Source: Frankia sp. AiPa1
Lineage (GTDB): Bacteria; Actinomycetota; Actinomycetes; Frankiales; Frankiaceae
Direction of reading: 5' to 3'
DNA: 64,000 nt
Assembly: GCF_023243075.1 (NCBI RefSeq)
Contig: NZ_JALKFZ020000142.1
Span: 62,001 to 126,000, forward strand
The translations under genes were made by a program, and so were the position numbers. Every line of letters starts with the position of its first letter. Position 1 is the stretch's first letter. The notes under the pieces are model-generated. The model ran no database searches. It saw nothing but the letters and a program-made list of their open reading frames with translations, and was not told where the DNA came from. Shown here piece by piece: positions 1 to 64,000 of the stretch.

Positions 1-1
1 T

Positions 2-445
2 CTGCCCGCCGACGTGCCAGCGAGCCAGCCGCGGCTGCCCGACCGAGCCCGGCTGGCCGAGGCGATCCTCGCGGCACTCGCCGCCGCACGGCACCGCGAG
101 ATCGAACGTGGGATGACGCTGGTCGGACCGCATCGCGACGACCTGCTGCTGTCCGTCAACGGCCGGCCCGCCCGGGGGTATGCCAGCCATGGCGAGTCCT
201 GGTCACTGGCGCTCGCCCTGCGGCTCGCCTCGTTCGAGCTGCTGCGCGCCGACGACCGCGAGCCGGTCCTGTTGCTTGACGACGTCTTCGCCGAGTTGGA
301 CGCGCGGCGCCGCGCCAGGCTCGCCGAGCTGGTCGCTCCCGCGGAACAGGTGCTGGTGACGGCTGCCGTCGAGGCCGACGTGCCGGCGGAGCTTGCGGGT
401 ATCCGCTACCTGGTCGCGGATGGGGGGGTCCGACGTGCCGACTGA
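2..445 (+). CDS. recF: RecF, C-terminal part (5' end outside window)
   Basis: This is the last ~147 residues of the DNA recombination and repair ATPase RecF, which helps load RecA at gaps in the cytoplasm. The frame is open from base 2, so the start lies left of the window. Visible landmarks are GPHRDDL, the ABC-type signature region [13 protein letters not shown] and the Walker B/D-loop stretch [12 protein letters not shown], in the order expected for the RecF head domain. The next gene overlaps its 3' end and gyrB follows, which is the usual actinobacterial dnaA-dnaN-recF-gyrB order. Nothing looks broken. Identification is firm from motifs and context together. Confidence 0.95.
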
Positions 446-1154
446 CGGTCCACCCGCGGGCGACCCATCCGCAGACGGCCCGCGCGGTGCTGATCTTGCC
501 CGGCAGGTGCTGGCCCAGGCCAAGCGGGATGCCCGCGAACGTGCCCGTGGCCGGCGTCCGGTTGTCGAGGGCAGGGGAGACCGTGGGGCCGCCGGGCCTG
601 GCTCCGCCGCCCCGCTCGCCGGCTCGCTGGACGAGTCCGCCGGCGCCGGCGGCGTGGGCGATACCGATCATCCCGGTAGGTCGGGTGGTCCCGGCGGGCT
701 CGGGCTCGCCGGCTCGGGCCGCCGCCGACCCGAGGGGGACGACGATCAGCCCGCGCGCCGACCGCAGTTGCCAGGGATCGCCCGCCCTGGCCGGCAGTGG
801 CGTGAGCCGGTGGCCTTTGGCGCCGCGGTTACCCGGCTGCTCGCCGCCCGCGGTTGGCGGGACCAGGCTGCGGACGCGAGTGTGCTCAGTCGATGGGACG
901 TCATCGTCGGGCCGGACATCGCCGAGCACTGCACTCCGGCGTCCCTGCGCGACGGCCACCTCGAGCTCGTCGCCGAGTCGACGGCGTGGGCCACCCAGAT
1001 GCGGATGCTGTCCACGCAGATCCTCGCGACCCTGCGGCGGGAACTGGGCCCGCAGGTCGTCCAGCGGATCACCGTGCGTGGCCCGACGGCTCCGTCCTGG
1101 AAGCACGGCCCGATCCGTACCTCCGGCCGCGGCCCTCGTGACACCTACGGCTGA
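420..1154 (+). CDS. DUF721/DciA-family protein
   Basis: This gene sits between recF and gyrB, the classical place for a DUF721 (DciA-like) protein. DciA proteins are associated with loading of the replicative helicase DnaB. The conserved part is the last ~110 residues ([51 protein letters not shown]). The first ~130 residues are Gly/Pro/Arg-rich and poorly conserved in style. The ATG at 420 is chosen; a GTG at 435 is an equally reasonable start. Either one overlaps the recF 3' end, so translational coupling is likely. The helicase-loading role is inferred from the family and has not been shown for actinobacterial members here. Confidence 0.88.
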
Positions 1155-1219
1155 TCCACCCCCGCGCAGTCCACGTATGATCCGCCGGGCCCGATGATCT
1201 CGCACGGCTCGTCTCGTGA

Positions 1220-3310
<2,091 letters not shown>

Positions 3311-3391
3311 CCGCCCGGCTCGCCCGCGAGCCCGCCGCGGCTCGTCCGCGAGCACCCTGACGACTGATCCCTCTTGCCCTGGAAGGACCCC

Positions 3392-5896
3392 GTGGTCGAC
3401 GTCCTACCGCCGCCCCCCGGCGACCGCATCGAACCCATCGGCATCGAAGTCGAGATGCAGCGGTCGTATCTCGACTACGCCATGTCGGTCATCGTCGGGC
3501 GCGCGCTGCCCGAGATCCGGGACGGGCTCAAGCCCGTCCACCGCCGGGTCCTGTACGCCATGTACGACGGTGGTTACCGCCCCGACCGCGGGTACTTCAA
3601 GTGCTCCCGCGTCGTCGGGGACGTCATGGGTAACTACCACCCCCATGGTGACTCGGCGATCTACGACACGCTCGTCCGGCTCGCGCAGAGCTGGTCGCTG
3701 CGCTACCCGCTGGTCGACGGTAACGGCAACTTCGGCTCCCCCGGCAACGACCCGCCCGCGGCCATGCGGTACACCGAGGCTCGCATGGCCGCGTTGGCCA
3801 TGGAGATGCTGCGCGACATCGACCAGGAGACCGTCGACTTCGCGCCCAACTACGACGGCCGTTCCCAGGAACCGCTGGTGCTGCCCAGCCGCTTCCCGAA
3901 CCTGCTGGTCAACGGCGCGGGCGGCATCGCGGTCGGGATGGCGACGAACATCCCGCCGCACAACCTGCGCGAGGTCGCCAGCGGCGTGCGGTGGGCGCTC
4001 GACCACCCGGACGCCAGTGACGAAGAGCTGCTCGAGGCGCTCATCGGCCTGATCAAGGGCCCGGACTTCCCCACCCACGGTCTCGTCGTCGGGCGCAGCG
4101 GCATCGAGGATGCCTACCGCACCGGCCGCGGCAGCATCCGGATGCGTGCCGTGGTCAACGTCGAGGAGAACAAGGGCCGCACCCAGCTCGTCGTCACCGA
4201 GCTGCCCTATCAGGTCAACCCGGACAACCTCGCCGAGAAGATCGCCGAGCTGGTCCGCGACAACAAGGTCACCGGCATCGCGGACGTCCGGGACGAGACC
4301 TCGGCCCGCATCGGCCAGCGGCTGGTCATCGACCTCAAGCGGGACGCCGTCGCCAAGGTCGTGCTGAACAACCTGTACAAGCACACCCAGCTGCAGGACA
4401 CCTTCGGCGTCAACATGCTGGCGATCGTCGACGGGGTGCCGCGCACGCTGCGCCTGGACCAGATGGTCCGCTACTACGTCGAACACCAGGTGGACGTCAT
4501 CGTCCGCCGCACCCGCTACCAGCTGCGCAAGGCCCGCGAGCGGCTGCACGTCCTCGACGGTCTGCTCATCGCGCTCGATCATCTGGACGAGGTCATCGCC
4601 CTCATCCGCAACGCGGAGTCGGCGGATGCCGCCCGCGGACAGCTGATGGAGCGCTTCACGCTCTCCGAGATCCAGGCCACCGCGATCCTGGACATGCAGC
4701 TGCGCCGCCTGGCCGCCCTCGAACGGCAACGGATCATCGACGAGGCCGCGGAGCTGCGGGCTCGGATCTCCGAGCTCGAGGCGATCCTGGCCTCCACGGC
4801 CCGGCAGCGGGAGATCATCGGCGAGGAGCTCGCCGAGATCGTCGAGAAGTTCGGCGACGAGCGACGCACCCGGCTGGTGCCCTTCGAAGGCGACATGTCC
4901 ATCGAGGACCTCATCGCCCGCGAGGACATCGTCGTCACCGTCACCCGCGGCGGCTACGCCAAGCGCACCAAGACCGACCTGTACCGCTCGCAGCGCCGTG
5001 GCGGCAAGGGCGTGCAGGGCGCCGCCCTGCGCGAGGACGACATCGTCGAGCACTTCTTCGTCACCACCACCCACCACTGGCTGCTGTTCTTCACGAACAA
5101 GGGACGGGTGTACCGGGCGAAGGCACACGAGCTGCCCGAGCAGGCCCGTTCGGCCAAGGGGCAGCACGTCGCGAACATCCTCGCCTTCGGCCAGGACGAG
5201 CGGATCGCCGAGGTCATGGCGATCGAGGACTACGACGCCGCGCCGTACCTGGTGCTCGCCACCAAACGCGGCCTGTGCAAGAAGACCTCGCTGCGCGACT
5301 TCGACTCCAACCGGTCCGGCGGCCTGGTCGCCATCAACCTGCGCGACGACGACGAGTTGATCTCCGCCCGTCTGGTCGCCCCCGGCGACGATCTGCTGCT
5401 GGTCAGCCGCAACGCCCAGTCGATCCGCTTCCACGCCGACGACGAACAGCTGCGGCCCATGGGCCGGGCCACCTCCGGCGTGATCGGCATGCGCTTCGAC
5501 GCCGAGGACGAGCTGCTGTCCATGGATGTCGTCGTTCCCGGCACCACCGCCGACCTGCTGGTGGCCACCTCCGGCGGCTACGCCAAGCGGACGCCGCTGG
5601 CCGAGTACCCGGTGCAGGGCCGCGGCGGCAAGGGCGTGCTCACCGCTAAGATCGTCTCAACCCGTGGCGGCCTGGTCGGCGCGCTGGTCGTCGAACCGGA
5701 CGACCAGCTCTACGCGATCGCGTCCAACGGGGGTGTGTTGCGCACCGTCGCCCAGGACGTCCGGCGGGCGCAGCGGCAGACCATGGGCGTGCGCCTCATC
5801 GATCTGGAATCCGGTGTGCAGGTCGTCGGGGTGGCACGTAATGCTGAAGTGGAGGACACCGACACCAGCGACGGTTCCCTGGCCCAGGACGGCTGA
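3392..5896 (+). CDS. gyrA: DNA gyrase subunit A
   Basis: This is the breakage-reunion subunit of DNA gyrase. The catalytic tyrosine is in [10 protein letters not shown], about residue 127. The quinolone-determining segment reads [10 protein letters not shown], so it keeps the serine and aspartate typical of drug-sensitive enzymes; Mycobacterium tuberculosis naturally carries alanine at the serine position. The DNA-wrapping C-terminal beta-pinwheel contains the GyrA box QRRGGKG near residue 534 and a related QGRGGKG later. GTG at 3392 is preferred because GGAAGGA lies 4 bases upstream. A TTG at 3374 would add six residues. The length of 834 residues is normal. Confidence 0.97.
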
Positions 5897-6062
5897 GGCC
5901 CACAAGTCCCGGACCGTGGAGATCGGCGCCGGGTGACGGCGGTCCGCGTCGGGATGCCGGCCCCGTCACCTCGGGGATGTGGTGTCGCGATGATGCGGTC
6001 CAGCGGGCATGGGCCGCGCATGAGCGGCGTGCGTTGCCCAGAAGCGAACCGGGAGTGGGTCC

Positions 6063-7928
6063 GTGAGCGACAGTCAGGACGACCGGCCTGCCCGGCCGGC
6101 AGCCCAGCACGGCACTGTTCCTGCCACTGAGACAGGGACACAGCCACCGCAGCGCTCCCGCCGGGCGGCAGGCGGCGAGCCCCGCGATGGCGCGGATGGC
6201 GCGGATAGCGCCGGACCGGCCGGCGTCGGGCCTCGTCCGGCCGGCTCCAGCGGTACCGGACCTCGTCGGGCCGGTGATGACGAGACGATGCTGATGCCCG
6301 TCAGCAGGGGCTCCGGGACGTCCCCGGCGGTACCGGCGGACGGCTCCGACGGCACGGAGGGCTCGCATCGTCCCGGCAGCTCGGGGGCAGCGCAACCGGG
6401 TGGGTCCGGGGCTGTCCGCAACCCGGAGGCATTCAGCGCAAGCCCGTTCTTCCAGCGTCCGGGCCGGACGGCGGCAGACGACCCGGGCCCGGACGATCCG
6501 GAGGATCGATCCGTTCCGAGTGGTCAGGCCGGTCGACGACGGGACGCTCCCGGCGGTGCGGCCGGAGCTGAAGCCGCGGCCGGAACCGCGGCTGGAGCCG
6601 CAGCCGGGGCGCAGCGGGCCAAGGGTAGCGATCGGTCCTTGGGGAAGGACCGGGACACACGATCAGGCATGGCCGAGGGGGACGGCGAGGCTACGATGGT
6701 GGACGGGAGTTCCAGCGGATCGAGCGGATCCGGCAACTCGGGAAACCAGGGCGGTTCGCGGACGGGCGGTTCACGCGGTGACGAGCCGCGGACGGCCAAG
6801 GCTGCCTCGTCATGGACCCCGCCCGGGGTGTCGCCGCCGTCCTCGTCTTCGGCCTCCCCCTCGAGCGGCACGACGGACGGGGGTCCGGCGGGGTCCAGCC
6901 GTGCCTCGTCCTTCCCCGATCCCTCCGTATCGGGATCCCCGAACTCGGGGCCGCAGCGCTCGGCGCCGACGTCGGCTACCCGCAAACTCGATGCCGCCGC
7001 CGTATCGTCGCCGACGAAGCCCTTCGGAACAGCGTCCTCCGGGATCGACCGATCCGCCGCGGGCCTGCCCAGCGCCCGCACCGAGCCCCCGGCCGAGCGG
7101 ACCAGGGACCGGGACGGTGACACCATGTCCCTGGTCCGTCCGCCCTCCACGACGAGGAGTCGTACGACGAAGCCCGACAGCACGCGCGGCACACCGTCGC
7201 GGGGGGCCGCCCCCGATGGGGCCCGGCCGGTCTCGCCAGCGCGAGGGCGCCCAGCGACGTCGGCTGCGACGACCGCATACGACCGGCCGATCAGCGCCCC
7301 GGCATCGGCAGGCACCTCGACGTCCGGTGCCCCATCCGGCTCCGGCACGGCCTCCGGCGCCGGCCCTGGCGTCGGTACCGCGTCCGCTTCCGGTCGCGGT
7401 AGCAGCGCCGCCACCGCCGGCCCCGGCAGTCCGATGACCACCACGTCCCCGGACGCCTTGGCCCACCCGTTCGACACCGACCCCGACGACCACCGATCTG
7501 CCACGGCGACGCGCTCAGGCGGCTCCGGCGCAGGCCGGCCCGGTTCCGGCGGAGCCCGCCCACCGGGGGCCGGCCGGCGGGCGAAGCTACGGCTGACCAA
7601 GGTCAACCCAATCACGGTGACCCGCCTGAGCTTCGCCTTCTCGCTGTGCGTCTTCGTCGTCCTGTTGGTCGCCGTCGCTGTGCTCTGGTTCGTCCTGAAC
7701 TCGATCGGCGTGTTCGACAGCGTCAGCGAGGCGGCGGACACCCTGACCGACAGCAGCGCCCACGATGTGCGCGGCTGGCTGTCCTTCGGCCGGGCCATGG
7801 AGATCAGCCTGCTCATCGGCGCGATCAATGTGATCCTCATGACCGCGCTGACCACCCTCGGTGCCCTGCTCTACAACCTCTGCGCCGAGATGATCGGGGG
7901 CATCGAGATCACCCTGAGCGACCAATAG
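6063..7928 (+). CDS. DUF3566 membrane protein with very long disordered N-terminus
   Basis: The last ~110 residues form a DUF3566 domain: LTKVNPITVTRLSF, a first membrane helix (SLCVFVVLLVAVAVLWFVLNSI), a loop, a second helix (MEISLLIGAINVILMTALTTLGALLY) and a short tail. This protein is conserved directly after gyrA in actinobacteria, and its function is unknown. The first ~500 residues are Ser/Gly/Pro/Thr-rich and look unstructured. They are clearly longer than the 150-250 residue leaders I associate with the family. The GTG at 6063 is used because it opens MSDSQDD; earlier in-frame starts are not convincing. The gene is followed by a hairpin and tRNA-Ile. Confidence 0.85.
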   Translation: MSDSQDDRPARPAAQHGTVPATETGTQPPQRSRRAAGGEPRDGADGADSAGPAGVGPRPAGSSGTGPRRAGDDETMLMPVSRGSGTSPAVPADGSDGTEGSHRPGSSGAAQPGGSGAVRNPEAFSASPFFQRPGRTAADDPGPDDPEDRSVPSGQAGRRRDAPGGAAGAEAAAGTAAGAAAGAQRAKGSDRSLGKDRDTRSGMAEGDGEATMVDGSSSGSSGSGNSGNQGGSRTGGSRGDEPRTAKAASSWTPPGVSPPSSSSASPSSGTTDGGPAGSSRASSFPDPSVSGSPNSGPQRSAPTSATRKLDAAAVSSPTKPFGTASSGIDRSAAGLPSARTEPPAERTRDRDGDTMSLVRPPSTTRSRTTKPDSTRGTPSRGAAPDGARPVSPARGRPATSAATTAYDRPISAPASAGTSTSGAPSGSGTASGAGPGVGTASASGRGSSAATAGPGSPMTTTSPDALAHPFDTDPDDHRSATATRSGGSGAGRPGSGGARPPGAGRRAKLRLTKVNPITVTRLSFAFSLCVFVVLLVAVAVLWFVLNSIGVFDSVSEAADTLTDSSAHDVRGWLSFGRAMEISLLIGAINVILMTALTTLGALLYNLCAEMIGGIEITLSDQ

Positions 7929-7937
7929 CGCAAACGG

Positions 7938-7967
7938 GGCGGCGCCGGCACCCACGCCGGCACCGCC
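7938..7967 (+). terminator. Hairpin terminator after the DUF3566 gene
   Basis: GGCGGCGCCGGC pairs with GCCGGCACCGCC (12-bp stem, one mismatch) around the six-base loop acccac. It begins 9 bases after the stop codon. There is no U-tract, as is common in very GC-rich actinomycetes. Confidence 0.6.
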
Positions 7968-7993
7968 ATCCTGTATGGTTGCAGTCGTTGCCC

Positions 7994-8067
7994 GGACCTA
8001 TAGCTCAGTCGGTTAGAGCGCTTCCCTGATAAGGAAGAGGCCGGTGGTTCAAGTCCACCTAGGTCCA
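7994..8067 (+). tRNA. tRNA-Ile (GAT)
   Basis: The cloverleaf can be read directly. The acceptor stem is GGACCTA/TAGGTCC, and the D-arm contains the A-box tagctcagtcggttagagc. The anticodon stem is CTTCC/GGAAG with loop CTGATAA (anticodon GAT at 8028-8030). The T-arm is GGTGG/CCACC around TTCAAGT, and the discriminator base is A at 8067. No CCA is encoded. tRNA-Ile follows gyrA in many actinobacteria. The tRNA-Ala that often comes next is not seen here. Confidence 0.96.
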
Positions 8068-8678
8068 CGCGCTGGATTCCGCTGTTCGTCGCCCTTTGGG
8101 CGCCTTCCCGGCAGCCGCGATGCTGGTCGGGGGGACGACCCCCCGAGCCCCCGGATGTGGCGTGGCAGCCTCCTAAGATCGTTATGGGGCTGGCGGTGTG
8201 GCCAAAGCGGTCAGGCGTCCTCGTCAGTGAGGCCGGCCGCGTCGTCCGCCTTCTCGTCGTAAACCATCGCCGTACGACATCAGACGATCGCTCTCAAGTA
8301 ACAAACACGGGAGCCGCTGGCCAGCGGCCACCGGCCGGACGCCTGTAGCCAACGGTGTAGCCAAGCCGGCGGACGTCCACAGACAGGAGCGGCCGGCCGC
8401 AGAACCAGCACCAAGATCCTTTGGTGAAAGCTACCCTCTGTAGTCGTGAGATCGTGGGAAAGATCCAAGTAGGTCGCTGTGGGCAGGTTTGTGTCCGATT
8501 TGCCCCCCACGACGACCTGCGAAGCCGGATCTTGCCTGACGGGCCATCGCACGGCGTAGCAAGGGTGGGATTTGGGTCCATCCGCGGCGGCTTGGGCGCG
8601 CTGAATGTGCTTGGGTCGTCGGGCGGGTCGCACTCTTGCGGTGGATGGCTGGATAGCTGCGGGCATTCGGTGGCTCGG
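8068..8678. other. Gene-free stretch holding dispersed repeat copy A
   Basis: No reading frame here looks like a protein; those present are compositional. The stretch carries the ~110 bp repeat copy at 8460-8569 and a weakly tRNA-like segment near 8194-8240 that does not fold properly. Otherwise I see nothing identifiable. Confidence 0.5.
8460..8569 (+). repeat. Dispersed ~110 bp noncoding repeat, copy A
   Basis: This segment aligns without gaps to 51724-51833 and is roughly three quarters identical by eye. The best-conserved runs are aagatccaag, gatttgccccccacg and cgacctgc. The element can fold: GTAGGTCG near the left pairs with CGACCTGC near 8513-8520. Both copies lie in gene-free DNA, in the same orientation. 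It could be a small mobile or REP-like element, or a structured RNA. Confidence 0.6.
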
Positions 8679-9890
8679 TCAGTGGCTGCGAAGATCTCTG
8701 GAGAACCGACTGGAATCGGACAGAACGGCCCGGCGGGGCAGCGGGCTGTCGACCAGGAGGTCGTATCGGCGTCGTGGTGTACCGGCCTCGGCGGCGGTGC
8801 CATCTCTGTCGGCGTCACAAGGGTTGTCATGCGTATTGACTTCTTCGGAGGTCATCGGGGGAATTCGACGGAAGCGGTCCCCGTAAGGGCGTGGACCGGG
8901 TCCTTCTGGAGCGGCAGATAGCGGCGCGTCCTGCGGTCTGGGTTCTATTCCTGCTGGCCGGGCCGCCTGCCGGGGAGTGATGGTGGGGGGCTGTTCCCAA
9001 GGGGGTGTCAGAACGATCCAACCGGCTCGGGTGAGATACGCCAGATCGGCCAGGACGGGGTAGAGCCCACGACCCACGGCGAAAGCGAGGTCGCGGCTGG
9101 TCCGACGCGTGTTCACTCGGGCGAGCAGGGTGATATGGGCTGCCGCCGACGGCATCTGGCCGGGTTCGGGCGCGGGCCGCGGGCGGGTCTGTGCGGTCAG
9201 GCCCAGGTCGGCGCGCCACCGGTCGGCGGCGGCCAGCAGCCGACGCGTCTCCCGCACGGCCCAGCCGACCTCGATCGCCGGCTGCGCGGGCAGCAACGGT
9301 GGTGCGGGCAGCTCGGACAGACGACCCGCCGGGACCCGGGCGATCTCGACGGGTGCCGGTCCGGCCAGGGCGAACAGCGCGTCCATCACCGCGGTGCGGG
9401 CGAGGACCTGCACCCCGGCACGCCCCATCAGACCACGTTCGACCAGCACATCCGGCAGTCGGCCAGCGGGCGCCGCGGCGGCGTGGGCGGCCGTCCACGC
9501 CCGTTCGGTCACCCGGCCGGAGCGCAGCAGCAGGGTCTGCGGGCCGGGCGCGGCGGACGTGACGGCTTCGATGATCAGTCCATCTTGGAGGGTCACCCGT
9601 CCGGGTGCCTCTCCGCGAACCCGCAGGCTGCCGGTGAAGGCGACGTCGGCACACGCGACCAGTTCGGCCAACAGACCGTCCGCGCCGGACGGTCCGACGG
9701 CATCGCCAGGTTCGAGCGCGTCGTTCGAGTCGGAGCCGTCGTTCGAGTCGGAGCCGATGCCCGATCCCGCGGCCATGGTCGTCATGCCGGTGCTGATGTT
9801 CGGGATGGACGAGAGGTGGCTGACCTCTGCTCGAGGGGGCTCGTCGGTCGAGGCGATACGGCCCCGCATGATGTCCGTCTCATTGGCCAT
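8679..9890 (-). CDS. PATAN/DUF4388-like protein, partner of Roadblock genes
   Basis: This is a 403-residue protein of unknown function. Residues from roughly 60 to 190 (LLAELVACADVAFTGSLRV, GRVTLQDGLIIEAVTS, GRLPDVLVERGLMGRAGVQ) resemble DUF4388/PATAN-type modules often found beside small-GTPase and Roadblock proteins. A second conserved-looking block (ITLLARVNTRRTSRDLAFAV, DLAYLTRAGWIVL) follows, then a proline-rich tail. The ATG at 9890 gives MANETDIM; the open frame continues to 10004, but without a better start. The gene is transcribed away from the Roadblock pair at 10031 and shares a 140 bp control region with it. The assignment rests on pattern memory and context and is not certain. 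Confidence 0.65.
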   Translation of the reverse strand: MANETDIMRGRIASTDEPPRAEVSHLSSIPNISTGMTTMAAGSGIGSDSNDGSDSNDALEPGDAVGPSGADGLLAELVACADVAFTGSLRVRGEAPGRVTLQDGLIIEAVTSAAPGPQTLLLRSGRVTERAWTAAHAAAAPAGRLPDVLVERGLMGRAGVQVLARTAVMDALFALAGPAPVEIARVPAGRLSELPAPPLLPAQPAIEVGWAVRETRRLLAAADRWRADLGLTAQTRPRPAPEPGQMPSAAAHITLLARVNTRRTSRDLAFAVGRGLYPVLADLAYLTRAGWIVLTPPWEQPPTITPRQAARPAGIEPRPQDAPLSAAPEGPGPRPYGDRFRRIPPMTSEEVNTHDNPCDADRDGTAAEAGTPRRRYDLLVDSPLPRRAVLSDSSRFSRDLRSH

Positions 9891-10030
9891 GGTGATATCC
9901 CCGGTGTCACAGTTCGTATCGGCAAAGGTATGGTCGCTCTGTCCACACGATATGCCGGCGGTCTGGGTCGGATTATCGGGAGCCTGGCGACGGAACTGCG
10001 CCATCCGGTCATCGGGTTGAGGAGAGCAGC

Positions 10031-10396
10031 ATGGACATCGAGACCGCCCTCAAAGAAGCAATGCGGGTCGACGGCGCGATCGGTGTCTCACTCGTCGACG
10101 GTGAGAGCGGAATGATGCTTGGTTCCGGCGGCGGAGGTCGGGAATTCGACCTGGAGGTGGCATCGGCGGGCAACACCGAGCTGGTGCGGGCAAAAATCCG
10201 CACCCTCGATGTGCTGGGAATCAAGGAGGGGATTGAGGATATTCTCATCACCCTCGACCGGCAGTATCACCTCATCCGGCTGCTGGATCAGGCCGAAGGC
10301 ACGCTTTTCCTCTACCTGGTACTGGATCGGTCGCGGGCGAACCTCGCGCTAGCCCGGCACAGCCTGCGACTCGTCGCCCGCGCACTTGACCTGTGA
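10031..10396 (+). CDS. Roadblock/LC7-domain protein
   Basis: This 121-residue protein consists of one Roadblock/LC7 fold (residues ~5-110: VDGAIGVSLVDGESGMMLG, LDVLGIKEGIEDILITL, LIRLLDQAEGTLFLYLVLDR). Bacterial members typically act as regulators or scaffolds for Ras-like MglA-type GTPases, or dimerise with a second Roadblock protein. The start ATG has a strong site gaggag 7 bases upstream. It diverges from the PATAN-like gene and is followed 142 bp later by a second Roadblock protein. No GTPase gene is visible nearby. The family call is good; the role is inferred. Confidence 0.85.
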   Translation: MDIETALKEAMRVDGAIGVSLVDGESGMMLGSGGGGREFDLEVASAGNTELVRAKIRTLDVLGIKEGIEDILITLDRQYHLIRLLDQAEGTLFLYLVLDRSRANLALARHSLRLVARALDL

Positions 10397-10498
10397 GCGA
10401 TCCCGCCCATCTGGGCGGTTTGGCAATACCTGGTCAGCCATGGCGCGTGATCAGTTGTCGATCTACCCGACGGTTGCGGTATGCCTGGGCGTACCCGG

Positions 10499-10507
10499 TT
10501 ATCCACA
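10499..10507 (+). promoter_or_regulatory. DnaA box (exact TTATCCACA)
   Basis: A perfect DnaA 9-mer lies 31 bp before the second Roadblock gene. It could be a binding site for the replication initiator; in vivo binding is unknown. Confidence 0.55.
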
Positions 10508-10538
10508 GGACCTGGCCGGGTGCATGGAAGGAGCCTCG

Positions 10539-10916
10539 ATGGCCACCAGCACGATCTCCGATTCGGTATTGGCCGAGCTACGCAGCCTGCGCGAGCATGT
10601 CTGCGGCGTGACCGGAACCGTCGTGGCGGCTGCCGACGGCCTGCTGTTCTGCACGGACACGGAGGGGGTGCGGGCGGAAGTGGTCGCCGCGATGGCGGCC
10701 GCCGCACTGGGCCTCGGCCGGTCGACCAGCCAGGAGGTCGGGCTGGGCTCGCTACGCGAGGTGGTCGTTCGCTGCGAGGGCGGCCACGTCGTCGTCTACG
10801 CCGTCGGCATGACCAGACTGCTGGTCGTCCTCGGCGACGAGGGTCTGGACCTCGAGCGTCTGCATCTGTGTTCGCGGGAGGCTGTGAACCGCATCGGCGA
10901 GGTTTTCGCGGCCTGA
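10539..10916 (+). CDS. Second Roadblock/LC7-like protein
   Basis: This 125-residue protein shares the Roadblock pattern: SDSVLAELRSLREHVCGVTG, VVAADGLLFCTD, LREVVVRCEGGHVVVYAVGMTRLLVVLGD. It probably forms a homodimer or heterodimer with the neighbouring 10031 protein. ATG at 10539 is chosen because GGAAGGAG lies just upstream; the open frame to 10386 has no comparable start. The gap to the first Roadblock gene contains an exact DnaA box. Both proteins lack a recognisable enzyme motif, so a scaffold or regulatory role is likely by family. Confidence 0.75.
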   Translation: MATSTISDSVLAELRSLREHVCGVTGTVVAAADGLLFCTDTEGVRAEVVAAMAAAALGLGRSTSQEVGLGSLREVVVRCEGGHVVVYAVGMTRLLVVLGDEGLDLERLHLCSREAVNRIGEVFAA

Positions 10917-11220
10917 GTTCCTCGCGGATGTCCTGGTGGGCTGGCTGCGCGCCGCGTGGCACCGCCAGCGCGGCTCGGCGCCACCAGCATCGTTGACGCT
11001 GTCGGGTGCGTACCCGAGGGGCAGGGCCGGGCTCGGCGCGGATGGTCGGAGTCGGGCCCGCGGATGGGCACCGTGGCGAGCCTGTGGATAACTCCGGCTG
11101 GTCTGCGGATATGCGCTGGTGGGGACGGTGGGGGACGAGGCCATTCCCGAATCGGGGTGGCCGTGTCTGACCTGTTCGGGCGATGCGGCGGACCGGATCG
11201 TGTGATCGAATGAGCCGGTG
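10917..11220. other. Intergenic stretch with one DnaA box
   Basis: About 300 bp without a convincing gene. The only recognisable item is the exact DnaA 9-mer at 11083-11091. Confidence 0.5.
11083..11091 (-). promoter_or_regulatory. DnaA box (exact TGTGGATAA)
   Basis: Perfect DnaA 9-mer in inverse orientation within a gene-free gap. Confidence 0.55.
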
Positions 11221-11682
11221 ATGGCGTGTTCGTTGTGCGACCATGAGTGGTCACATCATCATGGATCGGGAAGTTTGTCGCCTTGGGTGACATGCACATT
11301 TGGCTCAGTGAGCTGTCCCTGTCGGCGCACCGTCGAGGAAGCCCACGCCGAGATGGTGCAGGCGGCGGGCACGGAACAGGCGGCGGGCACGGGGCATTCG
11401 GTGGGCGGCGGGGAGTCCGCGGGGGCGGAGGCGGTTGGCGGAGTGGAGCAGACCGCCGGCGTCCGGCAGGCCGGTGGCACAGCACGGATGGGTGCGGTGC
11501 CCGCGATGTGTGCCACCTGTGGGCAGCGTCCCGCCGAGGACACCCAGTGCCGGCCTTGCCGCGAGGATAGGCAGCAACGCGCGGAGCAGGAGTTCGCGGC
11601 GTGGTGGGAACAGGTGCGGCGCGGCCGACGTACCGATCACGGGCCGTCGCACCTGCCGTCCGGCGTTCTGCCAAGCTCATAG
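11221..11682 (+). CDS. Cysteine-rich hypothetical protein
   Basis: I do not recognise this 153-residue protein. It has paired cysteines at both ends: CSLC near the N-terminus with CPC about 30 residues later, then CATC and CRPC with spacing like a zinc ribbon. Between them is a ~60-residue Gly/Ala/Glu-rich linker with the repeated AAGTEQAAGTGH pattern. The last ~40 residues (AEQEFAAWWEQVRRGRR) look helical. Zinc binding is inferred from the CxxC pairs. The gene lies upstream of peptide deformylase but 130 bp away, so an operon is possible but not clear. Confidence 0.5.
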   Translation: MACSLCDHEWSHHHGSGSLSPWVTCTFGSVSCPCRRTVEEAHAEMVQAAGTEQAAGTGHSVGGGESAGAEAVGGVEQTAGVRQAGGTARMGAVPAMCATCGQRPAEDTQCRPCREDRQQRAEQEFAAWWEQVRRGRRTDHGPSHLPSGVLPSS

Positions 11683-11810
11683 CACTGCACGGCGAAGGAT
11701 CGATCGGTGGCGGCCCGAACTGACCGCCACGCGGGCGGCCGGGCCGGCTCGGTGCTGGTGGTGTCGACCGTCGGCGCGGACCGCCGGTCGGATGAAAGGA
11801 GAAGCTCGCC

Positions 11811-12491
11811 ATGGCCTCGCGCACCGGACGGACGAACGCGCTGAACGAGCAGCGTGACCTGCGGGTCCGAGTGATGGGAGAGCCGGTGGACAGCTATCCG
11901 GCGTACGCGCCTCAGGCGGCGCGGGGAAACGTCCGGCGGATCACTGTCGTCGGCGAACCGATCCTGCACCGCCCTTGCCGCCCGGTCACCGAGTTCGCCA
12001 CCCCCGAGCTCGCCTCGCTCATCGACGACATGTTCGCCTCCATGTACGTCGCCGAGGGCGTGGGGCTGGCCGCGAACCAGATCGACGTGGATGCCGCCCT
12101 GTTCGTCTACGACTGCACGGACGACGACGGTGTCCGCCATGTGGGCCACATCGCCAACCCCGTCCTGGAGGAGCCCGACCCCGCGCAGCGGCGCTTGGAC
12201 AAGGGCGACGAGGGCTGTCTGTCGGTGCCAGGTGCCACCATGGAGGTCGCCCGGCTGGAACGCGCCGCCGTGCGCGGCCAGGACCAGAACGGCGCGCCGC
12301 TGCGGCTGGAGGGCACCGGCTACTTCGCCCGCTGCCTGCAGCACGAGACCGACCATCTCGGCGGCAACCTCTACATCGACCGGCTGTCCAGCCGGGGCCG
12401 GCGCAAGGCACTCAAGGAGATGGAGGAGCGCCAGGAGGAGGTTTTCGCCCGCCGCGCCGAGCTTGGGGCGGCCCGCCAGTCAGCCGGCTAG
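11811..12491 (+). CDS. def: Peptide deformylase
   Basis: This cytoplasmic metalloenzyme removes the formyl group from the N-terminal methionine of nascent proteins. All three motifs are present: [13 protein letters not shown] (metal-ligand cysteine near residue 136) and HETDH (HExxH, near residue 178). The 226 residues include a ~40-residue N-terminal extension before the catalytic core starts at [12 protein letters not shown]. The ATG at 11811 has gaaaggag upstream. A strong hairpin follows the stop. It appears monocistronic. Confidence 0.96.
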
Positions 12492-12499
12492 GTTGGAAC

Positions 12500-12536
12500 C
12501 GTCGCCCCTGCCGGGCTCGGCAGGCCGGGCGACGGA
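12500..12536 (+). terminator. Hairpin terminator after def
   Basis: CCGTCGCCC pairs perfectly with GGGCGACGG. An inner CTGCC/GGCAG stem closes a six-base loop, and a three-base bulge separates the two stems. It starts 8 bases after the def stop codon. Confidence 0.75.
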
Positions 12537-12647
12537 TGGTGTTCCGGGCGGCGGGCAGTCGGGGAAGGCGGCCCTGTCCTGAGCGGCGGTCCCACTCCGG
12601 GTGGCGGTCCTGGCCCGGGTGGTAGTGGCGGGCGGATGCGCGGATGA

Positions 12648-14511
<1,864 letters not shown>

Positions 14512-14525
<14 letters not shown>

Positions 14526-15282
14526 GGGTCGCCTCCTGTGTCGATGAGGTCGGGGGGTGGCTCGGCGGGGCCAGGGGCTTGCGCAGGTACAGCACCACGC
14601 TCTTGCCGAGCACCGGGTTGAGGGCCCGCTCGGCGACCCGCGTGACGCGAGGGCTGCGCATCATGTCCCACACCAGCAGCCGGTGGTACAGCCGCGTCGC
14701 CGGATGGTCGTCGTTGTGGACACCGACGAGACAACGCAGCCACCAGTACGGCGAGTGCAACGCGTGGGCGAAGTGCGTGTCGACGGGTTCCAGCCCGACA
14801 GCCGTCAGCCGCTCCCGCAGTTCGGCCTGCCGATAGATACGCACGTGCCCGCCAGGCACCGAGTGGTACGCCGACGACAGGCTCCAGCACACCTGCTCGG
14901 GGAGCCGGTTGGGCACGGTGACGGCGATCCAGCCACCCGGTCGCACGACCCGGGCGATCTCGGCCATCGCCGCCGTGTCGGCTGGCAGATGCTCGAGGAT
15001 CTCCGCGGCGATGACCCGGTCGAAGGTGTCGTCCGCGAACGGCAGGGCCAGTGCGTCCCCGCGTACCGCGGCGGAGCGTCCCGACGGGGGAGCATCACCC
15101 TCCAGTGCCAAGGCGCCGAGCATCGCGCGGACGGCGCTCACGTCGGTGAACGAGTAGTCGAGCGCGACCACCTCAGCGCCGCGCCGGAACGCCTCGAAGG
15201 TGTGCCGCCCCCCGCCACAGCCGAGGTCGAGCAGCCGGCAGCCCTCGGGCACGGGAAAACGATCGAAGTCAACGGTAAGCAT
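14512..15282 (-). CDS. SAM-dependent methyltransferase (Methyltransf_11 type)
   Basis: This 256-residue methyltransferase shows motif I LLDLGCGGGRHTFEA, motif II VVALDYS, the FDRVIAAEILEHL region and RPGGWIAVTVPN. The C-terminal half carries histidine- and tyrosine-rich stretches (SSAYHSVPGGHVRIY, HSPYWWLRCLVGVHND). It is translationally linked to the toroid gene downstream (14-bp overlap) and lies 9 bp after the glycosyltransferase. This order suggests a small pathway acting on a glycan or lipid. The exact acceptor is unknown. Confidence 0.85.
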
Positions 15283-15291
15283 GGCGGCCGG

Positions 15292-16875
15292 TCAGCCGGT
15301 CGGAGTGGACGAGCCGGGCAGCGCCGCCGTCGACGGGGTGGCGCCCGTGGGCACTGTCGTGGTGGGCACCGCGGTGGTGATGGCGATCGGCGGCCCACCG
15401 GTGGGCACCGTGGGCCCTGTGGACACCGTGGAGTTTCCACCGGTGGTCACCGTGGCTGCACTGGACACCGTCGCGGTCCCACCGGTGGTCACCGCGACTC
15501 CGGTGGTCACCGGGGTCGCGGACGCTGACACCTTGGTGGGCAGCGTGGCGCCGGTGGACGGCTGGGGGACCCACGACCAGACGGCACCGGGGTACGGGGT
15601 GCTGGGCGTTCCCCCGACCGACGCGATCCGATCGGCATACCAGGCCGCCGTCGCGGCACTCGCCGCTCGCCAGGAGAACCGTTCCTCCACGCGGCGGCGC
15701 CCGGCGGCACCCATCCGGGCCCGCAGGGCCGGGTCGTCGAGCAGGCGGCGGATCGCCTTGGCCAGCGCCACCGGGTCGCCCGGCGGGACGAGCAGCGCCG
15801 CCTCGCCGTCCGGGCCGGCGACCTCGGGCAGCGCGCCGGCGGTCGTGGCGACCAGCGGGATCCCGCAGGACAGCTCCTCGACCGCCGGCAGGCTGAACCC
15901 CTCGTACAGCGACGGGACGACCGCGACCTCGGCGGAGCGCAGCAGGTCGACGAGCTCCGGCTCCGGCACTCCGGAGCGGAACGTCACCGCGTCCACGAGA
16001 CCCAGTTCGGTCACCTGGCGCTGGGCCTGGCCACCCTCGCGGACCTTCCCGACGCAGACCAGATGGGCGCCGGGCCGCTCGCGGCGTAGCGCGGCGAGCG
16101 CTTCCAGCAGCACGCCCAGCCCCTTGAGCGGGACGTCGGCGCTGGTCACCACCACGATTCGCCCGGGGACCGGGACCCTGCCCGCGGGCGCGGGGGTGAA
16201 GATGTCGGCGTCCACCCCCAGGGGCACCGTGTGCATGGACTCCGAGGGCAGGCCCATGTCGGCGATGATTCCGCGCCGTGAGCTCTCCGACGGGATGATG
16301 ATCCCGTCCAGGGTGCGTGCCACCCGGGCCTGCATCGGCAGGAACGAGTACCAGCGCCGCAGGCCGATCCGGGCCCGCAGGCCGGACGTGGCGTCCAGGC
16401 TGAGCCGACGGTCCACCGTGATCGGATGGTGCACGGTGCTCACCACGGGGATCCGGTACGGGCGCAGCGCGGCCCGCAGGGCCACAAGGCCGTAGCCGAG
16501 TCCCTGGTTGTCATGCACGATGTCGAACGGTGGCCGTCCACCCGCCGCCCGGGGCCGCAGCGCCTGATAGGCCCGCAGGCTGAACGACAGGGGCTCGGAG
16601 AACTGCCCGGTGCGCATCATCCCGAACTCGACGAGATCGGGCACGGAGCGCAGCTCCGACGGTTTCGCCCAGCGGAACGGCTCCGCATCGCCGTAGAGGT
16701 CGAGGCTGGGCAGCTCGGTCAGCCCGACACCAGGGTCGAGCACCGGGTATGGCGGTCCGCTGACCACCTGCACGTGATGGCCGAGGGCGACCAGTTCGCG
16801 GGACAGATGTCGGACGTACACCCCCTGTCCACCGCAGGTGGGCAGGCTCCGGTACGACAACAACGCGATCCGCAA
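15292..16875 (-). CDS. Glycosyltransferase family 4 with Thr/Val/Gly-repeat tail
   Basis: This is a retaining GT-B glycosyltransferase, first gene of the operon. It starts with LRIALLSYRSLPTCGGQGVYVRHLSREL (acceptor domain with GGQGVYV). The donor domain shows VPLGVDADIF, the nucleotide-sugar site VVPSLYEGFSLPAVEELSCG and VPPGDPVALA. TTG at 16875 is chosen because GGAGGG lies 7 bases upstream and it abuts the conserved N-terminus; the frame is open to 17076. Residues ~430-527 are a low-complexity Thr/Val/Pro/Gly tail encoded by repeats of gtgg(g/t/a)caccgt type. The sugar and acceptor are unknown. Confidence 0.87.
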   Translation of the reverse strand: MRIALLSYRSLPTCGGQGVYVRHLSRELVALGHHVQVVSGPPYPVLDPGVGLTELPSLDLYGDAEPFRWAKPSELRSVPDLVEFGMMRTGQFSEPLSFSLRAYQALRPRAAGGRPPFDIVHDNQGLGYGLVALRAALRPYRIPVVSTVHHPITVDRRLSLDATSGLRARIGLRRWYSFLPMQARVARTLDGIIIPSESSRRGIIADMGLPSESMHTVPLGVDADIFTPAPAGRVPVPGRIVVVTSADVPLKGLGVLLEALAALRRERPGAHLVCVGKVREGGQAQRQVTELGLVDAVTFRSGVPEPELVDLLRSAEVAVVPSLYEGFSLPAVEELSCGIPLVATTAGALPEVAGPDGEAALLVPPGDPVALAKAIRRLLDDPALRARMGAAGRRRVEERFSWRAASAATAAWYADRIASVGGTPSTPYPGAVWSWVPQPSTGATLPTKVSASATPVTTGVAVTTGGTATVSSAATVTTGGNSTVSTGPTVPTGGPPIAITTAVPTTTVPTGATPSTAALPGSSTPTG

Positions 16876-17045
16876 GTGTGCACCCTCCGTCCGTTCGGGC
16901 CATGTCCTGGTCCCTCGACGTTGAGGGGGTCTTGCCTGTGTGACACTAGGACATTCCTGGTTGATCTTCACGCGAATCGCGTAGCGGCAGATTTGCCACG
17001 CTGTGTTAATAGGTAGCGACACACCTAAGATCGGTGGGTATTTGT

Positions 17046-17107
17046 TGGGCCGGTGGGCCGGTCTGTCGCGGCCCACCGGCCCACCGGCCCACTGAGCCCA
17101 GTGGGCC
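17046..17107 (-). terminator. Two overlapping, mutually exclusive hairpins
   Basis: Hairpin 1 is a perfect 17-bp stem (17046-17062 with 17075-17091, core GGGCCGGTGGGCCGG) around a 12-base loop. Hairpin 2 pairs GGCCCACTG (17086-17094) with CAGTGGGCC (17099-17107) around a 4-base loop. They share bases 17086-17091, so only one can form. They lie downstream of ohr and ~170 bases ahead of the glycosyltransferase start, so they may terminate ohr or attenuate the GT operon. Confidence 0.6.
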
Positions 17108-17183
17108 CAGGCCGAGCGTCCGCGCCGAGGTCGATCCAGGCCCGACCCTCGGCCACGCGGACCATCCGCGGCGCGCCGCCGGG

Positions 17184-17192
17184 TTATCCACA
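17184..17192 (+). promoter_or_regulatory. DnaA box (exact TTATCCACA)
   Basis: Perfect DnaA 9-mer just downstream of the ohr stop codon. Confidence 0.55.
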
Positions 17193-17211
17193 GGTCGCCC
17201 GGCCTCGAGGC

Positions 17212-17637
17212 TCAGTCCTCGACGAGGACGACTTCGGAAGGCACGTTTCCCCTGGTCGCGCGGGAGTACGGGCACATCTCGTGCGCGGCCGCGAGCAGCT
17301 CCTGTGCGGTGGCGCGCTCGACGCCCGGAATCTGCGCCTCGATCCGCGTGCTCAGGCCGAAGCCGCCGGCATCGTCCGCGCCGATCGAGACGGTCACCGA
17401 CACGGCGGAATCCTTGACGTCGATCTTCTTGCCTCGCGCGACGGCCCTCAGTGCGCTGTGGAAACATGCGGCGTAACCGGTCGCGAACAGCTGCTCGGGG
17501 TTCGTGCCCGGACCGTCATCGCCGCCCATCCCCTTCGGTACGGACAGCTGCAGGTCGAGCCGGTTGTCGCTGGACGCCACCCGTCCCTCGCGGCCGCCCC
17601 AGGCGGTCGAGGTCGCCGAGTAGAGCGTGCTGGTCAT
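17212..17637 (-). CDS. ohr: Organic hydroperoxide resistance protein (Ohr/OsmC)
   Basis: This 141-residue peroxidase reduces organic hydroperoxides using two cysteines. Both are present: ATGYAACFHSAL and HEMCPYSRATRGN, the Ohr-type signatures. The N-terminal STLYSATSTAWGGREG is also typical. ATG at 17637 is preferred because GGAGG lies directly upstream; the frame is open to 17703. It diverges from a TetR regulator across a 288 bp region with a perfect 10-bp inverted repeat. OhrR, the usual regulator, is a MarR protein, so a TetR partner would be a departure. Confidence 0.93.
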   Translation of the reverse strand: MTSTLYSATSTAWGGREGRVASSDNRLDLQLSVPKGMGGDDGPGTNPEQLFATGYAACFHSALRAVARGKKIDVKDSAVSVTVSIGADDAGGFGLSTRIEAQIPGVERATAQELLAAAHEMCPYSRATRGNVPSEVVLVED

Positions 17638-17750
17638 GCCGCCTCCGAAGTGTGCCTCGTGGTGCCTCGTGGTGCCGTGCGCCGTGGTGATCAGGCGGCG
17701 CATAACCGTGGCCGGATCACCGGATCACCGGCCGGGGCCGGCCAACCGAG

Positions 17751-17785
17751 CCACTTTAGGACACCATGGCGGTACCCTAAAGTGG
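17751..17785. promoter_or_regulatory. Perfect inverted repeat between ohr and tetR (operator candidate)
   Basis: CCACTTTAGG (17751-17760) and CCTAAAGTGG (17776-17785) are exact reverse complements separated by 15 bp. The site lies ~115 bp upstream of ohr and 140 bp upstream of the TetR start, where a shared operator is expected. Confidence 0.65.
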
Positions 17786-17925
17786 GGTCGTCCACACATG
17801 CCGGTCGCGGATCGGCCTTCGCCACCCGGCCTTCGCCACCCGGCCTTCCCCGTGTTGGCGACCTGGCCCCGGCCACGTCGCCTAGCCTTGGTCACACGGA
17901 GACGGGCCACCTGGAGAAGGGCGGC

Positions 17926-18636
17926 ATGGAGAAGGACGACCTGGCTATGGACCACTTGGCGATCGGCGACTCGAAGCCCGGCGACCTGGGGAGGGTCGCT
18001 GCGGAGAAGGACGCCGTGGACGAGACCACGGTCACACCCGCCCGGCCAAGGCGGGGACGACCTCGGGACGCGACCATCGACACCCGTGTGCTGTCCGCCG
18101 CTGTCGCGGAGCTCGCCGAGCACGGCGTCGGCGGGTTCAGCGTCAACGGTGTCGCCGCTCGTGCGGGTGTCGCGAAGCGCGGAATCTACATGCGCTGGCC
18201 CGACCGGGACGACCTGGTCCTGGCCGCGCTCGGCACCCTGGCCGCCGGCCTCGTCCCGCCCCGAACGGGTGGGTTGCGTAGCGACCTGTTGCACCTTGCG
18301 CCCTACGTGGACGCGGTGTTCACCGAGCCGCGGATGTCGATCCTCGCCCGGTGCATGGCCGAGCTGCCCCGCTTCCCGGCGATGTACGCGGCGTTCCGCC
18401 GTGAGTCGGTCGACCGCTGTGCCGCAGCCATCGAGGACGCCTTCCACGACGCCGTCGCCCGCGGCGAGGCCCGCGCCAACCTCGACACGGACCTCGCGAC
18501 CGGGGCCTTCCTCGGTGCTCTGCTCGCCCGGCACGCGTTCGGTGCCCGAGAGCCGCTCGACCACGCGGCTTTCCACAGCCGCCTGGTCGACTTCTGCCTC
18601 GCCGCCGTCCGGCCCGAGCAGCCCCCCACCGCCTGA
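17926..18636 (+). CDS. TetR-family transcriptional regulator
   Basis: This 236-residue repressor-type protein has an N-terminal HTH at about residues 45-95: RGRPRDATIDTRVLSAAVAE, then HGVGGFSVNGVAARAGVAKRGIYMRWP and DRDDLVLAALGTLA. The rest is the ligand-binding/dimer domain. The first ~40 residues (MEKDDLAMDHLAIGDSKPGD) precede the core and may be unstructured. ATG at 17926 follows gagaaggg; the longer open frame to 17053 runs through ohr and is antisense noise. Divergence from ohr and the shared inverted repeat suggest it controls ohr and itself. This is inference. Confidence 0.88.
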   Translation: MEKDDLAMDHLAIGDSKPGDLGRVAAEKDAVDETTVTPARPRRGRPRDATIDTRVLSAAVAELAEHGVGGFSVNGVAARAGVAKRGIYMRWPDRDDLVLAALGTLAAGLVPPRTGGLRSDLLHLAPYVDAVFTEPRMSILARCMAELPRFPAMYAAFRRESVDRCAAAIEDAFHDAVARGEARANLDTDLATGAFLGALLARHAFGAREPLDHAAFHSRLVDFCLAAVRPEQPPTA

Positions 18637-19929
18637 AGGAGCGGGCCACCCCCTCCCCGGACGATCGCCGTCCCTCGGTGGGCACCGTCCCCGGGCGGGC
18701 ACCGTCCCTGAGTGGGCACCGTCCCTGAGCAGGCACCATCCCGCGGTGGTCACCGTCTCTGAGCAGGCACCATCCCGCGGTGGTCACCGTCCCTGAGTGG
18801 TCACCGTCCCCGCCGAGTGGTCACCGTCTCTGAGCGGGCACCATCCCGCTGTGGACACCGTCCTCTGGCGGGCACCGTCCCCGGGCGGACATCGTCCCCA
18901 GGTTGCTTCTCGTGGATCTGCGGCTCGCGACCGGGTTCACCCGGTGAATCTCACTGTCCGTGATGATTTCGGGGGTGGTGGCGTTGCTGGTACGCGGGGA
19001 TGTCCCTTCTACCGGGTAATCTGTCCGGTTTGTCCCTTCGTGACCCGGTAGAAGCGACACGGAGGTTTTCCGGGGCGATCCGCCGTCACGCGTAGTGGCG
19101 AGGAGGGTGGTAGCGGGTCGGCGGTGCATCGTCCCGCCGTAGGGCCGTAGGTAGGCACCTGTGGGCACCGACGGCCATGGGGCCGCACCGATGGTCACCG
19201 TCGAACCTCGACGGGCGTTGGGGTCCCACCCATGGGCACCGATGGCGACCCAGGAATACCGGGAACCAGGTCAGCGATGCCCAGGCCGGGAAATCGTCAG
19301 CGATGTGCACAGGCTCCCTCGGCGGGCATGGGCGCCCGAAGCTGATATCCACAGGCTGGGTCGGGTCATCGTCATCGGATCGACCGATGACCGTCCAGGG
19401 AGCGCGGCGGAGGCCAGGCCCTGCGGACGGTGCCCACGGATGCGCCTGGTGGCCACCGTGACCACGATCCGGTGTTCTGGGCACGGCGAATCCGGGCCGT
19501 ATCCGGCAACATCCGGCAACGGTGCCCGTCCACGAGCCGTGAGTTCCGGGTGGGACGTACCACGGTGCCCACCGGTGAAATAGGCGAGCAAGCAACGCCA
19601 CGGAGGACGATGCCCATCAGGTGGTCACCGTGGCGTCTGGCGAGCGGGCCGCTGCTCGGTGCGTGGTCAGCGTGGGATATCTGGCCTCTCACCCACGTCT
19701 ACCTGCATGAATGGGAGCCGTGTGGCTGTTATCCACAGCCGGATAATGCGGCCGCTGGTCGGCCGGACGAGGGTGTGGATAACGAGGGCCGACGTGCCCG
19801 AGCATCCCGGCCGCGGTGGACGAGCCACGGTGCCCCTCGACGGGCCGGCACGGTCACGGTGCCCATCTGGGCAGCGAAACCCCAGACCGACCTGGGGATG
19901 TGAACGGCGAACCGGGCTGACCAGCCGGG
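18637..19929. other. 1.3 kb gene-free, repeat-rich gap
   Basis: No reading frame here looks like a conserved protein. The left part is a 17-bp tandem array (18680-18903). From ~19140 onward many copies of ggg/gtcaccg or cggtgccc occur on both strands. The right part carries DnaA boxes at 19345, 19729 and 19774. It is the largest noncoding gap in the window. Confidence 0.6.
18680..18903 (+). repeat. 17-bp tandem array, 13 degenerate copies
   Basis: Units of the form gggcaccgtccctgagt follow each other thirteen times. Twelve are 17 bp and one (18799-18818) is 20 bp. Positions ca, c and tcc are nearly invariant, while the ends alternate between gagt, gagc and gcggt. It starts 44 bp after the TetR stop. 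Confidence 0.85.
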
Positions 19930-20071
19930 CTATCGCGGGTCGGTCGGAGCCGGCTGCACAGCGCAGATGTTGGTGACCGGCTGTGGATGGGACGCGAAAC
20001 GGCGGGTGATCCAGGTCGTCAGGTCGCTCATGGACGCGCTGAGGATCGTGCCGTGGTCGGCCTGTGGATAA
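19345..20071. promoter_or_regulatory. Cluster of DnaA boxes
   Basis: Three exact DnaA 9-mers occur at 19729-19737 (plus), 19774-19782 (minus) and 20063-20071 (minus, inside the lipase 3' end). A one-mismatch box atatccaca is at 19345-19353. A further one-mismatch box, tgtgaataa, lies at 20564-20572. The cluster resembles the DnaA-titrating clusters known outside oriC in E. coli (datA) and Streptomyces. Confidence 0.6.
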
Positions 20072-21282
20072 CGCCGGTAGTCCACCGTCGTCCCGGCCGA
20101 GCACAGCCGTCGCACCGCGCTATCGGTGTCCTGACGGCGGATCACCGTGTCCCGGTCGCCCTGCAGGATCAGCGTTGGCGTCATCCGTCTGGTCACCTCG
20201 TCCCGCTGCCGGGCGAAGGCGGCGGCGAACTGTGGCTGGCGCAGGGGGTCCTGGGTGAAGGCGGCCCGGACGTTGACCCCGGTGCTCGCGGTCAGCAGGT
20301 CCGGGGCGCATCGGGTGCGGGCGACGGTGAGCAGATGTCGGCCCTTCGGCTTCAGATAGCGAGTGAGGTCGATGCGCGGGTCGGCGTCGGAGGCGCCGAT
20401 CATCGCCAGTATGAGGTAGCCGACGCCGTCCGAACGCTGTTCCAGTCCGGCCAGCGACCTGGGTAGATCGGCCAGCGGCGCACTCGCGACCACGCCATGT
20501 ATCCGCAGGTCAGGAGCGTAGGAGGCAGCCTGCGCCCCGGCGGAGAGGACAGCCTGCCCGCCCTGTGAATAACCCCAGAGCACGACGTCGCGCCCGGCAC
20601 CCGCAGGCTTGATCGCGCGGACGGCCCGGGCAATGTCCAGGACGGCCCGGCCCTCTGGCCCCGCGACGTAGATGGCGTGCTCACCCGGCGTGCCCAGGCC
20701 CGCATAGTCGGTCAGGGTGACGACGTGTCCGGCGCGGACGAGGGAGAACATCCAGGCGGCTGCGGCCAGCGGTGGCTTGGCAGCCGACGGTGCGCAGGAA
20801 TCCGCGACGCCGGTCGTTCCGTGGGCGAACGAGACGACGCGGCGACCACCCGTGGGCACCGTGGTGGCGGATGGGGTCCTCGGTGCCAGGACCAGTCCGG
20901 AGACCTGCACCGTCGATGCCCCGAAGGTCCGCGAGCGGTAGACGACCCGCCAGGCACGGATGCCGGCCGGAGCACCGTCAACGGGGATGTACCGGACTAG
21001 ATCTCCCGGACGGCCCGACCTGGACGCGCCCTTGCCGCCGGTGGCTCGGTCGCCGGTGGCTCGGTCGCCGATGGCTCCGTCTCCGGTGGTACTGGTGCCG
21101 TCGGCATCACTGGCACCTTCGCGGGCGGAGGGGGCGCCGAGCGGCTCGCGGCCGCTGGCGGCGGTACCGCCCGCCCGCCCAGATCCGAGCAGCGGAGTCA
21201 GCCCGAGCAGCAGGACGACCAACGGCATGCGGATCACCCGACCGCGAGATTCATCGCCCGAGACCATCCGCAGTAAACGCAC
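19930..21282 (-). CDS. Secretory lipase-family alpha/beta hydrolase
   Basis: This is an exported esterase or lipase of the fungal-type secretory lipase family (LIP). The nucleophile elbow is GYSQGGQAVLS. The acid is probably in LILQGDRDTVI and the histidine in PQADHGTILS. The oxyanion region is VVSFAHGTTGVADSC. An N-terminal hydrophobic segment (MPLVVLLLGLTPLLGSG) is a signal peptide or anchor. It is followed by a ~70-residue low-complexity stretch with GDRATGDRATGG repeats. Starts at 21282 (GTG) or 21267 (ATG) both lack a clear ribosome site, so a leaderless transcript is possible. The length is normal after discounting the spacer. Confidence 0.85.
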   Translation of the reverse strand: MRLLRMVSGDESRGRVIRMPLVVLLLGLTPLLGSGRAGGTAASGREPLGAPSAREGASDADGTSTTGDGAIGDRATGDRATGGKGASRSGRPGDLVRYIPVDGAPAGIRAWRVVYRSRTFGASTVQVSGLVLAPRTPSATTVPTGGRRVVSFAHGTTGVADSCAPSAAKPPLAAAAWMFSLVRAGHVVTLTDYAGLGTPGEHAIYVAGPEGRAVLDIARAVRAIKPAGAGRDVVLWGYSQGGQAVLSAGAQAASYAPDLRIHGVVASAPLADLPRSLAGLEQRSDGVGYLILAMIGASDADPRIDLTRYLKPKGRHLLTVARTRCAPDLLTASTGVNVRAAFTQDPLRQPQFAAAFARQRDEVTRRMTPTLILQGDRDTVIRRQDTDSAVRRLCSAGTTVDYRRYPQADHGTILSASMSDLTTWITRRFASHPQPVTNICAVQPAPTDPR

Positions 21283-21795
21283 GTAATCAGCGTATGGTTT
21301 AGGATAGGTGACCCCAAATTGGGGTTTGATGACGGTTCGGATCCGGTGATCGGGATCCCCGATGTCCTATGATCCAGATCTCTCGGTAGTTCGGCGCGGC
21401 CGGGTGGCGACGACCCGCTCTCGGCCTCTGCCCGAGCGTCGTATCCTGGCCTCTGGCCGAGCGGCGCGGTGTGGGCAGGCCCGAGTTGCCGCGCCCGCAT
21501 CCATGATCGATCTGTGTCGGCCGCCACCGGCCTGGTTCCCGTCGTTGTGGCTCCAGCGTCCGCGGATGACGTGGCCGTTCGCCGTCGGGCAGCGTCGCGC
21601 GGGTGGCTTTCTGGTGGCCGAATCTGTGGACCCTCTGTGGATCTCGGCCGGGTAGCCGTAGGCGATGGTCGTGCAGGGGCGGTGGGTGGATACCCTTACG
21701 GTGTCCGCAGGCGGGTGCGGTGCGGCAACCGGCGGTTGCCGCGGTCTGACAGTTCGTCCGTCCCGTCGTCCCAAGACTGGCGGAGGCCCGCTATC
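21283..21795. other. Divergent promoter region lipase/DedA
   Basis: A 513 bp gap between divergent genes. Apart from the palindrome at 21311-21325 and the AT-rich patch 21290-21330, I see no gene or RNA. Confidence 0.5.
21311..21325. promoter_or_regulatory. Palindrome upstream of the lipase gene
   Basis: ACCCCAA-A-TTGGGGT: perfect 7-bp arms around one base, ending 29 bp before the lipase GTG start in the most AT-rich part of the gap. It is a likely operator in the -35 area. Confidence 0.5.
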
Positions 21796-22899
21796 GTGAC
21801 CACACTCGCGTCGAGCACACTGGCGCTCGGACCGGATGCCCTCAGTGCCGACAGCCTGGTCAAGGCGGGTCTGGTCATCGTCCTGCTGATCGTCTTCGCC
21901 GAATCCGGCCTGCTGATCGGTTTCTTTCTGCCCGGTGACTCGTTGCTGTTCACCGTCGGCATGCTGATTTCCCGGGACGAGGTCTCCACCCCGCTGCCGT
22001 TGGCAATAATCCTCATCGGACTGGCCGCGGTGGCGGGTGACCAGGTGGGATATCTCCTCGGGCGCAGGATCGGTCCGACGCTGTTCAGCCGGCCGAACTC
22101 CCGCCTGTTCAAACGGGAACATGTTGAACAGGCGAACGCCTTCTTCGCGAAGAACGGCCCGCGGTCCATCGTGCTGGCTCGATTCGTTCCGATTGTGCGG
22201 ACCTTCACACCGGTCATCGCCGGGGTCAGTCGGATGAACTACCGCATATTCACGATCTACAACATCATGGGCGGGTTGCTCTGGGGCTGCGGAGTCACGC
22301 TGCTCGGGTACTTCCTGGGTTCGGTGGACTTCGTCCACGAGCACATCGAGGTGATGCTCATCCTGGTGGTCGCCGTGTCGGTGCTGCCCATGGCCATCGA
22401 GATGCTGCGCGCACGTCGTCGGCGTGGTTCTGCGACCCCCGCTGGCTCTGCGGCCCACGCTGGTTCCACGACCCCGGCTGGTTCTGGGGCCCACGCTGGC
22501 AGCGAGTCCGGGGCTGCGGCGGGGTTTCCGCCGCAGCACGGCACGGCCGGCGACGTTGCCTCCGGCGGCGCGCCATGGCCCGGCACGAACGAGGTCCTGG
22601 CGGCCGGCGACCGAGTCGGCGTCGGCGCTGCGCCGGAATCCGCCCTGGACGAGCCGCCCGCGGGGCCGCCGTTCGACCCGTCCTCCACAGTGCAGATGCG
22701 CCGTGGCGGTGGCCGGCACTCGGCGGCCCATCAGCGCTCCACGGGCCATCAGGCTCAGGGCGGCCATCAGTACGAGGGCAGTCGTCAGTACCAGGCCGAC
22801 CGTCAGTACGAGGGCAGTCGTCAGCAGCAGGCCGACCACCAGTACCAGGCCGACCACCAGTACCAGGGCGACCAGGAGCGCCAGACGGCGCGGGACTGA
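21796..22899 (+). CDS. DedA-family membrane protein with repetitive C-terminal tail
   Basis: This is an integral membrane protein of the DedA/VTT family, linked to undecaprenyl-phosphate or phospholipid translocation. The core (residues ~1-210) has GLLIGFFLPGDSLLF, GDQVGYLLGRRIGP, the signature FVPIVRTFTPVIAGVSRMNYR and a terminal membrane helix. GTG at 21796 follows GGAGG; the upstream open frame is not coding-like. The last ~150 residues are cytosolic-looking, Gly/Ala/Ser- then Gln/His/Tyr-rich, with 7-8 residue repeats (HQYEGSRQYQADRQYEGS). This tail is not part of the family and may be a recent repeat expansion. Confidence 0.88.
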   Translation: MTTLASSTLALGPDALSADSLVKAGLVIVLLIVFAESGLLIGFFLPGDSLLFTVGMLISRDEVSTPLPLAIILIGLAAVAGDQVGYLLGRRIGPTLFSRPNSRLFKREHVEQANAFFAKNGPRSIVLARFVPIVRTFTPVIAGVSRMNYRIFTIYNIMGGLLWGCGVTLLGYFLGSVDFVHEHIEVMLILVVAVSVLPMAIEMLRARRRRGSATPAGSAAHAGSTTPAGSGAHAGSESGAAAGFPPQHGTAGDVASGGAPWPGTNEVLAAGDRVGVGAAPESALDEPPAGPPFDPSSTVQMRRGGGRHSAAHQRSTGHQAQGGHQYEGSRQYQADRQYEGSRQQQADHQYQADHQYQGDQERQTARD

Positions 22900-23464
22900 A
22901 TGCGCTGAAACGGTGTGCGCTGAAACGGTGTGCGCCCGACGCCGCGAGGGCCGGGCGCATGGGTGCGACAGGGAGGACGCGCAGACGGGGAGCGGCCTGC
23001 CAAGCGGAACGGACACCGCTGGTGGCGGAAGGCGGCTGGTGGCGGAACGCGGAAGGTCCCGGCGGGCTCCGCACCGATACGGGGGGAGTCGGTGGGACGC
23101 CCGCCGGGACTCGTCAACGGTATCGGCTCACCGTGCCACTGTCGCCCGTCCGCAGCCCGACCGGCTCATGATCAGAACAGAGAGATGCAGGTAGTGCGCG
23201 GGATTTTCGAGAATGTGACGATGGTCTCACGCTATTGAGATGACCCGAACGGAGGGTCAGGGCGCGCCGGGTTCGATCGCCGTGCGGGTCGACCCACAGC
23301 ACAGGGTCGGATCACTGTGCGGTTGCGACCGCCGCACACGTGCCACGAGCGCCGCACAGGTGCCGACCGCATGGGGGGAGCGTAGAACCTCCAAGTAACG
23401 AACCTGTCTCCGCACTGTGATCCGATAGCGACTGTGATCCGATAGCGCAACGGAAGGAAGAACC
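22900..23464. other. Gene-free gap with short tandem repeats
   Basis: This 565 bp gap starts with two exact copies of tgcgctgaaacggtg (22901-22915 and 22916-22930) plus a partial third. It ends with a 17-bp tandem repeat just before the PEBP gene. No gene is apparent between them. Confidence 0.5.
23414..23447 (+). repeat. 17-bp tandem duplication upstream of PEBP gene
   Basis: Two identical copies of actgtgatccgatagcg lie end to end, finishing 17 bp before the start codon. They may be paired regulator sites or a duplicated promoter segment. Confidence 0.7.
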
Positions 23465-24007
23465 ATGTCCCTGCTCGAACGCGGCACCCCGCCTGACCCG
23501 TACGACGTGCTGCCCGTCCGGCCGCTGTTCACCGTCACGAGCTCCGATCTCGTCGACGGCGGCACCGTCCCGCTGGCGCAGGTGCACGACAGCGCGGGCG
23601 GGCAGAACCTCTCCCCGAGCCTCGCCTGGTCCGGTGCGCCGGCCGGGACACAGAGCTACGTCGTGACCGCCTTCGACCCGGACGCGCCGACCGGCAGCGG
23701 ATTCTGGCACTGGGTTCTGGTCGATCTGCCCGCCACGGCGACCGAACTGCCGGCCGGTGCGGGCAGCGGCGACTTCCCCGGGCTGCCCGCCGGGGCGTAT
23801 CACATCCGAGCGGACTGGGGGACGAAGGAGTACGGGGGCGCCGCGCCGCCGCAGGGCGACGTCCCGCACCGGTACGTGTTCACCGTGCATGCCCTCGACA
23901 TCCCCAAGCTTGAGATCAACGACGAGGTCTCCGCGGCCGTCGTCGGCTTCAACCTTGTGTTTCACACCCTGGCTCGCGCGGTGCTGCGGGTGACCTACCA
24001 ACACTGA
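23465..24007 (+). CDS. PEBP / YbhB-YbcL family protein
   Basis: This 180-residue phosphatidylethanolamine-binding-like protein has the family motifs: VHDSAGGQNLSPSLAW, VVTAFDPDAPTGSGFWHWVLVDLP (DPDAP and HW), GAYHIRADWGTKEYGGAAPP and HRYVFTVHALD. The YbhB group has no firm enzymatic activity in bacteria; ligand binding is assumed. The start ATG has ggaaggaag upstream. There is no signal peptide, so it should be cytoplasmic. It stands alone, with its own duplicated upstream element. Confidence 0.9.
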   Translation: MSLLERGTPPDPYDVLPVRPLFTVTSSDLVDGGTVPLAQVHDSAGGQNLSPSLAWSGAPAGTQSYVVTAFDPDAPTGSGFWHWVLVDLPATATELPAGAGSGDFPGLPAGAYHIRADWGTKEYGGAAPPQGDVPHRYVFTVHALDIPKLEINDEVSAAVVGFNLVFHTLARAVLRVTYQH

Positions 24008-24326
24008 CCACCGCCTCCTCGGGCCGGAGACGGAGATCTCGTGCCGGGCCTCGAGCTGGCGGGTTCCCCGCGTCGGCCCGCGCACACCGGTCGGTACGCG
24101 CGGGCTTCTCGTCGGCTCTGCCTCTCGCGCCGGCGGCGGAGTGGGAGGCACAAGGGTGGGGAGGGGACAAGAGTCGTTTCGGTCGCGTTTCCGGCGCGTT
24201 CCCGCTGGAAGCGGAGGGTTGCCCCGACCCTGCCAGCCGGCAGGTGCAGGCTTGTGACCGTTTTTCCTGGCATACCTCTGCCGCGTGGGGGGAGTCTGGA
24301 ACCGACTCACGGTCGGGAGGAACTGC
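24008..24326. other. Gene-free gap, PEBP to SCO6745 gene
   Basis: This 319 bp gap has no convincing gene. A short hairpin CCTGCC-agcc-GGCAGG lies at 24229-24244; it is too small to call a terminator. Confidence 0.4.
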
Positions 24327-25283
24327 ATGGGCGACGGCAGACAACGTAACGATCTCGGCGCGGCGTTCGCGAATGACGCGCGTCGGATCTGGGAGGTGGC
24401 CGAGCCGATCCACGCGGTCATCTACTTCCATCCAGCGGTGGCCCGGTTCGGCGCGGAGGCCGGCTGCCACGGTTTCTGGATGAGCTACGTCGGGATGCGG
24501 GCCGCCCCGCTCGGCGCGGCCTCGGCAGCGGCGATCACGGCGGCCTTCTACAACTTCTCGCCGCGCCGGATCGCCCGGTCGGTGCCGGACGTGTGGGCCT
24601 ACTCCTCGCCCGCCCGATTGCTCGACGTCCGGCTCGCGGCCATGGACGCTGTGCTAAGGGAGCTCTGGGGTCTGGAGGCGACCGGGGCGGCGGTGCGCCG
24701 GGCGGCGGAGCTGGCCGGCCGAGTGGTCGCCGCCGCGGTGACCGCGGGCCGGCCGCTGGCGGCGGCGAACGCCGTGCTGCCCATCCCCGCCGATCCGCAC
24801 CTGGCGCTGTGGCAGGCGTTGACCGTCCTGCGCGAGCATCGCGGCGACGGGCACATTGCCGCGCTCGTGCGTTCCGAGGTCGGGCCGTGTGAGGCGCTCG
24901 TCCTCGCGTCCGCGACCGGACGAAGTCCCGCCGAACAGTCGCGGATGTCGCGGGGCTGGAGCGAGCGGGAGTGGGCGGGCGCGGTGCGCAGCCTGGCTGC
25001 CCGCGGCTGGCTGCATCCGGACGGGTCGCTGACCTCTCTCGGCGCACAGGCCAGCGCCGAGATCGAGAACGTGACCGACCTGCTCGCCGCCGCACCGTAC
25101 CGCGCGTTGGCCCGCTCGGAATGCGACGAGCTGTACGAGACGCTCTACGGGCTGGCCGACCGGGTGGTGCTCGGCGGCGGGTTCACCTGGCCCAACCCGA
25201 TCGGGCTCAACTGGCCGCCGCCGTCGGCCATCTCGGTCGCCCGGCTGCGTCAGCCGGCGGAGCTGGGCTCCACCGAGGGGTAG
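24327..25283 (+). CDS. SCO6745-family protein (winged-helix-like C-terminus)
   Basis: This 318-residue protein is of a widespread but uncharacterised actinobacterial family. The N-terminus has the family pattern RRIWEVAEPIHAVIYFHPAV, GFWMSYVGMRAAPLGAAS and FYNFSPRRIARSVPDVW. The middle shows PHLALWQALTVLREHRGDGHIAAL. The C-terminal part (GWSEREWAGAVRSLAARGWLHPDGSLTSLGA) looks like a MarR-type winged helix. ATG at 24327 follows GGGAGG. Its 3' end overlaps the convergent VirB4-like gene by 34 bp. The function is unknown. Confidence 0.85.
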   Translation: MGDGRQRNDLGAAFANDARRIWEVAEPIHAVIYFHPAVARFGAEAGCHGFWMSYVGMRAAPLGAASAAAITAAFYNFSPRRIARSVPDVWAYSSPARLLDVRLAAMDAVLRELWGLEATGAAVRRAAELAGRVVAAAVTAGRPLAAANAVLPIPADPHLALWQALTVLREHRGDGHIAALVRSEVGPCEALVLASATGRSPAEQSRMSRGWSEREWAGAVRSLAARGWLHPDGSLTSLGAQASAEIENVTDLLAAAPYRALARSECDELYETLYGLADRVVLGGGFTWPNPIGLNWPPPSAISVARLRQPAELGSTEG

Positions 25284-27352
25284 CCGTAGTCACCGGAGAA
25301 CGGCTCGTCGCCGGCGCCCGGCACGTCGCCGTCCCGATCGACGTCCGCGCCGTCGGCCGGCCGCCGGCCGTCCCCTCGCTGGTGGCCATTGCCGAAGGGG
25401 GCACCGCCGAGCGCACCGGGCGGCACGGCGGCCTCGAGACCCGGCGGGTCGAGCTCCGCCGGGTCCAGGTCGTCCGGCGTCAGGTTGATGTCGTCGACCT
25501 CGCCGTGCATCTTCGACCCGTTCAGCACGACCGGGATCTCCAGGTCGCCGACGACGTGTTCCACGTAGAACGCCCGGGCGCCGATGAGCCAGAGCGCGAA
25601 GCCCGGGTCGAGCCTGGGCAGCAGGTCGGCGGCGACGTCGGTGAGGCCCAGCGCCTGCTGGGTGTCGGCGATCTGGTCGGAGGCCTGCTTGTAGAGGATG
25701 CGGATCGCCGTCTCGGCCAGCAGGCCCTTGGCGATTTCGACCGAGTCGGGCGAGGCGGAGAGCAGGTCGGAGATGCGGTGCGCGACGATCGCGTTGGCGC
25801 AGCCCCACTGCCGGGCAAGCTTCTGCTGCGCGGACAGCCGGCGGACCAGTCCGGCGAAGCGCATCAGGCGCCAGCACTCGTCATAGACCACGTAGCGCTG
25901 CACGCCGTCCTGGCGCATGAGTGCCGCTTCCATCCACGCCTGCGCACAGGTCATGATCAGCGCGATCATCTCGTCGCTGCCCTGGACCCGTTCCAGGTTG
26001 AGCACGGCGATGGGGCGGTCGAAGTCCAGCGGGGACGTCGTCGGGCCGTCGAACAGGCCACCGAGCGCACCATGGGTGAGCCGGCGCAGCGTGAGGGTGG
26101 CATCCCGGGATGCGTCCCGCAGTTCGGTGGCGGTCATCGGCAGGTTGACGCAGTCCTCGTCGGTGGGGTCGGTCATCGCCTCCAGGACGTGGGGGAGCAG
26201 CGGGGTGGCCCAGCGATCCGGGTCAGCTCCGGTGATCTGCCGGGTGACGACATCGAGGGCGAGGTCGACGGCGGTGTGCTCGGCCGGGGTGAGCGGCACG
26301 CCCTTCGCCGTCTCGATCAGCGACGACAGCAGGGCGGAGCGGGCCCGCTTGACCTCCCGGGCCCAGTCCGCGTCGGCGATGCCCCGCGGCCGCGGCGGCG
26401 CGTCCAGCGGGTTGAGCCGGGTCGCCATGCCAGGTCCGATGTAGGTGGGTTCGCAACCGAGCCGGCGGGCCAGCCGGGTGTACTCCCCCTTGGGGTCACA
26501 GGGCACCGCGGCCTGGTAGCCGAACGCCGCACCCCGCGAGATCAGCGTCTTGAGCAGCGCCGACTTGCGGGAGCCGACCGCGCCGAACACGGCGAAGTTC
26601 GGGTTCTCGATGACCTGCTGGCGGTAGAGCTGGAACACGTCGAAGTCGAACGAGTTGCCCGACCAGACGTGCCGGCCGATGTACATGCCGGGAGCGTCGA
26701 GCCCCGAGTCGACGATGAACGGATAGATGCCGGCGATCTGCGCCGTCGTCTCCATGTGCGCGGGAAGTCGCAGCTTGTGGTAATTGCGTCCGGCGAACTG
26801 CCCGATCAGCCTGGATGGCTGCGCGCCGCGGCGCAGCGCTGCCTGGGCCCTGCGCATCGCGGCCTTCTCCGCGGCGGCCGCGGCCTTCTCCTCCCGACGG
26901 CTGCGGCGCGGGGACTGCCGCTGCGCCGACCCGCGCGGGTTCGACCGCGGGCGACGTGGTCCGCCCCCCAGATCCACGAAGCCCTCGGCATCCCGGCCTG
27001 GATCGTGGGACGTGGCCTCGTAGGCCGCTGCCTGGTAGCCGTCCGGGTCGTAGCCGGCCTCGTCGTAGCTCGGCGGGTCGAACTCGTCGAATCCGATCAC
27101 CCCGTCGACGTCGTCATAGCCGCCCGTGCCGTCATAGCCGTTTGGGTTGCCATAGCCGTTTGGGCTGCCGTAGCTATCCGAGCCGTCGTCTCCGTCCGGC
27201 CCGGTCGCCTCGTACGGCACGCCACCAGGATGCGCTGCGCCGTTGTCATCCGCAGTGCCATCGTGGAACGATGTGTCGCCGTCGAACGAGGTGTGGTTCT
27301 CGGGGGACGTGCCGTTGTCGTAGGGCGTGCGATTGTCGCGCGCTGGACTCAT
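25250..27352 (-). CDS. VirB4/TraC-like conjugation ATPase
   Basis: This 700-residue protein is of the VirB4-type ATPases that power type IV secretion at the inner membrane. Residues ~1-170 are an acidic Gly/Tyr/Asp-rich disordered leader with NGYGNPNGYDG repeats, then a basic segment. The ATPase domain follows: IENPNFAVFGAVGSRKSALLKT (P-loop), PCDPKGEYTRLARRLG, and the Walker B VVYDECWRLM with QKLARQWGCANAIVAHRISDL. The P-loop reads GAVGSRKS, so the glycine normally before lysine is arginine. The gene overlaps the SCO6880-family gene by 4 bp (ATGA), indicating coupled translation. It ends inside the convergent SCO6745 gene. Confidence 0.87.
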   Translation of the reverse strand: MSPARDNRTPYDNGTSPENHTSFDGDTSFHDGTADDNGAAHPGGVPYEATGPDGDDGSDSYGSPNGYGNPNGYDGTGGYDDVDGVIGFDEFDPPSYDEAGYDPDGYQAAAYEATSHDPGRDAEGFVDLGGGPRRPRSNPRGSAQRQSPRRSRREEKAAAAAEKAAMRRAQAALRRGAQPSRLIGQFAGRNYHKLRLPAHMETTAQIAGIYPFIVDSGLDAPGMYIGRHVWSGNSFDFDVFQLYRQQVIENPNFAVFGAVGSRKSALLKTLISRGAAFGYQAAVPCDPKGEYTRLARRLGCEPTYIGPGMATRLNPLDAPPRPRGIADADWAREVKRARSALLSSLIETAKGVPLTPAEHTAVDLALDVVTRQITGADPDRWATPLLPHVLEAMTDPTDEDCVNLPMTATELRDASRDATLTLRRLTHGALGGLFDGPTTSPLDFDRPIAVLNLERVQGSDEMIALIMTCAQAWMEAALMRQDGVQRYVVYDECWRLMRFAGLVRRLSAQQKLARQWGCANAIVAHRISDLLSASPDSVEIAKGLLAETAIRILYKQASDQIADTQQALGLTDVAADLLPRLDPGFALWLIGARAFYVEHVVGDLEIPVVLNGSKMHGEVDDINLTPDDLDPAELDPPGLEAAVPPGALGGAPFGNGHQRGDGRRPADGADVDRDGDVPGAGDEPFSGDYGYPSVEPSSAG

Positions 27353-28851
27353 GCCACTCCTACTGCCAGGGGTAGCGCGCCGACGCTGAAGCCTTGGTCC
27401 TGCTCGCCGACGAGACGCACCATCTCCAGGCGGCTACGCGAGGCCAGGGTCTCGGCCTCACCACAGGCGTCGGCGAGCCCGTCCAGGTCATCCGCGGAAA
27501 CCGTCACGAACCCGTGAAAGCGAAACGCGCCGAACCCGGCGATGAGCTCCTGCTCGCGGCGTTCGACCTCGTCGGCCTCGGCCACGTCCCGCTGGGTCGT
27601 GACCTTGCCGACCTTGTCGCGCATCTGCTGCTCACCGAGGTGTGCCATCCGACGCCGGTTCACCGACTTCTCCGCCTTACGTCCGGGGAGCGGCTCCACG
27701 ATCAATGACACGGTACGCCGGCAGGTGGTCTCCATCAGCAGGGGGGCGAGGAACGCCGCCGGCGACGGAACACGGGGCCAGCCGTTAATCCAGTACGTGG
27801 TGTGGAAACCGGAATCGGTGCGGTAATGGTCCCATGCGGTGACGGTGCGCACCGGGCCGGCGACCGCCGGGTCGATGCCGGACGCGAGGCCTTTCAGACC
27901 GCCGGCCAGGTCGGTGCTGGCTCCGCCACGCGCGTCGATCATCTCGATCGAATACGGATCGTACGTGGTGCGGATAACGGCTGCGAGCGCCCGCGGCGGC
28001 AGCCAGCCGACGGTGTTGATGGACGCGCGGGCGAGCGCCGCCTCCATGGTGCGCAGCTCACCGAGCAGGACGGCGCAGGCCGCCTGGTCACCACCGCCGG
28101 CTCGCTGGATGGCCCGGCGGGCGTCCTTGGCCCGTAGCTGAAAGGACAGGTAGGTCTCGTGCCGTTGGGCGACCGGCCCGGCCGCGTCGATGACTTCCTG
28201 GTAGGCACTCGCCGCCCAGGAGTCGTCGTGGTGGCCGCGAACCCGCCAGTGGCGCTGCAACTGGTCGCCGGAGTCGGGCAGGGTGCGTTCCAGCCACTGG
28301 ATCCGCGAGAGCCGCCCGCCGCCGGAGGTGAGACCGGCGAGCAGCTCGCCCCAGGCGTCGACACGGGCCTGCTGGTCACCGGACTCGAGCAGGGCGAACT
28401 GGCTGCCCCGCACCTGCAGAACCGCCGTGTAGGTCTGCCGCTTCGCATCCTTGACGACGGCCACATACCGTCCACCGCCGACCGGTACCGACAGCATCAC
28501 CAGGGCCGACAGCGGCCCGGGCAGGACCGTACGGCTGAGCTGATCTTCTCCTGCGCCGAGCCGGAAAAACGCGCCGCGGAACACCGTCTCGCCCGTCACC
28601 TTCTGCATCGTGAAACCGAACAGGATCGGCACCCACTGGTCGAGGTTACGATCCTCCACCCGGACGAAGGCGACGAACAGCAGGGCCACGGCGAGCAGCA
28701 CCCAGATCGGGACGGTGATCAGTGGCGACCGCAACGCGCCGAGGACGCAGAGCATCACACCGATCATCAGACCGAGCTGCGGCCAGCGCATGCCCAGCAT
28801 GACGCCGCCACGTTCGAGCGGCCCGAACCGGTAACTGCGTTCTGCGACCAT
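27349..28851 (-). CDS. SCO6880-family conjugation-associated membrane protein
   Basis: This 500-residue protein always travels with a VirB4-like ATPase in actinobacterial conjugation-type loci. It resembles a PrgI/VirB3-like membrane part fused to a VirB4 N-terminal-like region. Two adjacent membrane helices lie near residues 25-62 (LGLMIGVMLCVLGALRSPLITVPIWVLLAVALLFVAFVR). The large cytosolic part contains RTLPDSGDQLQRHWRVRGH, AYQEVIDAAGPVAQRHETYL and TTCRRTVSLIVEPLPGRKAEK. No Walker motif is visible. The start ATG has GAGGTAG upstream. It is coupled to the ATPase gene by a 4-bp overlap. Confidence 0.85.
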   Translation of the reverse strand: MVAERSYRFGPLERGGVMLGMRWPQLGLMIGVMLCVLGALRSPLITVPIWVLLAVALLFVAFVRVEDRNLDQWVPILFGFTMQKVTGETVFRGAFFRLGAGEDQLSRTVLPGPLSALVMLSVPVGGGRYVAVVKDAKRQTYTAVLQVRGSQFALLESGDQQARVDAWGELLAGLTSGGGRLSRIQWLERTLPDSGDQLQRHWRVRGHHDDSWAASAYQEVIDAAGPVAQRHETYLSFQLRAKDARRAIQRAGGGDQAACAVLLGELRTMEAALARASINTVGWLPPRALAAVIRTTYDPYSIEMIDARGGASTDLAGGLKGLASGIDPAVAGPVRTVTAWDHYRTDSGFHTTYWINGWPRVPSPAAFLAPLLMETTCRRTVSLIVEPLPGRKAEKSVNRRRMAHLGEQQMRDKVGKVTTQRDVAEADEVERREQELIAGFGAFRFHGFVTVSADDLDGLADACGEAETLASRSRLEMVRLVGEQDQGFSVGALPLAVGVA

Positions 28852-28976
28852 CGACTACCTCACTTGCCGCTCGACCCGACGCCTGCGTACAGCCTGCTCA
28901 CCGCCGGCTGGCTGACGGCCTGTTCCACTCTGTTCCGGAGATCAACTGGCTGCTTGTGGGAGCCCGAGTGGGATGC

Positions 28977-30407
28977 TCACTGACCGCCGGTGCGTGCCGG
29001 CGGTGTGGGTGCCCCCACCCGAGGCGGTCGTGACGCCGGTGTGACCGGCGGGCGGGCGGTGGCGGTCGTACCGCTGCGGGGCGCCGCGACCCGTGCCGTT
29101 GTGCCACCCGAACGTCCGGCGGCGCCGGTGGTCACGGCCGCTCTGGTGGCGCCACCCACCCGGGCTGGCGCACCTGCCCGCGCGGGCTGGCGCGCGCTCG
29201 CGCCGTTGCCGGCGCCGGCGATCGCCGGGGTGCCGCCAGTCGAGGCGACACGTGCCCGTCCGGCTACCGTGCCGCGCACGCTCGCAGTGGCTGCGCCCGT
29301 CCGGGCCGGGGCGCCCAACGGCGTTCCGCCGATGCCACGGCCGCTGCGCCCAGCCGCCGGCCGGGCGAGCCCCGGCTGCATGCCGATGCCGCCGCCGATA
29401 CCGCTACCGATCCCGCCACCGTCGCTACCGCCGAGCACACCCCGGTTGCGCGTTTGCAGCCGGGCGCCGATGCCGCGGAAGGTCTCGCGCGACGTCGAGC
29501 CGAGCAGCGCCCCCGCGCCCTGTCCGAAGGACGCCGCACTGCGTCGGCCGGCCGAACCGACCGCGCGCATGAGGTGGACGTCGGCGAATCCCAGGAGATG
29601 CATGAGTACGAACGGCGCAAACACCGCAGCGATCATCACAACGGTCCCACTGAGGATCGTCAGTGTCTGATCGACCGTGGATCCGGTGGAGTCACTTGCC
29701 ATCCCCGCGCCCAACGCGAAGATGGCGTAGATGACTGGCTTCGCGAAGATTAGCGCCAGGAGCATCTCGGTGGCCCGCTTGATCCAGCCGCTTGTTGACA
29801 TCGTCGGCTGCCCGGCCAGGTAGAGCGGGATGAACACCGCTATCACGATGATGGCGACCTTGCGGATGTAGAGCACGACGAACAGGGCGAACGAGAACAT
29901 CGCCACCAGTAGTGACAACACGAGGTCGAGCGCGAAATTTCCTTGGTCTGGGAGTGCCCGAAGCTGCGCGACGAGATCGGCGCCCAACGGCTTACCGTCC
30001 CCGAAGGCATCCGCCATTCCATCGGACGCGGTAAGGATCATCTGCAGCAGCGCGAGCGCGACGAAGGAACCCATGATCGCCGTACCCGTTGCCGCCCCCG
30101 CCCGAGTGAAAATATGCGGGTCTCCGCGAACCGCACCCATAATGCATGCGCAGAGAAACAGTCCCGTAACTATCAGGACCGCGATCCCGAACGCGATGTT
30201 GTAGTTCTTGACGACGTAATCGGCGCTGAGGTTGACCGACGTCTTCTGTGCCGCGAAGCTGAACACGGAGCTGGAGAGGTCCGCGGCCATCCCGCAGAAC
30301 GCCTTCCCCATAGAATCGAAGTAGGCATCCACACTCCCCGAGATCGCACCCTTGATACTGTTCAGGGGGTGGAAGGGGAGGGCATGAACGTTAGTTTCTT
30401 CGATCAC
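28977..30407 (-). CDS. TrbL/VirB6-like polytopic membrane protein
   Basis: This 476-residue channel-type protein resembles TrbL/VirB6. About seven hydrophobic segments occupy residues ~70-310, including AFGIAVLIVTGLFLCACIMG, GSFVALALLQMIL, LVLSLLVAMFSFALFVVLYI, VAIIVIAVFIPLYLAG and VVMIAAVFAPFVLMHLLG. The last ~150 residues are a Gly/Ala/Arg-rich basic cytosolic tail typical of actinobacterial members. Translation is coupled to the upstream gene through a GTGA overlap (30404-30407). The first ~400 bp are poorer in GC than the rest. Confidence 0.8.
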   Translation of the reverse strand: MIEETNVHALPFHPLNSIKGAISGSVDAYFDSMGKAFCGMAADLSSSVFSFAAQKTSVNLSADYVVKNYNIAFGIAVLIVTGLFLCACIMGAVRGDPHIFTRAGAATGTAIMGSFVALALLQMILTASDGMADAFGDGKPLGADLVAQLRALPDQGNFALDLVLSLLVAMFSFALFVVLYIRKVAIIVIAVFIPLYLAGQPTMSTSGWIKRATEMLLALIFAKPVIYAIFALGAGMASDSTGSTVDQTLTILSGTVVMIAAVFAPFVLMHLLGFADVHLMRAVGSAGRRSAASFGQGAGALLGSTSRETFRGIGARLQTRNRGVLGGSDGGGIGSGIGGGIGMQPGLARPAAGRSGRGIGGTPLGAPARTGAATASVRGTVAGRARVASTGGTPAIAGAGNGASARQPARAGAPARVGGATRAAVTTGAAGRSGGTTARVAAPRSGTTATARPPVTPASRPPRVGAPTPPARTGGQ

Positions 30408-31198
30408 TGTCCAGCTCCGACCAGGATGAAATCGCGGAAACTTTCGGCTGTCCGTTCGGTTATGGCTGGGGTCCAGGGGCCGTCTTTAGCATCCGTAAGC
30501 TTCCAATCCCCTGAATTCCAAACAACTTGACAGTCGTCGGTTCCCCAGCCTTCCCGCGGGGCTAGTTCTGGGTTAGAGCTGTCGTATACGCCGAAGCCAA
30601 CAATTCCCCAGAGTCTAATGTTGGCAGTATTTTCGTTATATGAGGTTACGCTATAGCCGATAACTCTTCCGATCCAGTTCACCGAAGGCGACTGGAGGGA
30701 ATTGACTTTGAGATATTCTGCATTTTTTTTATCAACTTCAAGAATTGTATTTGCAATTCTATCGGCGTCGCTTGGTAGTGAGATCGATCGAAACATGTCA
30801 TGGATGCGCGAAGGAACGCGATTGGCGGGTACTCCCCAGGCGCGATCGTAATTAGCGCATGCGCTAATAGCCCCTGCCTGGTCCCGAGGGTACCCGACGG
30901 GAATGCCAAACTCGTTAGTGCGAGTAGGAACTCCGGCGATTTGGCTTCCGCCGTCAGATGTCTGTGCCGAGCTGCTCGCCGATGGCTGTGGGTTGGGGAC
31001 AAGCGTCGCGGTCGGTGTGGTCACCGCTGGAGAGGCTGTCGATACCGCCGACGGAGCTACAGAGGCGGTGTCGGGGGACTTGGGGTTGTTGGGGACGGCA
31101 TAACGTCCGACCACCACGCCGACGAGCACGCCGGCCGTGCCGGTGGCTACGATGATGATGATCAGGCGTCTGGCCACGGTTTCGATCACGCCTGGCAA
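30404..31198 (-). CDS. Membrane-anchored extracytoplasmic protein of the T4SS-like locus
   Basis: I do not recognise a named family for this 264-residue protein. It has one N-terminal membrane helix (RRLIIIIVATGTAGVLVGVVVGRYAV) and a Ser/Thr/Pro linker. A globular domain of ~165 residues follows (AGAISACANYDRAWGVPANRV, VNWIGRVIGYSVTSYNENTANIRLWGIVGFGVY). The topology and position suit a VirB8-like or accessory channel subunit. TTG at 31198 is used because GGGAGGGG lies upstream. The second half of the gene is strikingly AT-rich for this genome (around 30600-30790), with rare codons, suggesting relaxed selection or later acquisition. Confidence 0.7.
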   Translation of the reverse strand: MPGVIETVARRLIIIIVATGTAGVLVGVVVGRYAVPNNPKSPDTASVAPSAVSTASPAVTTPTATLVPNPQPSASSSAQTSDGGSQIAGVPTRTNEFGIPVGYPRDQAGAISACANYDRAWGVPANRVPSRIHDMFRSISLPSDADRIANTILEVDKKNAEYLKVNSLQSPSVNWIGRVIGYSVTSYNENTANIRLWGIVGFGVYDSSNPELAPREGWGTDDCQVVWNSGDWKLTDAKDGPWTPAITERTAESFRDFILVGAGQ

Positions 31199-31267
31199 CG
31201 CCTGCTCCCCTCCCGCGACGGCACGACCATCATCGCAACGTCCGCCCGCGGGTACCCGGGGAACCGC

Positions 31268-31684
31268 TCAGAAGGGGATTGACGCTGGGGCATGGACCAC
31301 GCCGGGGACAGCGGCGACGGAGAGTTCGACGGCCGGCGGGCGCAGGTCGCTCAGGTTGGGTTCCGGTGCGGTGGCCGTTGCGCCGGTGACCAGGAAGAAG
31401 TTGATGAAGGCGGCGGCGGCGCCGACGAGGAATGCCAGGCCGAAGCCGGCGATGACCCCGCTCTTTCCGACCGTGGACGCGCGTTCGAGACCCATCCGTT
31501 CACCGAGCGCCCAGGCGATACCGCCGAGCAGCACGGCGGCGACGGCAGCGATCACCGCATAGGCAGCCAGGCCGTTGACCAGGTCTTTCAGGGCGTTGAT
31601 GCCGGGCGCTTTCGAGTCGTCCGGCTTCACCTGCACGGCGGCGAGGAAGACGGTCGCCTTGGTGGAGGCGGCGTCGTGGATCAT
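31268..31684 (-). CDS. Small two-helix membrane protein (pilin-like, VirB2/DUF6112-type)
   Basis: This 138-residue protein has two membrane segments: ALKDLVNGLAAYAVIAAVAAVLLGGIAWAL and SGVIAGFGLAFLVGAAAAFINFFLV. A short polar hinge (GERMGLERASTVGK) separates them, which is the VirB2/TrbC topology. DUF6112-like proteins occupy this place in actinobacterial conjugation loci. There is no clear cleavable signal. The start overlaps the end of the MinD-like gene by 4 bp (ATGA). It probably forms the extracellular or envelope-spanning element of the apparatus, by analogy. Confidence 0.75.
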   Translation of the reverse strand: MIHDAASTKATVFLAAVQVKPDDSKAPGINALKDLVNGLAAYAVIAAVAAVLLGGIAWALGERMGLERASTVGKSGVIAGFGLAFLVGAAAAFINFFLVTGATATAPEPNLSDLRPPAVELSVAAVPGVVHAPASIPF

Positions 31685-34281
31685 CGCGGTTCCTTTCTCG
31701 CGGGCAGGTCTCCGCCCGGACGATCCGGTCCGGCGATCCGCGAGGGCGCCGTGGGTGACCGTAGGTCGCCGAATGATACGCCCATCGGTGCCTTGTGATC
31801 CGCAGTAGTGGCCGGTAGGCCGCTGGTCGGGTCGGCCTGCGCACGCACTGTGATCGCTTCGGTGGTGGCGAGTGAGGAAGTGCCTGACGGCCCGGATGCC
31901 ACTTTCGTGGTCTCTACCTCGGCTTTCGCAAGGATGAACAGGTTTTCGATGGTCGCTGCCGCAAGGCGCAGGTAGGCGCGGCGCGTCCGCCGCCGCAGCC
32001 GCGGGATCCGAATCGGTGTGTGCCGGCTCGGATCCAACCGCGGGTCGTAGGGAATGCGCACCAAGGCATCCACCTGACGGCCGAGCCGAGCGGCTCCGGC
32101 CCTGGTACGCGGAGACGGCCGACCCCGGCGCGGGGCGACGATGGCCGCCACGATCGGCGTCGTCGCCGTCCCCGGCGGGCGGTTGCCGGCCGACTCCCGA
32201 AAGGCCCGCAGCCGCATCACCGTCGCCTCCAGATCGGCAGCCGTGGCAAGGGTGACCAGCACCACGAGGTCGGCTGCCGCAACGGCGGCATCGGTGAGCG
32301 GCGCGTCGGTCGGCGCGTCCACGAGGACCAGCGGATAGGAATGCGCGAGCAGGCCGAGGGCCGAACGCAGCCCACTCGCCGTCACGGTCGGTTCGTCGGC
32401 GCCGTGGATGACAGGCAGGTCGGCCGAGGCCGCACCCGCCGCCTGTTCCCGGGCGAGATGACCGGCGTCGCGCCGCATCGGCAGCACGTCGAGGTCCCGG
32501 GCACTTCCTGACCGCTGCCCACCGATCATCAGCCGCAGTTCGCTGGACGACCCCTCGTCAGCGTGATGGCGGATGACATCGGTGACCGTCGTCGTCCCCG
32601 TGGAGCCGACCCGGCTGGTCAACGGGTCGCCCCGCGGCTCGTTCTCGTCCGCGGGCGACGCCGGATCGGCGGGGAGGGCACTCTCGTCGGCGTCGGCCTC
32701 ACCTGGCCACAGATCGACCGCGAGGACGGGCTGGGCCCGCATACCGGTGAGGGTCAGGCCCATCACCCCGGCGAGCGTCGTCGTCCCCGAGTACGGAAAC
32801 AGCGATGTCACGGCGATCCGCCACGAGCCGGGCAGCGGGATACGGGACCGGTCCCGAACCGACAGCCGGACGGGGACTTCGTCACGAGGCTCGAGACCGT
32901 GCCCGCCGCGCTGTGGGCGGGAACGTTCGGCGTCCGGCAGACGCTGCGCCCCGGGATGCCGCTGTGGTGCCGCCGGCGCCGCCCCGCCCTTCGCCGGTGC
33001 GTCCGCTGGTGGCGCTGCCTTCGCCGTGGCGGCCGTTGTCTGCGTGTTCTTCGCCAGGGCTGTCTCTGCCGGGACTGCTTTCGCCGAGGCGAGCGTGGAC
33101 AGTGGCCCCGCGGCCGGCTGTGAGCCCCCTGGCGGGTCCGCCGCTCCTTCCCGCGTCGGAGCGCCGAAGGTAGGAGCCACAACCTGGGGTTCGAGGCCCT
33201 GCGGCCCGACCGCCGGTGGGTGTGCGGCACGCGCGGCGGCCTCGGCGTCGGAAGCTCCGGCGACCCGGATGCCGCCGGGGATCCGGATGCCGCCGGGGAC
33301 CTCGGTACCTCCGGAGCTCTCGCGACCAGGCGTGAGCGGGGCGGCGTCGAGGCTCGCCGGGTCTCCTGTGCTCGTGGCGGTGCCGGTCGAGGTGGCACCG
33401 CCGGGGGGCGGTGCGGGATTGTCGCGGCCCTGCGCGGGCGCGCCGCTCTCCTCGGGGGCGGGGAAAGGACCGGTGATGGCGCTGCTCACAGGGCCGGGCA
33501 CCACGATCGGGCCGGTCGCGGGGGCGGCTGCCGCCCCGGACGGCCCGCTGGGCTCGGGCCGGGCAACGAGGGGATCAGCCGTGTGGTCAGACGGCGCGGG
33601 TTCGAGCGGCTGGCCTGGCCCGGTCGGCTGGAGTCCGGCGGGCATGGCACCTGTGGGCGAGACGCCCACCGACGGTGTCCCATCCCGTGGCGGGACGGCC
33701 GGTACCGCGGGAGCCGTGCGCGACGGGGCTGAGGCTCGCGGCGGTCGGCTCCGTCGCGGGCCCGTGCCGCCGCCTGTCTCTGACCCTCGCCCATCGGTTG
33801 CGGAGCGTGACTGCTGGTCGGGGCTTCGAGGTGCCGAGGGACCATCCGCGTCCGGCTGGGTTCGCGGGGCGATCGCGGCCGGACGACCCGCGCGCCTCGC
33901 CCGGCCACCCCGGGACCGCCCGCCGCCCGTGCTCCCGGACTCGTCGGCCCGGCCGGACGTGACGTCCGCATCGCTTGCACGGTCCGCACCCGGACCATCC
34001 GCGGATGTCGCATCATCGAGGTGGAACGCCTCGCTCTGCCACGCTTCGTCGGCTGGTTGAGCCAGGTCGGATCCGGTGCGCCGCCGATGACGTCTGCGCC
34101 CGGAGCGTGCGTGGGGAGGTGACTCGGCGTCGTCGCCTGGGGTGGCGTCCGACCCGTAGGGGTCATCCAGCTCGGACATCCGCTGGGTGCGGGAGGCCGT
34201 CGACGGAAGGCGGGCTCCTATGAGGGAGACAGGCCGCGCATCGCCTTCCTCACCGTGCGGTGCCTGTGGCACATCGCTCAC
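31681..34281 (-). CDS. MinD/ParA-like protein with long disordered N-terminus
   Basis: This 866-residue protein is first in the T4SS-like minus-strand operon. Residues ~1-480 are Pro/Ser/Gly/Ala-rich and look unstructured. The C-terminal ~350 residues form a SIMIBI-type domain: WRIAVTSLFPYSGTTTLAGVMGLTLTG, VLAVDLWPGEAD, PLVLVDAPTDAPLTDAAVAAADLVVLVTLATAADLEA and VRIPYDPRLD. The P-loop reads YSGTTT and lacks the lysine of GKT. The membrane-targeting C-terminal helix is not obvious. GTG at 34281 has GGAGGG upstream. A positioning or regulatory role for the apparatus is inferred. Confidence 0.75.
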   Translation of the reverse strand: MSDVPQAPHGEEGDARPVSLIGARLPSTASRTQRMSELDDPYGSDATPGDDAESPPHARSGRRRHRRRTGSDLAQPADEAWQSEAFHLDDATSADGPGADRASDADVTSGRADESGSTGGGRSRGGRARRAGRPAAIAPRTQPDADGPSAPRSPDQQSRSATDGRGSETGGGTGPRRSRPPRASAPSRTAPAVPAVPPRDGTPSVGVSPTGAMPAGLQPTGPGQPLEPAPSDHTADPLVARPEPSGPSGAAAAPATGPIVVPGPVSSAITGPFPAPEESGAPAQGRDNPAPPPGGATSTGTATSTGDPASLDAAPLTPGRESSGGTEVPGGIRIPGGIRVAGASDAEAAARAAHPPAVGPQGLEPQVVAPTFGAPTREGAADPPGGSQPAAGPLSTLASAKAVPAETALAKNTQTTAATAKAAPPADAPAKGGAAPAAPQRHPGAQRLPDAERSRPQRGGHGLEPRDEVPVRLSVRDRSRIPLPGSWRIAVTSLFPYSGTTTLAGVMGLTLTGMRAQPVLAVDLWPGEADADESALPADPASPADENEPRGDPLTSRVGSTGTTTVTDVIRHHADEGSSSELRLMIGGQRSGSARDLDVLPMRRDAGHLAREQAAGAASADLPVIHGADEPTVTASGLRSALGLLAHSYPLVLVDAPTDAPLTDAAVAAADLVVLVTLATAADLEATVMRLRAFRESAGNRPPGTATTPIVAAIVAPRRGRPSPRTRAGAARLGRQVDALVRIPYDPRLDPSRHTPIRIPRLRRRTRRAYLRLAAATIENLFILAKAEVETTKVASGPSGTSSLATTEAITVRAQADPTSGLPATTADHKAPMGVSFGDLRSPTAPSRIAGPDRPGGDLPARKEPR

Positions 34282-34323
34282 GCGCCGTCGCCCTCCCGGC
34301 TCTCTGATGGTTAGCTAGTGCCA

Positions 34324-34346
34324 GTTACCGTTACTTACTGTTACTT
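34324..34346. promoter_or_regulatory. Phased GTTAC repeats upstream of the MinD-like gene
   Basis: GTTAC occurs at 34324, 34330 and 34340. GTTACTT is exactly repeated at 34330 and 34340, 10 bp apart, so the two sites face the same side of the helix. They lie 43-65 bp ahead of the minus-strand start. Confidence 0.45.
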
Positions 34347-34585
34347 GCGTTGTGCTGGGGTCGGATCGATGTAACACGAGCTGTTCGAGTATGACAAGCT
34401 CAGGTTGAGGCTATCCAGGACACGTGGGTCGGTGTAACTTCCGGAACCGGACATCGTCGGGCCGGACGGCTCGGCCGAGTATCGGGTTGATCGCCAGAAG
34501 GTCGGCCATCCCAGATGCTCGGATAATTGGACAGTTCGGGCAATCCGGTAGTTCGGCCATCGAGCGGGTCGGCATACCTCGGTTC

Positions 34586-34621
34586 GGTCACCGTGGTAGC
34601 CGTGGTCACCGTGGTAGCCGT
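34586..34621 (+). repeat. 18-bp tandem duplication
   Basis: Two exact copies of ggtcaccgtggtagccgt. The first half resembles the ggtcaccgt motif of the 18.7 kb array. Confidence 0.75.
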
Positions 34622-34832
34622 GGTGCGGGCTCCCCGGGCGACGCCCGTGCGGGACGCACGAACGAGACGAATCCGGTAGCGAGACGAACACGTAGTACGA
34701 CGAACGTCCAGAACGAACGACGAGCGTGAGCCAGGCGTGTCGAGCCGGGGGCGTGCGGAGCCGGGCATGCGAAGCCGGGCGCGCACAGCCACGTAGGCCA
34801 GGCACGGGGCGAGCAGAGTGAAGGGAGCGTCG

Positions 34833-35375
34833 GTGGCGCAGGACGGCTACTCGATGGCGGCGCCTCGAGGATCCGGCCGCTTCGGGCTGCCCGCCGGCGC
34901 GGCCGCGCCGCTGCGTGGCGCGCCCGCCGGCATGCCGCCGCTGCGTGCGGCGCCGGGCGGTTCCGGTCGGCCGCGGGCGAACTCGGCCCGGCCAACCGGT
35001 ACCCCGTCGGCGGCGGCCCCGGCGCCCGGTTCGGCGCCGCCCCCCACGCCGCTGGCACCCGGTGTGGCCGGTGCCACCGCCAGTACCAACGGCGGCGCGC
35101 GAGTGACGACCGGCGGCGGCGCCATGGCCGTGACCGGCCCCGCGCCGGCCATGACGACGGCGTCGGCGAGGTCGGTGGCACCCATGGCGCCGCCGATCCG
35201 GCCGTCCGACGATGACGACGTCCTGACCGTTGACGAACTGGTCGCCTGGCTCCGGCTGTCCGAGAGCACCGTGCTCAAGCTGCTGTCGGAGCGGGCGATC
35301 CCGGCCCGCAAGGTCGGTCACCAGTGGCGGGTGCGGCGTGGTCGCGTCCGGGACTGGCTGGACGGACGCGAATGA
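34833..35375 (+). CDS. Excisionase-type helix-turn-helix protein
   Basis: This 180-residue protein ends in a MerR/excisionase-like winged helix: DDVLTVDELVAWLRLSESTVLKLLSERAIPARKVGHQWRVRRGRVRDWLDG. The first ~120 residues are Ala/Pro/Gly-rich linker. Such domains bind DNA in phage excisionases and in regulators of mobile elements. GTG at 34833 has aagggag upstream. It is the first gene on the plus-strand side and faces away from the T4SS-like operon, so it is a candidate regulator of both arms. No integrase accompanies it here. Confidence 0.82.
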   Translation: MAQDGYSMAAPRGSGRFGLPAGAAAPLRGAPAGMPPLRAAPGGSGRPRANSARPTGTPSAAAPAPGSAPPPTPLAPGVAGATASTNGGARVTTGGGAMAVTGPAPAMTTASARSVAPMAPPIRPSDDDDVLTVDELVAWLRLSESTVLKLLSERAIPARKVGHQWRVRRGRVRDWLDGRE

Positions 35376-35454
35376 CCACGCTCGACTCGCCCGCACCCCG
35401 CGTGCTGGCACCGCGCGTGGTGACGCCGTGTATGACCGCAACGCACGTGGGATC

Positions 35455-35491
35455 GGCCTACCGCCCGCCGGTGTGCGGCGGGCGGTAGGCC
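35455..35491 (+). terminator. Perfect 16-bp hairpin
   Basis: GGCCTACCGCCCGCCG and its exact complement flank a five-base loop (gtgtg). It lies 80 bp after the HTH gene stop and 22 bp before the lipoprotein start. It may be a terminator of the HTH gene or a structured leader of the next gene. Confidence 0.65.
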
Positions 35492-35512
35492 GGCGACAAC
35501 GGACGGTTCGAC

Positions 35513-36232
35513 GTGCCGATGACCTCCCGGTCCGCCCGATCCGCGTCCCCTCGTGACGCGGATCGCCGCGGATCTCACCTGGCCGGGCTGGCCATGCTGG
35601 CGGTGCTGGTGGTGCTGCCCGTCGGGCTGTCGGGATGCGGATCGTTCGGCCAGCACGACACCCCGGCGCCGCGTCCGGCCACGACCACCGGTCCGCCGCC
35701 GGGAGCAAGCCAGGCGCCGGGCCCGCCGTTGGCCACGGCCACCGCGTCCGTCACGACGCCCGCCTCGGGCGGAACCGTCGACCGGACCGATCCGGCGGCG
35801 GTGGCCGCCGACTGCTTCACCCGCTGGCAGTCGTTCGACGCGCGTGGCGACGCTGGTCCGTCCGTGGGGGTGGACCGGGCCCGGGGCTGCCTCACCGTGG
35901 ACTTCGCCGCGACCCTCGGGGCCGGCTCCACCGGCACGCAGGCGGCCGACGGCGGGGGCGCGGACGGCCAGGCCTGGCAGGACATGCGCGCCGCCGGAGT
36001 CCACTCGCAGGTCAGCGTGCTCGCGACCACCCCGCTCGGCGGCGTCGACACGACAGCGACCGGCCGGGTCGTGCTGCAGCTGAACGTCCGCCGCACGACC
36101 ATCACCGGCAGCAAGCCGCCGGTCGTCAGCGTCTCCACTCCTGCTCTCACCCTGCTACGCCAGCCGGATGGCACCTGGCTTATCGCCGGGGCAGATCTCG
36201 CGAGCGTCGCCGGCGACGCGCCGGGACGGTGA
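35513..36232 (+). CDS. Lipoprotein (T4SS-locus accessory)
   Basis: This 239-residue exported protein has a basic start, a hydrophobic stretch (LAGLAMLAVLVVLPVG) and the lipobox LSGC. A Pro/Thr/Ala linker and a ~140-residue domain follow (AADCFTRWQSFD, VQLNVRRTTITGSKPP-like end section, LLRQPDGTWLIAGADL). It resembles VirB8/TcpC-like or NTF2-like extracytoplasmic domains in layout only; the family is not certain. GTG at 35513 and ATG at 35519 are both possible starts. The stop is 7 bp before the next gene, so the two are co-transcribed. Confidence 0.75.
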   Translation: MPMTSRSARSASPRDADRRGSHLAGLAMLAVLVVLPVGLSGCGSFGQHDTPAPRPATTTGPPPGASQAPGPPLATATASVTTPASGGTVDRTDPAAVAADCFTRWQSFDARGDAGPSVGVDRARGCLTVDFAATLGAGSTGTQAADGGGADGQAWQDMRAAGVHSQVSVLATTPLGGVDTTATGRVVLQLNVRRTTITGSKPPVVSVSTPALTLLRQPDGTWLIAGADLASVAGDAPGR

Positions 36233-36239
36233 GCGGCTG

Positions 36240-37232
36240 ATGGCCCGCGGTTTCCCGCCGAAACGCAACGGCCTGATGGTCTGGTTGGGCGTGGCCGCCG
36301 CCGTCACTGTCGGCGGGATCATCCTGTTGGTTTCCGTGCTGATCCTCTCGCTTGCCGGGCCGTTCGTCGGCAACCATGGCAGCGACAGCGCGATCAAGAA
36401 CTCCAAGGGCATTCCCAAGGAGTACGTTCAGATGATCACGGATGCGGCGAACGCCGCTGGCTGTGCCGAGGTGACCCCGGCGCTGCTCGCCGCGCAGCTG
36501 CAGCAGGAGTCCGGGTTCAACCCGAAGGCTGCCTCACCCGTCGGTGCCATGGGTATCGCCCAGTTCATGCCTGGCACCTGGGCCACGCACGGCCAGGGTG
36601 ACGTCTGGAATCCGGTCGACGCTATCCCCGCCGCGGCCCGGTATGACTGTGAGGTCGCGGTGAGCGTCGCCACGGTACCCGGTGACGGCCAGGAGAAAAT
36701 GCTCGCGGCCTACAACGCCGGCGCCGGCGCCGTGCTGGCCTACGCCGGTATTCCGCCCTACATCGAAACGCAGAACTATGTTCGGACAATCCTCGCCCAG
36801 GCACAGGTGTACGGCGATTCCCTCGAGGACGGGGCCATCATTGCGACCGGCTCGGTCGAACCGGTACTCGCCTTCATGGAGTCCCAGGTCGGCAAGCCGT
36901 ACGTGTGGGGCGCGACCGGCCCCGACACCTGGGACTGCTCCTCCCTCGTCCAGGCTGCCTACCGGACCATCGGCATCAGTCTGCCGCGGGTCACGACCGA
37001 CCAGCTGGCCTACGGGCCCCAGGTCGCCGGGGTCGATCCGCAGCCCGGCGACCTTCTGTTCACCCCCGGCACGGACGGCACCGACGACGCCCCCGGCCAT
37101 GTCGGGATGTACATCGGTGACGGACGGGTCATTGCCGCGAAGGGTGCCCGGTGGGGGGTCGTCGAATCCGACATCTCCTCATGGACGACGACCGTCGCGG
37201 TCACCCGCCCGCTTGCCAAGGGTCTTTCCTGA
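36240..37232 (+). CDS. Lytic transglycosylase - NlpC/P60 cell-wall hydrolase
   Basis: This 330-residue peptidoglycan hydrolase is of the kind that opens the wall for conjugation machines. An N-terminal membrane anchor (MVWLGVAAAVTVGGIILLVSVLILSL) is followed by an SLT domain with the catalytic glutamate in LQQESGFNPKA, then GAMGIAQFMPGTW and AAYNAGAGAV. The NlpC/P60 domain has the nucleophile in DTWDCSSLVQAAY, the histidine in GHVGMYIGDGRVI and the entry YVWGATGP. Both domains look intact. It begins 7 bp after the lipoprotein stop. It matches the Tn916 Orf14-type partner of T4SS. Confidence 0.92.
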   Translation: MARGFPPKRNGLMVWLGVAAAVTVGGIILLVSVLILSLAGPFVGNHGSDSAIKNSKGIPKEYVQMITDAANAAGCAEVTPALLAAQLQQESGFNPKAASPVGAMGIAQFMPGTWATHGQGDVWNPVDAIPAAARYDCEVAVSVATVPGDGQEKMLAAYNAGAGAVLAYAGIPPYIETQNYVRTILAQAQVYGDSLEDGAIIATGSVEPVLAFMESQVGKPYVWGATGPDTWDCSSLVQAAYRTIGISLPRVTTDQLAYGPQVAGVDPQPGDLLFTPGTDGTDDAPGHVGMYIGDGRVIAAKGARWGVVESDISSWTTTVAVTRPLAKGLS

Positions 37233-37259
37233 TGGTCGGAAGTCTTTCCTGCTCACCCG

Positions 37260-37415
37260 TCAGGCGAGATTCTCAACGAAATCCGACAGGCCGTTCCCGA
37301 CGTTGCCCGCCAGGGCGACGCCGTCCTGGACCAGGGCCGAGGCGCTGGCGGGGGCGGTAACCATAAAGAAGAGGATGAAAATCCCAATTCCCCACGGCCA
37401 GATCAATTTGCTCAT
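37260..37415 (-). CDS. 51-residue secreted/membrane peptide
   Basis: This very small gene reads MSKLIWPWGIGIFILFFMV then TAPASASALVQDGVALAGNV and GNGLSDFVENLA. It has one hydrophobic segment with an ASA-type cleavage site, followed by a short amphipathic tail. I recall near-identical layouts in many actinomycetes, usually unnamed. ATG at 37415 has GAGGT upstream; the longer frame to 37481 is less likely. It is convergent with the hydrolase gene, 27 bp away. The function is unknown. Confidence 0.7.
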   Translation of the reverse strand: MSKLIWPWGIGIFILFFMVTAPASASALVQDGVALAGNVGNGLSDFVENLA

Positions 37416-37787
37416 GTGGGACCTCGCAGCACAGCCAGCCGGCACCGCCGGACGCGAACGTCGGCCTATCACCGACAGCACCTATGTACTCACCTTGAGT
37501 AGTAGCTGCAAGCGGAACCGCCGCACGCGCCGTGTCGTACTCGTGGCCTCGCACAGTTCACCCGCCAGGGGTGACCAGTTCGAGACAAGTCGGCCCGGGG
37601 AAACGGGGCTGGCCGCCAGGTGCGGGACAGGAAGTGGACAGGGAGCTGGCGGTGGCTGGCCAGTGGGCACCCAGCGCTCGGGTGGCGTGTAATGGGGAGA
37701 CCGCCCCGGGCCGGTGACGTCGACTCCCGGCCCGGGGTGGTCAGCCGTCGTGATCTGGACGGCGGCGGCGAGCCCGCGCTGTTCCGA
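37416..37787. other. Gene-free gap
   Basis: About 370 bp upstream of the small peptide gene and downstream of the oxidase gene. An AT-richer patch near 37480-37500 may be the peptide promoter; nothing else is identified. Confidence 0.4.
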
Positions 37788-39422
37788 TCAGGCGGGAGTG
37801 ACGCCTTGGGCGAAGTGCAGGAGGTCGTCGGGGTCGTAGGCGCGTTTCACCCGGCGCAGACGCGCGAGATTGTCGCCGTAGTAGGCCTGGTCCCAGTGGG
37901 CAAGCTCGGGGTCGATGTAGTTCTGGTAGGCGCTTGCGGACACGAACGGGGCCATCGCCGCGACCGTCGAGCGCAGCCAGCCCTGGTTCGCGTCCTTCCT
38001 GGCGGTCGAATCGTTGATGCTGTACCCGGCGACGTACTGAGCGCTGGCGATCGCCGAGCGGTGCACGAAGGCCGTGTCCCCGGGGGCGACCCGGTTGATC
38101 TCCCCGCCCCACGCGTCGAGGATGACGGCCGCCGAGCCGGCGCCGGCCGTGCGCTGCCGCTGCTCGATCGTGCCGAGCAGAGTCGAGATGCCAGCCGCGG
38201 AGATCGGTTCCAGCAGGAACGCCGAGGCGGCGCGCTGGGCGATCCGGGGCAGAGTCCCACCGGCCGTGCGTCCGCGCAGATGGCAGGCGGCGACGTCCAT
38301 GCCGGCGCAACCGGCCTCGATGAGCATCGCCGTCCGATGGTCACGGCGGCCGACGGAGGTGCTGCTTGGCTGGTGGCCGGCGGCATCCGCCAGGCCAGCG
38401 AGCACGGTGCGCAGACCGGCGATCGCCGCGTCGTCCGAGCCGCCGCAGGACACCCCGCTCAGCCGCAGGACGGGAGTGCCGCCGACCCCGCTTCTCGGCG
38501 CGGACGACAGGACGCAGCTTGACCAGACGGTGTCCGGCGCGCCGCCGGGATCGGAGATCCACCGCTGCCAGGCGGCCAGAACATCGGCCGCCGCCGACCA
38601 CGGCCAGTGACAGGTGAACAGCACCAGGGGCGTCGCCTCGTGGGTGGCGAAGGTGAACGAGGTGACGATGCCGACATTGCCGCCGCCACCGCCGCGCAGC
38701 GCCCAGAACAGGTCGGCATCGTGATCGGCATCGGTGTGGACGAGCTCGCCGGAGGCGAGCACGACGTCGGCGGACAGCATCCGGTCGCAGGTCAGACCGT
38801 GCCGGCGGCTCAACACGCCGATGCCACCGCCAAGCGAGAGCCCGGCGATGCCCACCGTCGGGCAGGATCCGGCCGGCAGCGCCCGACCGGCCTGGCCGAG
38901 CCTGTCGTAGACGTCGACCAGCAGCGCCCCCGCACCGATCCGAGCGGTCCCGTCCGCGGCGGTGGTCACCGTCGACATCTCGGTCACGTCGACGACCAGG
39001 CCGGTCGTCGACGAGTACCCACCGTAACTGTGCCCGCCGGCCCGAGCCGTGATCGGCAGCTCGGTCTGCCGGGCGAAGTCGACGCAGGCCGTGACGTCCG
39101 CCGGCGACGCGGCGCGGGCGACCGCCGCGGGACGGATCGTGTCGAAGGCCGGGTCGTACAGCTGGCTCGCGGTGGTGTAGCCCGGACTTCCGGGACGCAG
39201 CAGCGGCCCGGTCAGCCGCGACTCGAGGGCGGCCCAGTCAGGTGACCCTGACGGCCCCGAGTCTCCGGACGGACCCGAGGTGCCGGACGGGCCGGGCTGG
39301 CTGGGCTGGCCGGGGTCGTCCTGGCAGCCGGCCAGTATCGCGCCCCCGAGGGTGAGCCCGCCGAGTCCCAGCGCACCCGCGCCCGCGGCCCGCAGCACCG
39401 ACCGCCGATCCGGAACGCCCAC
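37788..39422 (-). CDS. Tat-exported BBE-type FAD-dependent oxidase (lipoprotein)
   Basis: This 544-residue flavin oxidase of the berberine-bridge/GOOX class oxidises sugars or other alcohols. The N-terminus carries twin arginines (PDRRSVLRAAG) and a hydrophobic stretch ending in the lipobox LAGC, so export by Tat and lipid anchoring are likely. A collagen-like GPSG linker follows. Histidine in ARAGGHSYGGYS and cysteine in AGSCPTVGIAGLSLGGG are placed for bicovalent FAD attachment. The C-terminal BBE motif is YYGDNLARLRRVKRAYDPDDLL. GTG at 39422 has gggaga upstream. The substrate is unknown. Confidence 0.88.
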   Translation of the reverse strand: MGVPDRRSVLRAAGAGALGLGGLTLGGAILAGCQDDPGQPSQPGPSGTSGPSGDSGPSGSPDWAALESRLTGPLLRPGSPGYTTASQLYDPAFDTIRPAAVARAASPADVTACVDFARQTELPITARAGGHSYGGYSSTTGLVVDVTEMSTVTTAADGTARIGAGALLVDVYDRLGQAGRALPAGSCPTVGIAGLSLGGGIGVLSRRHGLTCDRMLSADVVLASGELVHTDADHDADLFWALRGGGGGNVGIVTSFTFATHEATPLVLFTCHWPWSAAADVLAAWQRWISDPGGAPDTVWSSCVLSSAPRSGVGGTPVLRLSGVSCGGSDDAAIAGLRTVLAGLADAAGHQPSSTSVGRRDHRTAMLIEAGCAGMDVAACHLRGRTAGGTLPRIAQRAASAFLLEPISAAGISTLLGTIEQRQRTAGAGSAAVILDAWGGEINRVAPGDTAFVHRSAIASAQYVAGYSINDSTARKDANQGWLRSTVAAMAPFVSASAYQNYIDPELAHWDQAYYGDNLARLRRVKRAYDPDDLLHFAQGVTPA

Positions 39423-39601
39423 CTGATCTCCCGTCCACCACCCCCGGCCACTGCCGGCCCCTGCCGCCACGCCGCATCGCCCGGTGCGGGATCTGCGGCG
39501 AAGGTATGCCATTCCCGGTACGCGGACCGGCGTGCTTCACCCGGCGGGTCGGTCCCGGATGCCGCCGGGAGCCGGGATGCCCCGGACCACCGGAGACTGG
39601 A

Positions 39602-42385
39602 TCAGGGCCGCGCGATCGTCGAGATCGTGCCGTTCGGGTCGATCCGGCGGACCCGGTCGTTGCCGTTGTCGGCGACGTAGATATTGCCGCTGCCGTCGAT
39701 GGCGATGGAGCTCGGATTCTCGAACTGAGCCGCGGTGGCCGGTCCGCCGTCGCCGGAGAGGCCCTTGGTGCCGGTGCCGGCGATCGTGGTGATGATCCCG
39801 TTGGGGTCGATTCGGCGGACCCGGTTGTTGTTGTAGTCGGCCAGGTAGAACGTCTTACCGTCGACTCCGAGCGTCAGTGATGGCACGTTCAGCTTCGCGG
39901 CCGTGGCCGGGCCGCCGTCCCCCGAGTAACCCTTCTGCCCGGTGCCGGCGATCGTGGTGATGATGCCGTTCGGTGTGATTTTCTGGATGGTGCTGCTGCC
40001 GAGGTCGGCGAAGTACACCGTGCCGTCCGACGTCACGGCGAGGTCGTTCGGGCCATCGATCCGGGCGGCGGTGGCCTGGCCGCCCGCGCCGGTGTAGCCG
40101 GCGGTCCCGGTGCCGGCATAGGTCGTGATGATCCCGTTCGGGTCGACCTTGCGGATCCGGTGGTTCTCATAGTCGGAGAGGAAGAGGCTGCCGTCGGGAC
40201 CGACGGCGATCTTCTCGGTGCTGTTGATCTGCGCGGCGGTGGCCGGGCCGCCGTCCCCGCCGAAGCCGGCGGTTCCGGTGCCGACGACCGTGGTGATGAC
40301 CCCGGCGGGGTTGACCTTGCGGATGCGGTTGTTCTTCGCGTCCCCGATGTAGAGGTCGCCGGCCTTGTCGCGGACGGTCGAGCCCGGGCCGTCCAGCTGC
40401 GCGGACGCCGCGGGGCCGCCGTCCCCGCTGAAGCCGCCGGAGCCGGTGCCCGCATAGTCACTCGAGGTTCCGGCCGGCGTGATCCGCTGGACGCGGTCGG
40501 TCGCGAGGCTGGACACCAGCAGCGAACCGTCCTGGTCGAGGTACAGGCTGTACGGACTCAGGCCCTGCACGGTCAGCGCCGCGCCCCGGTAGCCGGTGGC
40601 GGTGATGCGAGTGGTGGTCGTCCCTCGGTCATCCCCGCCGGAGTTCGCCACCGCCAGCACGATGCCGACGGTGACGGCGACCACGAGGACGAACGCCACC
40701 GCCGCGATGATCCACGGAAGCCTGGACCGTCCGCCAGGAGCGCCCGACGGGGGACGGTGCGATGCGGGCCCTATCGGGCCGGGCCGAAACGGTCCGGCGG
40801 CGGCCTGCCCGGGAACGCTGGGCAGCGGCTGGGCGGGCGGCGTGCGTGACCCGGCGACGGGCGGCTGCGGGGTGTTGACGGGTGGGAATCCGCCCCATCC
40901 GGCAGGCTGGCCGGGGCCGCCCGCCCGGGTGGTCGGTGCCTGGGTGAACCGGCTGTCGTCGGCCCCGGGTGGTCCCGGCGGACGCCCCGCGAAGCCGCCC
41001 GCCGGCGGATATCCACCCGCCGGGGGGCCCTGGGCCGGGCCACTGTGAACCGGGCTGCTTTTAACCGGACCGCCCTGGCCAGGCGGCCTCTCGTACGACC
41101 GGCCAGGAACAGGCCCCCCGGCAACCGGCAGGCCCGGCCCACCAGGGCGACCCTGCCCCCCTGGTTCCCCGGCCCGGTTCGACCCGCCAGGCCCAACCGG
41201 CCCGCCAGGTCCACTCGGCCCGACCCGCCCGCCAGGTCCGCCAGGCACGCTCTGCCCGACCCGCCCGCCAGGCACGCTCGGCCCGCCAGGTCCGCTCGGC
41301 CTGCTCTGACCACCCGGTCCCGCGGGACCGCTCTGGCCGCCGGAATAGCCCGATGCCGGCGCGCCGCCGGAGTAGCCGGGGCCGAGGGGGCCTGGCCGTG
41401 GCCCCGCCCCGGAAAGCGGGCCCGATCCGGGAACCGGAAGGGGACCCGGGACCCGACCCGGACCTGGCGTGGCCGGACGCGGAGTGGTGGAGCCGCCGAG
41501 CGCGGCCTCGCGGATCTCGTCCTCCACCCGGACCTTGACGTCGGAGCGGGACAGCCAGTTCGGGCCGAAGGCGCGGGCACCGGCGCGGGCGAGCTCGAGG
41601 GCGAAGTCGGAGGCGTCGCCGAACCGAGCGGTCGGATCCTTGGCCAGCGCCCGCATGATCACCATCGAGACCGGCGGCGGAACCATGGTCAGCGGCTCGG
41701 GATTGATGGTCAGGTGATGGTGGGTGAGTGGCTGCACCGCCATCTGCCGGCCGAACAGCGGCCGACCGGCGAACATCTCATACAGCACCCCGGCCAGGGC
41801 ATACAGGTCGGTCGACGGGAACAGCCGGACACCCATGATCTGCTCGGGCGCCATGTAGCGCGGGGTGCCGAGGATGGCGCTCGCGGTCGTCTCCGCGCCG
41901 TCGAAGATCTTGGCGATGCCGAAGTCGGTGACCTTGAGCAGCCCGTCCCCGGTAAACATGATGTTGTCCGGCTTGACGTCACGGTGCAGCACGCCCTGAC
42001 CGTGCGCGGTGGCCAGCGCCGCGGCGGCGGCGATGCCGATCGAGCAGGTCGTCTCCGGCGAGAGCGGGCCGGAGCTGATCCGCTGCTTGAGCGTGCCGCC
42101 GGAGAGCAGCTCCATGACCAGCAGGCAGGTGCCCTCGTGCTCGACGTAGTCGTGGATGCGGACGATGTGCGGATGGTCGAGTTCGGCCAGCACCCGGGCC
42201 TCGGACAGGAAGCGGGCTCGCAGGTCGGCGTCGTCGGAGGTGTCCAGCAGGATCTTGATCGCGACCTTGCGCCCGATGAGACGGTGCTGGCCGGCCAGTA
42301 CCAGGCCGTAGCCACCTCGGCCGAGGTCGCCCTCCACCGAGTAACCCGGAAGCGCCGCCTCCACCAGTGATCTGTCAATCAGCAA
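39602..42385 (-). CDS. PknD-like Ser/Thr protein kinase with NHL beta-propeller
   Basis: This 927-residue transmembrane kinase has its catalytic domain at residues 1-270: glycine loop LGRGGYGLVLAG, VAIKIL lysine, HRDVKPDN, DFGIAK and APEQ. A ~270-residue Pro/Gly-rich linker with GPGG(P/R) repeats follows, then one membrane helix (LPWIIAAVAFVLVVAVTVGIVLAV). The outer part has about six NHL-type repeats of the form GDGGPATAAQ...DPNGIITTIAGTGT, forming a propeller sensor as in mycobacterial PknD. Start TTG at 42385 lacks a strong ribosome site. The signal sensed and the targets are unknown. Confidence 0.92.
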   Translation of the reverse strand: MLIDRSLVEAALPGYSVEGDLGRGGYGLVLAGQHRLIGRKVAIKILLDTSDDADLRARFLSEARVLAELDHPHIVRIHDYVEHEGTCLLVMELLSGGTLKQRISSGPLSPETTCSIGIAAAAALATAHGQGVLHRDVKPDNIMFTGDGLLKVTDFGIAKIFDGAETTASAILGTPRYMAPEQIMGVRLFPSTDLYALAGVLYEMFAGRPLFGRQMAVQPLTHHHLTINPEPLTMVPPPVSMVIMRALAKDPTARFGDASDFALELARAGARAFGPNWLSRSDVKVRVEDEIREAALGGSTTPRPATPGPGRVPGPLPVPGSGPLSGAGPRPGPLGPGYSGGAPASGYSGGQSGPAGPGGQSRPSGPGGPSVPGGRVGQSVPGGPGGRVGPSGPGGPVGPGGSNRAGEPGGQGRPGGPGLPVAGGPVPGRSYERPPGQGGPVKSSPVHSGPAQGPPAGGYPPAGGFAGRPPGPPGADDSRFTQAPTTRAGGPGQPAGWGGFPPVNTPQPPVAGSRTPPAQPLPSVPGQAAAGPFRPGPIGPASHRPPSGAPGGRSRLPWIIAAVAFVLVVAVTVGIVLAVANSGGDDRGTTTTRITATGYRGAALTVQGLSPYSLYLDQDGSLLVSSLATDRVQRITPAGTSSDYAGTGSGGFSGDGGPAASAQLDGPGSTVRDKAGDLYIGDAKNNRIRKVNPAGVITTVVGTGTAGFGGDGGPATAAQINSTEKIAVGPDGSLFLSDYENHRIRKVDPNGIITTYAGTGTAGYTGAGGQATAARIDGPNDLAVTSDGTVYFADLGSSTIQKITPNGIITTIAGTGQKGYSGDGGPATAAKLNVPSLTLGVDGKTFYLADYNNNRVRRIDPNGIITTIAGTGTKGLSGDGGPATAAQFENPSSIAIDGSGNIYVADNGNDRVRRIDPNGTISTIARP

Positions 42386-42838
42386 GGTTCAGATCCGTCC
42401 GCTAACGAGGTCGGGCACGCCACCGCACCGCCGCTCCTGACCCGGCCGCATCATCATGGCTGTTGCTCGACGCCTTGGGAGCCAGCCTGCGCCCAGCCTG
42501 CAATGACACGTTCGCCGGTTTCAGGGCGATCCTACGACCTCGACCTTCCCATTCCACCGGGCGTCCGGGACCGTCCCGCCGCGTCGGATCGGCGACATCC
42601 CCGGCGAGATCGTCATGCTGACCGGTGGTCGACGAGTGTCGTCTCCGCCACGCACGGCACGACTCGCCATGACCGCGATGGACTGCTGGGGTGGGTACGG
42701 CGACACGTGATGAAGGCTCCAGGCAAAGCAACCGAGACGCAGTGCCGACCGAGACGCAGTGCCGACCGAGACGCAGTGCCCATCGAGTAGCAGTGCCCAC
42801 CGAGATGTAGGCGCAACCGAGGAAGGGTGTTCCACGAC
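42386..42838. other. Divergent promoter region kinase/pgi
   Basis: This 453 bp gap contains the 17-bp tandem array (42731-42815) just ahead of pgi. No gene is apparent. Confidence 0.5.
42731..42815 (+). repeat. 17-bp tandem array upstream of pgi, five copies
   Basis: Unit accgagacgcagtgccg: copies 1 and 2 are identical, copy 3 differs by one base, and copies 4 and 5 are degenerate. It ends 23 bp before the pgi start codon, next to the ribosome-binding site. The reverse complement of the unit matches 11 of 17 positions of the 18.7 kb array unit. Confidence 0.85.
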
Positions 42839-44530
42839 ATGTCGACAAGCGAGCCCACCGGCCAGGGCGGCCAGCCGAACGCCGAGGCGGCTGACAGCCA
42901 GCTGGACATCACCGCGACGGCGCAATGGGCGGACCTGGCGGCGCATCACGCCGAGGTGTCCTCCGCGACGCTGCGGGACCTGTTCGACGGCGATCCCAAG
43001 CGCGGGGAGACGTTCACGGCGGAGGCGGACGGCCTCTATCTGGACTACTCGAAGAACCTGCTGACCGAGCGCACGCTGGAGCTGCTGGTCGCGCTGGCCG
43101 ACCGGGCGGGCCTCGCCGGGCGGATCGACGCCATGTTCGCCGGCGAGCGCATCAACATCACCGAGAACCGGCCGGTGCTGCACGTCGCACTGCGCGCCGG
43201 GCGGGACGCCCGCATCGAGGTCGACGGCGAGAACGTGGTGCCGCGGGTCCACGAGGTGCTGGACCGGATGGGTGACTTCGCCGACCGGGTCCGCTCCGGG
43301 GCATGGCGCGGCGCCACCGGTGAGCGGATCCGGACCGTCGTCAACATCGGCATCGGCGGCTCGGATCTCGGCCCGGCGATGGCCTATGGCGCCCTGCGTG
43401 ATTACGCCGACCGGGCGATCGAATGCCGTTTTGTCAGCAACGTCGACCCGACCGACATCTGGGAGGCGACCACCGATCTCGACCCGGCGACGACGCTGTT
43501 CATCGTCGCGTCGAAGACATTCACCACCCTGGAGACGATCGCGAACGCCCGCGCGGCTCGCGCCTGGCTGACCGGCCAGCTCGGGGAGGAGGCCGTCTCC
43601 CGCCATTTCGTTGCGGTGTCAACAAATGCGGAGAAGGTCGCCGAGTTCGGCATCGACACCGCGAACATGTTCGGATTCTGGGACTGGGTGGGCGGGCGCT
43701 ACTCGGTCGATTCCGCGATCGGCCTGTCGTTGATGATCTCGATCGGGCCGGACGGCTTCCGTTCCTTCCTCGACGGGTTCGCGGTGATGGACGCCCACTT
43801 CCGCAGCGCGCCGTTCGAACGGAACCTGCCCGTGCTCCTCGCCCTGATCGGCATCTGGTACCGGGACTTCCTCGGCTATTCCACCCACGCCGTGCTGCCC
43901 TACAGCCAGTACCTCGACCGCTTCGCCGCCTATCTGCAGCAGCTCGACATGGAGAGCAACGGCAAGCGGGTTGACCTGGCCGGACGGCCCGTGCGCACCC
44001 GCACCGGCCCGGTCGTGTGGGGCACGCCGGGCACGAATGGCCAGCACGCCTACTACCAGCTGCTGCACCAGGGCACGACCGTCGTCCCGGCGGACTTCAT
44101 CGGCTTCGTGACGCCGAACCATCCCGGCGTCGGCCCCGCGGACGGCCCGGACCAGCATGCCCTGCTGCTGGCGAACTTCCTCGCCCAGACCGAGGCGCTG
44201 GCCTTCGGCAAGCCCGCCGAGGCGGTCGCGGCCGAGGGCGTCGCGGACTGGCTGGTCCCGCACCGGACCTTCCCCGGCAACCGGCCGACCAACACGCTGC
44301 TCGTCCCGCGGCTGACCCCGTTCACCCTGGGCCAGCTCATCGCGCTGTATGAGCACAAGGTGTTCACTCAGGGGACCATCTGGGGCATCAACAGCTTTGA
44401 CCAGTGGGGCGTCGAGCTCGGCAAGGTCCTTGCCGGCCGGATCGTGCCCGAGCTCACCGCGGCGGCCGAGCCCCCCCTGCGCCACGACAGCTCGACCAAC
44501 GCCCTCATCCGACGGCTGCGCCAGGGCTGA
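42839..44530 (+). CDS. pgi: Glucose-6-phosphate isomerase
   Basis: This glycolytic enzyme interconverts glucose-6-phosphate and fructose-6-phosphate in the cytoplasm. Motifs are intact: [32 protein letters not shown], the PGI signature [17 protein letters not shown], and the catalytic region [16 protein letters not shown] with [15 protein letters not shown] near the end. The length of 563 residues fits the long bacterial form. ATG at 42839 is chosen because GGAAGGG lies 11 bases upstream; GTG at 42827 would leave no spacing. A 17-bp repeat array sits directly ahead. Confidence 0.96.
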
Positions 44531-44647
44531 GTTAATCCTGCACAACCACACCACTACCTCGCACGGCCACCGTTATCTGGCACCCGCGCTGCCCCACCCT
44601 CCGTCGCATGTTACTCTCCGTAAACAACTTGGGGTTCTTGGTTGCGC

Positions 44648-45001
44648 ATGGTAGCGAGAGCTGTGGGGGGCGGGATGCGGGTCGTTGACGCCGGAGCCCT
44701 GACCATGTCCGTGCAGCGTTCCGGGGAGGATGTGCGCATCGAGCTTGTCGGTCAGCTCGACACCGCCGGCCGCCTGCGGTTCCGGGAGCAGATCGGCGAG
44801 CTGCTCGGCCGCGGGGGCGGGACGGTGACGGTGGATGTCGCCGGTCTCGACGCGATCGATATCCCCGGGCTCGCCGCCCTGTTGCGGGCCGACCTGCTGC
44901 TCCGCCGGGTTCACGCCGAGTTGCGGATCAGCTCGGCGACGCCGGCGATGCGCGCCCTGCTGCACGACACCGGCCTCGAGGGACGCCTGCGCGTCGGCTG
45001 A
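44648..45001 (+). CDS. STAS-domain protein lacking the phosphorylatable serine
   Basis: This 117-residue single STAS domain (MSVQRSGEDVRIELVGQLD, TVTVDVAGLDAIDIPGLAALLRADLLLRR, LRISSATPAMRALLHDTGL) is of the anti-sigma-factor-antagonist type. Normal members carry a D-S-S/T-G motif whose serine is phosphorylated by an anti-sigma kinase. Here the motif reads D-I-P-G, so this switch is missing. It may be constitutively active or have another role. The ATG at 44648 is tentative; ATG at 44675 is the alternative. Confidence 0.78.
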   Translation: MVARAVGGGMRVVDAGALTMSVQRSGEDVRIELVGQLDTAGRLRFREQIGELLGRGGGTVTVDVAGLDAIDIPGLAALLRADLLLRRVHAELRISSATPAMRALLHDTGLEGRLRVG

Positions 45002-45017
45002 CGCTGATGCCCGGACG

Positions 45018-45494
45018 TCACCGGGGGCCCTTCCATGTGGTACCGCCCAATGCGGTGCCGGTAAGCGTGGCGCCGATCAGGGTGGAGTCGGGCGGGGTGC
45101 GTGTCGCCGCGGCCATGGTCGCCCCGACTGTAACTCTCGGTAGCGAAAGGCTGGGCGGGGTCGGCGGCGCCGGGTCGAGTGGGAAGGGGCCCGCAAGTGC
45201 CGGTCGCGGAGGTCGTACGCGCTGCGGCAGGGGCGCCGGGGTGAGCGCGCCGGCCGGATCCGGGGCCGTGGCGGGGTCGCCCATGCCGTTCGCATCCGGG
45301 CCGTTCGCATCCGGGCGCTCGGCGCCCGAAGCCACAGTGGCCAGGGAAACAGTGGCCAGGGAAGCGGCATGGGGGGGCACGGCAGACCGCGGACCGGTCA
45401 GGCGGCGCTCCACTCTGCCCATCATCAGCAGGCCTGCCATGATGATCAAGGGAAATCCGAGCGCGAGCAACAGGACAGGTGGAGTGAGACTCAC
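45018..45494 (-). CDS. Hypothetical membrane protein
   Basis: This 158-residue protein is of no family known to me. It begins with one membrane helix (LTPPVLLLALGFPLIIMAGLLMM) followed by a basic GRVERRL, then a Pro/Ala-rich region of ~130 residues with a DANGPDANG duplication. GTG at 45494 is chosen because the helix starts immediately and GGGGG lies upstream; the frame is open to 45566. A competing plus-strand frame over the same DNA lacks any protein-like feature. Confidence is moderate because the rest is low complexity. Confidence 0.5.
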   Translation of the reverse strand: MSLTPPVLLLALGFPLIIMAGLLMMGRVERRLTGPRSAVPPHAASLATVSLATVASGAERPDANGPDANGMGDPATAPDPAGALTPAPLPQRVRPPRPALAGPFPLDPAPPTPPSLSLPRVTVGATMAAATRTPPDSTLIGATLTGTALGGTTWKGPR

Positions 45495-45792
45495 CGCGGG
45501 AACCCCCAGGCCGGCTTGCGGATGCGGAACGGCGCCGCCAGCGCCGAGATAGGCCTTCCCCGGCACGACGGCGAGTCACCTCCGTGGCGGATTCTCACCC
45601 GGACCGGGTCGTCGCCGGGCGCGTCCGGCCCAGCGGATCGTCCGCACGCACTGCGTCGATCACCAGCCGTGTCCAGCCTCACGGGCTATAACACACCGTG
45701 CCCGGGCCACCATTCGGGCGAGGGAAGCGTCACCGTTATGGCAATCCCCGTCGCTGTCCCGCTGGGCGGATCGCTCGTACGCTTCGGAGAAT

Positions 45793-46122
45793 ATGTCTGT
45801 GCGGCCTGTACCGATGCCCACCTACCGCGGCCATCCACATGTGGCCGACGTTGATCTGCTGGCGCGCATCCAACTGCTCGTCGAGCAGATGGACTACGCC
45901 CTGGCCGAGATCGCACTGCGGCGAGCGGCCTACTGGCGCGTCTGTGAGGAGGAGGCCGACTGGCAGTGGGCGCCGGGCGGGGTCGAGGGGCTGCGCCGGC
46001 CTCCGGTCGCCGAGGCACTCGCGCTGCTGCTCGCCGCGCTGGGCCGGCTGCGGCTCTGGGCCCAGGAGCTGCACTGGCTCCAGGAACAGGCGCGCCTGCG
46101 CGGCCTGCTGGCCGCCGGCTGA
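45793..46122 (+). CDS. Small helical hypothetical protein
   Basis: This 109-residue protein has two long amphipathic helices: VADVDLLARIQLLVEQMDYALAEIALRRAAYW and VAEALALLLAALGRLRLWAQELHWLQEQARL. It looks like a coiled-coil or helical-hairpin protein. No family is recognised. A cggag lies upstream of ATG 45793, and MPTYRGH at 45814 is an alternative start. It is convergent with the large cyclase-ATPase gene, 34 bp away. Confidence 0.55.
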   Translation: MSVRPVPMPTYRGHPHVADVDLLARIQLLVEQMDYALAEIALRRAAYWRVCEEEADWQWAPGGVEGLRRPPVAEALALLLAALGRLRLWAQELHWLQEQARLRGLLAAG

Positions 46123-46156
46123 CGGGGATGGCTGGCGACCGCGGCCGGTCGGGCGG

Positions 46157-49100
46157 TCAGCTGGCAGGCAGGGCGGGGCGCTGGTCGAGGGTGTCGAACA
46201 GGCGGCGGCTCAGGTTCGCCGCAGCCACGTTGCCCCGGCCCAGGTAGCGGCCGATCCCGGCCTCCATGCTTTCGGCGGCATCATCCTTGCGCTTGGCCCG
46301 GTACAGCACCTCGGCCCGGCACAGCAGGGCGTGTGCCTGGCCGTCGACGTCGTCGGTGCGCGCGGACAGGTCGACAGCGGTGTCGGCGAAGCGCAGCGCC
46401 TCGGCGTCCCGGCCGCGCAGCGACAGCAGCCGGGCATGCACCCCGCACCAGCCGGCCTGCGCGGGCAGCTGGTCAGCGGCGGCGGCATCCCGGCAGCGGG
46501 TGACGTACTTGCCGGCGTCGTCGACCTTGCCGAGCCGGACCAGCACGTCGGCAAGAGCCGCGGCGCGATTGGCGAGCATGGCCCGCTCGCCCATCCGGGA
46601 CAGTGCCCGGCAGCTGCGCCGCAGCTCACGCTCGGCAACAGCGAGATCGTTGGAGAGCAGCGCGACCCGCGCGACGACGAATCCGCCGTGATGCGGGTCG
46701 ACGCGCGGCCCGCGCAGGTCGTGGACGATCTCCTCGGCAGCCTTGAGATGGACCCGGGCATCCTCGAGGTCGCCGGACATCGCGGCGAGCACGGCGAGTT
46801 GGGCGAGCAGCGCCCGGCGCAGGGCCCGGTCGTCGCCGGCGGCGTCGAGGGCCTCGCTGGCCCGGTTGCGACTCGCGGCGACGGGGCGTGGGCCGAGGCT
46901 GGTCAGCAGGGCGAGTTCGCGGCGCAGAGACTGTGCGGCCCGCGGCACTCCGGACTCTTCGGCGTGGCGCACCGCGTTCTCCATCGCCCGCTCGGCGGCG
47001 TCGAACTGGCCGGCGGCGAAGTAGGCGCTGGACTGGCTGCGGCAGGCCAGCGCCGCGCCCACATCGTCACCGGAACGGACGAACATCGCCAGCGACGAGG
47101 CCGACTCGGCGACGGTGGTGGCGACCAGGCCCTCCGGATCCGTGGCGAACAGCACCCGCAGATGGGCGAGCCGGGCGTGGGCGCGCAGCCCGTCCTCGCC
47201 GGCGCGACGCGCACGCTCGGTGACCTGGCGCAGGATGCGCTCGGCGTCGGAGTGCCGGGTGAAGGAGAACAGCGCCCAGCCGAGGTCGATCTCGGCCCGC
47301 AGCCGCAGCGGGTCGGTCTCGGGCAGCAGGGTGATCGCCCGTTTGAGCAGCTGGGCAGCGCCGGCCTCGTCGCCCTGACGGACCCGGTCGGCGGCCTCGA
47401 TCAGACAGGTCGCCGCCGCCCGGCCGAGCTCGATGGTCTCCGTTGCGCGCAGGCCGATCTCCATCCGAAACCGGTAGGCCTGCTCCAGGTGGTAGCCGAC
47501 CAACTCGTCGTGCTCACCCGGGCCACCGACCAGGCGGGCCTGCAGCCATTCGGCGAACTGCTGGTGCAGCTCGGCCCGGCGGCGTTTCGAGGTGGACTCG
47601 TAGGCGCAGTCGCGCAGCAGCACGTGCAGGAACCGGAAGGCCTCCACCCCGGGCAGGTCGGAGCGGTCGGGATGGACGAGCTCCTTGCGGACCAGGCTCA
47701 GGCAGTGCGCGCCGACCATCGACCGTTCGGCCGGATCGGACAGCTCGATGACGGCGTCGAGGTAGAACCGCTCGCCGGCCACCGCGGCCCGTTCGAGTAC
47801 CCGGCGTTCAGCCGGGTCGAGCCGGTCCAGGCGGGCGGCGAGCAGCGAGGAGATCGTTGGTGGCACGGTGACACCCCGCAGGCTGCCGGTGGCGATCCAG
47901 CGGCTACCCTCCCGGCGCAGCAGCCCGTCGTCGACAAGGGCGGCGACCATCTGTTCCACGAACAACGGGTTGCCCGCCGCCGAGGTGGTGATCCGGTTGA
48001 CCAGAGCCGGGTCGAGGTCATCCGAGCCCATCAGGGAGCGGATCAGGCGCTGGCAGCGGGCCTCGGTCAGCGGCGCGAGCAGCATCGAGGTGGCGTTGAA
48101 CTTGCCGCCGCCCCAGTCGCGGCGGTCCTCCAGCAGCTCCTGGCGGGTCAGGCACAGCAGCATGATCGGGGCGTCCCGGGACCAGTCGGCGATGTTCTCG
48201 ATCAGGTCGAGCAGCGTCGGCTCGGCCCAGTGCACGTCGTCGAACCACAACACCAGCGGATGGCGCACGGCCAGGGCCCGGAAGAACGAACGCACCGCCC
48301 AGAAGCTCTCCTGCGGCCCGGCCTCGGCGCCGCCGAGGCCGACCAGCGGCGCGAGGGCGTCGACGATCTCGGCGGCCTGGTCGACGCCGTCGAGCAGCTC
48401 ACGCAGCCGGCGTCGGCCGTCCGGCGCGCTCTCGTCGGCGGACAGGCCGGTGGCCTGGCGCACCATCTCCATCAGCGGCCAGTAGGCGATGCCCTCGCCG
48501 TAGGACAGACAGCGCCCGGTGAGCACGGTGGCGCGGGGCGCCAGGGACGCGCAGAACTCCCCGACCATCCGGGACTTGCCGATGCCGGCCGAGCCGAGCA
48601 CGGTGAACAGATGGCAGGTGCGTTCCTCGACGACCGCCTCGAAGGCGTCCTGCAGCCGTCGGCGTTCCCGGTTGCGCCCGATGACCGGGGCGGTGAAACC
48701 GAGTGCCGCCGCGCGGGCCCCGGGGCCGGCTGTCGGGTCGACCAGGCCGGTCAGCCGATGCACCCGCAGTGGCTCGCGCTTGCCCTGCACGACCAGCGGG
48801 TCCAGGGGGCTGACCGTCACACTGTGCCGGATGTACCGGTAGGTGGAGTTGCCGATCAGGATCTCGTCGGGCGGGGCGGCGTCCTCCAGCCGGGAGGCGA
48901 CGTTCACCGCGTCTCCGGTGACGCCGCCGCCGGCGACGGTCACCTCGCCGGTGTTGATTCCAATCCGCACCCGCAGCCGCAGGCCCCAGCGTTGCTGCAG
49001 ATCCGCGTTGAGGGCCTCCATCGCGGCTCGGATGTCGAGCGCCGAGCGGACGGCGCGCAACGCGTCATCCTCGTGCAGGACGGGGATGCCGAACACGGCG

Positions 49101-49366
49101 AACACCGCGTCGCCGATGAACTTCTCCACTGCGCCACCGTGAGTGTTGATAACCTCGCGGACGGTGGTGAAGAACTGCCACATCACCTGTTGGAGCGGTT
49201 CAGAGTCGATCTTCTCGCCGATGTCGGTCGAACGGGCGATGTCGACGAACATGATCGTTACGGTCTTGCGCGCACCGCTGCCGGCAACGGGCAGGGGGTT
49301 GCCACACTCGGAGCAGAAGCGCGCCCGCTCCGGGTTCTCCTCCGCGCAGGTCGGGCACGGCACCAT
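46157..49366 (-). CDS. Class III nucleotide cyclase - AAA ATPase - TPR regulator
   Basis: This is a ~1069-residue signalling protein. It starts with a zinc ribbon (CPTCAEENPERARFCSECG). The cyclase domain, residues ~35-210, has metal aspartates in FVDIARSTD and KFIGDAVFAVFG, and the transition-state residues in VTGDAVNVASRLED. The pattern favours an adenylate cyclase. The ATPase part (from ~235) has Walker A VLGSAGIGKSRM and Walker B LVLWFDDVHWAE. The second half is helical and TPR-like, rich in Ala/Arg. Such LAL/CyaA-like proteins are common in actinobacteria. ATG at 49366 has no strong site; the frame runs to 49774. Confidence 0.87.
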   Translation of the reverse strand: MVPCPTCAEENPERARFCSECGNPLPVAGSGARKTVTIMFVDIARSTDIGEKIDSEPLQQVMWQFFTTVREVINTHGGAVEKFIGDAVFAVFGIPVLHEDDALRAVRSALDIRAAMEALNADLQQRWGLRLRVRIGINTGEVTVAGGGVTGDAVNVASRLEDAAPPDEILIGNSTYRYIRHSVTVSPLDPLVVQGKREPLRVHRLTGLVDPTAGPGARAAALGFTAPVIGRNRERRRLQDAFEAVVEERTCHLFTVLGSAGIGKSRMVGEFCASLAPRATVLTGRCLSYGEGIAYWPLMEMVRQATGLSADESAPDGRRRLRELLDGVDQAAEIVDALAPLVGLGGAEAGPQESFWAVRSFFRALAVRHPLVLWFDDVHWAEPTLLDLIENIADWSRDAPIMLLCLTRQELLEDRRDWGGGKFNATSMLLAPLTEARCQRLIRSLMGSDDLDPALVNRITTSAAGNPLFVEQMVAALVDDGLLRREGSRWIATGSLRGVTVPPTISSLLAARLDRLDPAERRVLERAAVAGERFYLDAVIELSDPAERSMVGAHCLSLVRKELVHPDRSDLPGVEAFRFLHVLLRDCAYESTSKRRRAELHQQFAEWLQARLVGGPGEHDELVGYHLEQAYRFRMEIGLRATETIELGRAAATCLIEAADRVRQGDEAGAAQLLKRAITLLPETDPLRLRAEIDLGWALFSFTRHSDAERILRQVTERARRAGEDGLRAHARLAHLRVLFATDPEGLVATTVAESASSLAMFVRSGDDVGAALACRSQSSAYFAAGQFDAAERAMENAVRHAEESGVPRAAQSLRRELALLTSLGPRPVAASRNRASEALDAAGDDRALRRALLAQLAVLAAMSGDLEDARVHLKAAEEIVHDLRGPRVDPHHGGFVVARVALLSNDLAVAERELRRSCRALSRMGERAMLANRAAALADVLVRLGKVDDAGKYVTRCRDAAAADQLPAQAGWCGVHARLLSLRGRDAEALRFADTAVDLSARTDDVDGQAHALLCRAEVLYRAKRKDDAAESMEAGIGRYLGRGNVAAANLSRRLFDTLDQRPALPAS

Positions 49367-49641
49367 GTGCGGGATGGTAGGCCGATCCCGGCCCGGTGCG
49401 GTGGGGGATGCGTCCACCCGACGCGATCCGGGTGACCCGTCCCACACCGATGTCACAATTCGGTCGGATGGTCGGTGCCGGTCAGACGGCCGGTCGCGCT
49501 CGGCCGGCCGGTCGCGCTCGGTCGACCGTGGTGTAGGCGCGGGCAGTGTCGGGCGGCGATCCATGGCAGGCCGCGTGCGTGGCGTGATGGCAGGGTTCGG
49601 TCGGCCGTGGGTACGCCCGCCGGTCGAACGGGATCCCTCGA

Positions 49642-50205
49642 TCATGTCGCGACGTCCCGCCCCACCGTCAGCAGCACCGATTCGAGCGCCCCGCTGCCGG
49701 GCACCGCGAACAGCGCCGCGCTCGACCCGCGCAGGATCGTGCCGAGCCCCACACCGATCGCTGCCGCGGCGCACACGGTCAGCGCCACCACGCCGTAGGT
49801 CGCGCCAAGCTGGCCCGGTCGGTCAAGATGCAGGCCGGATGCCCCGTATCGCAACACCGCGCCCTCGTCGAGCTACACAGCGCCGTGGCCAGCGCCTTCA
49901 AATGATCGCGGGTGCTCCGCCGCGGGTGTGACGCGGAGCCGAGCGCCGCACCGACCAGCCGGGCCGGTTCGGCGAGTTCGCGGTACGGCCGGTCGAAGAC
50001 CTCTGCCCGCCCGAAACTCGGAGTCACCAGACCCAGCAGGGCACGCAGCGTCGTCGTCTTGCCAGACCCGTTCGGGCCCAGAAAACCGGTGACGGTCCCT
50101 TCGCGGACGGTGAATGTGACGTCGCGAACCGCGTGCTGGGACCCGTATCGCTTGGCCAGGCGTTCGATACGGACAACGGAGGTGACGGGAGCCTCCCGGC
50201 GGATG
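49642..50205 (-). pseudogene. Remnant of an ABC-2 type transporter
   Basis: From ~50205 leftward the minus strand encodes the first ~100 residues of an ABC ATPase ([19 protein letters not shown], Walker [18 protein letters not shown], then [20 protein letters not shown] and [15 protein letters not shown]) with no clear start codon. It then breaks off before the signature and Walker B motifs. Immediately after, in another frame (49857-49642), comes what looks like the end of an ABC-2 permease ([25 protein letters not shown]). A single internal deletion removing the ATPase end and the permease front would explain this. It sits directly downstream of the MarR gene, which may once have controlled it. 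Confidence 0.7.
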
Positions 50206-50223
50206 GTCCGATCGGGGCAGGTT

Positions 50224-50694
50224 CTACGGTAGCCCGTCCTTTTTCGATCCCGGCGGTCGGGCTGTGGGACTGCTGCCCACGAGGGATGTGAGCAGTTCCG
50301 CGAGCTGGGAACGTTGGGCCTGGTCGAGGTGCCGGGTGAATCCGGTCACAGCCTCACTCCGGCGGCGGCGGCCCTCGTCGAGGACGATGTGGCCCGCTGG
50401 CGTGAGGGTGACGAGTACGGCGCGCCGGTCGGCGGGGTGGGGGCGCCGCTCGATCAGCCCGGCCGACTCCAGGCCGTCCACCGTCTCGGTCATCGTGCGT
50501 GGAGCGACCCGGACCGTGTCGGCGAGATCGCGTAGCCGGCACGGTCCGGCATCCTCGAGCAGGCTGAGGATCTTGAATCGGCGCAGCGTCAGGCCGACCC
50601 CGGCGCGTAGCGCCTCGTCGACGGCGCGCCGGACGCGGTGCCCGGCGGCGAGGACGAGATCGACGACCTCGTCGCCGGTTTCCGGTGGCGGCAT
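50224..50694 (-). CDS. MarR-family transcriptional regulator
   Basis: This 156-residue winged-helix regulator shows [69 protein letters not shown], the MarR HTH and wing with the conserved DRR. It diverges from a nitroreductase gene across a 184 bp region that contains a perfect 19-bp palindrome, the likely autoregulatory and target site. Downstream is the broken ABC transporter. Ligand and targets are not known. Confidence 0.92.
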
Positions 50695-50751
50695 CTGACC
50701 GGCTCCCTCGTCTATGGTGGCGTGAAGGAAACCTTAGGGTAGCTTGCCTCA

Positions 50752-50770
50752 TAGTGAGGTAACCTCACTA
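50752..50770. promoter_or_regulatory. Perfect palindrome between marR and nitroreductase
   Basis: TAGTGAGGT-A-ACCTCACTA: 9-bp arms around one base. It lies 58 bp upstream of the MarR start and 109 bp before the nitroreductase start. Size and symmetry suit a MarR dimer. Confidence 0.7.
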
Positions 50771-50798
50771 AAAGCTCACCTCGCCGTGCAGGGCAATG

Positions 50799-50838
50799 TG
50801 TCCACCAGGGGATAGGCATGTCCACCAGGGCATAGGCG
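50799..50838 (+). repeat. 20-bp tandem repeat
   Basis: tgtccaccagg-ggataggca is followed by a copy differing at two positions. It lies in the nitroreductase leader, 40 bp before the start codon. Confidence 0.7.
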
Positions 50839-50878
50839 GCCACATTACGGCGGCGAAGACCCTGCCGAAGGAGTTCAC

Positions 50879-51478
50879 ATGGACGCTCTCGACTGCCTGC
50901 TGACCCGTCGGACGGCAACCCGGCTCGTCGAACCCGGGCCGACCACCGATCAGCTCACCGCCATCCTGCGCGCCGCCACCACCGCGCCCGACCACAAGAT
51001 GCTGCGGCCCTGGCGTTTCGTCGTCGTGCGGGGAGAGGCACGCACGGCGCTCGCCGCGGCCATCGCCAGCGCCGCCGAGTCCGTCGGTAACCTGCCGGAG
51101 CCGGTCGTGCGCAAGGCCGCCAGCAAGGCCACCCGCTCGCCCGCCCTGATCGCCGTGATCGCCGCCCGGGTCGAGTCCCGGGTGCCGGTCGCCGAGCAGG
51201 ACGCCTCCGCCGCCGCGGCCGCGCAGAACATCTGCCTCGCCGCGCATGCGCTCGGGGTCGCCTCGGCGTGGAAGTCCGTCCCCCTACTGGATAGCGCCCA
51301 GGTCCGCGCCGCCTTCGGCCTGCACGACGGCGAGGAGCTCGTCGGCTGGGTAGAGCTCGGCACCCAGGCCCCGACTCCGCCGCTCTCCGAACGGGCCGAG
51401 GTTGCCCTCGCCGACGTCGCCCTCGAGATGGCGGCTGACGGCGCCCTCAAGGCCATCACCGACTCCGCCGGAGCCTGA
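50879..51478 (+). CDS. Nitroreductase-family flavoprotein
   Basis: This 199-residue FMN-dependent oxidoreductase-like protein is recognised by LLTRRTATRLVEPGPTTDQL, ATTAPDHKMLRPWRFVVVRG, AAAAQNICLAAHALGVASAW and VGWVELGTQAP. The phosphate-binding arginines (TRRTATRL) and the W near SAWKSVPL are present. The substrate is unknown; quinone or nitro-compound reduction is typical of the family. The ATG has gaaggag upstream. Divergence from marR suggests it is the regulated target. Confidence 0.9.
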   Translation: MDALDCLLTRRTATRLVEPGPTTDQLTAILRAATTAPDHKMLRPWRFVVVRGEARTALAAAIASAAESVGNLPEPVVRKAASKATRSPALIAVIAARVESRVPVAEQDASAAAAAQNICLAAHALGVASAWKSVPLLDSAQVRAAFGLHDGEELVGWVELGTQAPTPPLSERAEVALADVALEMAADGALKAITDSAGA

Positions 51479-51957
51479 CGCTCCAGATACGCGGATACGC
51501 CGACCTGCTAGGTACCCAACCCCTCCCCACCCCCGCGCTCGGTGTTTCGTTCAGCGCGCCGGACTCTGCCGGCCTGTCCTCGCCTTCCGCCCTCTCGTCC
51601 TTGTGACCTGTCTCCTCCGCCCCGCCAGCCCCGCCAGCCCCGCCAGCCCGTCGGCCGTCCATCCGGGCCAAGAAGCGACCCGCGCAGCCCAAAGTCACCC
51701 TCCGCGATCGCATCTTCAGGGTCAAGATCCAAGCAGGTCCTTATGGGGGCGTTCGTGTCTGATTTGCCCCCCACGGCGACCTGCTTAGGCGGATGTTGCT
51801 CGGCGACCCGCTGCGCGGCGTGACGAGGGCGATGGCCCGGTTCGGTCGGAGCCGCCTGGGGCGCGCGGAAAGCTCCCTAAGCTGGATCGCAGGTCCGGGT
51901 CTTGACGACCCGATCCGGGGTAGGACTCCGCTCCCGACCTGCGACGGGAGGTTCGCC
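51479..51957. other. Gene-free gap holding dispersed repeat copy B
   Basis: This 479 bp gap contains no convincing gene. A cgccagcc(c) run is repeated near 51625-51650, and the ~110 bp dispersed repeat lies at 51724-51833. Confidence 0.5.
51724..51833 (+). repeat. Dispersed ~110 bp noncoding repeat, copy B
   Basis: This is the second copy of the element at 8460-8569. It folds more cleanly: AAGCAGGTC pairs with GACCTGCTT (perfect 9 bp), with an inner TGGGGGC/GCCCCCCA stem. It lies 125 bp upstream of a lipoprotein gene. Confidence 0.6.
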
Positions 51958-52791
51958 GTGCGCGGTGCGCAGGGACGTCCCCGCCTTGCCGTCACGGCCG
52001 TGACGACCGGGCTGCTGCTCGTTGCGCTGGTCGGATGTTCGGACCCGGGTTCCTCGGCTGACCAGGCGACTGCCGGGTCCCGCGCAGCTGTCGGCGCGAG
52101 TGGGCCGCCACCGGCACAAGGCGGCGCTTCTCCCGGGACCCCCGGGCTCGCGACGGCGGGCAGCGACGGCCCGCAGAGCGCGGAGTCCGACCGTGCCGGC
52201 TCCGACGGCGCGGGCCTGGGGGAGGGCCCCGGTACCGTGCCGGACGGCGCCGGGTCGCGGTCCGGGCCGCCCGGAAGTTCCGCCGCGGCCACCGGCGTAC
52301 CCGGCTCGGTGGCGGCGGCGCCGGCCACACCGCTGGCCACCACCGCTCCCGGTGCGGCCGCGGGCGGCGGCTCGTCGTCCTCACGAGGTTCGTCCGCCTC
52401 GGGCGGTGCGGGCTCAGGCGGTGCGGGCTCAGGCGGTGCGGGCTCAGGCAGTGCGGGCTCGGGAGGTGCGGGTTCTGTCGGCGCGGGTGCGTCGACCGTG
52501 CCGACGCCGGTGCCCTCGGCTGTGTTCCTCGGGGAGGCCTGCGACCCAGCGCACACCACCGACCCCGCGACGGCGGTCAACGGTCTGGTGCTCTACTGCT
52601 CACCGGACGACTCGTCCAGCGTCGGTGGACGATGGTCGACCGCCCCGCCGAGCTCGGCCGCGACCCGCCCGGCGCAGGGTGGCGACTGCGACCCGCGGGA
52701 CGTTGGTCGGATCGTGCGCGGCGCGTCCGGCCGTCCGCTGATCTGTCTGCGGGATCCGACTGGCTCGCTGAGCTGGTCGGACGTGTCCTGA
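51958..52791 (+). CDS. Lipoprotein with Gly/Ser repeat linker
   Basis: This 277-residue exported protein has a basic start, a hydrophobic stretch (LAVTAVTTGLLLVALVGC) and a lipobox ending in cysteine. The middle ~150 residues are low complexity with five GGAGS repeats. The last ~85 residues contain four cysteines (EACDP, VLYCSPDDS, GDCDPRD, LICLRD) and look like a small disulfide domain. GTG at 51958 has gggagg upstream; the frame is open to 51793. The family is not recognised. Confidence 0.75.
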   Translation: MRGAQGRPRLAVTAVTTGLLLVALVGCSDPGSSADQATAGSRAAVGASGPPPAQGGASPGTPGLATAGSDGPQSAESDRAGSDGAGLGEGPGTVPDGAGSRSGPPGSSAAATGVPGSVAAAPATPLATTAPGAAAGGGSSSSRGSSASGGAGSGGAGSGGAGSGSAGSGGAGSVGAGASTVPTPVPSAVFLGEACDPAHTTDPATAVNGLVLYCSPDDSSSVGGRWSTAPPSSAATRPAQGGDCDPRDVGRIVRGASGRPLICLRDPTGSLSWSDVS

Positions 52792-52929
52792 CTCACCCGG
52801 CTCGCGGCGCGGTGCCGCCGCGGCCCGGCGTCGCGGGGGTTCGCCCGGCGGGCTGCCCGCGTCTGACGAGGATCTCCTGCTCCGTCCGGCCGGTGACATG
52901 CCGGGGTCATCCGGGCCCGGTTGTTGATC

Positions 52930-55900
52930 TTAGGTTCGGTGGGGATCGCGGGCCTGCTGCGCCTCGGCGTTGCGAGCCGGGTGCCGCTGGCGGTCGCGTC
53001 GCCGGACGCGACGGGCGAGGAGCACGTCGGCGAGTGACCAACCGCCGGGTGCCACAAGTGCGAGGAACACCAGCGCCCAGGCGTACGGATGATCGGCGAG
53101 ATAAGGGACGGCGTCCTCGCGCAGCCAGTCGAACAACCGGTCGTGCAGAACGGGGATCACTCCTGCCGCGGCCAGCAGCACCAGCGTCCCGGCCCCGGCC
53201 ACGGCGAGCCCGCCCGGCAACCGCCGCCAGTCGGGCACGCCGACGACCACCAGGCCGAGCAACCCCGCCACGATGCCCAGCGCCCCGACCGACCCCGAGC
53301 CCACCAGCGCGCCGACCGCACCGAGTACGAGCAGCGGCAGCCCAAGGACGATCACTACCAGTCGACGGCGCTGCGCGAGGTCGCGGACCAGTTCGGAGCC
53401 GATGCGGGCGGCTGTCCGGATCAGAAACGCCACCGGGCGCACCGGACGGGGCAGGAACGGCGCCGAGGCGAGCCAGGAGGCCAGCACCGCGCCGATCCGT
53501 GCGAGTTCGGTGACCAGAATCGGACTCTGCGTCGAGTCGGTGATGCGCTCGTCGGGCACTGTGCACGCCCGCAGCACGTCACTCACCGCCGTGGCCGGGA
53601 GTACTACGGGCCGACTTTCGGGGGCCGGCCCGCTCGCGGCACCCGGCAGGTTCGAGGCGTTGGGTTCGTCGTCGATGTCCGCCAGGGCGGCGTCGACGGC
53701 GGCCAGGAAGCCGGCGGTCGGCCGGGGGGTGATCCCGTCGGCGATGTCCTCCCGGACCGCCCGGGCCAGGCCGACGAGTTCCTGGGCGGCGATGTCGCGT
53801 TGGAAGCCGCCGGCCACCCACAGCGCCGTGGCGGGTAGTCCAAGGGGAACGGGGGCGGTCAGATCCGCGAGCACGGCCAGTTCGTCCTGAACCTGCGCGG
53901 GCGTCGGCGTTCCCGCCACCTCGGCCAGCGCGTCGACCAGGCCAGCGAGCCAGCTGGCTGCGTCAACGGCCGGATGACCCGCCCCGGACCGCTCCCGAGC
54001 GGCCCCATCCGACCGGGCACCAGCCAGGCAGGCACCGCCCGTCGAGGGCGGGCCGTCGGGTGCACTGGGGGGTGGAGTGCCCAGCGCGAGGTCGCGGAGC
54101 AGGATCAGACGGCGGGGGTCGAGCAGGATCCGGACCAGCCAGCCGGCGCCGTCGAGGCGTCCCCACATCCAGTCGTTCGCGCGCCAGGACGACTTGGCGA
54201 ACGCGGCGAAGTTACCCAGCCGCAGGCCGGTGAGCTTGTCCTGCGCCCAGCGGCGGGCCGGGTCGAGCTCCGTGGGCAGGTCGGCGGAGAGCTGGACGAG
54301 CTCGACGGGCTGGTCGAGCACGGTCCCCGTGCTTTCCTGCTCGACCAGGTGCAGGTCGAGCAGGGCGATCATGGCATGCGGCCGGGTGGGCGGCAGGTAG
54401 GCGACGAAATCGGCGAGGGTGCGGGCCGCGAGCGCTCGACGCTGGCCGACGGTCAGGCCCGCGACGCGGACCCTGATGCCAGTGGGGGGCTGGTCGGTCG
54501 GGGTCCACCGGGGAACGAGGTCGGTGAACTCGGTCCGGACCGCCAGGATGACCTCTCCGAGTGCCGACCAGGCCCCGGCCAGGCGACCCGACCCCACGGC
54601 CGCCGCCGCGGCCGGGTCGCCGCACAGCCACCGACGGGTCGCCTCGGCGGCGACCTCGGAGGCGGTTGCCCCGGGCTTCGCGCCCAGGGTCGCGGTGACC
54701 GTCGTGAACACCCCCGGACGAGGCGATGAACTGTACAGCGTCGCCGACCCGCCGGCGTCCGGCGTGGCGGTGCGGGTGGCAGCGTGAATGGTGGCGGCGA
54801 GTCGGGCGAGCCTGGCCCGTTCGGGCCGGGCGGGGCATAGCACGTATCCCTCATTGATCATCGAGAGCAGGATGCCCTTGATCCCGTCCAGTGTGGACTG
54901 GCCGAGTCTCCACAGCTCATCGACGTCGTCCGGGCCGGGCAGGCGCTCGGGCAGGCTCGTGAAGGCCGCGTCGAGGGCCGCGTTCGTCAGGCTGGTCCGG
55001 GCGGTGGTGTCGGTGCGCACCACGTCCGCGTCGGGTGGGCGGGGTAGGTCGGCGCGGTCGGCGAGCACGCGCAGCAGCGCCTCGACGACGGGCGTGGCAA
55101 CCCGCTCGGCCACGCCCCGCCGGTAGGAGTCGTAGAGGTCGTCGTCGGCCAGCCGGACGGCACCGGCCGGGCTCAGCCGCAGCAGGCGCCGGCGGGTGGC
55201 CCGGGTGCCGCGCACCGCGTCGTTGTGAGCGCGCAGTGCGGCGAGGTCCGTGCCGATCGACTGGTTGAGCGCCGCGTTCAGGGCTCCGAGCAGGGTGGTA
55301 CTCACCGGTGGCGTGCGATCAGCCCGGTCCCAGGACGGGATCGTGCGGGTCCCATCCGGTGCCACGTCGGTCGGACGCGGGGAGGGCACGATGTAGGTCA
55401 GCACTCGGCGGACCTGGCGGTGCGCGGGACGGTCGAAGATGGCCGCCAGGGCCGGCCCGATCGGGCGATTGACGAGGATCCCGCCATCGGACGCGTGGAA
55501 TCCGCGGGCGCTGTTGACGTAGCGGGCCATGTCCGGATGGCTGTCGTCCACGTCGCGCCCGACGGGAACGAAGGCAGGCTCGAACGCGCCGGGAAAGGCG
55601 GAGCTGGCGCGGGCGGCGAGCGCCAGCCGGGGGATCGCCGCGGGGCCGGTCAGGTCCGGCGTCCCGAAGACGAACAGCCCGCGGTAGTCGACGTCGTACA
55701 TCGAGCCGCCCAGGGAGTCGGTGTGTTCCGCCAGCTCGCCACGCATGATCGTCGTGGTGATGAACACCGCGGTCGCCTTGGTCACCTCCGTCGGCTCTGG
55801 TCGATGGCCAGGGTGCGACGGCGGACCGGTCGCGGCGACGGCGCGCAGGCCGGTGTGCAGGGCGGGCAGGACGACCGCGTCGCCGCGCAACAGGGATGGG

Positions 55901-56541
55901 AACGCGCTATCCACGGGGGTGCGCATGAGTCGGTCCAGCGAGCCGAGCGAGAGCCACAGGTCCCGCAGCGGCCCGAGGCTGGCGCGACGCGCGTGGGCGA
56001 AGCCCAGCATGGCCGCGTTGATACCGCCGGCCGACGCCCCGGACAGCACGTCGATGTCCAGGGTCACATCGAGGATCGCCGTCAGGCGGGCATACCGGGC
56101 GGCGAGCGCCGCATCCGCGGGATTGAGAACCGCGTCGGCGGGATGCACGGGGCCAGTGTTCTTGCGGCCAGTGTCCTTGTCGTCAGGGTCCTTGTCGTCA
56201 GGGTCCGCGGGGTCAGGGTCCGTGGGATCGAGTCCCGCTGGATCAAGGTCCGTGGGATCGGGGCCGGACGCGTCCGGGCCTGAGGCGTCAGGGCGGGCCG
56301 CGCCGGTGGCCAGGTTGATCTCGGTGGCGACGCCGCCCATCCACACGGCAAGGCTCGCGCCGCCAGTCATCACGACGGCAAGACGTATGTCCTGGGACGT
56401 CTCGCTACGCACCTGCTCGTCCGTCCCGGCGGTCCAGGCCGGCCCGCCTGCCGCACCCCGCGCCGCGGACTCGGCGCCCGGCGCGGCGCTATGGGCGCCC
56501 TGCGTCGCGGAATGGGCACGATCTGCGGCAAGGCCACCCAT
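52930..56541 (-). CDS. Large patatin-like phospholipase (DUF3376-type)
   Basis: This is a ~1200-residue patatin-family acyl hydrolase. Conserved elements are the oxyanion loop VVMTGGASLAVWMGGV, the nucleophile serine in VLSGASAGGINAAML and the catalytic aspartate in HASDGGILVN. Between oxyanion loop and serine an acidic ~50-residue insert with DP repeats (DLDPAGLDPTDPDPADP) interrupts the fold. The C-terminus has three to four membrane helices (LLVLGAVGALVGSGSVGALG, LAVAGAGTLVLLAAAGVIPV, WALVFLALVAPGGW) and a basic end. ATG 56541 is tentative; GTG 56598 is possible. It is likely membrane-bound. Confidence 0.85.
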   Translation of the reverse strand: MGGLAADRAHSATQGAHSAAPGAESAARGAAGGPAWTAGTDEQVRSETSQDIRLAVVMTGGASLAVWMGGVATEINLATGAARPDASGPDASGPDPTDLDPAGLDPTDPDPADPDDKDPDDKDTGRKNTGPVHPADAVLNPADAALAARYARLTAILDVTLDIDVLSGASAGGINAAMLGFAHARRASLGPLRDLWLSLGSLDRLMRTPVDSAFPSLLRGDAVVLPALHTGLRAVAATGPPSHPGHRPEPTEVTKATAVFITTTIMRGELAEHTDSLGGSMYDVDYRGLFVFGTPDLTGPAAIPRLALAARASSAFPGAFEPAFVPVGRDVDDSHPDMARYVNSARGFHASDGGILVNRPIGPALAAIFDRPAHRQVRRVLTYIVPSPRPTDVAPDGTRTIPSWDRADRTPPVSTTLLGALNAALNQSIGTDLAALRAHNDAVRGTRATRRRLLRLSPAGAVRLADDDLYDSYRRGVAERVATPVVEALLRVLADRADLPRPPDADVVRTDTTARTSLTNAALDAAFTSLPERLPGPDDVDELWRLGQSTLDGIKGILLSMINEGYVLCPARPERARLARLAATIHAATRTATPDAGGSATLYSSSPRPGVFTTVTATLGAKPGATASEVAAEATRRWLCGDPAAAAAVGSGRLAGAWSALGEVILAVRTEFTDLVPRWTPTDQPPTGIRVRVAGLTVGQRRALAARTLADFVAYLPPTRPHAMIALLDLHLVEQESTGTVLDQPVELVQLSADLPTELDPARRWAQDKLTGLRLGNFAAFAKSSWRANDWMWGRLDGAGWLVRILLDPRRLILLRDLALGTPPPSAPDGPPSTGGACLAGARSDGAARERSGAGHPAVDAASWLAGLVDALAEVAGTPTPAQVQDELAVLADLTAPVPLGLPATALWVAGGFQRDIAAQELVGLARAVREDIADGITPRPTAGFLAAVDAALADIDDEPNASNLPGAASGPAPESRPVVLPATAVSDVLRACTVPDERITDSTQSPILVTELARIGAVLASWLASAPFLPRPVRPVAFLIRTAARIGSELVRDLAQRRRLVVIVLGLPLLVLGAVGALVGSGSVGALGIVAGLLGLVVVGVPDWRRLPGGLAVAGAGTLVLLAAAGVIPVLHDRLFDWLREDAVPYLADHPYAWALVFLALVAPGGWSLADVLLARRVRRRDRQRHPARNAEAQQARDPHRT

Positions 56542-56935
56542 AGCGGAAAGGGTAGTCGTGATGCGACATGGCGCCCGTCGTTCCGCGGCTTTCCGCACGT
56601 CCCGGGCGGCTTCGACTGAACCTCGCCCTCGCCACGAGGCGACCGGACCTTCACGATTACCACGCTCCGTGGCCCTGACCCGTCGACGGAGTTGCCGGGC
56701 CAGCCGGGCTGGCGGGTCGGTGTGCTCGGTGTGCTCGGTGTGCTCGGCGGGATGATCTAGCGGACGATCGCCCGCGGCCGAGTGCGGGCGCGATGGCCGG
56801 GATCTGGCCGTTCGGGTTGGCCGGTCCCACTTGTCAGCGGGTTACTCGTGGGTAGCATGGGAACGACGTACTCACGAGTAGCAAGCCGGGGCCTCGGCTT
56901 TGTGTGCCGCCCGGCGCTCCCGAAAGGAGCCGTCC
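56542..56935. other. Divergent promoter region patatin/fadE5
   Basis: This 394 bp gap has two related palindromic sites at 56843-56880. A tgtgctcgg run is repeated three times at 56718-56746. No gene is seen. Confidence 0.5.
56843..56880. promoter_or_regulatory. Paired operator-like palindromes upstream of fadE5
   Basis: TACTCGTGGGTA (56843-56854) and TACTCACGAGTA (56869-56880) share the same pattern, each followed by gca, and sit 26 bp apart. The second has perfect 5-bp arms. They lie 55-93 bp before the start, as expected for a TetR-type repressor of fatty-acid genes. Confidence 0.55.
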
Positions 56936-58768
56936 ATGGGCCACTACCGGAGCAACCTGCGCGACCTGGAGTTCAACCTCTTCGAACTGTTCGGGGTCGA
57001 CCGCGTGCTCGGCACCGCGCCGTTCGAGGAGATGGACGCCGACACCGCCCGCCAGGCGCTCGCTGAACTCGACGGGCTCGCCCGGGGGCCGATCGCGGAC
57101 TCGTTCGCCGATGCCGACCGCAACCCGCCGACGCTCGACCCCGAGACCGGCACGGTCACGCTGCCCGAGTCGTTCAAGCGCTCCTACCAGGCAGTGGTGG
57201 ACGGCGAATGGTGGCGGCTGTTCGTGCCGAACGGGCTCGGCGGGCTCGGCGCCACGCCCACAGTCGCCTGGGCGGGCTCGGAACTGCTGCTCGGCGCGAA
57301 CCCGGCCGTGTTCATGTACATGGCCGGCCCGACGTTCGCCGCCATCCTGCACGGGATGGGCACCGAGTGGCAGCGCACCATCGCGAACTTCGCGATCGAG
57401 CGGCACTGGGGCGCGACCATGGTTCTCACCGAGCCCGACGCCGGCTCGGACGTCGGCGCCGGCCGTGCCCGCGCCATCGAACAGCCGGACGGCACCTGGC
57501 ACATCGAGGGCGTCAAGCGCTTCATCACCAGTGGCGACTGGGACTTCCCGGAGAACATCATCCATCTGGTGCTGGCTCGGCCCGAGGGACACGGTCCCGG
57601 CACCAAGGGCCTGTCGATGTTCGTCGTGCCCAAGTACATGCCGGACCCGGCCACCGGCGATCCCGGCGAGCGTAACGGCGTCTACGTCACGAACCTCGAG
57701 AAGAAGATGGGGCTCAAGGTCTCGGCGACCACGGAGCTGCGCTTCGGGGAGCGCACGCCGGCGGTGGGCTGGCTCGTCGGCGATGTCCATGAGGGCATCG
57801 CGCAGATGTTCCAGATCATCGAGTACGCCCGGATGATGGTCGGCACCAAGGCGATCGCCACTCTGTCCACCGGCTACCTCAACGCGCTGGACTACGCCCG
57901 CACCCGCGTGCAGGGCTCTGACCTGACCCGCGCCACCGACAAGACCGCGCCGCGCGTCACGATCATCCACCACCCGGACGTCCGCCGGATGCTCATGGCG
58001 CAGAAGGCGTACGCCGAAGGCATGCGGTCCCTGGTCCTCTACGCCGCGACGTTCCAGGACCAGATCATGGCGGCCGAGGCCCGCGGCGAGGCCGACGAGC
58101 TCGCAGTGCGGATCAACGACCTGCTGCTGCCCATCATCAAGGGGGTTGGCTCCGAGCGGTCGTACGAGCTGCTCGCGTCCTCGTTGCAGGTGCTCGGCGG
58201 CTCCGGCTACCTGCAGGACTATCCGATCGAGCAGTACCTGCGGGACGCCAAGATCGACACTTTGTACGAGGGGACGACCTCGATCCAGGGGCAGGACTTC
58301 TTCTTTCGCAAGATCGTGCGTGACCGGGGCCAGGCGATGACGGCCGTGCTCGGCGAGCTTCGGACCTTCGTCAAGGCGGAGGCCGGTAACGGCGAGCTGC
58401 AGCACGAGCGGGCGGCGCTCGGTTCCGCCCTCGACGAGGTGGAGGGCATCGTCAGCGCGATGGTCAACCAGCTCACCAGCGCCTCCGAGGACGTCCAGCA
58501 GGTCTACAAGGTCGGGCTGAACACCACTCGTCTGCTGCTCTCCGTCGGCGACGTGCTCATCGGCTGGCTGCTGTTGCGCGGCGCGGAGGTCGCGCTGCGG
58601 GCGCTCGCGGGCGGCGCTGCCGACGGCCGCGACGCCGAGTTCTACCGGGGCAAGGTCGCCGCCGCCCGCTGGTTCGCGGCGAACGTGCTGCCCGAGCTGA
58701 AGGTGCGCCGCGCGATCGCCGAGGCCACCGGGCTCGAGCTCATGGAACTGTCCGAGGACGCCTTCTAG
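56936..58768 (+). CDS. fadE5: FadE5-like acyl-CoA dehydrogenase
   Basis: This 610-residue flavoprotein oxidises acyl-CoA to enoyl-CoA in fatty-acid degradation. The N-terminus [26 protein letters not shown] closely follows mycobacterial FadE5, and the length matches (~611). Motifs: [62 protein letters not shown], and the catalytic base in [22 protein letters not shown] at 56936 has gaaaggag upstream. A strong hairpin follows the stop. Two operator-like sites precede it, so repression by a fatty-acid responsive regulator is likely. Confidence 0.93.
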
Positions 58769-58830
58769 GCCCGGCTGCCTGAGCCCGTCCGCCTGAGCCC
58801 GGGTTCCAGGTTCGGGGTATCGCGGCACAT

Positions 58831-58864
58831 CCACGGACCACGGAGGAATTTCCGTGGTCCGTGG
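58831..58864 (+). terminator. Strong terminator after fadE5
   Basis: CCACGGACCACGGA and TCCGTGGTCCGTGG form a perfect 14-bp stem around the six-base loop ggaatt, followed by tccttgttg. Confidence 0.85.
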
Positions 58865-58918
58865 TCCTTGTTGCGGCCGGTGGTTGTATTGGTGTGATCC
58901 GCGGGTACAGGGGGCCGC

Positions 58919-59311
58919 ATGGGAATCCCGCTGAGCCTTGCGATCTTCACTCTTGGTGCCGTGCTCACCTTCGCCGTCCGTTCCGATCCGTCCGGCCTCG
59001 ATCTGGACACCGTCGGGGTCATCCTGATGCTGGTGAGCCTGGTGGGGCTGGGCATCACCCTGTACCAGAACCAGTGGCGTCGCAAGATCGTGGAGGAGTC
59101 GGTCGAGGCCGGCGTGCCGACTCCCGTGTCGATGGACGACACGGTCATCGTCGACCCGGTGACGCCGTATGAGGCGCCGCGGCGTCGGGAGCCCGGCCTC
59201 ACGCCGGAGGAGGACAGTAAGATCAACTCGAGCCGGCACCCGGAGCTGGACCCGCAGGAGGTCGTGCACGTCGGTTCCACCGACCAGGGCCAGTCCTCGA
59301 CGCGCTCGTAG
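58919..59311 (+). CDS. DUF6458-like two-helix membrane protein
   Basis: This 130-residue protein has two membrane helices: IPLSLAIFTLGAVLTFAV and LDTVGVILMLVSLVGLGITLY. A basic QWRRK and a ~70-residue acidic tail follow (PVTPYEAPRRREPGLTPEEDSK). The layout matches DUF6458 proteins of actinobacteria, whose function is unknown. ATG at 58919 follows cagggggc. It lies after the fadE5 terminator and so has its own promoter. Confidence 0.75.
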   Translation: MGIPLSLAIFTLGAVLTFAVRSDPSGLDLDTVGVILMLVSLVGLGITLYQNQWRRKIVEESVEAGVPTPVSMDDTVIVDPVTPYEAPRRREPGLTPEEDSKINSSRHPELDPQEVVHVGSTDQGQSSTRS

Positions 59312-59536
59312 CCTTGCCGGACGGGCCCGGCCGGTCGGCCGCCGCCGCTCGCACCATCCGACCGCCGCCCGGTCCGACCCGCCCCGCCTGCCTGCGTGCC
59401 GGCCCGCGAGTCGACCGGGCGCCTGATGCACGTCGACCCCACCCGCGACCACCCGCCGATCGCTCCCGACCAGCGGCCGGGTCCCGCCCCGCCTGACGGG
59501 ACGAGGTCGGCCCGGTCGAGGCGGCGCGGCTGGCGG

Positions 59537-59773
59537 TCAGGAGGTGCGCAGGGGCGGGAAAGCCTGGTCGAGCTCGTTGCGCATGTCCCGCTTCAACAGA
59601 TCGTCGGACTCCGAGGAAGTCTGCCCCTCAAGAAGGAACCGGGCCACTCGGAGGGTGAGATCGACCCGCTCGGCCAGGTTCAGCGTGCCGGTGAACCGCC
59701 CGCTGGAGTTGGCGGAGGTCAGCACCTTGGCGACGAACTCGTCCGCAGCCTGAAGTGCCTCCACTCGCGTCAT
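59537..59773 (-). CDS. Small hypothetical protein
   Basis: This 78-residue protein reads as two helices (RVEALQAADEFVAKVL and LAERVDLTLRVARFLLEGQ) with a polar end (SESDDLLKRDMRNELDQAF). No family is recognised. ATG at 59773 has gaggtgg upstream; the frame is open to 59830. It is downstream of fadE5 and DUF6458 on the other strand, and upstream of the E2 gene's 3' end. Confidence 0.6.
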   Translation of the reverse strand: MTRVEALQAADEFVAKVLTSANSSGRFTGTLNLAERVDLTLRVARFLLEGQTSSESDDLLKRDMRNELDQAFPPLRTS

Positions 59774-59893
59774 GGTTCCACCTCTTTGTGCCGGAATCCG
59801 GTCAGAGGCGCAACCGTACCAGGGAACCACGGGTGCGCAGTTGTGTGCCCCACTCGCGTGCTTTGTGGTGACCTGGTGGCTCCGATGAGAGGA

Positions 59894-61474
59894 TCAGGAC
59901 CAGGCAAGGGCGACCGTGGGGTCGGTCAGCATCGCGCCGATGTCGGCGAGCACCGCGGCGCCGAGGCGCCCGTCCACGATCCGATGATCAAAGGACAGGG
60001 CGAGCTGCACCACCGTACGTGCCGTGACCTGACCTTCGTGCACCCAAGGTGTTGGGCGGATCGCACCGAGCGCCAGGATCGCGGCCTCCGGCGGGTTCAG
60101 GATCGGTGTGCCGATGTCGACACCGAGCGCCCCCACGTTGGTGATGGTGATCGTCGCACCGCGTAGTCGAGCCGGCTCCAGTCGGTCGGCGCGGGCGTCG
60201 TCGGTCAGCGCGGCCAGCGCACGGGAGAGGCCGACCAGATCGAGGCGTCCCGCGTCGGGGATGTGCGGCACCACGAGGCCCCGCGGTCCGGCGACGGCGA
60301 TGCCCAGGTTCACCCGGTCGGAGATCTGGATCTCTGCCCGGCCGGCGCCTTCGTCCTCGACCCAGCGTGAATTGATCATCGGATGCCGCCGGACCGCGAC
60401 CAGCAGGGCGCGGGCGACGAACAGCAGCGGCGTGATCCGGATACCGGCGAACTCCGGCAGGGCCGCGATTCTTTCCCGGGCCGCGATCGTCTCGGTCGCG
60501 TCCGCGCTCAGGAACTCGGTGACATGCGGCGCCGCCGCGACGCTGGCGACCATCGCCTGCGCCATCGAGCGGCGCACCCCCACCACCGGCACCCGCCAGA
60601 CACCCGCGCCATCGGCGTCGTCGTTGCCGGCGTAGGTCGCGTCGGCGGGGATGGCACCCGCCAGTGCACCGCCACCGGGCCGCGGGCCGGCTGGCGCCGG
60701 GTAGGTCGGGCCGGGACTGCCCGTCGGCCAGACCGGCGGGGCCGCGAGCGGGATCGCCCGAGCCGCGATGCGCACGGCCGCCTCGACGTCACCGCGGCAG
60801 ATCGTCCCGCCCGGCCCGGTACCGACCAGGGTGGTGAGGTCGACGCCGAGATCACGGGCCAGCTTGCGCACGGGCGGCTTGGCCAGCACCGCGGACGCCG
60901 GCCAGCCGCCCGGCGTCACCTGCGGATCCGCCTCGGCAGGCCCTGACACCCGCACGGCGCTGGCGTCGGTGCTGGTGGGGACGGGCACCGGGACAGTCAC
61001 GGCCTGGGCGGGCTGGGCGGGCTGACCGGGGGTGGTGGTCCGACGGCGTGGGCTGCGCCGGCGCTGCTGGTGCGCGCGCGGGCCGTAGCCGACGAGCACC
61101 GGAGTGCGCTCGTCGGATCCTTCGCCGCTGGACGGGGGCTGCGCGGCGGAAGCGGCCGGACCGGCTTGCTGCCCGCCGGCCTGCGTCCCGCCGGAGCTGT
61201 CCGCGCCCGTGCCGGCATCGGAGCCGTCCTCGTCGGCGGTGTGGATGGTCAGCAGCGGGGCGCCGACCTCGAGCGTGGTGCCCTCATCGACGTGCCGCTC
61301 GACGAGAACCCCGGCGAACGGGCTGGGGATCTCCACGACCGCCTTGGCGGTCTCCACCTCCACGAGCGGCTGGTTCACCGTGACGGCATCGCCGGTCTGG
61401 ACGAGCCAGCGGACGATGTCCGCGTCGGTGAGTCCCTCGCCGAGATCAGGAAGCCGGAACTGTCGGTGTGTCAC
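59894..61474 (-). CDS. 2-oxoacid dehydrogenase E2 (dihydrolipoamide acyltransferase)
   Basis: This 526-residue core enzyme transfers the acyl group from lipoamide to CoA. One lipoyl domain (lipoylated lysine 44 in VEVETAKAVVEIPSP) is followed by an Ala/Pro/Gly linker, a peripheral-subunit-binding domain near 200-240 (KPPVRKLARDLGVDL, GTGPGGTICRGDV) and the catalytic domain ending in FDHRIVDGRLGA, with the active histidine near 497. The single lipoyl domain and the E1alpha/E1beta neighbours suggest a branched-chain or acetoin/pyruvate-type complex. No E3 gene is in the window. Confidence 0.92.
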   Translation of the reverse strand: MTHRQFRLPDLGEGLTDADIVRWLVQTGDAVTVNQPLVEVETAKAVVEIPSPFAGVLVERHVDEGTTLEVGAPLLTIHTADEDGSDAGTGADSSGGTQAGGQQAGPAASAAQPPSSGEGSDERTPVLVGYGPRAHQQRRRSPRRRTTTPGQPAQPAQAVTVPVPVPTSTDASAVRVSGPAEADPQVTPGGWPASAVLAKPPVRKLARDLGVDLTTLVGTGPGGTICRGDVEAAVRIAARAIPLAAPPVWPTGSPGPTYPAPAGPRPGGGALAGAIPADATYAGNDDADGAGVWRVPVVGVRRSMAQAMVASVAAAPHVTEFLSADATETIAARERIAALPEFAGIRITPLLFVARALLVAVRRHPMINSRWVEDEGAGRAEIQISDRVNLGIAVAGPRGLVVPHIPDAGRLDLVGLSRALAALTDDARADRLEPARLRGATITITNVGALGVDIGTPILNPPEAAILALGAIRPTPWVHEGQVTARTVVQLALSFDHRIVDGRLGAAVLADIGAMLTDPTVALAWS

Positions 61475-61569
61475 GGAAACCCCAGTTCAGATCGTGCGGG
61501 CGCGCCGAGACCGCAGTAGCGCGGGCGTCGCGGGCCTTGGGCGTCGCGGGTTCAGGAGCCGACGCGGGT

Positions 61570-62694
61570 TCAGAAATCGAAGGCGCGGTCGACGGCGTCC
61601 AGGATGCGGTCGACGTCCGGCAGGTAGTGGTCCTCAAGCCGGGCTGGCGGATACGGAGTGTCAAAGCCGGTCACGCGCAGCACCGGCGCCTCGAGCGAGT
61701 AGAACGCCTCCTCGGTGACCCGTGCCGCCACCTCGGCGGACACCGACACGTTCGACGGTGCCTCATGCACGACGACCAGCCGCCCGGTGCGCCGCACGGA
61801 GTCGAGCACCGGGCCGAGGTCGAGCGGCGAGAGCGAACGCAAATCGATGACCTCCAGCGATCTGCCGTCGTCCGCGGCGCTGACCTCGGCGGCGTCCAGG
61901 CAGGTCCGGACGGTCGGGCCGTAGCCCACCAGAGTCGCGTCGCGCCCGGCTCGCACGACGGCGCTGCGGTGCAGGCCTTCCGTGGCCGTCGCGGAGAGGT
62001 CGGTCAGCGGCTGCGGGACCATCGGCGACTTCTCCCAGTAGCGCCGCTTGGGCTCGAGGAAGATCACCGGGTCGTCGGAGCGGATTGCCTGCTGAATCAT
62101 CTGATGCGCGTCGGCGGGGTTCGAGCAGGCGACGACCTTCAGCCCGGCGGTATGGCAGAAGTACGCCTCGGGTGACTCACTGTGATGTTCGACGGCGCCG
62201 ATACCGCCGCCGAACGGGATGCGGATCGTCACCGGCAGCCGGATCCGGCCCGCGGACCGGTAGTGCAGCTTCGCCAGCTGGCTGACGATCTGGTCGAACG
62301 CGGGGTAGACGAAACCGTCGAACTGGATCTCGCAGACCGGGCGGTAGCCGCGCATGGCCAGGCCGATCGCGGTCCCGACGATCGCCGACTCGGCCAGCGG
62401 AGTGTCGATCACCCGGGCCTCGCCGAACTCTCGTTGCAGGCCGTCGGTCACCCGGAAGACCCCGCCGAGCGTCCCGACATCCTCGCCCATCACGATCACC
62501 TTGGGATCGGCGGCCATCGCCGCATGCAGGCCGAGGTTGAGCGCCTTGGCCAGAGTGATCGGAGCCGGCGGCCCGCTGGCGGTGGCGGGCGATGTCGCCG
62601 GCACGGAGGCCGCGTCCGCCGCGCCGCTCCCGTCCGTGCTGCCGCTCCCGTCGGTTCGCTGCTCGTCGGTCACGATCATTGCGCCGGTCACCAC
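61570..62694 (-). CDS. 2-oxoacid dehydrogenase E1 beta subunit
   Basis: This 374-residue beta subunit of the thiamine-diphosphate-dependent decarboxylase shows ITLAKALNLGLHAAMAADPKVIVMGEDVG, DTPLAESAIVGTAIGLAMRGYRPVCEIQFDGFVYPAFDQ, HHSESPEAYFCHTAG, LVGYGPTVRTCLDAAE and VTGFDTPYPPARLEDHYLPD. The first ~45 residues are low complexity. The start GTG at 62694 (or the next GTG at 62691) overlaps the E1alpha stop, with GAGGAGG just upstream, so translation is coupled. E2 follows after 95 bp. Confidence 0.93.
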   Translation of the reverse strand: MVTGAMIVTDEQRTDGSGSTDGSGAADAASVPATSPATASGPPAPITLAKALNLGLHAAMAADPKVIVMGEDVGTLGGVFRVTDGLQREFGEARVIDTPLAESAIVGTAIGLAMRGYRPVCEIQFDGFVYPAFDQIVSQLAKLHYRSAGRIRLPVTIRIPFGGGIGAVEHHSESPEAYFCHTAGLKVVACSNPADAHQMIQQAIRSDDPVIFLEPKRRYWEKSPMVPQPLTDLSATATEGLHRSAVVRAGRDATLVGYGPTVRTCLDAAEVSAADDGRSLEVIDLRSLSPLDLGPVLDSVRRTGRLVVVHEAPSNVSVSAEVAARVTEEAFYSLEAPVLRVTGFDTPYPPARLEDHYLPDVDRILDAVDRAFDF

Positions 62695-63932
62695 GCCTCC
62701 TCGGTACCGTGCCGTTCGCCCGCCACGACTGCGCCCTCCCGCTCCACGATGCCCGTGCCGTCACCCGATGCCGTGCCGCCAGCGGGCGGTGCGTCGCCGC
62801 TGGTGGCGGCGAAGGCCGCACGCTGCACCGCCACCAGCGCATTGTCGGTGACCTGCACATGGTCGAACAGAATCGCCGGATCGGGGTCAGGTAACGCGCG
62901 ACACCGTACGCGCAGGTCCTGCGCCAGCGTGTCGGCCTCCAGCTCGAGGTGGCGCTGTCGCTCGTCATCGAGCAGGCCGATGGCGACGAGATGGGTGCGC
63001 ATCCGGTCAAGGGGGTCACGGCGGCGCCACCGCTCGAGCTCGTCCGCTGCCCGGTACCGGCTCGGGTCGTCGGCGGTGGTGTGCGCTCCCATCCGGTAGG
63101 TGAGCGCCTCGACCAGGACCGGCCCGCCTCCGGCCCGGGCGGTGGCCAGCGCCCAGCGGGTGACGGCCAGGCAGGCCAGCACGTCGTTGCCGTCGACGCG
63201 GACACTGGGGAAGCCGAAGCCGGTCGCCCGGTGGAAGATCTCGGTGCGGCTCTGCCGGCTGGCTGGTTCGGAGATCGCCCACTGATTGTTCTGGCAGAAG
63301 AACACCACCGGTGCGCCGAACACGCCCGCCCAGCCGAACGCCTCATTGACGTCGCCCTCGCTGGACGCACCGTCACCGAAGTAGGCGATCGCCGCGCCGT
63401 CGCTGCCATCGCGGGCCATGCCCATCGCGTAGCCGGTGGCGTGCAGCGTCTGCGCGCCGACGACGATCGAGTACAGCGCGAAGCCGTGCTCGTCCGGATC
63501 CCAGCCGCCGAGGCTCGTCCCACGAAAGATCGCCAGGATGGCCTCCGGATCCACCCCGCGGCACCAGGCCACCCCGTGCTCACGGTAGGAGGGGAAGGCC
63601 ATGTCGTGCGGGCCCAGGGCCCGTCCCGAGCCGACCTGTGCCGCCTCCTGGCCGCGCAGGCTCGCCCACAGGCCCAGCTCGCCCTGGCGCTGCAGGCTGG
63701 TGGCCTCCTCGTCGAAGCGGCGCACCAGCAGCAGGTCCCGGTACAGGGCAACGAGGTCGGCGCCGGTGAGATCGGCGACGAGGGCCGGAAGGTCAAGATC
63801 GGCGGCGTCGGGTTCCGTAGCGGTCATCCCACGGCCATCATCCGGCTGGCCGGCCAAGGCGGTGTCCGCCGCGGGCGACGTCGCCTCGGACGCCTGAGTG
63901 ATCCGCCGACCGCCCGGGGTGAGCAGCTGCAT
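62688..63932 (-). CDS. 2-oxoacid dehydrogenase E1 alpha subunit
   Basis: This 414-residue alpha subunit binds thiamine diphosphate: IAYFGDGASSEGDVNEAFGWA with FFCQNNQWAISEP is the GDG...NN motif. Other landmarks are YRDLLLVRRFDEEATSLQRQGE, REHGVAWCRGVDP and TYRMGAHTTADDPSRYR with the phosphorylation-loop-like region. ATG at 63932 is chosen because ggag lies just ahead and it yields MQLLTPGG, a common N-terminus; the frame is open to 63980. It is the first gene of a minus-strand E1alpha-E1beta-E2 operon. The substrate class cannot be fixed from sequence alone. Confidence 0.92.
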   Translation of the reverse strand: MQLLTPGGRRITQASEATSPAADTALAGQPDDGRGMTATEPDAADLDLPALVADLTGADLVALYRDLLLVRRFDEEATSLQRQGELGLWASLRGQEAAQVGSGRALGPHDMAFPSYREHGVAWCRGVDPEAILAIFRGTSLGGWDPDEHGFALYSIVVGAQTLHATGYAMGMARDGSDGAAIAYFGDGASSEGDVNEAFGWAGVFGAPVVFFCQNNQWAISEPASRQSRTEIFHRATGFGFPSVRVDGNDVLACLAVTRWALATARAGGGPVLVEALTYRMGAHTTADDPSRYRAADELERWRRRDPLDRMRTHLVAIGLLDDERQRHLELEADTLAQDLRVRCRALPDPDPAILFDHVQVTDNALVAVQRAAFAATSGDAPPAGGTASGDGTGIVEREGAVVAGERHGTEEAW

Positions 63933-64000
63933 GAGCTCCGTCACATTGGGCAACGATAGACCTTGCCGGGGCCCTGGCAACCGGATCGGCCGGACTCACC

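Follow-up and report, generated by a model that had tools for sequence, protein, structure and literature searches.

What does Frankia gain from a T4SS-like locus that has the parts of a transfer channel and no relaxase or coupling protein gene linked to it? The locus lies at 25250..37232 of the window, a stretch of 64,000 nucleotides from Frankia sp. AiPa1 that adjoins gyrB and gyrA on the Frankiaceae chromosome, and forms a divergent block of nine genes (Table 1). Because it is syntenic through the Frankiaceae, the block is more than a chance grouping. The preliminary description had already distinguished six minus-strand and three plus-strand genes, and its names mostly hold in profile scans. 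The 4-bp overlaps that it reported occur at three of the five operon junctions, the other two being gaps of 69 and 125 bp, and the arms, which it had facing each other, in fact diverge from a common intergenic region. Within the conserved core of this region, defined by an alignment of six same-genus regions, are the direct repeats GTTACTTAC / GTTACTTGC, which are possible regulator sites. The HTH_17 protein is suggested to start a few codons inside the annotated ORF.

Table 1. Features of the divergent locus, with positions in the window and the evidence for each assignment
Feature	Position	Strand	Evidence
VirB4-like ATPase (CmdB-like), ATPase half only	25250..27352	-	NF045971 1.4e-19 (below the model's own cut-off); alignment; motif surveys
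SCO6880-family protein (CmdC-like), 500 aa, EccE-related	27349..28851	-	NF042935 2.9e-107; TIGR03923 1.2e-11 (below its cut-off); PF11203 1.8e-5 (above cut-off)
VirB6/TrbL-type membrane protein (SCO6881-like, CmdD-like)	28977..30407	-	NF047967 5.4e-11 (below cut-off); conserved position
VirB8-like protein (CmdE-like)	30404..31198	-	N-terminal helix, linker, NTF2-like domain
Pilin-like small membrane protein, DUF6112	31268..31684	-	PF19607 7.7e-10
MinD/ParA-like protein, long Pro-rich N-terminal part	31681..34281	-	Alignment; ParA 0.0043 (weak)
Shared intergenic region	34282..34817	.	Conserved core about 34310-34450; alignment of 6 same-genus regions
HTH_17 (excisionase-family) DNA-binding protein	34818..35375	+	PF12728 1.7e-9; TIGR01764 8e-9
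Putative lipoprotein	35513..36232	+	Lipobox LSGC by eye; position conserved; no match in Pfam scan
Wall hydrolase, SLT transglycosylase + NlpC/P60 (VirB1-like; TgdA-like)	36168..37232	+	PF01464 1.5e-15, PF00877 6.4e-21 (both above cut-off); 266-bit match in L100; true start probably inside the ORF

On the motor side, a VirB4-family ATPase is present, and the earlier name VirB4-like stands at the level of the family, although the protein corresponds to the ATPase half only: hhalign (three VirB4 sequences with TrwK) matched it to columns 385–729 of 796 of the TrwK profile with a probability of 98.8 (E 1.3e-16). The ATPase core is near-invariant in the alignment and the Walker B motif, VVYDE, is kept. 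The P-loop reads GAVGSRKS, with an arginine directly before the lysine where relatives have glycine or alanine, and the form GxVGSRKS was found in all the Frankiaceae VirB4 copies read; the arginine could mean that the motor is weakened. The adjacent SCO6880-family protein is perhaps a VirB3/PrgI-like hairpin joined to the N-terminal part of VirB4. Its match to PrgI is weak (0.42), and in two hhalign comparisons of it as the absent N-terminal half of VirB4 the probability was 0.1 and, against TrwK, 1 (E 0.054); a sequence search of solved structures returned nothing useful. The AlphaFold model, made from an alignment of 10 close rows, has a mean pLDDT of 34.5, with an N-terminal two-helix stretch near 60–77.

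The protein that had been described only as anchored proved to be VirB8-like by its fold, and the locus has a VirB8-type NTF2-like membrane protein. The model begins with a helix of low confidence, judged by eye to be in the membrane, followed by a low-confidence linker and then by the NTF2-like domain. VIA-align ranked T4SS proteins first; against the VirB8 reading, the top rows in plain Foldseek were ARC6, PARC6, and the CaMKII hub. A sequence search of solved structures with this protein returned nothing useful. The MinD-like protein is recognizable by its motifs, although its profile match is weak. In an alignment that omits L034, where the reading contains a stop, the Walker A motif has lost its lysine and reads PYSGTTT, except for GGSGRTT in L039 and L040, and “LVLVDAP” is kept. 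Relatives L129, L137, and L138 also encode MinD-like proteins directly upstream of the pilin. We note that the best matches of this protein in three Streptomyces-type genomes are weak, and that the one neighborhood examined there looks by eye like ESX/T7SS.

No integrase, relaxase, or coupling protein was matched in scans of 36 of the 38 called window proteins (the remaining two are gyrB and gyrA), as the preliminary description had claimed for relaxase, VirD4, and integrase. The genome-wide relaxase search covered the MOBF family (PF08751), other relaxase families being covered by the Pfam scans of the 36 window proteins. Across 35 Frankiaceae genomes, no draft has PF08751 or the TraG-type coupling domain PF12696 on the contig that carries the locus, several of these contigs being so short (9–30 kb) that they test linkage poorly; in single-contig genomes the nearest examples of both lie at least 257 kb away. 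A coupling protein of family PF02534 was likewise not found linked to the locus in this genome and seven other Frankiaceae. By contrast, a VirD4/TraG gene, missing from the window locus, lies directly downstream of VirB4 in all 14 relatives tested outside the Frankiaceae, seven of which also have a TrwC relaxase within 60 kb on the same contig. A relaxase of unknown type, or mobilization in trans, may still serve the Frankia locus.

The locus is nearly universal among the Frankiaceae genomes examined. Its SCO6880 gene was found in 31 of the 35 genomes. Neither SCO6880 nor VirB4 was found in G006 and G009; absence of the locus there was considered and rejected, since other parts of it lie on small contigs, and 33 of the 35 thus have the locus, complete or in part. 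No part was found in G013 and G015, both of them small and from other genera, with a completeness of 63% in one case. All nine genes are present in 13 of the 16 loci read, the other three being cut by contig or region ends; among 23 named loci, which overlap those 16, 13 have all nine genes and 10 are cut. Locus and gyrB are 26–90 kb apart in the window, as they are in each of the 10 genomes (of 15) that have both on one contig, while in the remaining five they lie on different contigs. SCO6880 is about as conserved as GyrB: its identity is 96–98% within the genus and 86–91% outside it, compared with 93–96% and 88–89% for GyrB, two GyrB rows being split into pieces of 88 and 94%. Divergence is fast in the VirB8-like protein (38–64% identity), which, with the MinD-like protein and the lipoprotein, is among the most variable parts of the locus. 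From the family-wide presence of the locus and the lack of a linked MOBF relaxase or VirD4, we therefore read it as derived from an actinobacterial conjugation system, fixed in the family and MOBless, and not as an ICE. The earlier suggestion of a non-conjugative element is borne out in the flanks as well as in the window, the locus lying near gyrB wherever this could be measured and being absent from two genomes alone; nothing that the preliminary description named as contrary evidence was encountered.

These data bear directly on whether the locus is a decaying or immobilized ICE remnant that has no present function or is mobilized in trans. Such a remnant would account for the absent relaxase and coupling genes, the altered P-loops of VirB4 and the MinD-like protein, and the excisionase family of the HTH protein. 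We nevertheless consider it very improbable, because SCO6880 is intact (500 residues in 16 of 16 loci, at 86–98% identity), the ATPase core hardly varies, and what look like breaks in two genomes are stretches of N. The latter affect SCO6880 of uncultured Frankia L123 and L124, for which a reading as decay was rejected, the break being an assembly gap.

The closest characterized relatives are cmdABCDEF (SCO4126-4131) and tgdA (SCO4132) of Streptomyces coelicolor (PMC2782261, PMC6585502). The cmd genes have a role in aerial growth and septation, and cmd nulls show defects in sporulation, branching, and chromosome segregation, and plasmid transfer is not significantly altered; sporulation of the cmdA null shows no apparent defect (PMC2782261). 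Mutants of tgdA overproduce actinorhodin, as do cmdBCDEF mutants (PMC6585502), whereas in 2009 pigment overproduction was reported to be limited to the cmdB, cmdD, cmdE, and whole-cluster nulls (PMC2782261). Since the cmdC and cmdF nulls did not overproduce pigment there, the cmd genes do not form one strict unit. Like the Frankia locus, cmd/tgdA is chromosomal, has no relaxase gene, and has a divergent SLT/NlpC hydrolase. The Frankia locus differs in its additional MinD-like, HTH, and lipoprotein genes, in its GSRKS P-loop, and in the absence of CmdA, a VirD4-like protein which fills in Streptomyces the slot that is empty in the Frankiaceae; the CmdA-like protein carries TraG-D_C.

Direct orthology with Streptomyces cmd, from one ancient recruitment after which CmdA survived in Streptomyces but not in Frankia, would be compatible with the explanation that we favor below, and is suggested by the shared order VirB8-like, VirB6-like, SCO6880-type, VirB4-like together with the divergent hydrolase gene. 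Using L099 and L100, which we took as Streptomyces cmd from gene order and content, the VirB8-like protein scores 64 and 55 bits, compared with at most 24 in other non-Frankiaceae loci and 35 in second-type Frankiaceae loci. However, the same gene order occurs in mobile relatives, and for SCO6880, VirB4, and TrbL the better matches are to mobile-type loci and not to cmd. In each of the two single-gene trees, and in the concatenated tree (calculated without L125, L140, and L098), cmd stands apart from the Frankia locus on a very long branch. In AU tests, grouping cmd as sister was not rejected by the single genes (p = 0.226 and 0.095), but the concatenated alignment gave p = 0.0115. The trees thus appear to disfavor direct orthology, with long branches making this unsure, and overall we regard it as unlikely. 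It follows that recruitment may have occurred twice.

In our view the locus probably derives from an actinobacterial conjugation machine of the MOBF type, is inherited vertically, no longer conjugates, and now serves as a hyphal envelope or developmental device. On this explanation the relaxase and VirD4 would have been lost, and the VirB8-, VirB6-, and pilin-like proteins, SCO6880, VirB4, the VirB1-like hydrolase, the MinD-like protein, the lipoprotein, and the regulator kept. The SLT/NlpC hydrolase would open the wall, and the VirB8-, VirB6-, and pilin-like proteins would form a single-membrane, wall-spanning structure, driven or gated from the cytoplasm by the SCO6880/VirB4 pair. Having lost the catalytic lysine, the MinD-like protein may position or regulate this structure, and the HTH protein would control both arms. 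Without a coupling protein no DNA–relaxase substrate would be recruited, and the device could, as cmd/tgdA do, contribute to hyphal growth, septation, or sporulation. The phenotype is taken by analogy from cmd, which may be a distant cousin only, because the trees do not place the Frankia locus with it.

The preliminary description had spoken of a domesticated device for protein secretion or DNA uptake. Its non-conjugative character stands; as to the two functions, we found neither a substrate or effector nor a gene for uptake, and cmd/tgdA point to growth and development instead. A dedicated protein-secretion T4SS, exporting effectors to the plant host or to competing microbes without a coupling protein, seems to us improbable, if less so than a remnant. 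Frankia is mostly symbiotic, which counts in favor of such export, and the variability of the VirB8-like protein, the MinD-like protein, and the lipoprotein, in particular the fast divergence of the first, would suit a secretion device. MOBless T4SSs are also often protein exporters (PMC3158045). Against this, every one of the 13 complete loci has the same nine genes, with neither cargo nor immunity genes inserted among them, conservation of the motor-side parts is close to that of gyrase, unlike in arms-race systems, and VirD4, the normal recruiter of substrates, is missing; the locus occurs also in Pseudofrankia asymbiotica (L114), whose lifestyle is read from its name. A competence device we consider very improbable: T4SS-based uptake exists in Helicobacter (PMC3158045), but scans of the block and its flanks matched no uptake gene, there is no coupling part, and nothing else speaks for it.

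Turning to wider parallels, the Frankia locus shares with the MOBless class (PMC3158045) a chromosomal T4SS without relaxase; it differs in also lacking VirD4 and in being vertically inherited in a filamentous actinobacterial family. MOBless T4SSs are usually seen as effector exporters, whereas in this locus, and likewise in cmd, machinery for conjugation seems to have become a permanent fixture of a mycelial bacterium. More tentatively, we propose that filamentous actinobacteria may have recruited the same plasmid-type T4SS twice independently for a hyphal envelope or septal machine, as cmd in Streptomyces and once in the lineage ancestral to the Frankia genera, dispensing each time with relaxase and coupling function, and that the Frankia version, gyrase-like in its conservation, might run on an altered or regulatory VirB4 motor, marked by the lineage-specific arginine of its P-loop. 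A transformation system is described for Frankia alni ACN14a (PMC6769113), and with the tgdA/cmd phenotypes this makes the role of a T4SS without a DNA substrate directly testable.

Part of this locus has been seen before. It lies at 42 kb in G003, which we take to be CcI3. In 2008, a VirB4-like gene conserved among three Frankia genomes was described from a region 35–96 kb from the CcI3 origin, in passages that treat VirB4 alone and doubt a role in secretion (PMC2266912). It is very probably the VirB4 gene of the present locus; loci of the cmd/tgdA type were also already known. Those passages mention neither the machine of nine genes nor its kin or losses. Among mobile systems, the T4SSs of actinobacterial plasmids and ICEs (NZ_CP108542.1; L126–L142) have VirD4 or mobF, and the Frankia locus has neither. 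In the Streptomyces plasmid NZ_CP108542.1, an SLT/C40 hydrolase is divergent from a row of genes ending in SCO6880 and VirB4, with mobF 10 kb away. PLSDB types this plasmid as non-mobilizable despite its mobF gene.

The locus comprises nine genes in two divergent arms (see the table), within a 6.98 Mb draft genome that is 88.5% complete. The preliminary description had the arms facing each other, which was not what we found, and placed 4-bp overlaps throughout the minus arm; these exist at three of the five junctions, the other two being gaps of 69 and 125 bp. The scanned genes flanking the block are ordinary cell genes. The HTH_17 protein may bind at the direct repeats between the arms.

Features of the T4SS-like locus and its setting (window coordinates unless a contig is named)
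Feature	Coordinates	Strand
gyrB and gyrA, near window start, named from sequence	1325-5896	
Nine-gene divergent block	25250-37232	
Minus arm in transcription order: MinD-like, DUF6112 pilin-like, VirB8-like, VirB6/TrbL-like, SCO6880, VirB4-like		-
Plus arm: HTH_17, lipoprotein, SLT+NlpC/P60 hydrolase		+
SCO6880	27349-28851	-
MinD-like	31681-34281	-
Strongly conserved intergenic core between arms, direct repeats GTTACTTAC/GTTACTTGC	34310-34450	
Ser/Thr protein kinase, NHL repeats at C-terminal end	39602-42385	
Adenylate/guanylate cyclase domain + zinc ribbon, AAA_16, TPR	46157-49774	
Second, plasmid-type SCO6880/VirB4 pair (L001, L046), 4.9-kb contig	G000:C63:592-2088	

The SCO6880 family was matched in 32 of 35 Frankiaceae genomes, and in 31 the match is to the gene of this locus, at 353-376 bits or, in G022 and G024, as two fragments interrupted by N. 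The 32nd, G009, gave only a second-type copy in that search; small contigs of G006 and G009 carry other parts of the locus, which is therefore present, whole or in part, in 33/35 genomes. G013 and G015, genomes of other genera (3.0 and 3.2 Mb, the latter 63% complete), gave no SCO6880 or VirB4 match. All nine genes are present in 13 of the 16 loci read, the remaining three being cut, and in 13 of the 23 named loci, an overlapping set in which ten are cut. Breaks in SCO6880 of two uncultured Frankia loci, L123 (~10829-11166) and L124 (~10730-11027), proved to be runs of N, that is, assembly gaps.

Within the genus, three left flank genes are common to six of seven loci, and two of them occur in the seventh; left flanks differ in other genera. 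The window GyrB matched strongly in all 15 family genomes searched, and gyrB lies 26-90 kb from the locus in the window and in the 10 genomes with both on one contig (counted across the start of the circle in G028); the remaining five have them on separate contigs. Fixation in relatives, which the preliminary description proposed to check, is well supported. In G003, which we take to be CcI3, the locus is at 42 kb. According to the accessible part of an earlier study (PMC2266912), three Frankia genomes share a single conserved VirB4-like gene, which belongs to a region situated 35-96 kb from the origin of CcI3.

SCO6880 is exactly 500 residues long in all 16 loci read, and is 96-98% identical to the window protein within the genus (the named relatives being Frankia species) and 86-91% outside it; the corresponding values for GyrB are 93-96% and 88-89%, with two more rows, in pieces, at 88 and 94%. 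The ATPase core of the VirB4-like protein is nearly invariant, while the VirB8-like and MinD-like proteins and the lipoprotein are far more variable. SCO6880 also matches EccE models of type VII secretion (PF11203 over cut-off; TIGR03923 at 1.2e-11, below the model's cut-off), which may point to a connection between T4SS and ESX components.

No PF08751 (TrwC relaxase) or PF12696 (TraG-D_C, coupling protein) match was found on the locus contig of any draft genome, some of these contigs being only 9 kb, and among the single-contig genomes and G030 no match lies closer than 257 kb, the distance in G028. Neither PF02534 nor PF12696 is matched anywhere in G001 or G028, two of the single-contig genomes; the AiPa1 genome has no PF02534 match, and its one PF12696 match and one short TrwC match are both off the locus contig. 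Relaxase and TraG-D_C were both detected within 10 kb of SCO6880 at a plasmid-type locus on contig 47 of G018, so that the search finds both where present. The AiPa1 plasmid-type pair closely resembles its counterparts in G007 and G018, the similar G018 locus having relaxase and coupling protein. Outside Frankiaceae, 14 of 17 loci of named genomes were tested (L133, L135 and L140 were left out): all 14 encode a VirD4/TraG protein directly downstream of VirB4 (PF02534 and PF12696 over cut-off), and seven have a TrwC relaxase within 60 kb on the same contig, as judged from matching coordinates. One Streptomyces plasmid, classed in PLSDB as non-mobilizable, carries mobF, a divergent SLT/C40 hydrolase and a gene row ending in SCO6880 and VirB4. 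The lack of a nearby relaxase or VirD4, first noted in the window, recurs across the family for PF08751 and PF12696 within the contigs searched. A fixed, non-conjugative locus is well supported; that it may not be a conjugative element had been proposed in the preliminary description.

The VirB4-like protein has the P-loop G[AS]VGSRKS in 17/17 sequences, including the window, and in 23/23 named Frankiaceae loci, an overlapping set; the Walker B box is retained. L125, a Frankiaceae MAG locus of another type (SCO6880 41% identical), has GTGKS. Of 39 other aligned rows, 34 have G at the arginine position and five have A (four Micromonosporaceae, one Amycolatopsis), while L136 is gapped there; the last-glycine position is thus variable in other lineages also. 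The A variants (L130, L132, L134, L137, L139) read GSAKS, or RSAKS in L139. None of the 11 aligned MinD-like rows retains the Walker A lysine, and three relatives have R or V there, indicating an older loss. The almost invariant N-terminal peptide of the MinD-like protein, MSDVPQxPYGEEGDARPVSLIGAR, is followed by a long Pro-rich part and is perhaps a docking peptide.

The nearest CHARACTERISED relative is cmdABCDEF of S. coelicolor. As far as the accessible text of PMC2782261 goes, cmd nulls show branching, poor sporulation and chromosome missegregation, with no significant change in plasmid transfer; sporulation is apparently normal in the cmdA null; pigment is overproduced in cmdB, D, E and whole-cluster nulls but not in cmdA, C or F; and cmdB, C and D resemble SCO6878, SCO6880 and SCO6881, respectively. 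In a transposon screen, as excerpted, actinorhodin was overproduced alike by mutants of cmdBCDEF and of tgdA (SCO4132), which encodes a putative transglycosylase (PMC6585502). L100, taken to be a Streptomyces cmd locus, has the order pilin-like, VirB8-like, VirB6-like, SCO6880-type, VirB4-like and TraG-D_C protein (7.5e-6), with a divergent SLT/NlpC gene. A VirD4-like gene therefore occupies the slot lost in Frankiaceae and, since cmdA deletion has no apparent effect on sporulation, a working coupling-free machine is plausible in both Streptomyces and Frankia. A developmental role in Frankia may be suggested by analogy.

MOBless T4SSs are a known class (PMC3158045, in the part available), and the locus is of a known kind, a MOBless, chromosomal, cmd-like T4SS. 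What is new is a coupling-free variant that almost all members of the family carry; the accessible portion of a 2025 T4SS review (PMC12857230) yielded no such system.

In midpoint-rooted SCO6880 and VirB4 trees (47 rows), the Frankia locus falls among mobile-type loci and cmd is set apart by a branch 2.4-2.9 changes per column long. A single recruitment, with Frankia and cmd forced together, gave p-AU values of 0.226 (SCO6880) and 0.095 (VirB4), and 0.0115 for the concatenation (44 rows). With caution for long branches, we lean towards two separate recruitments of a T4SS, one in Frankia and one giving cmd.
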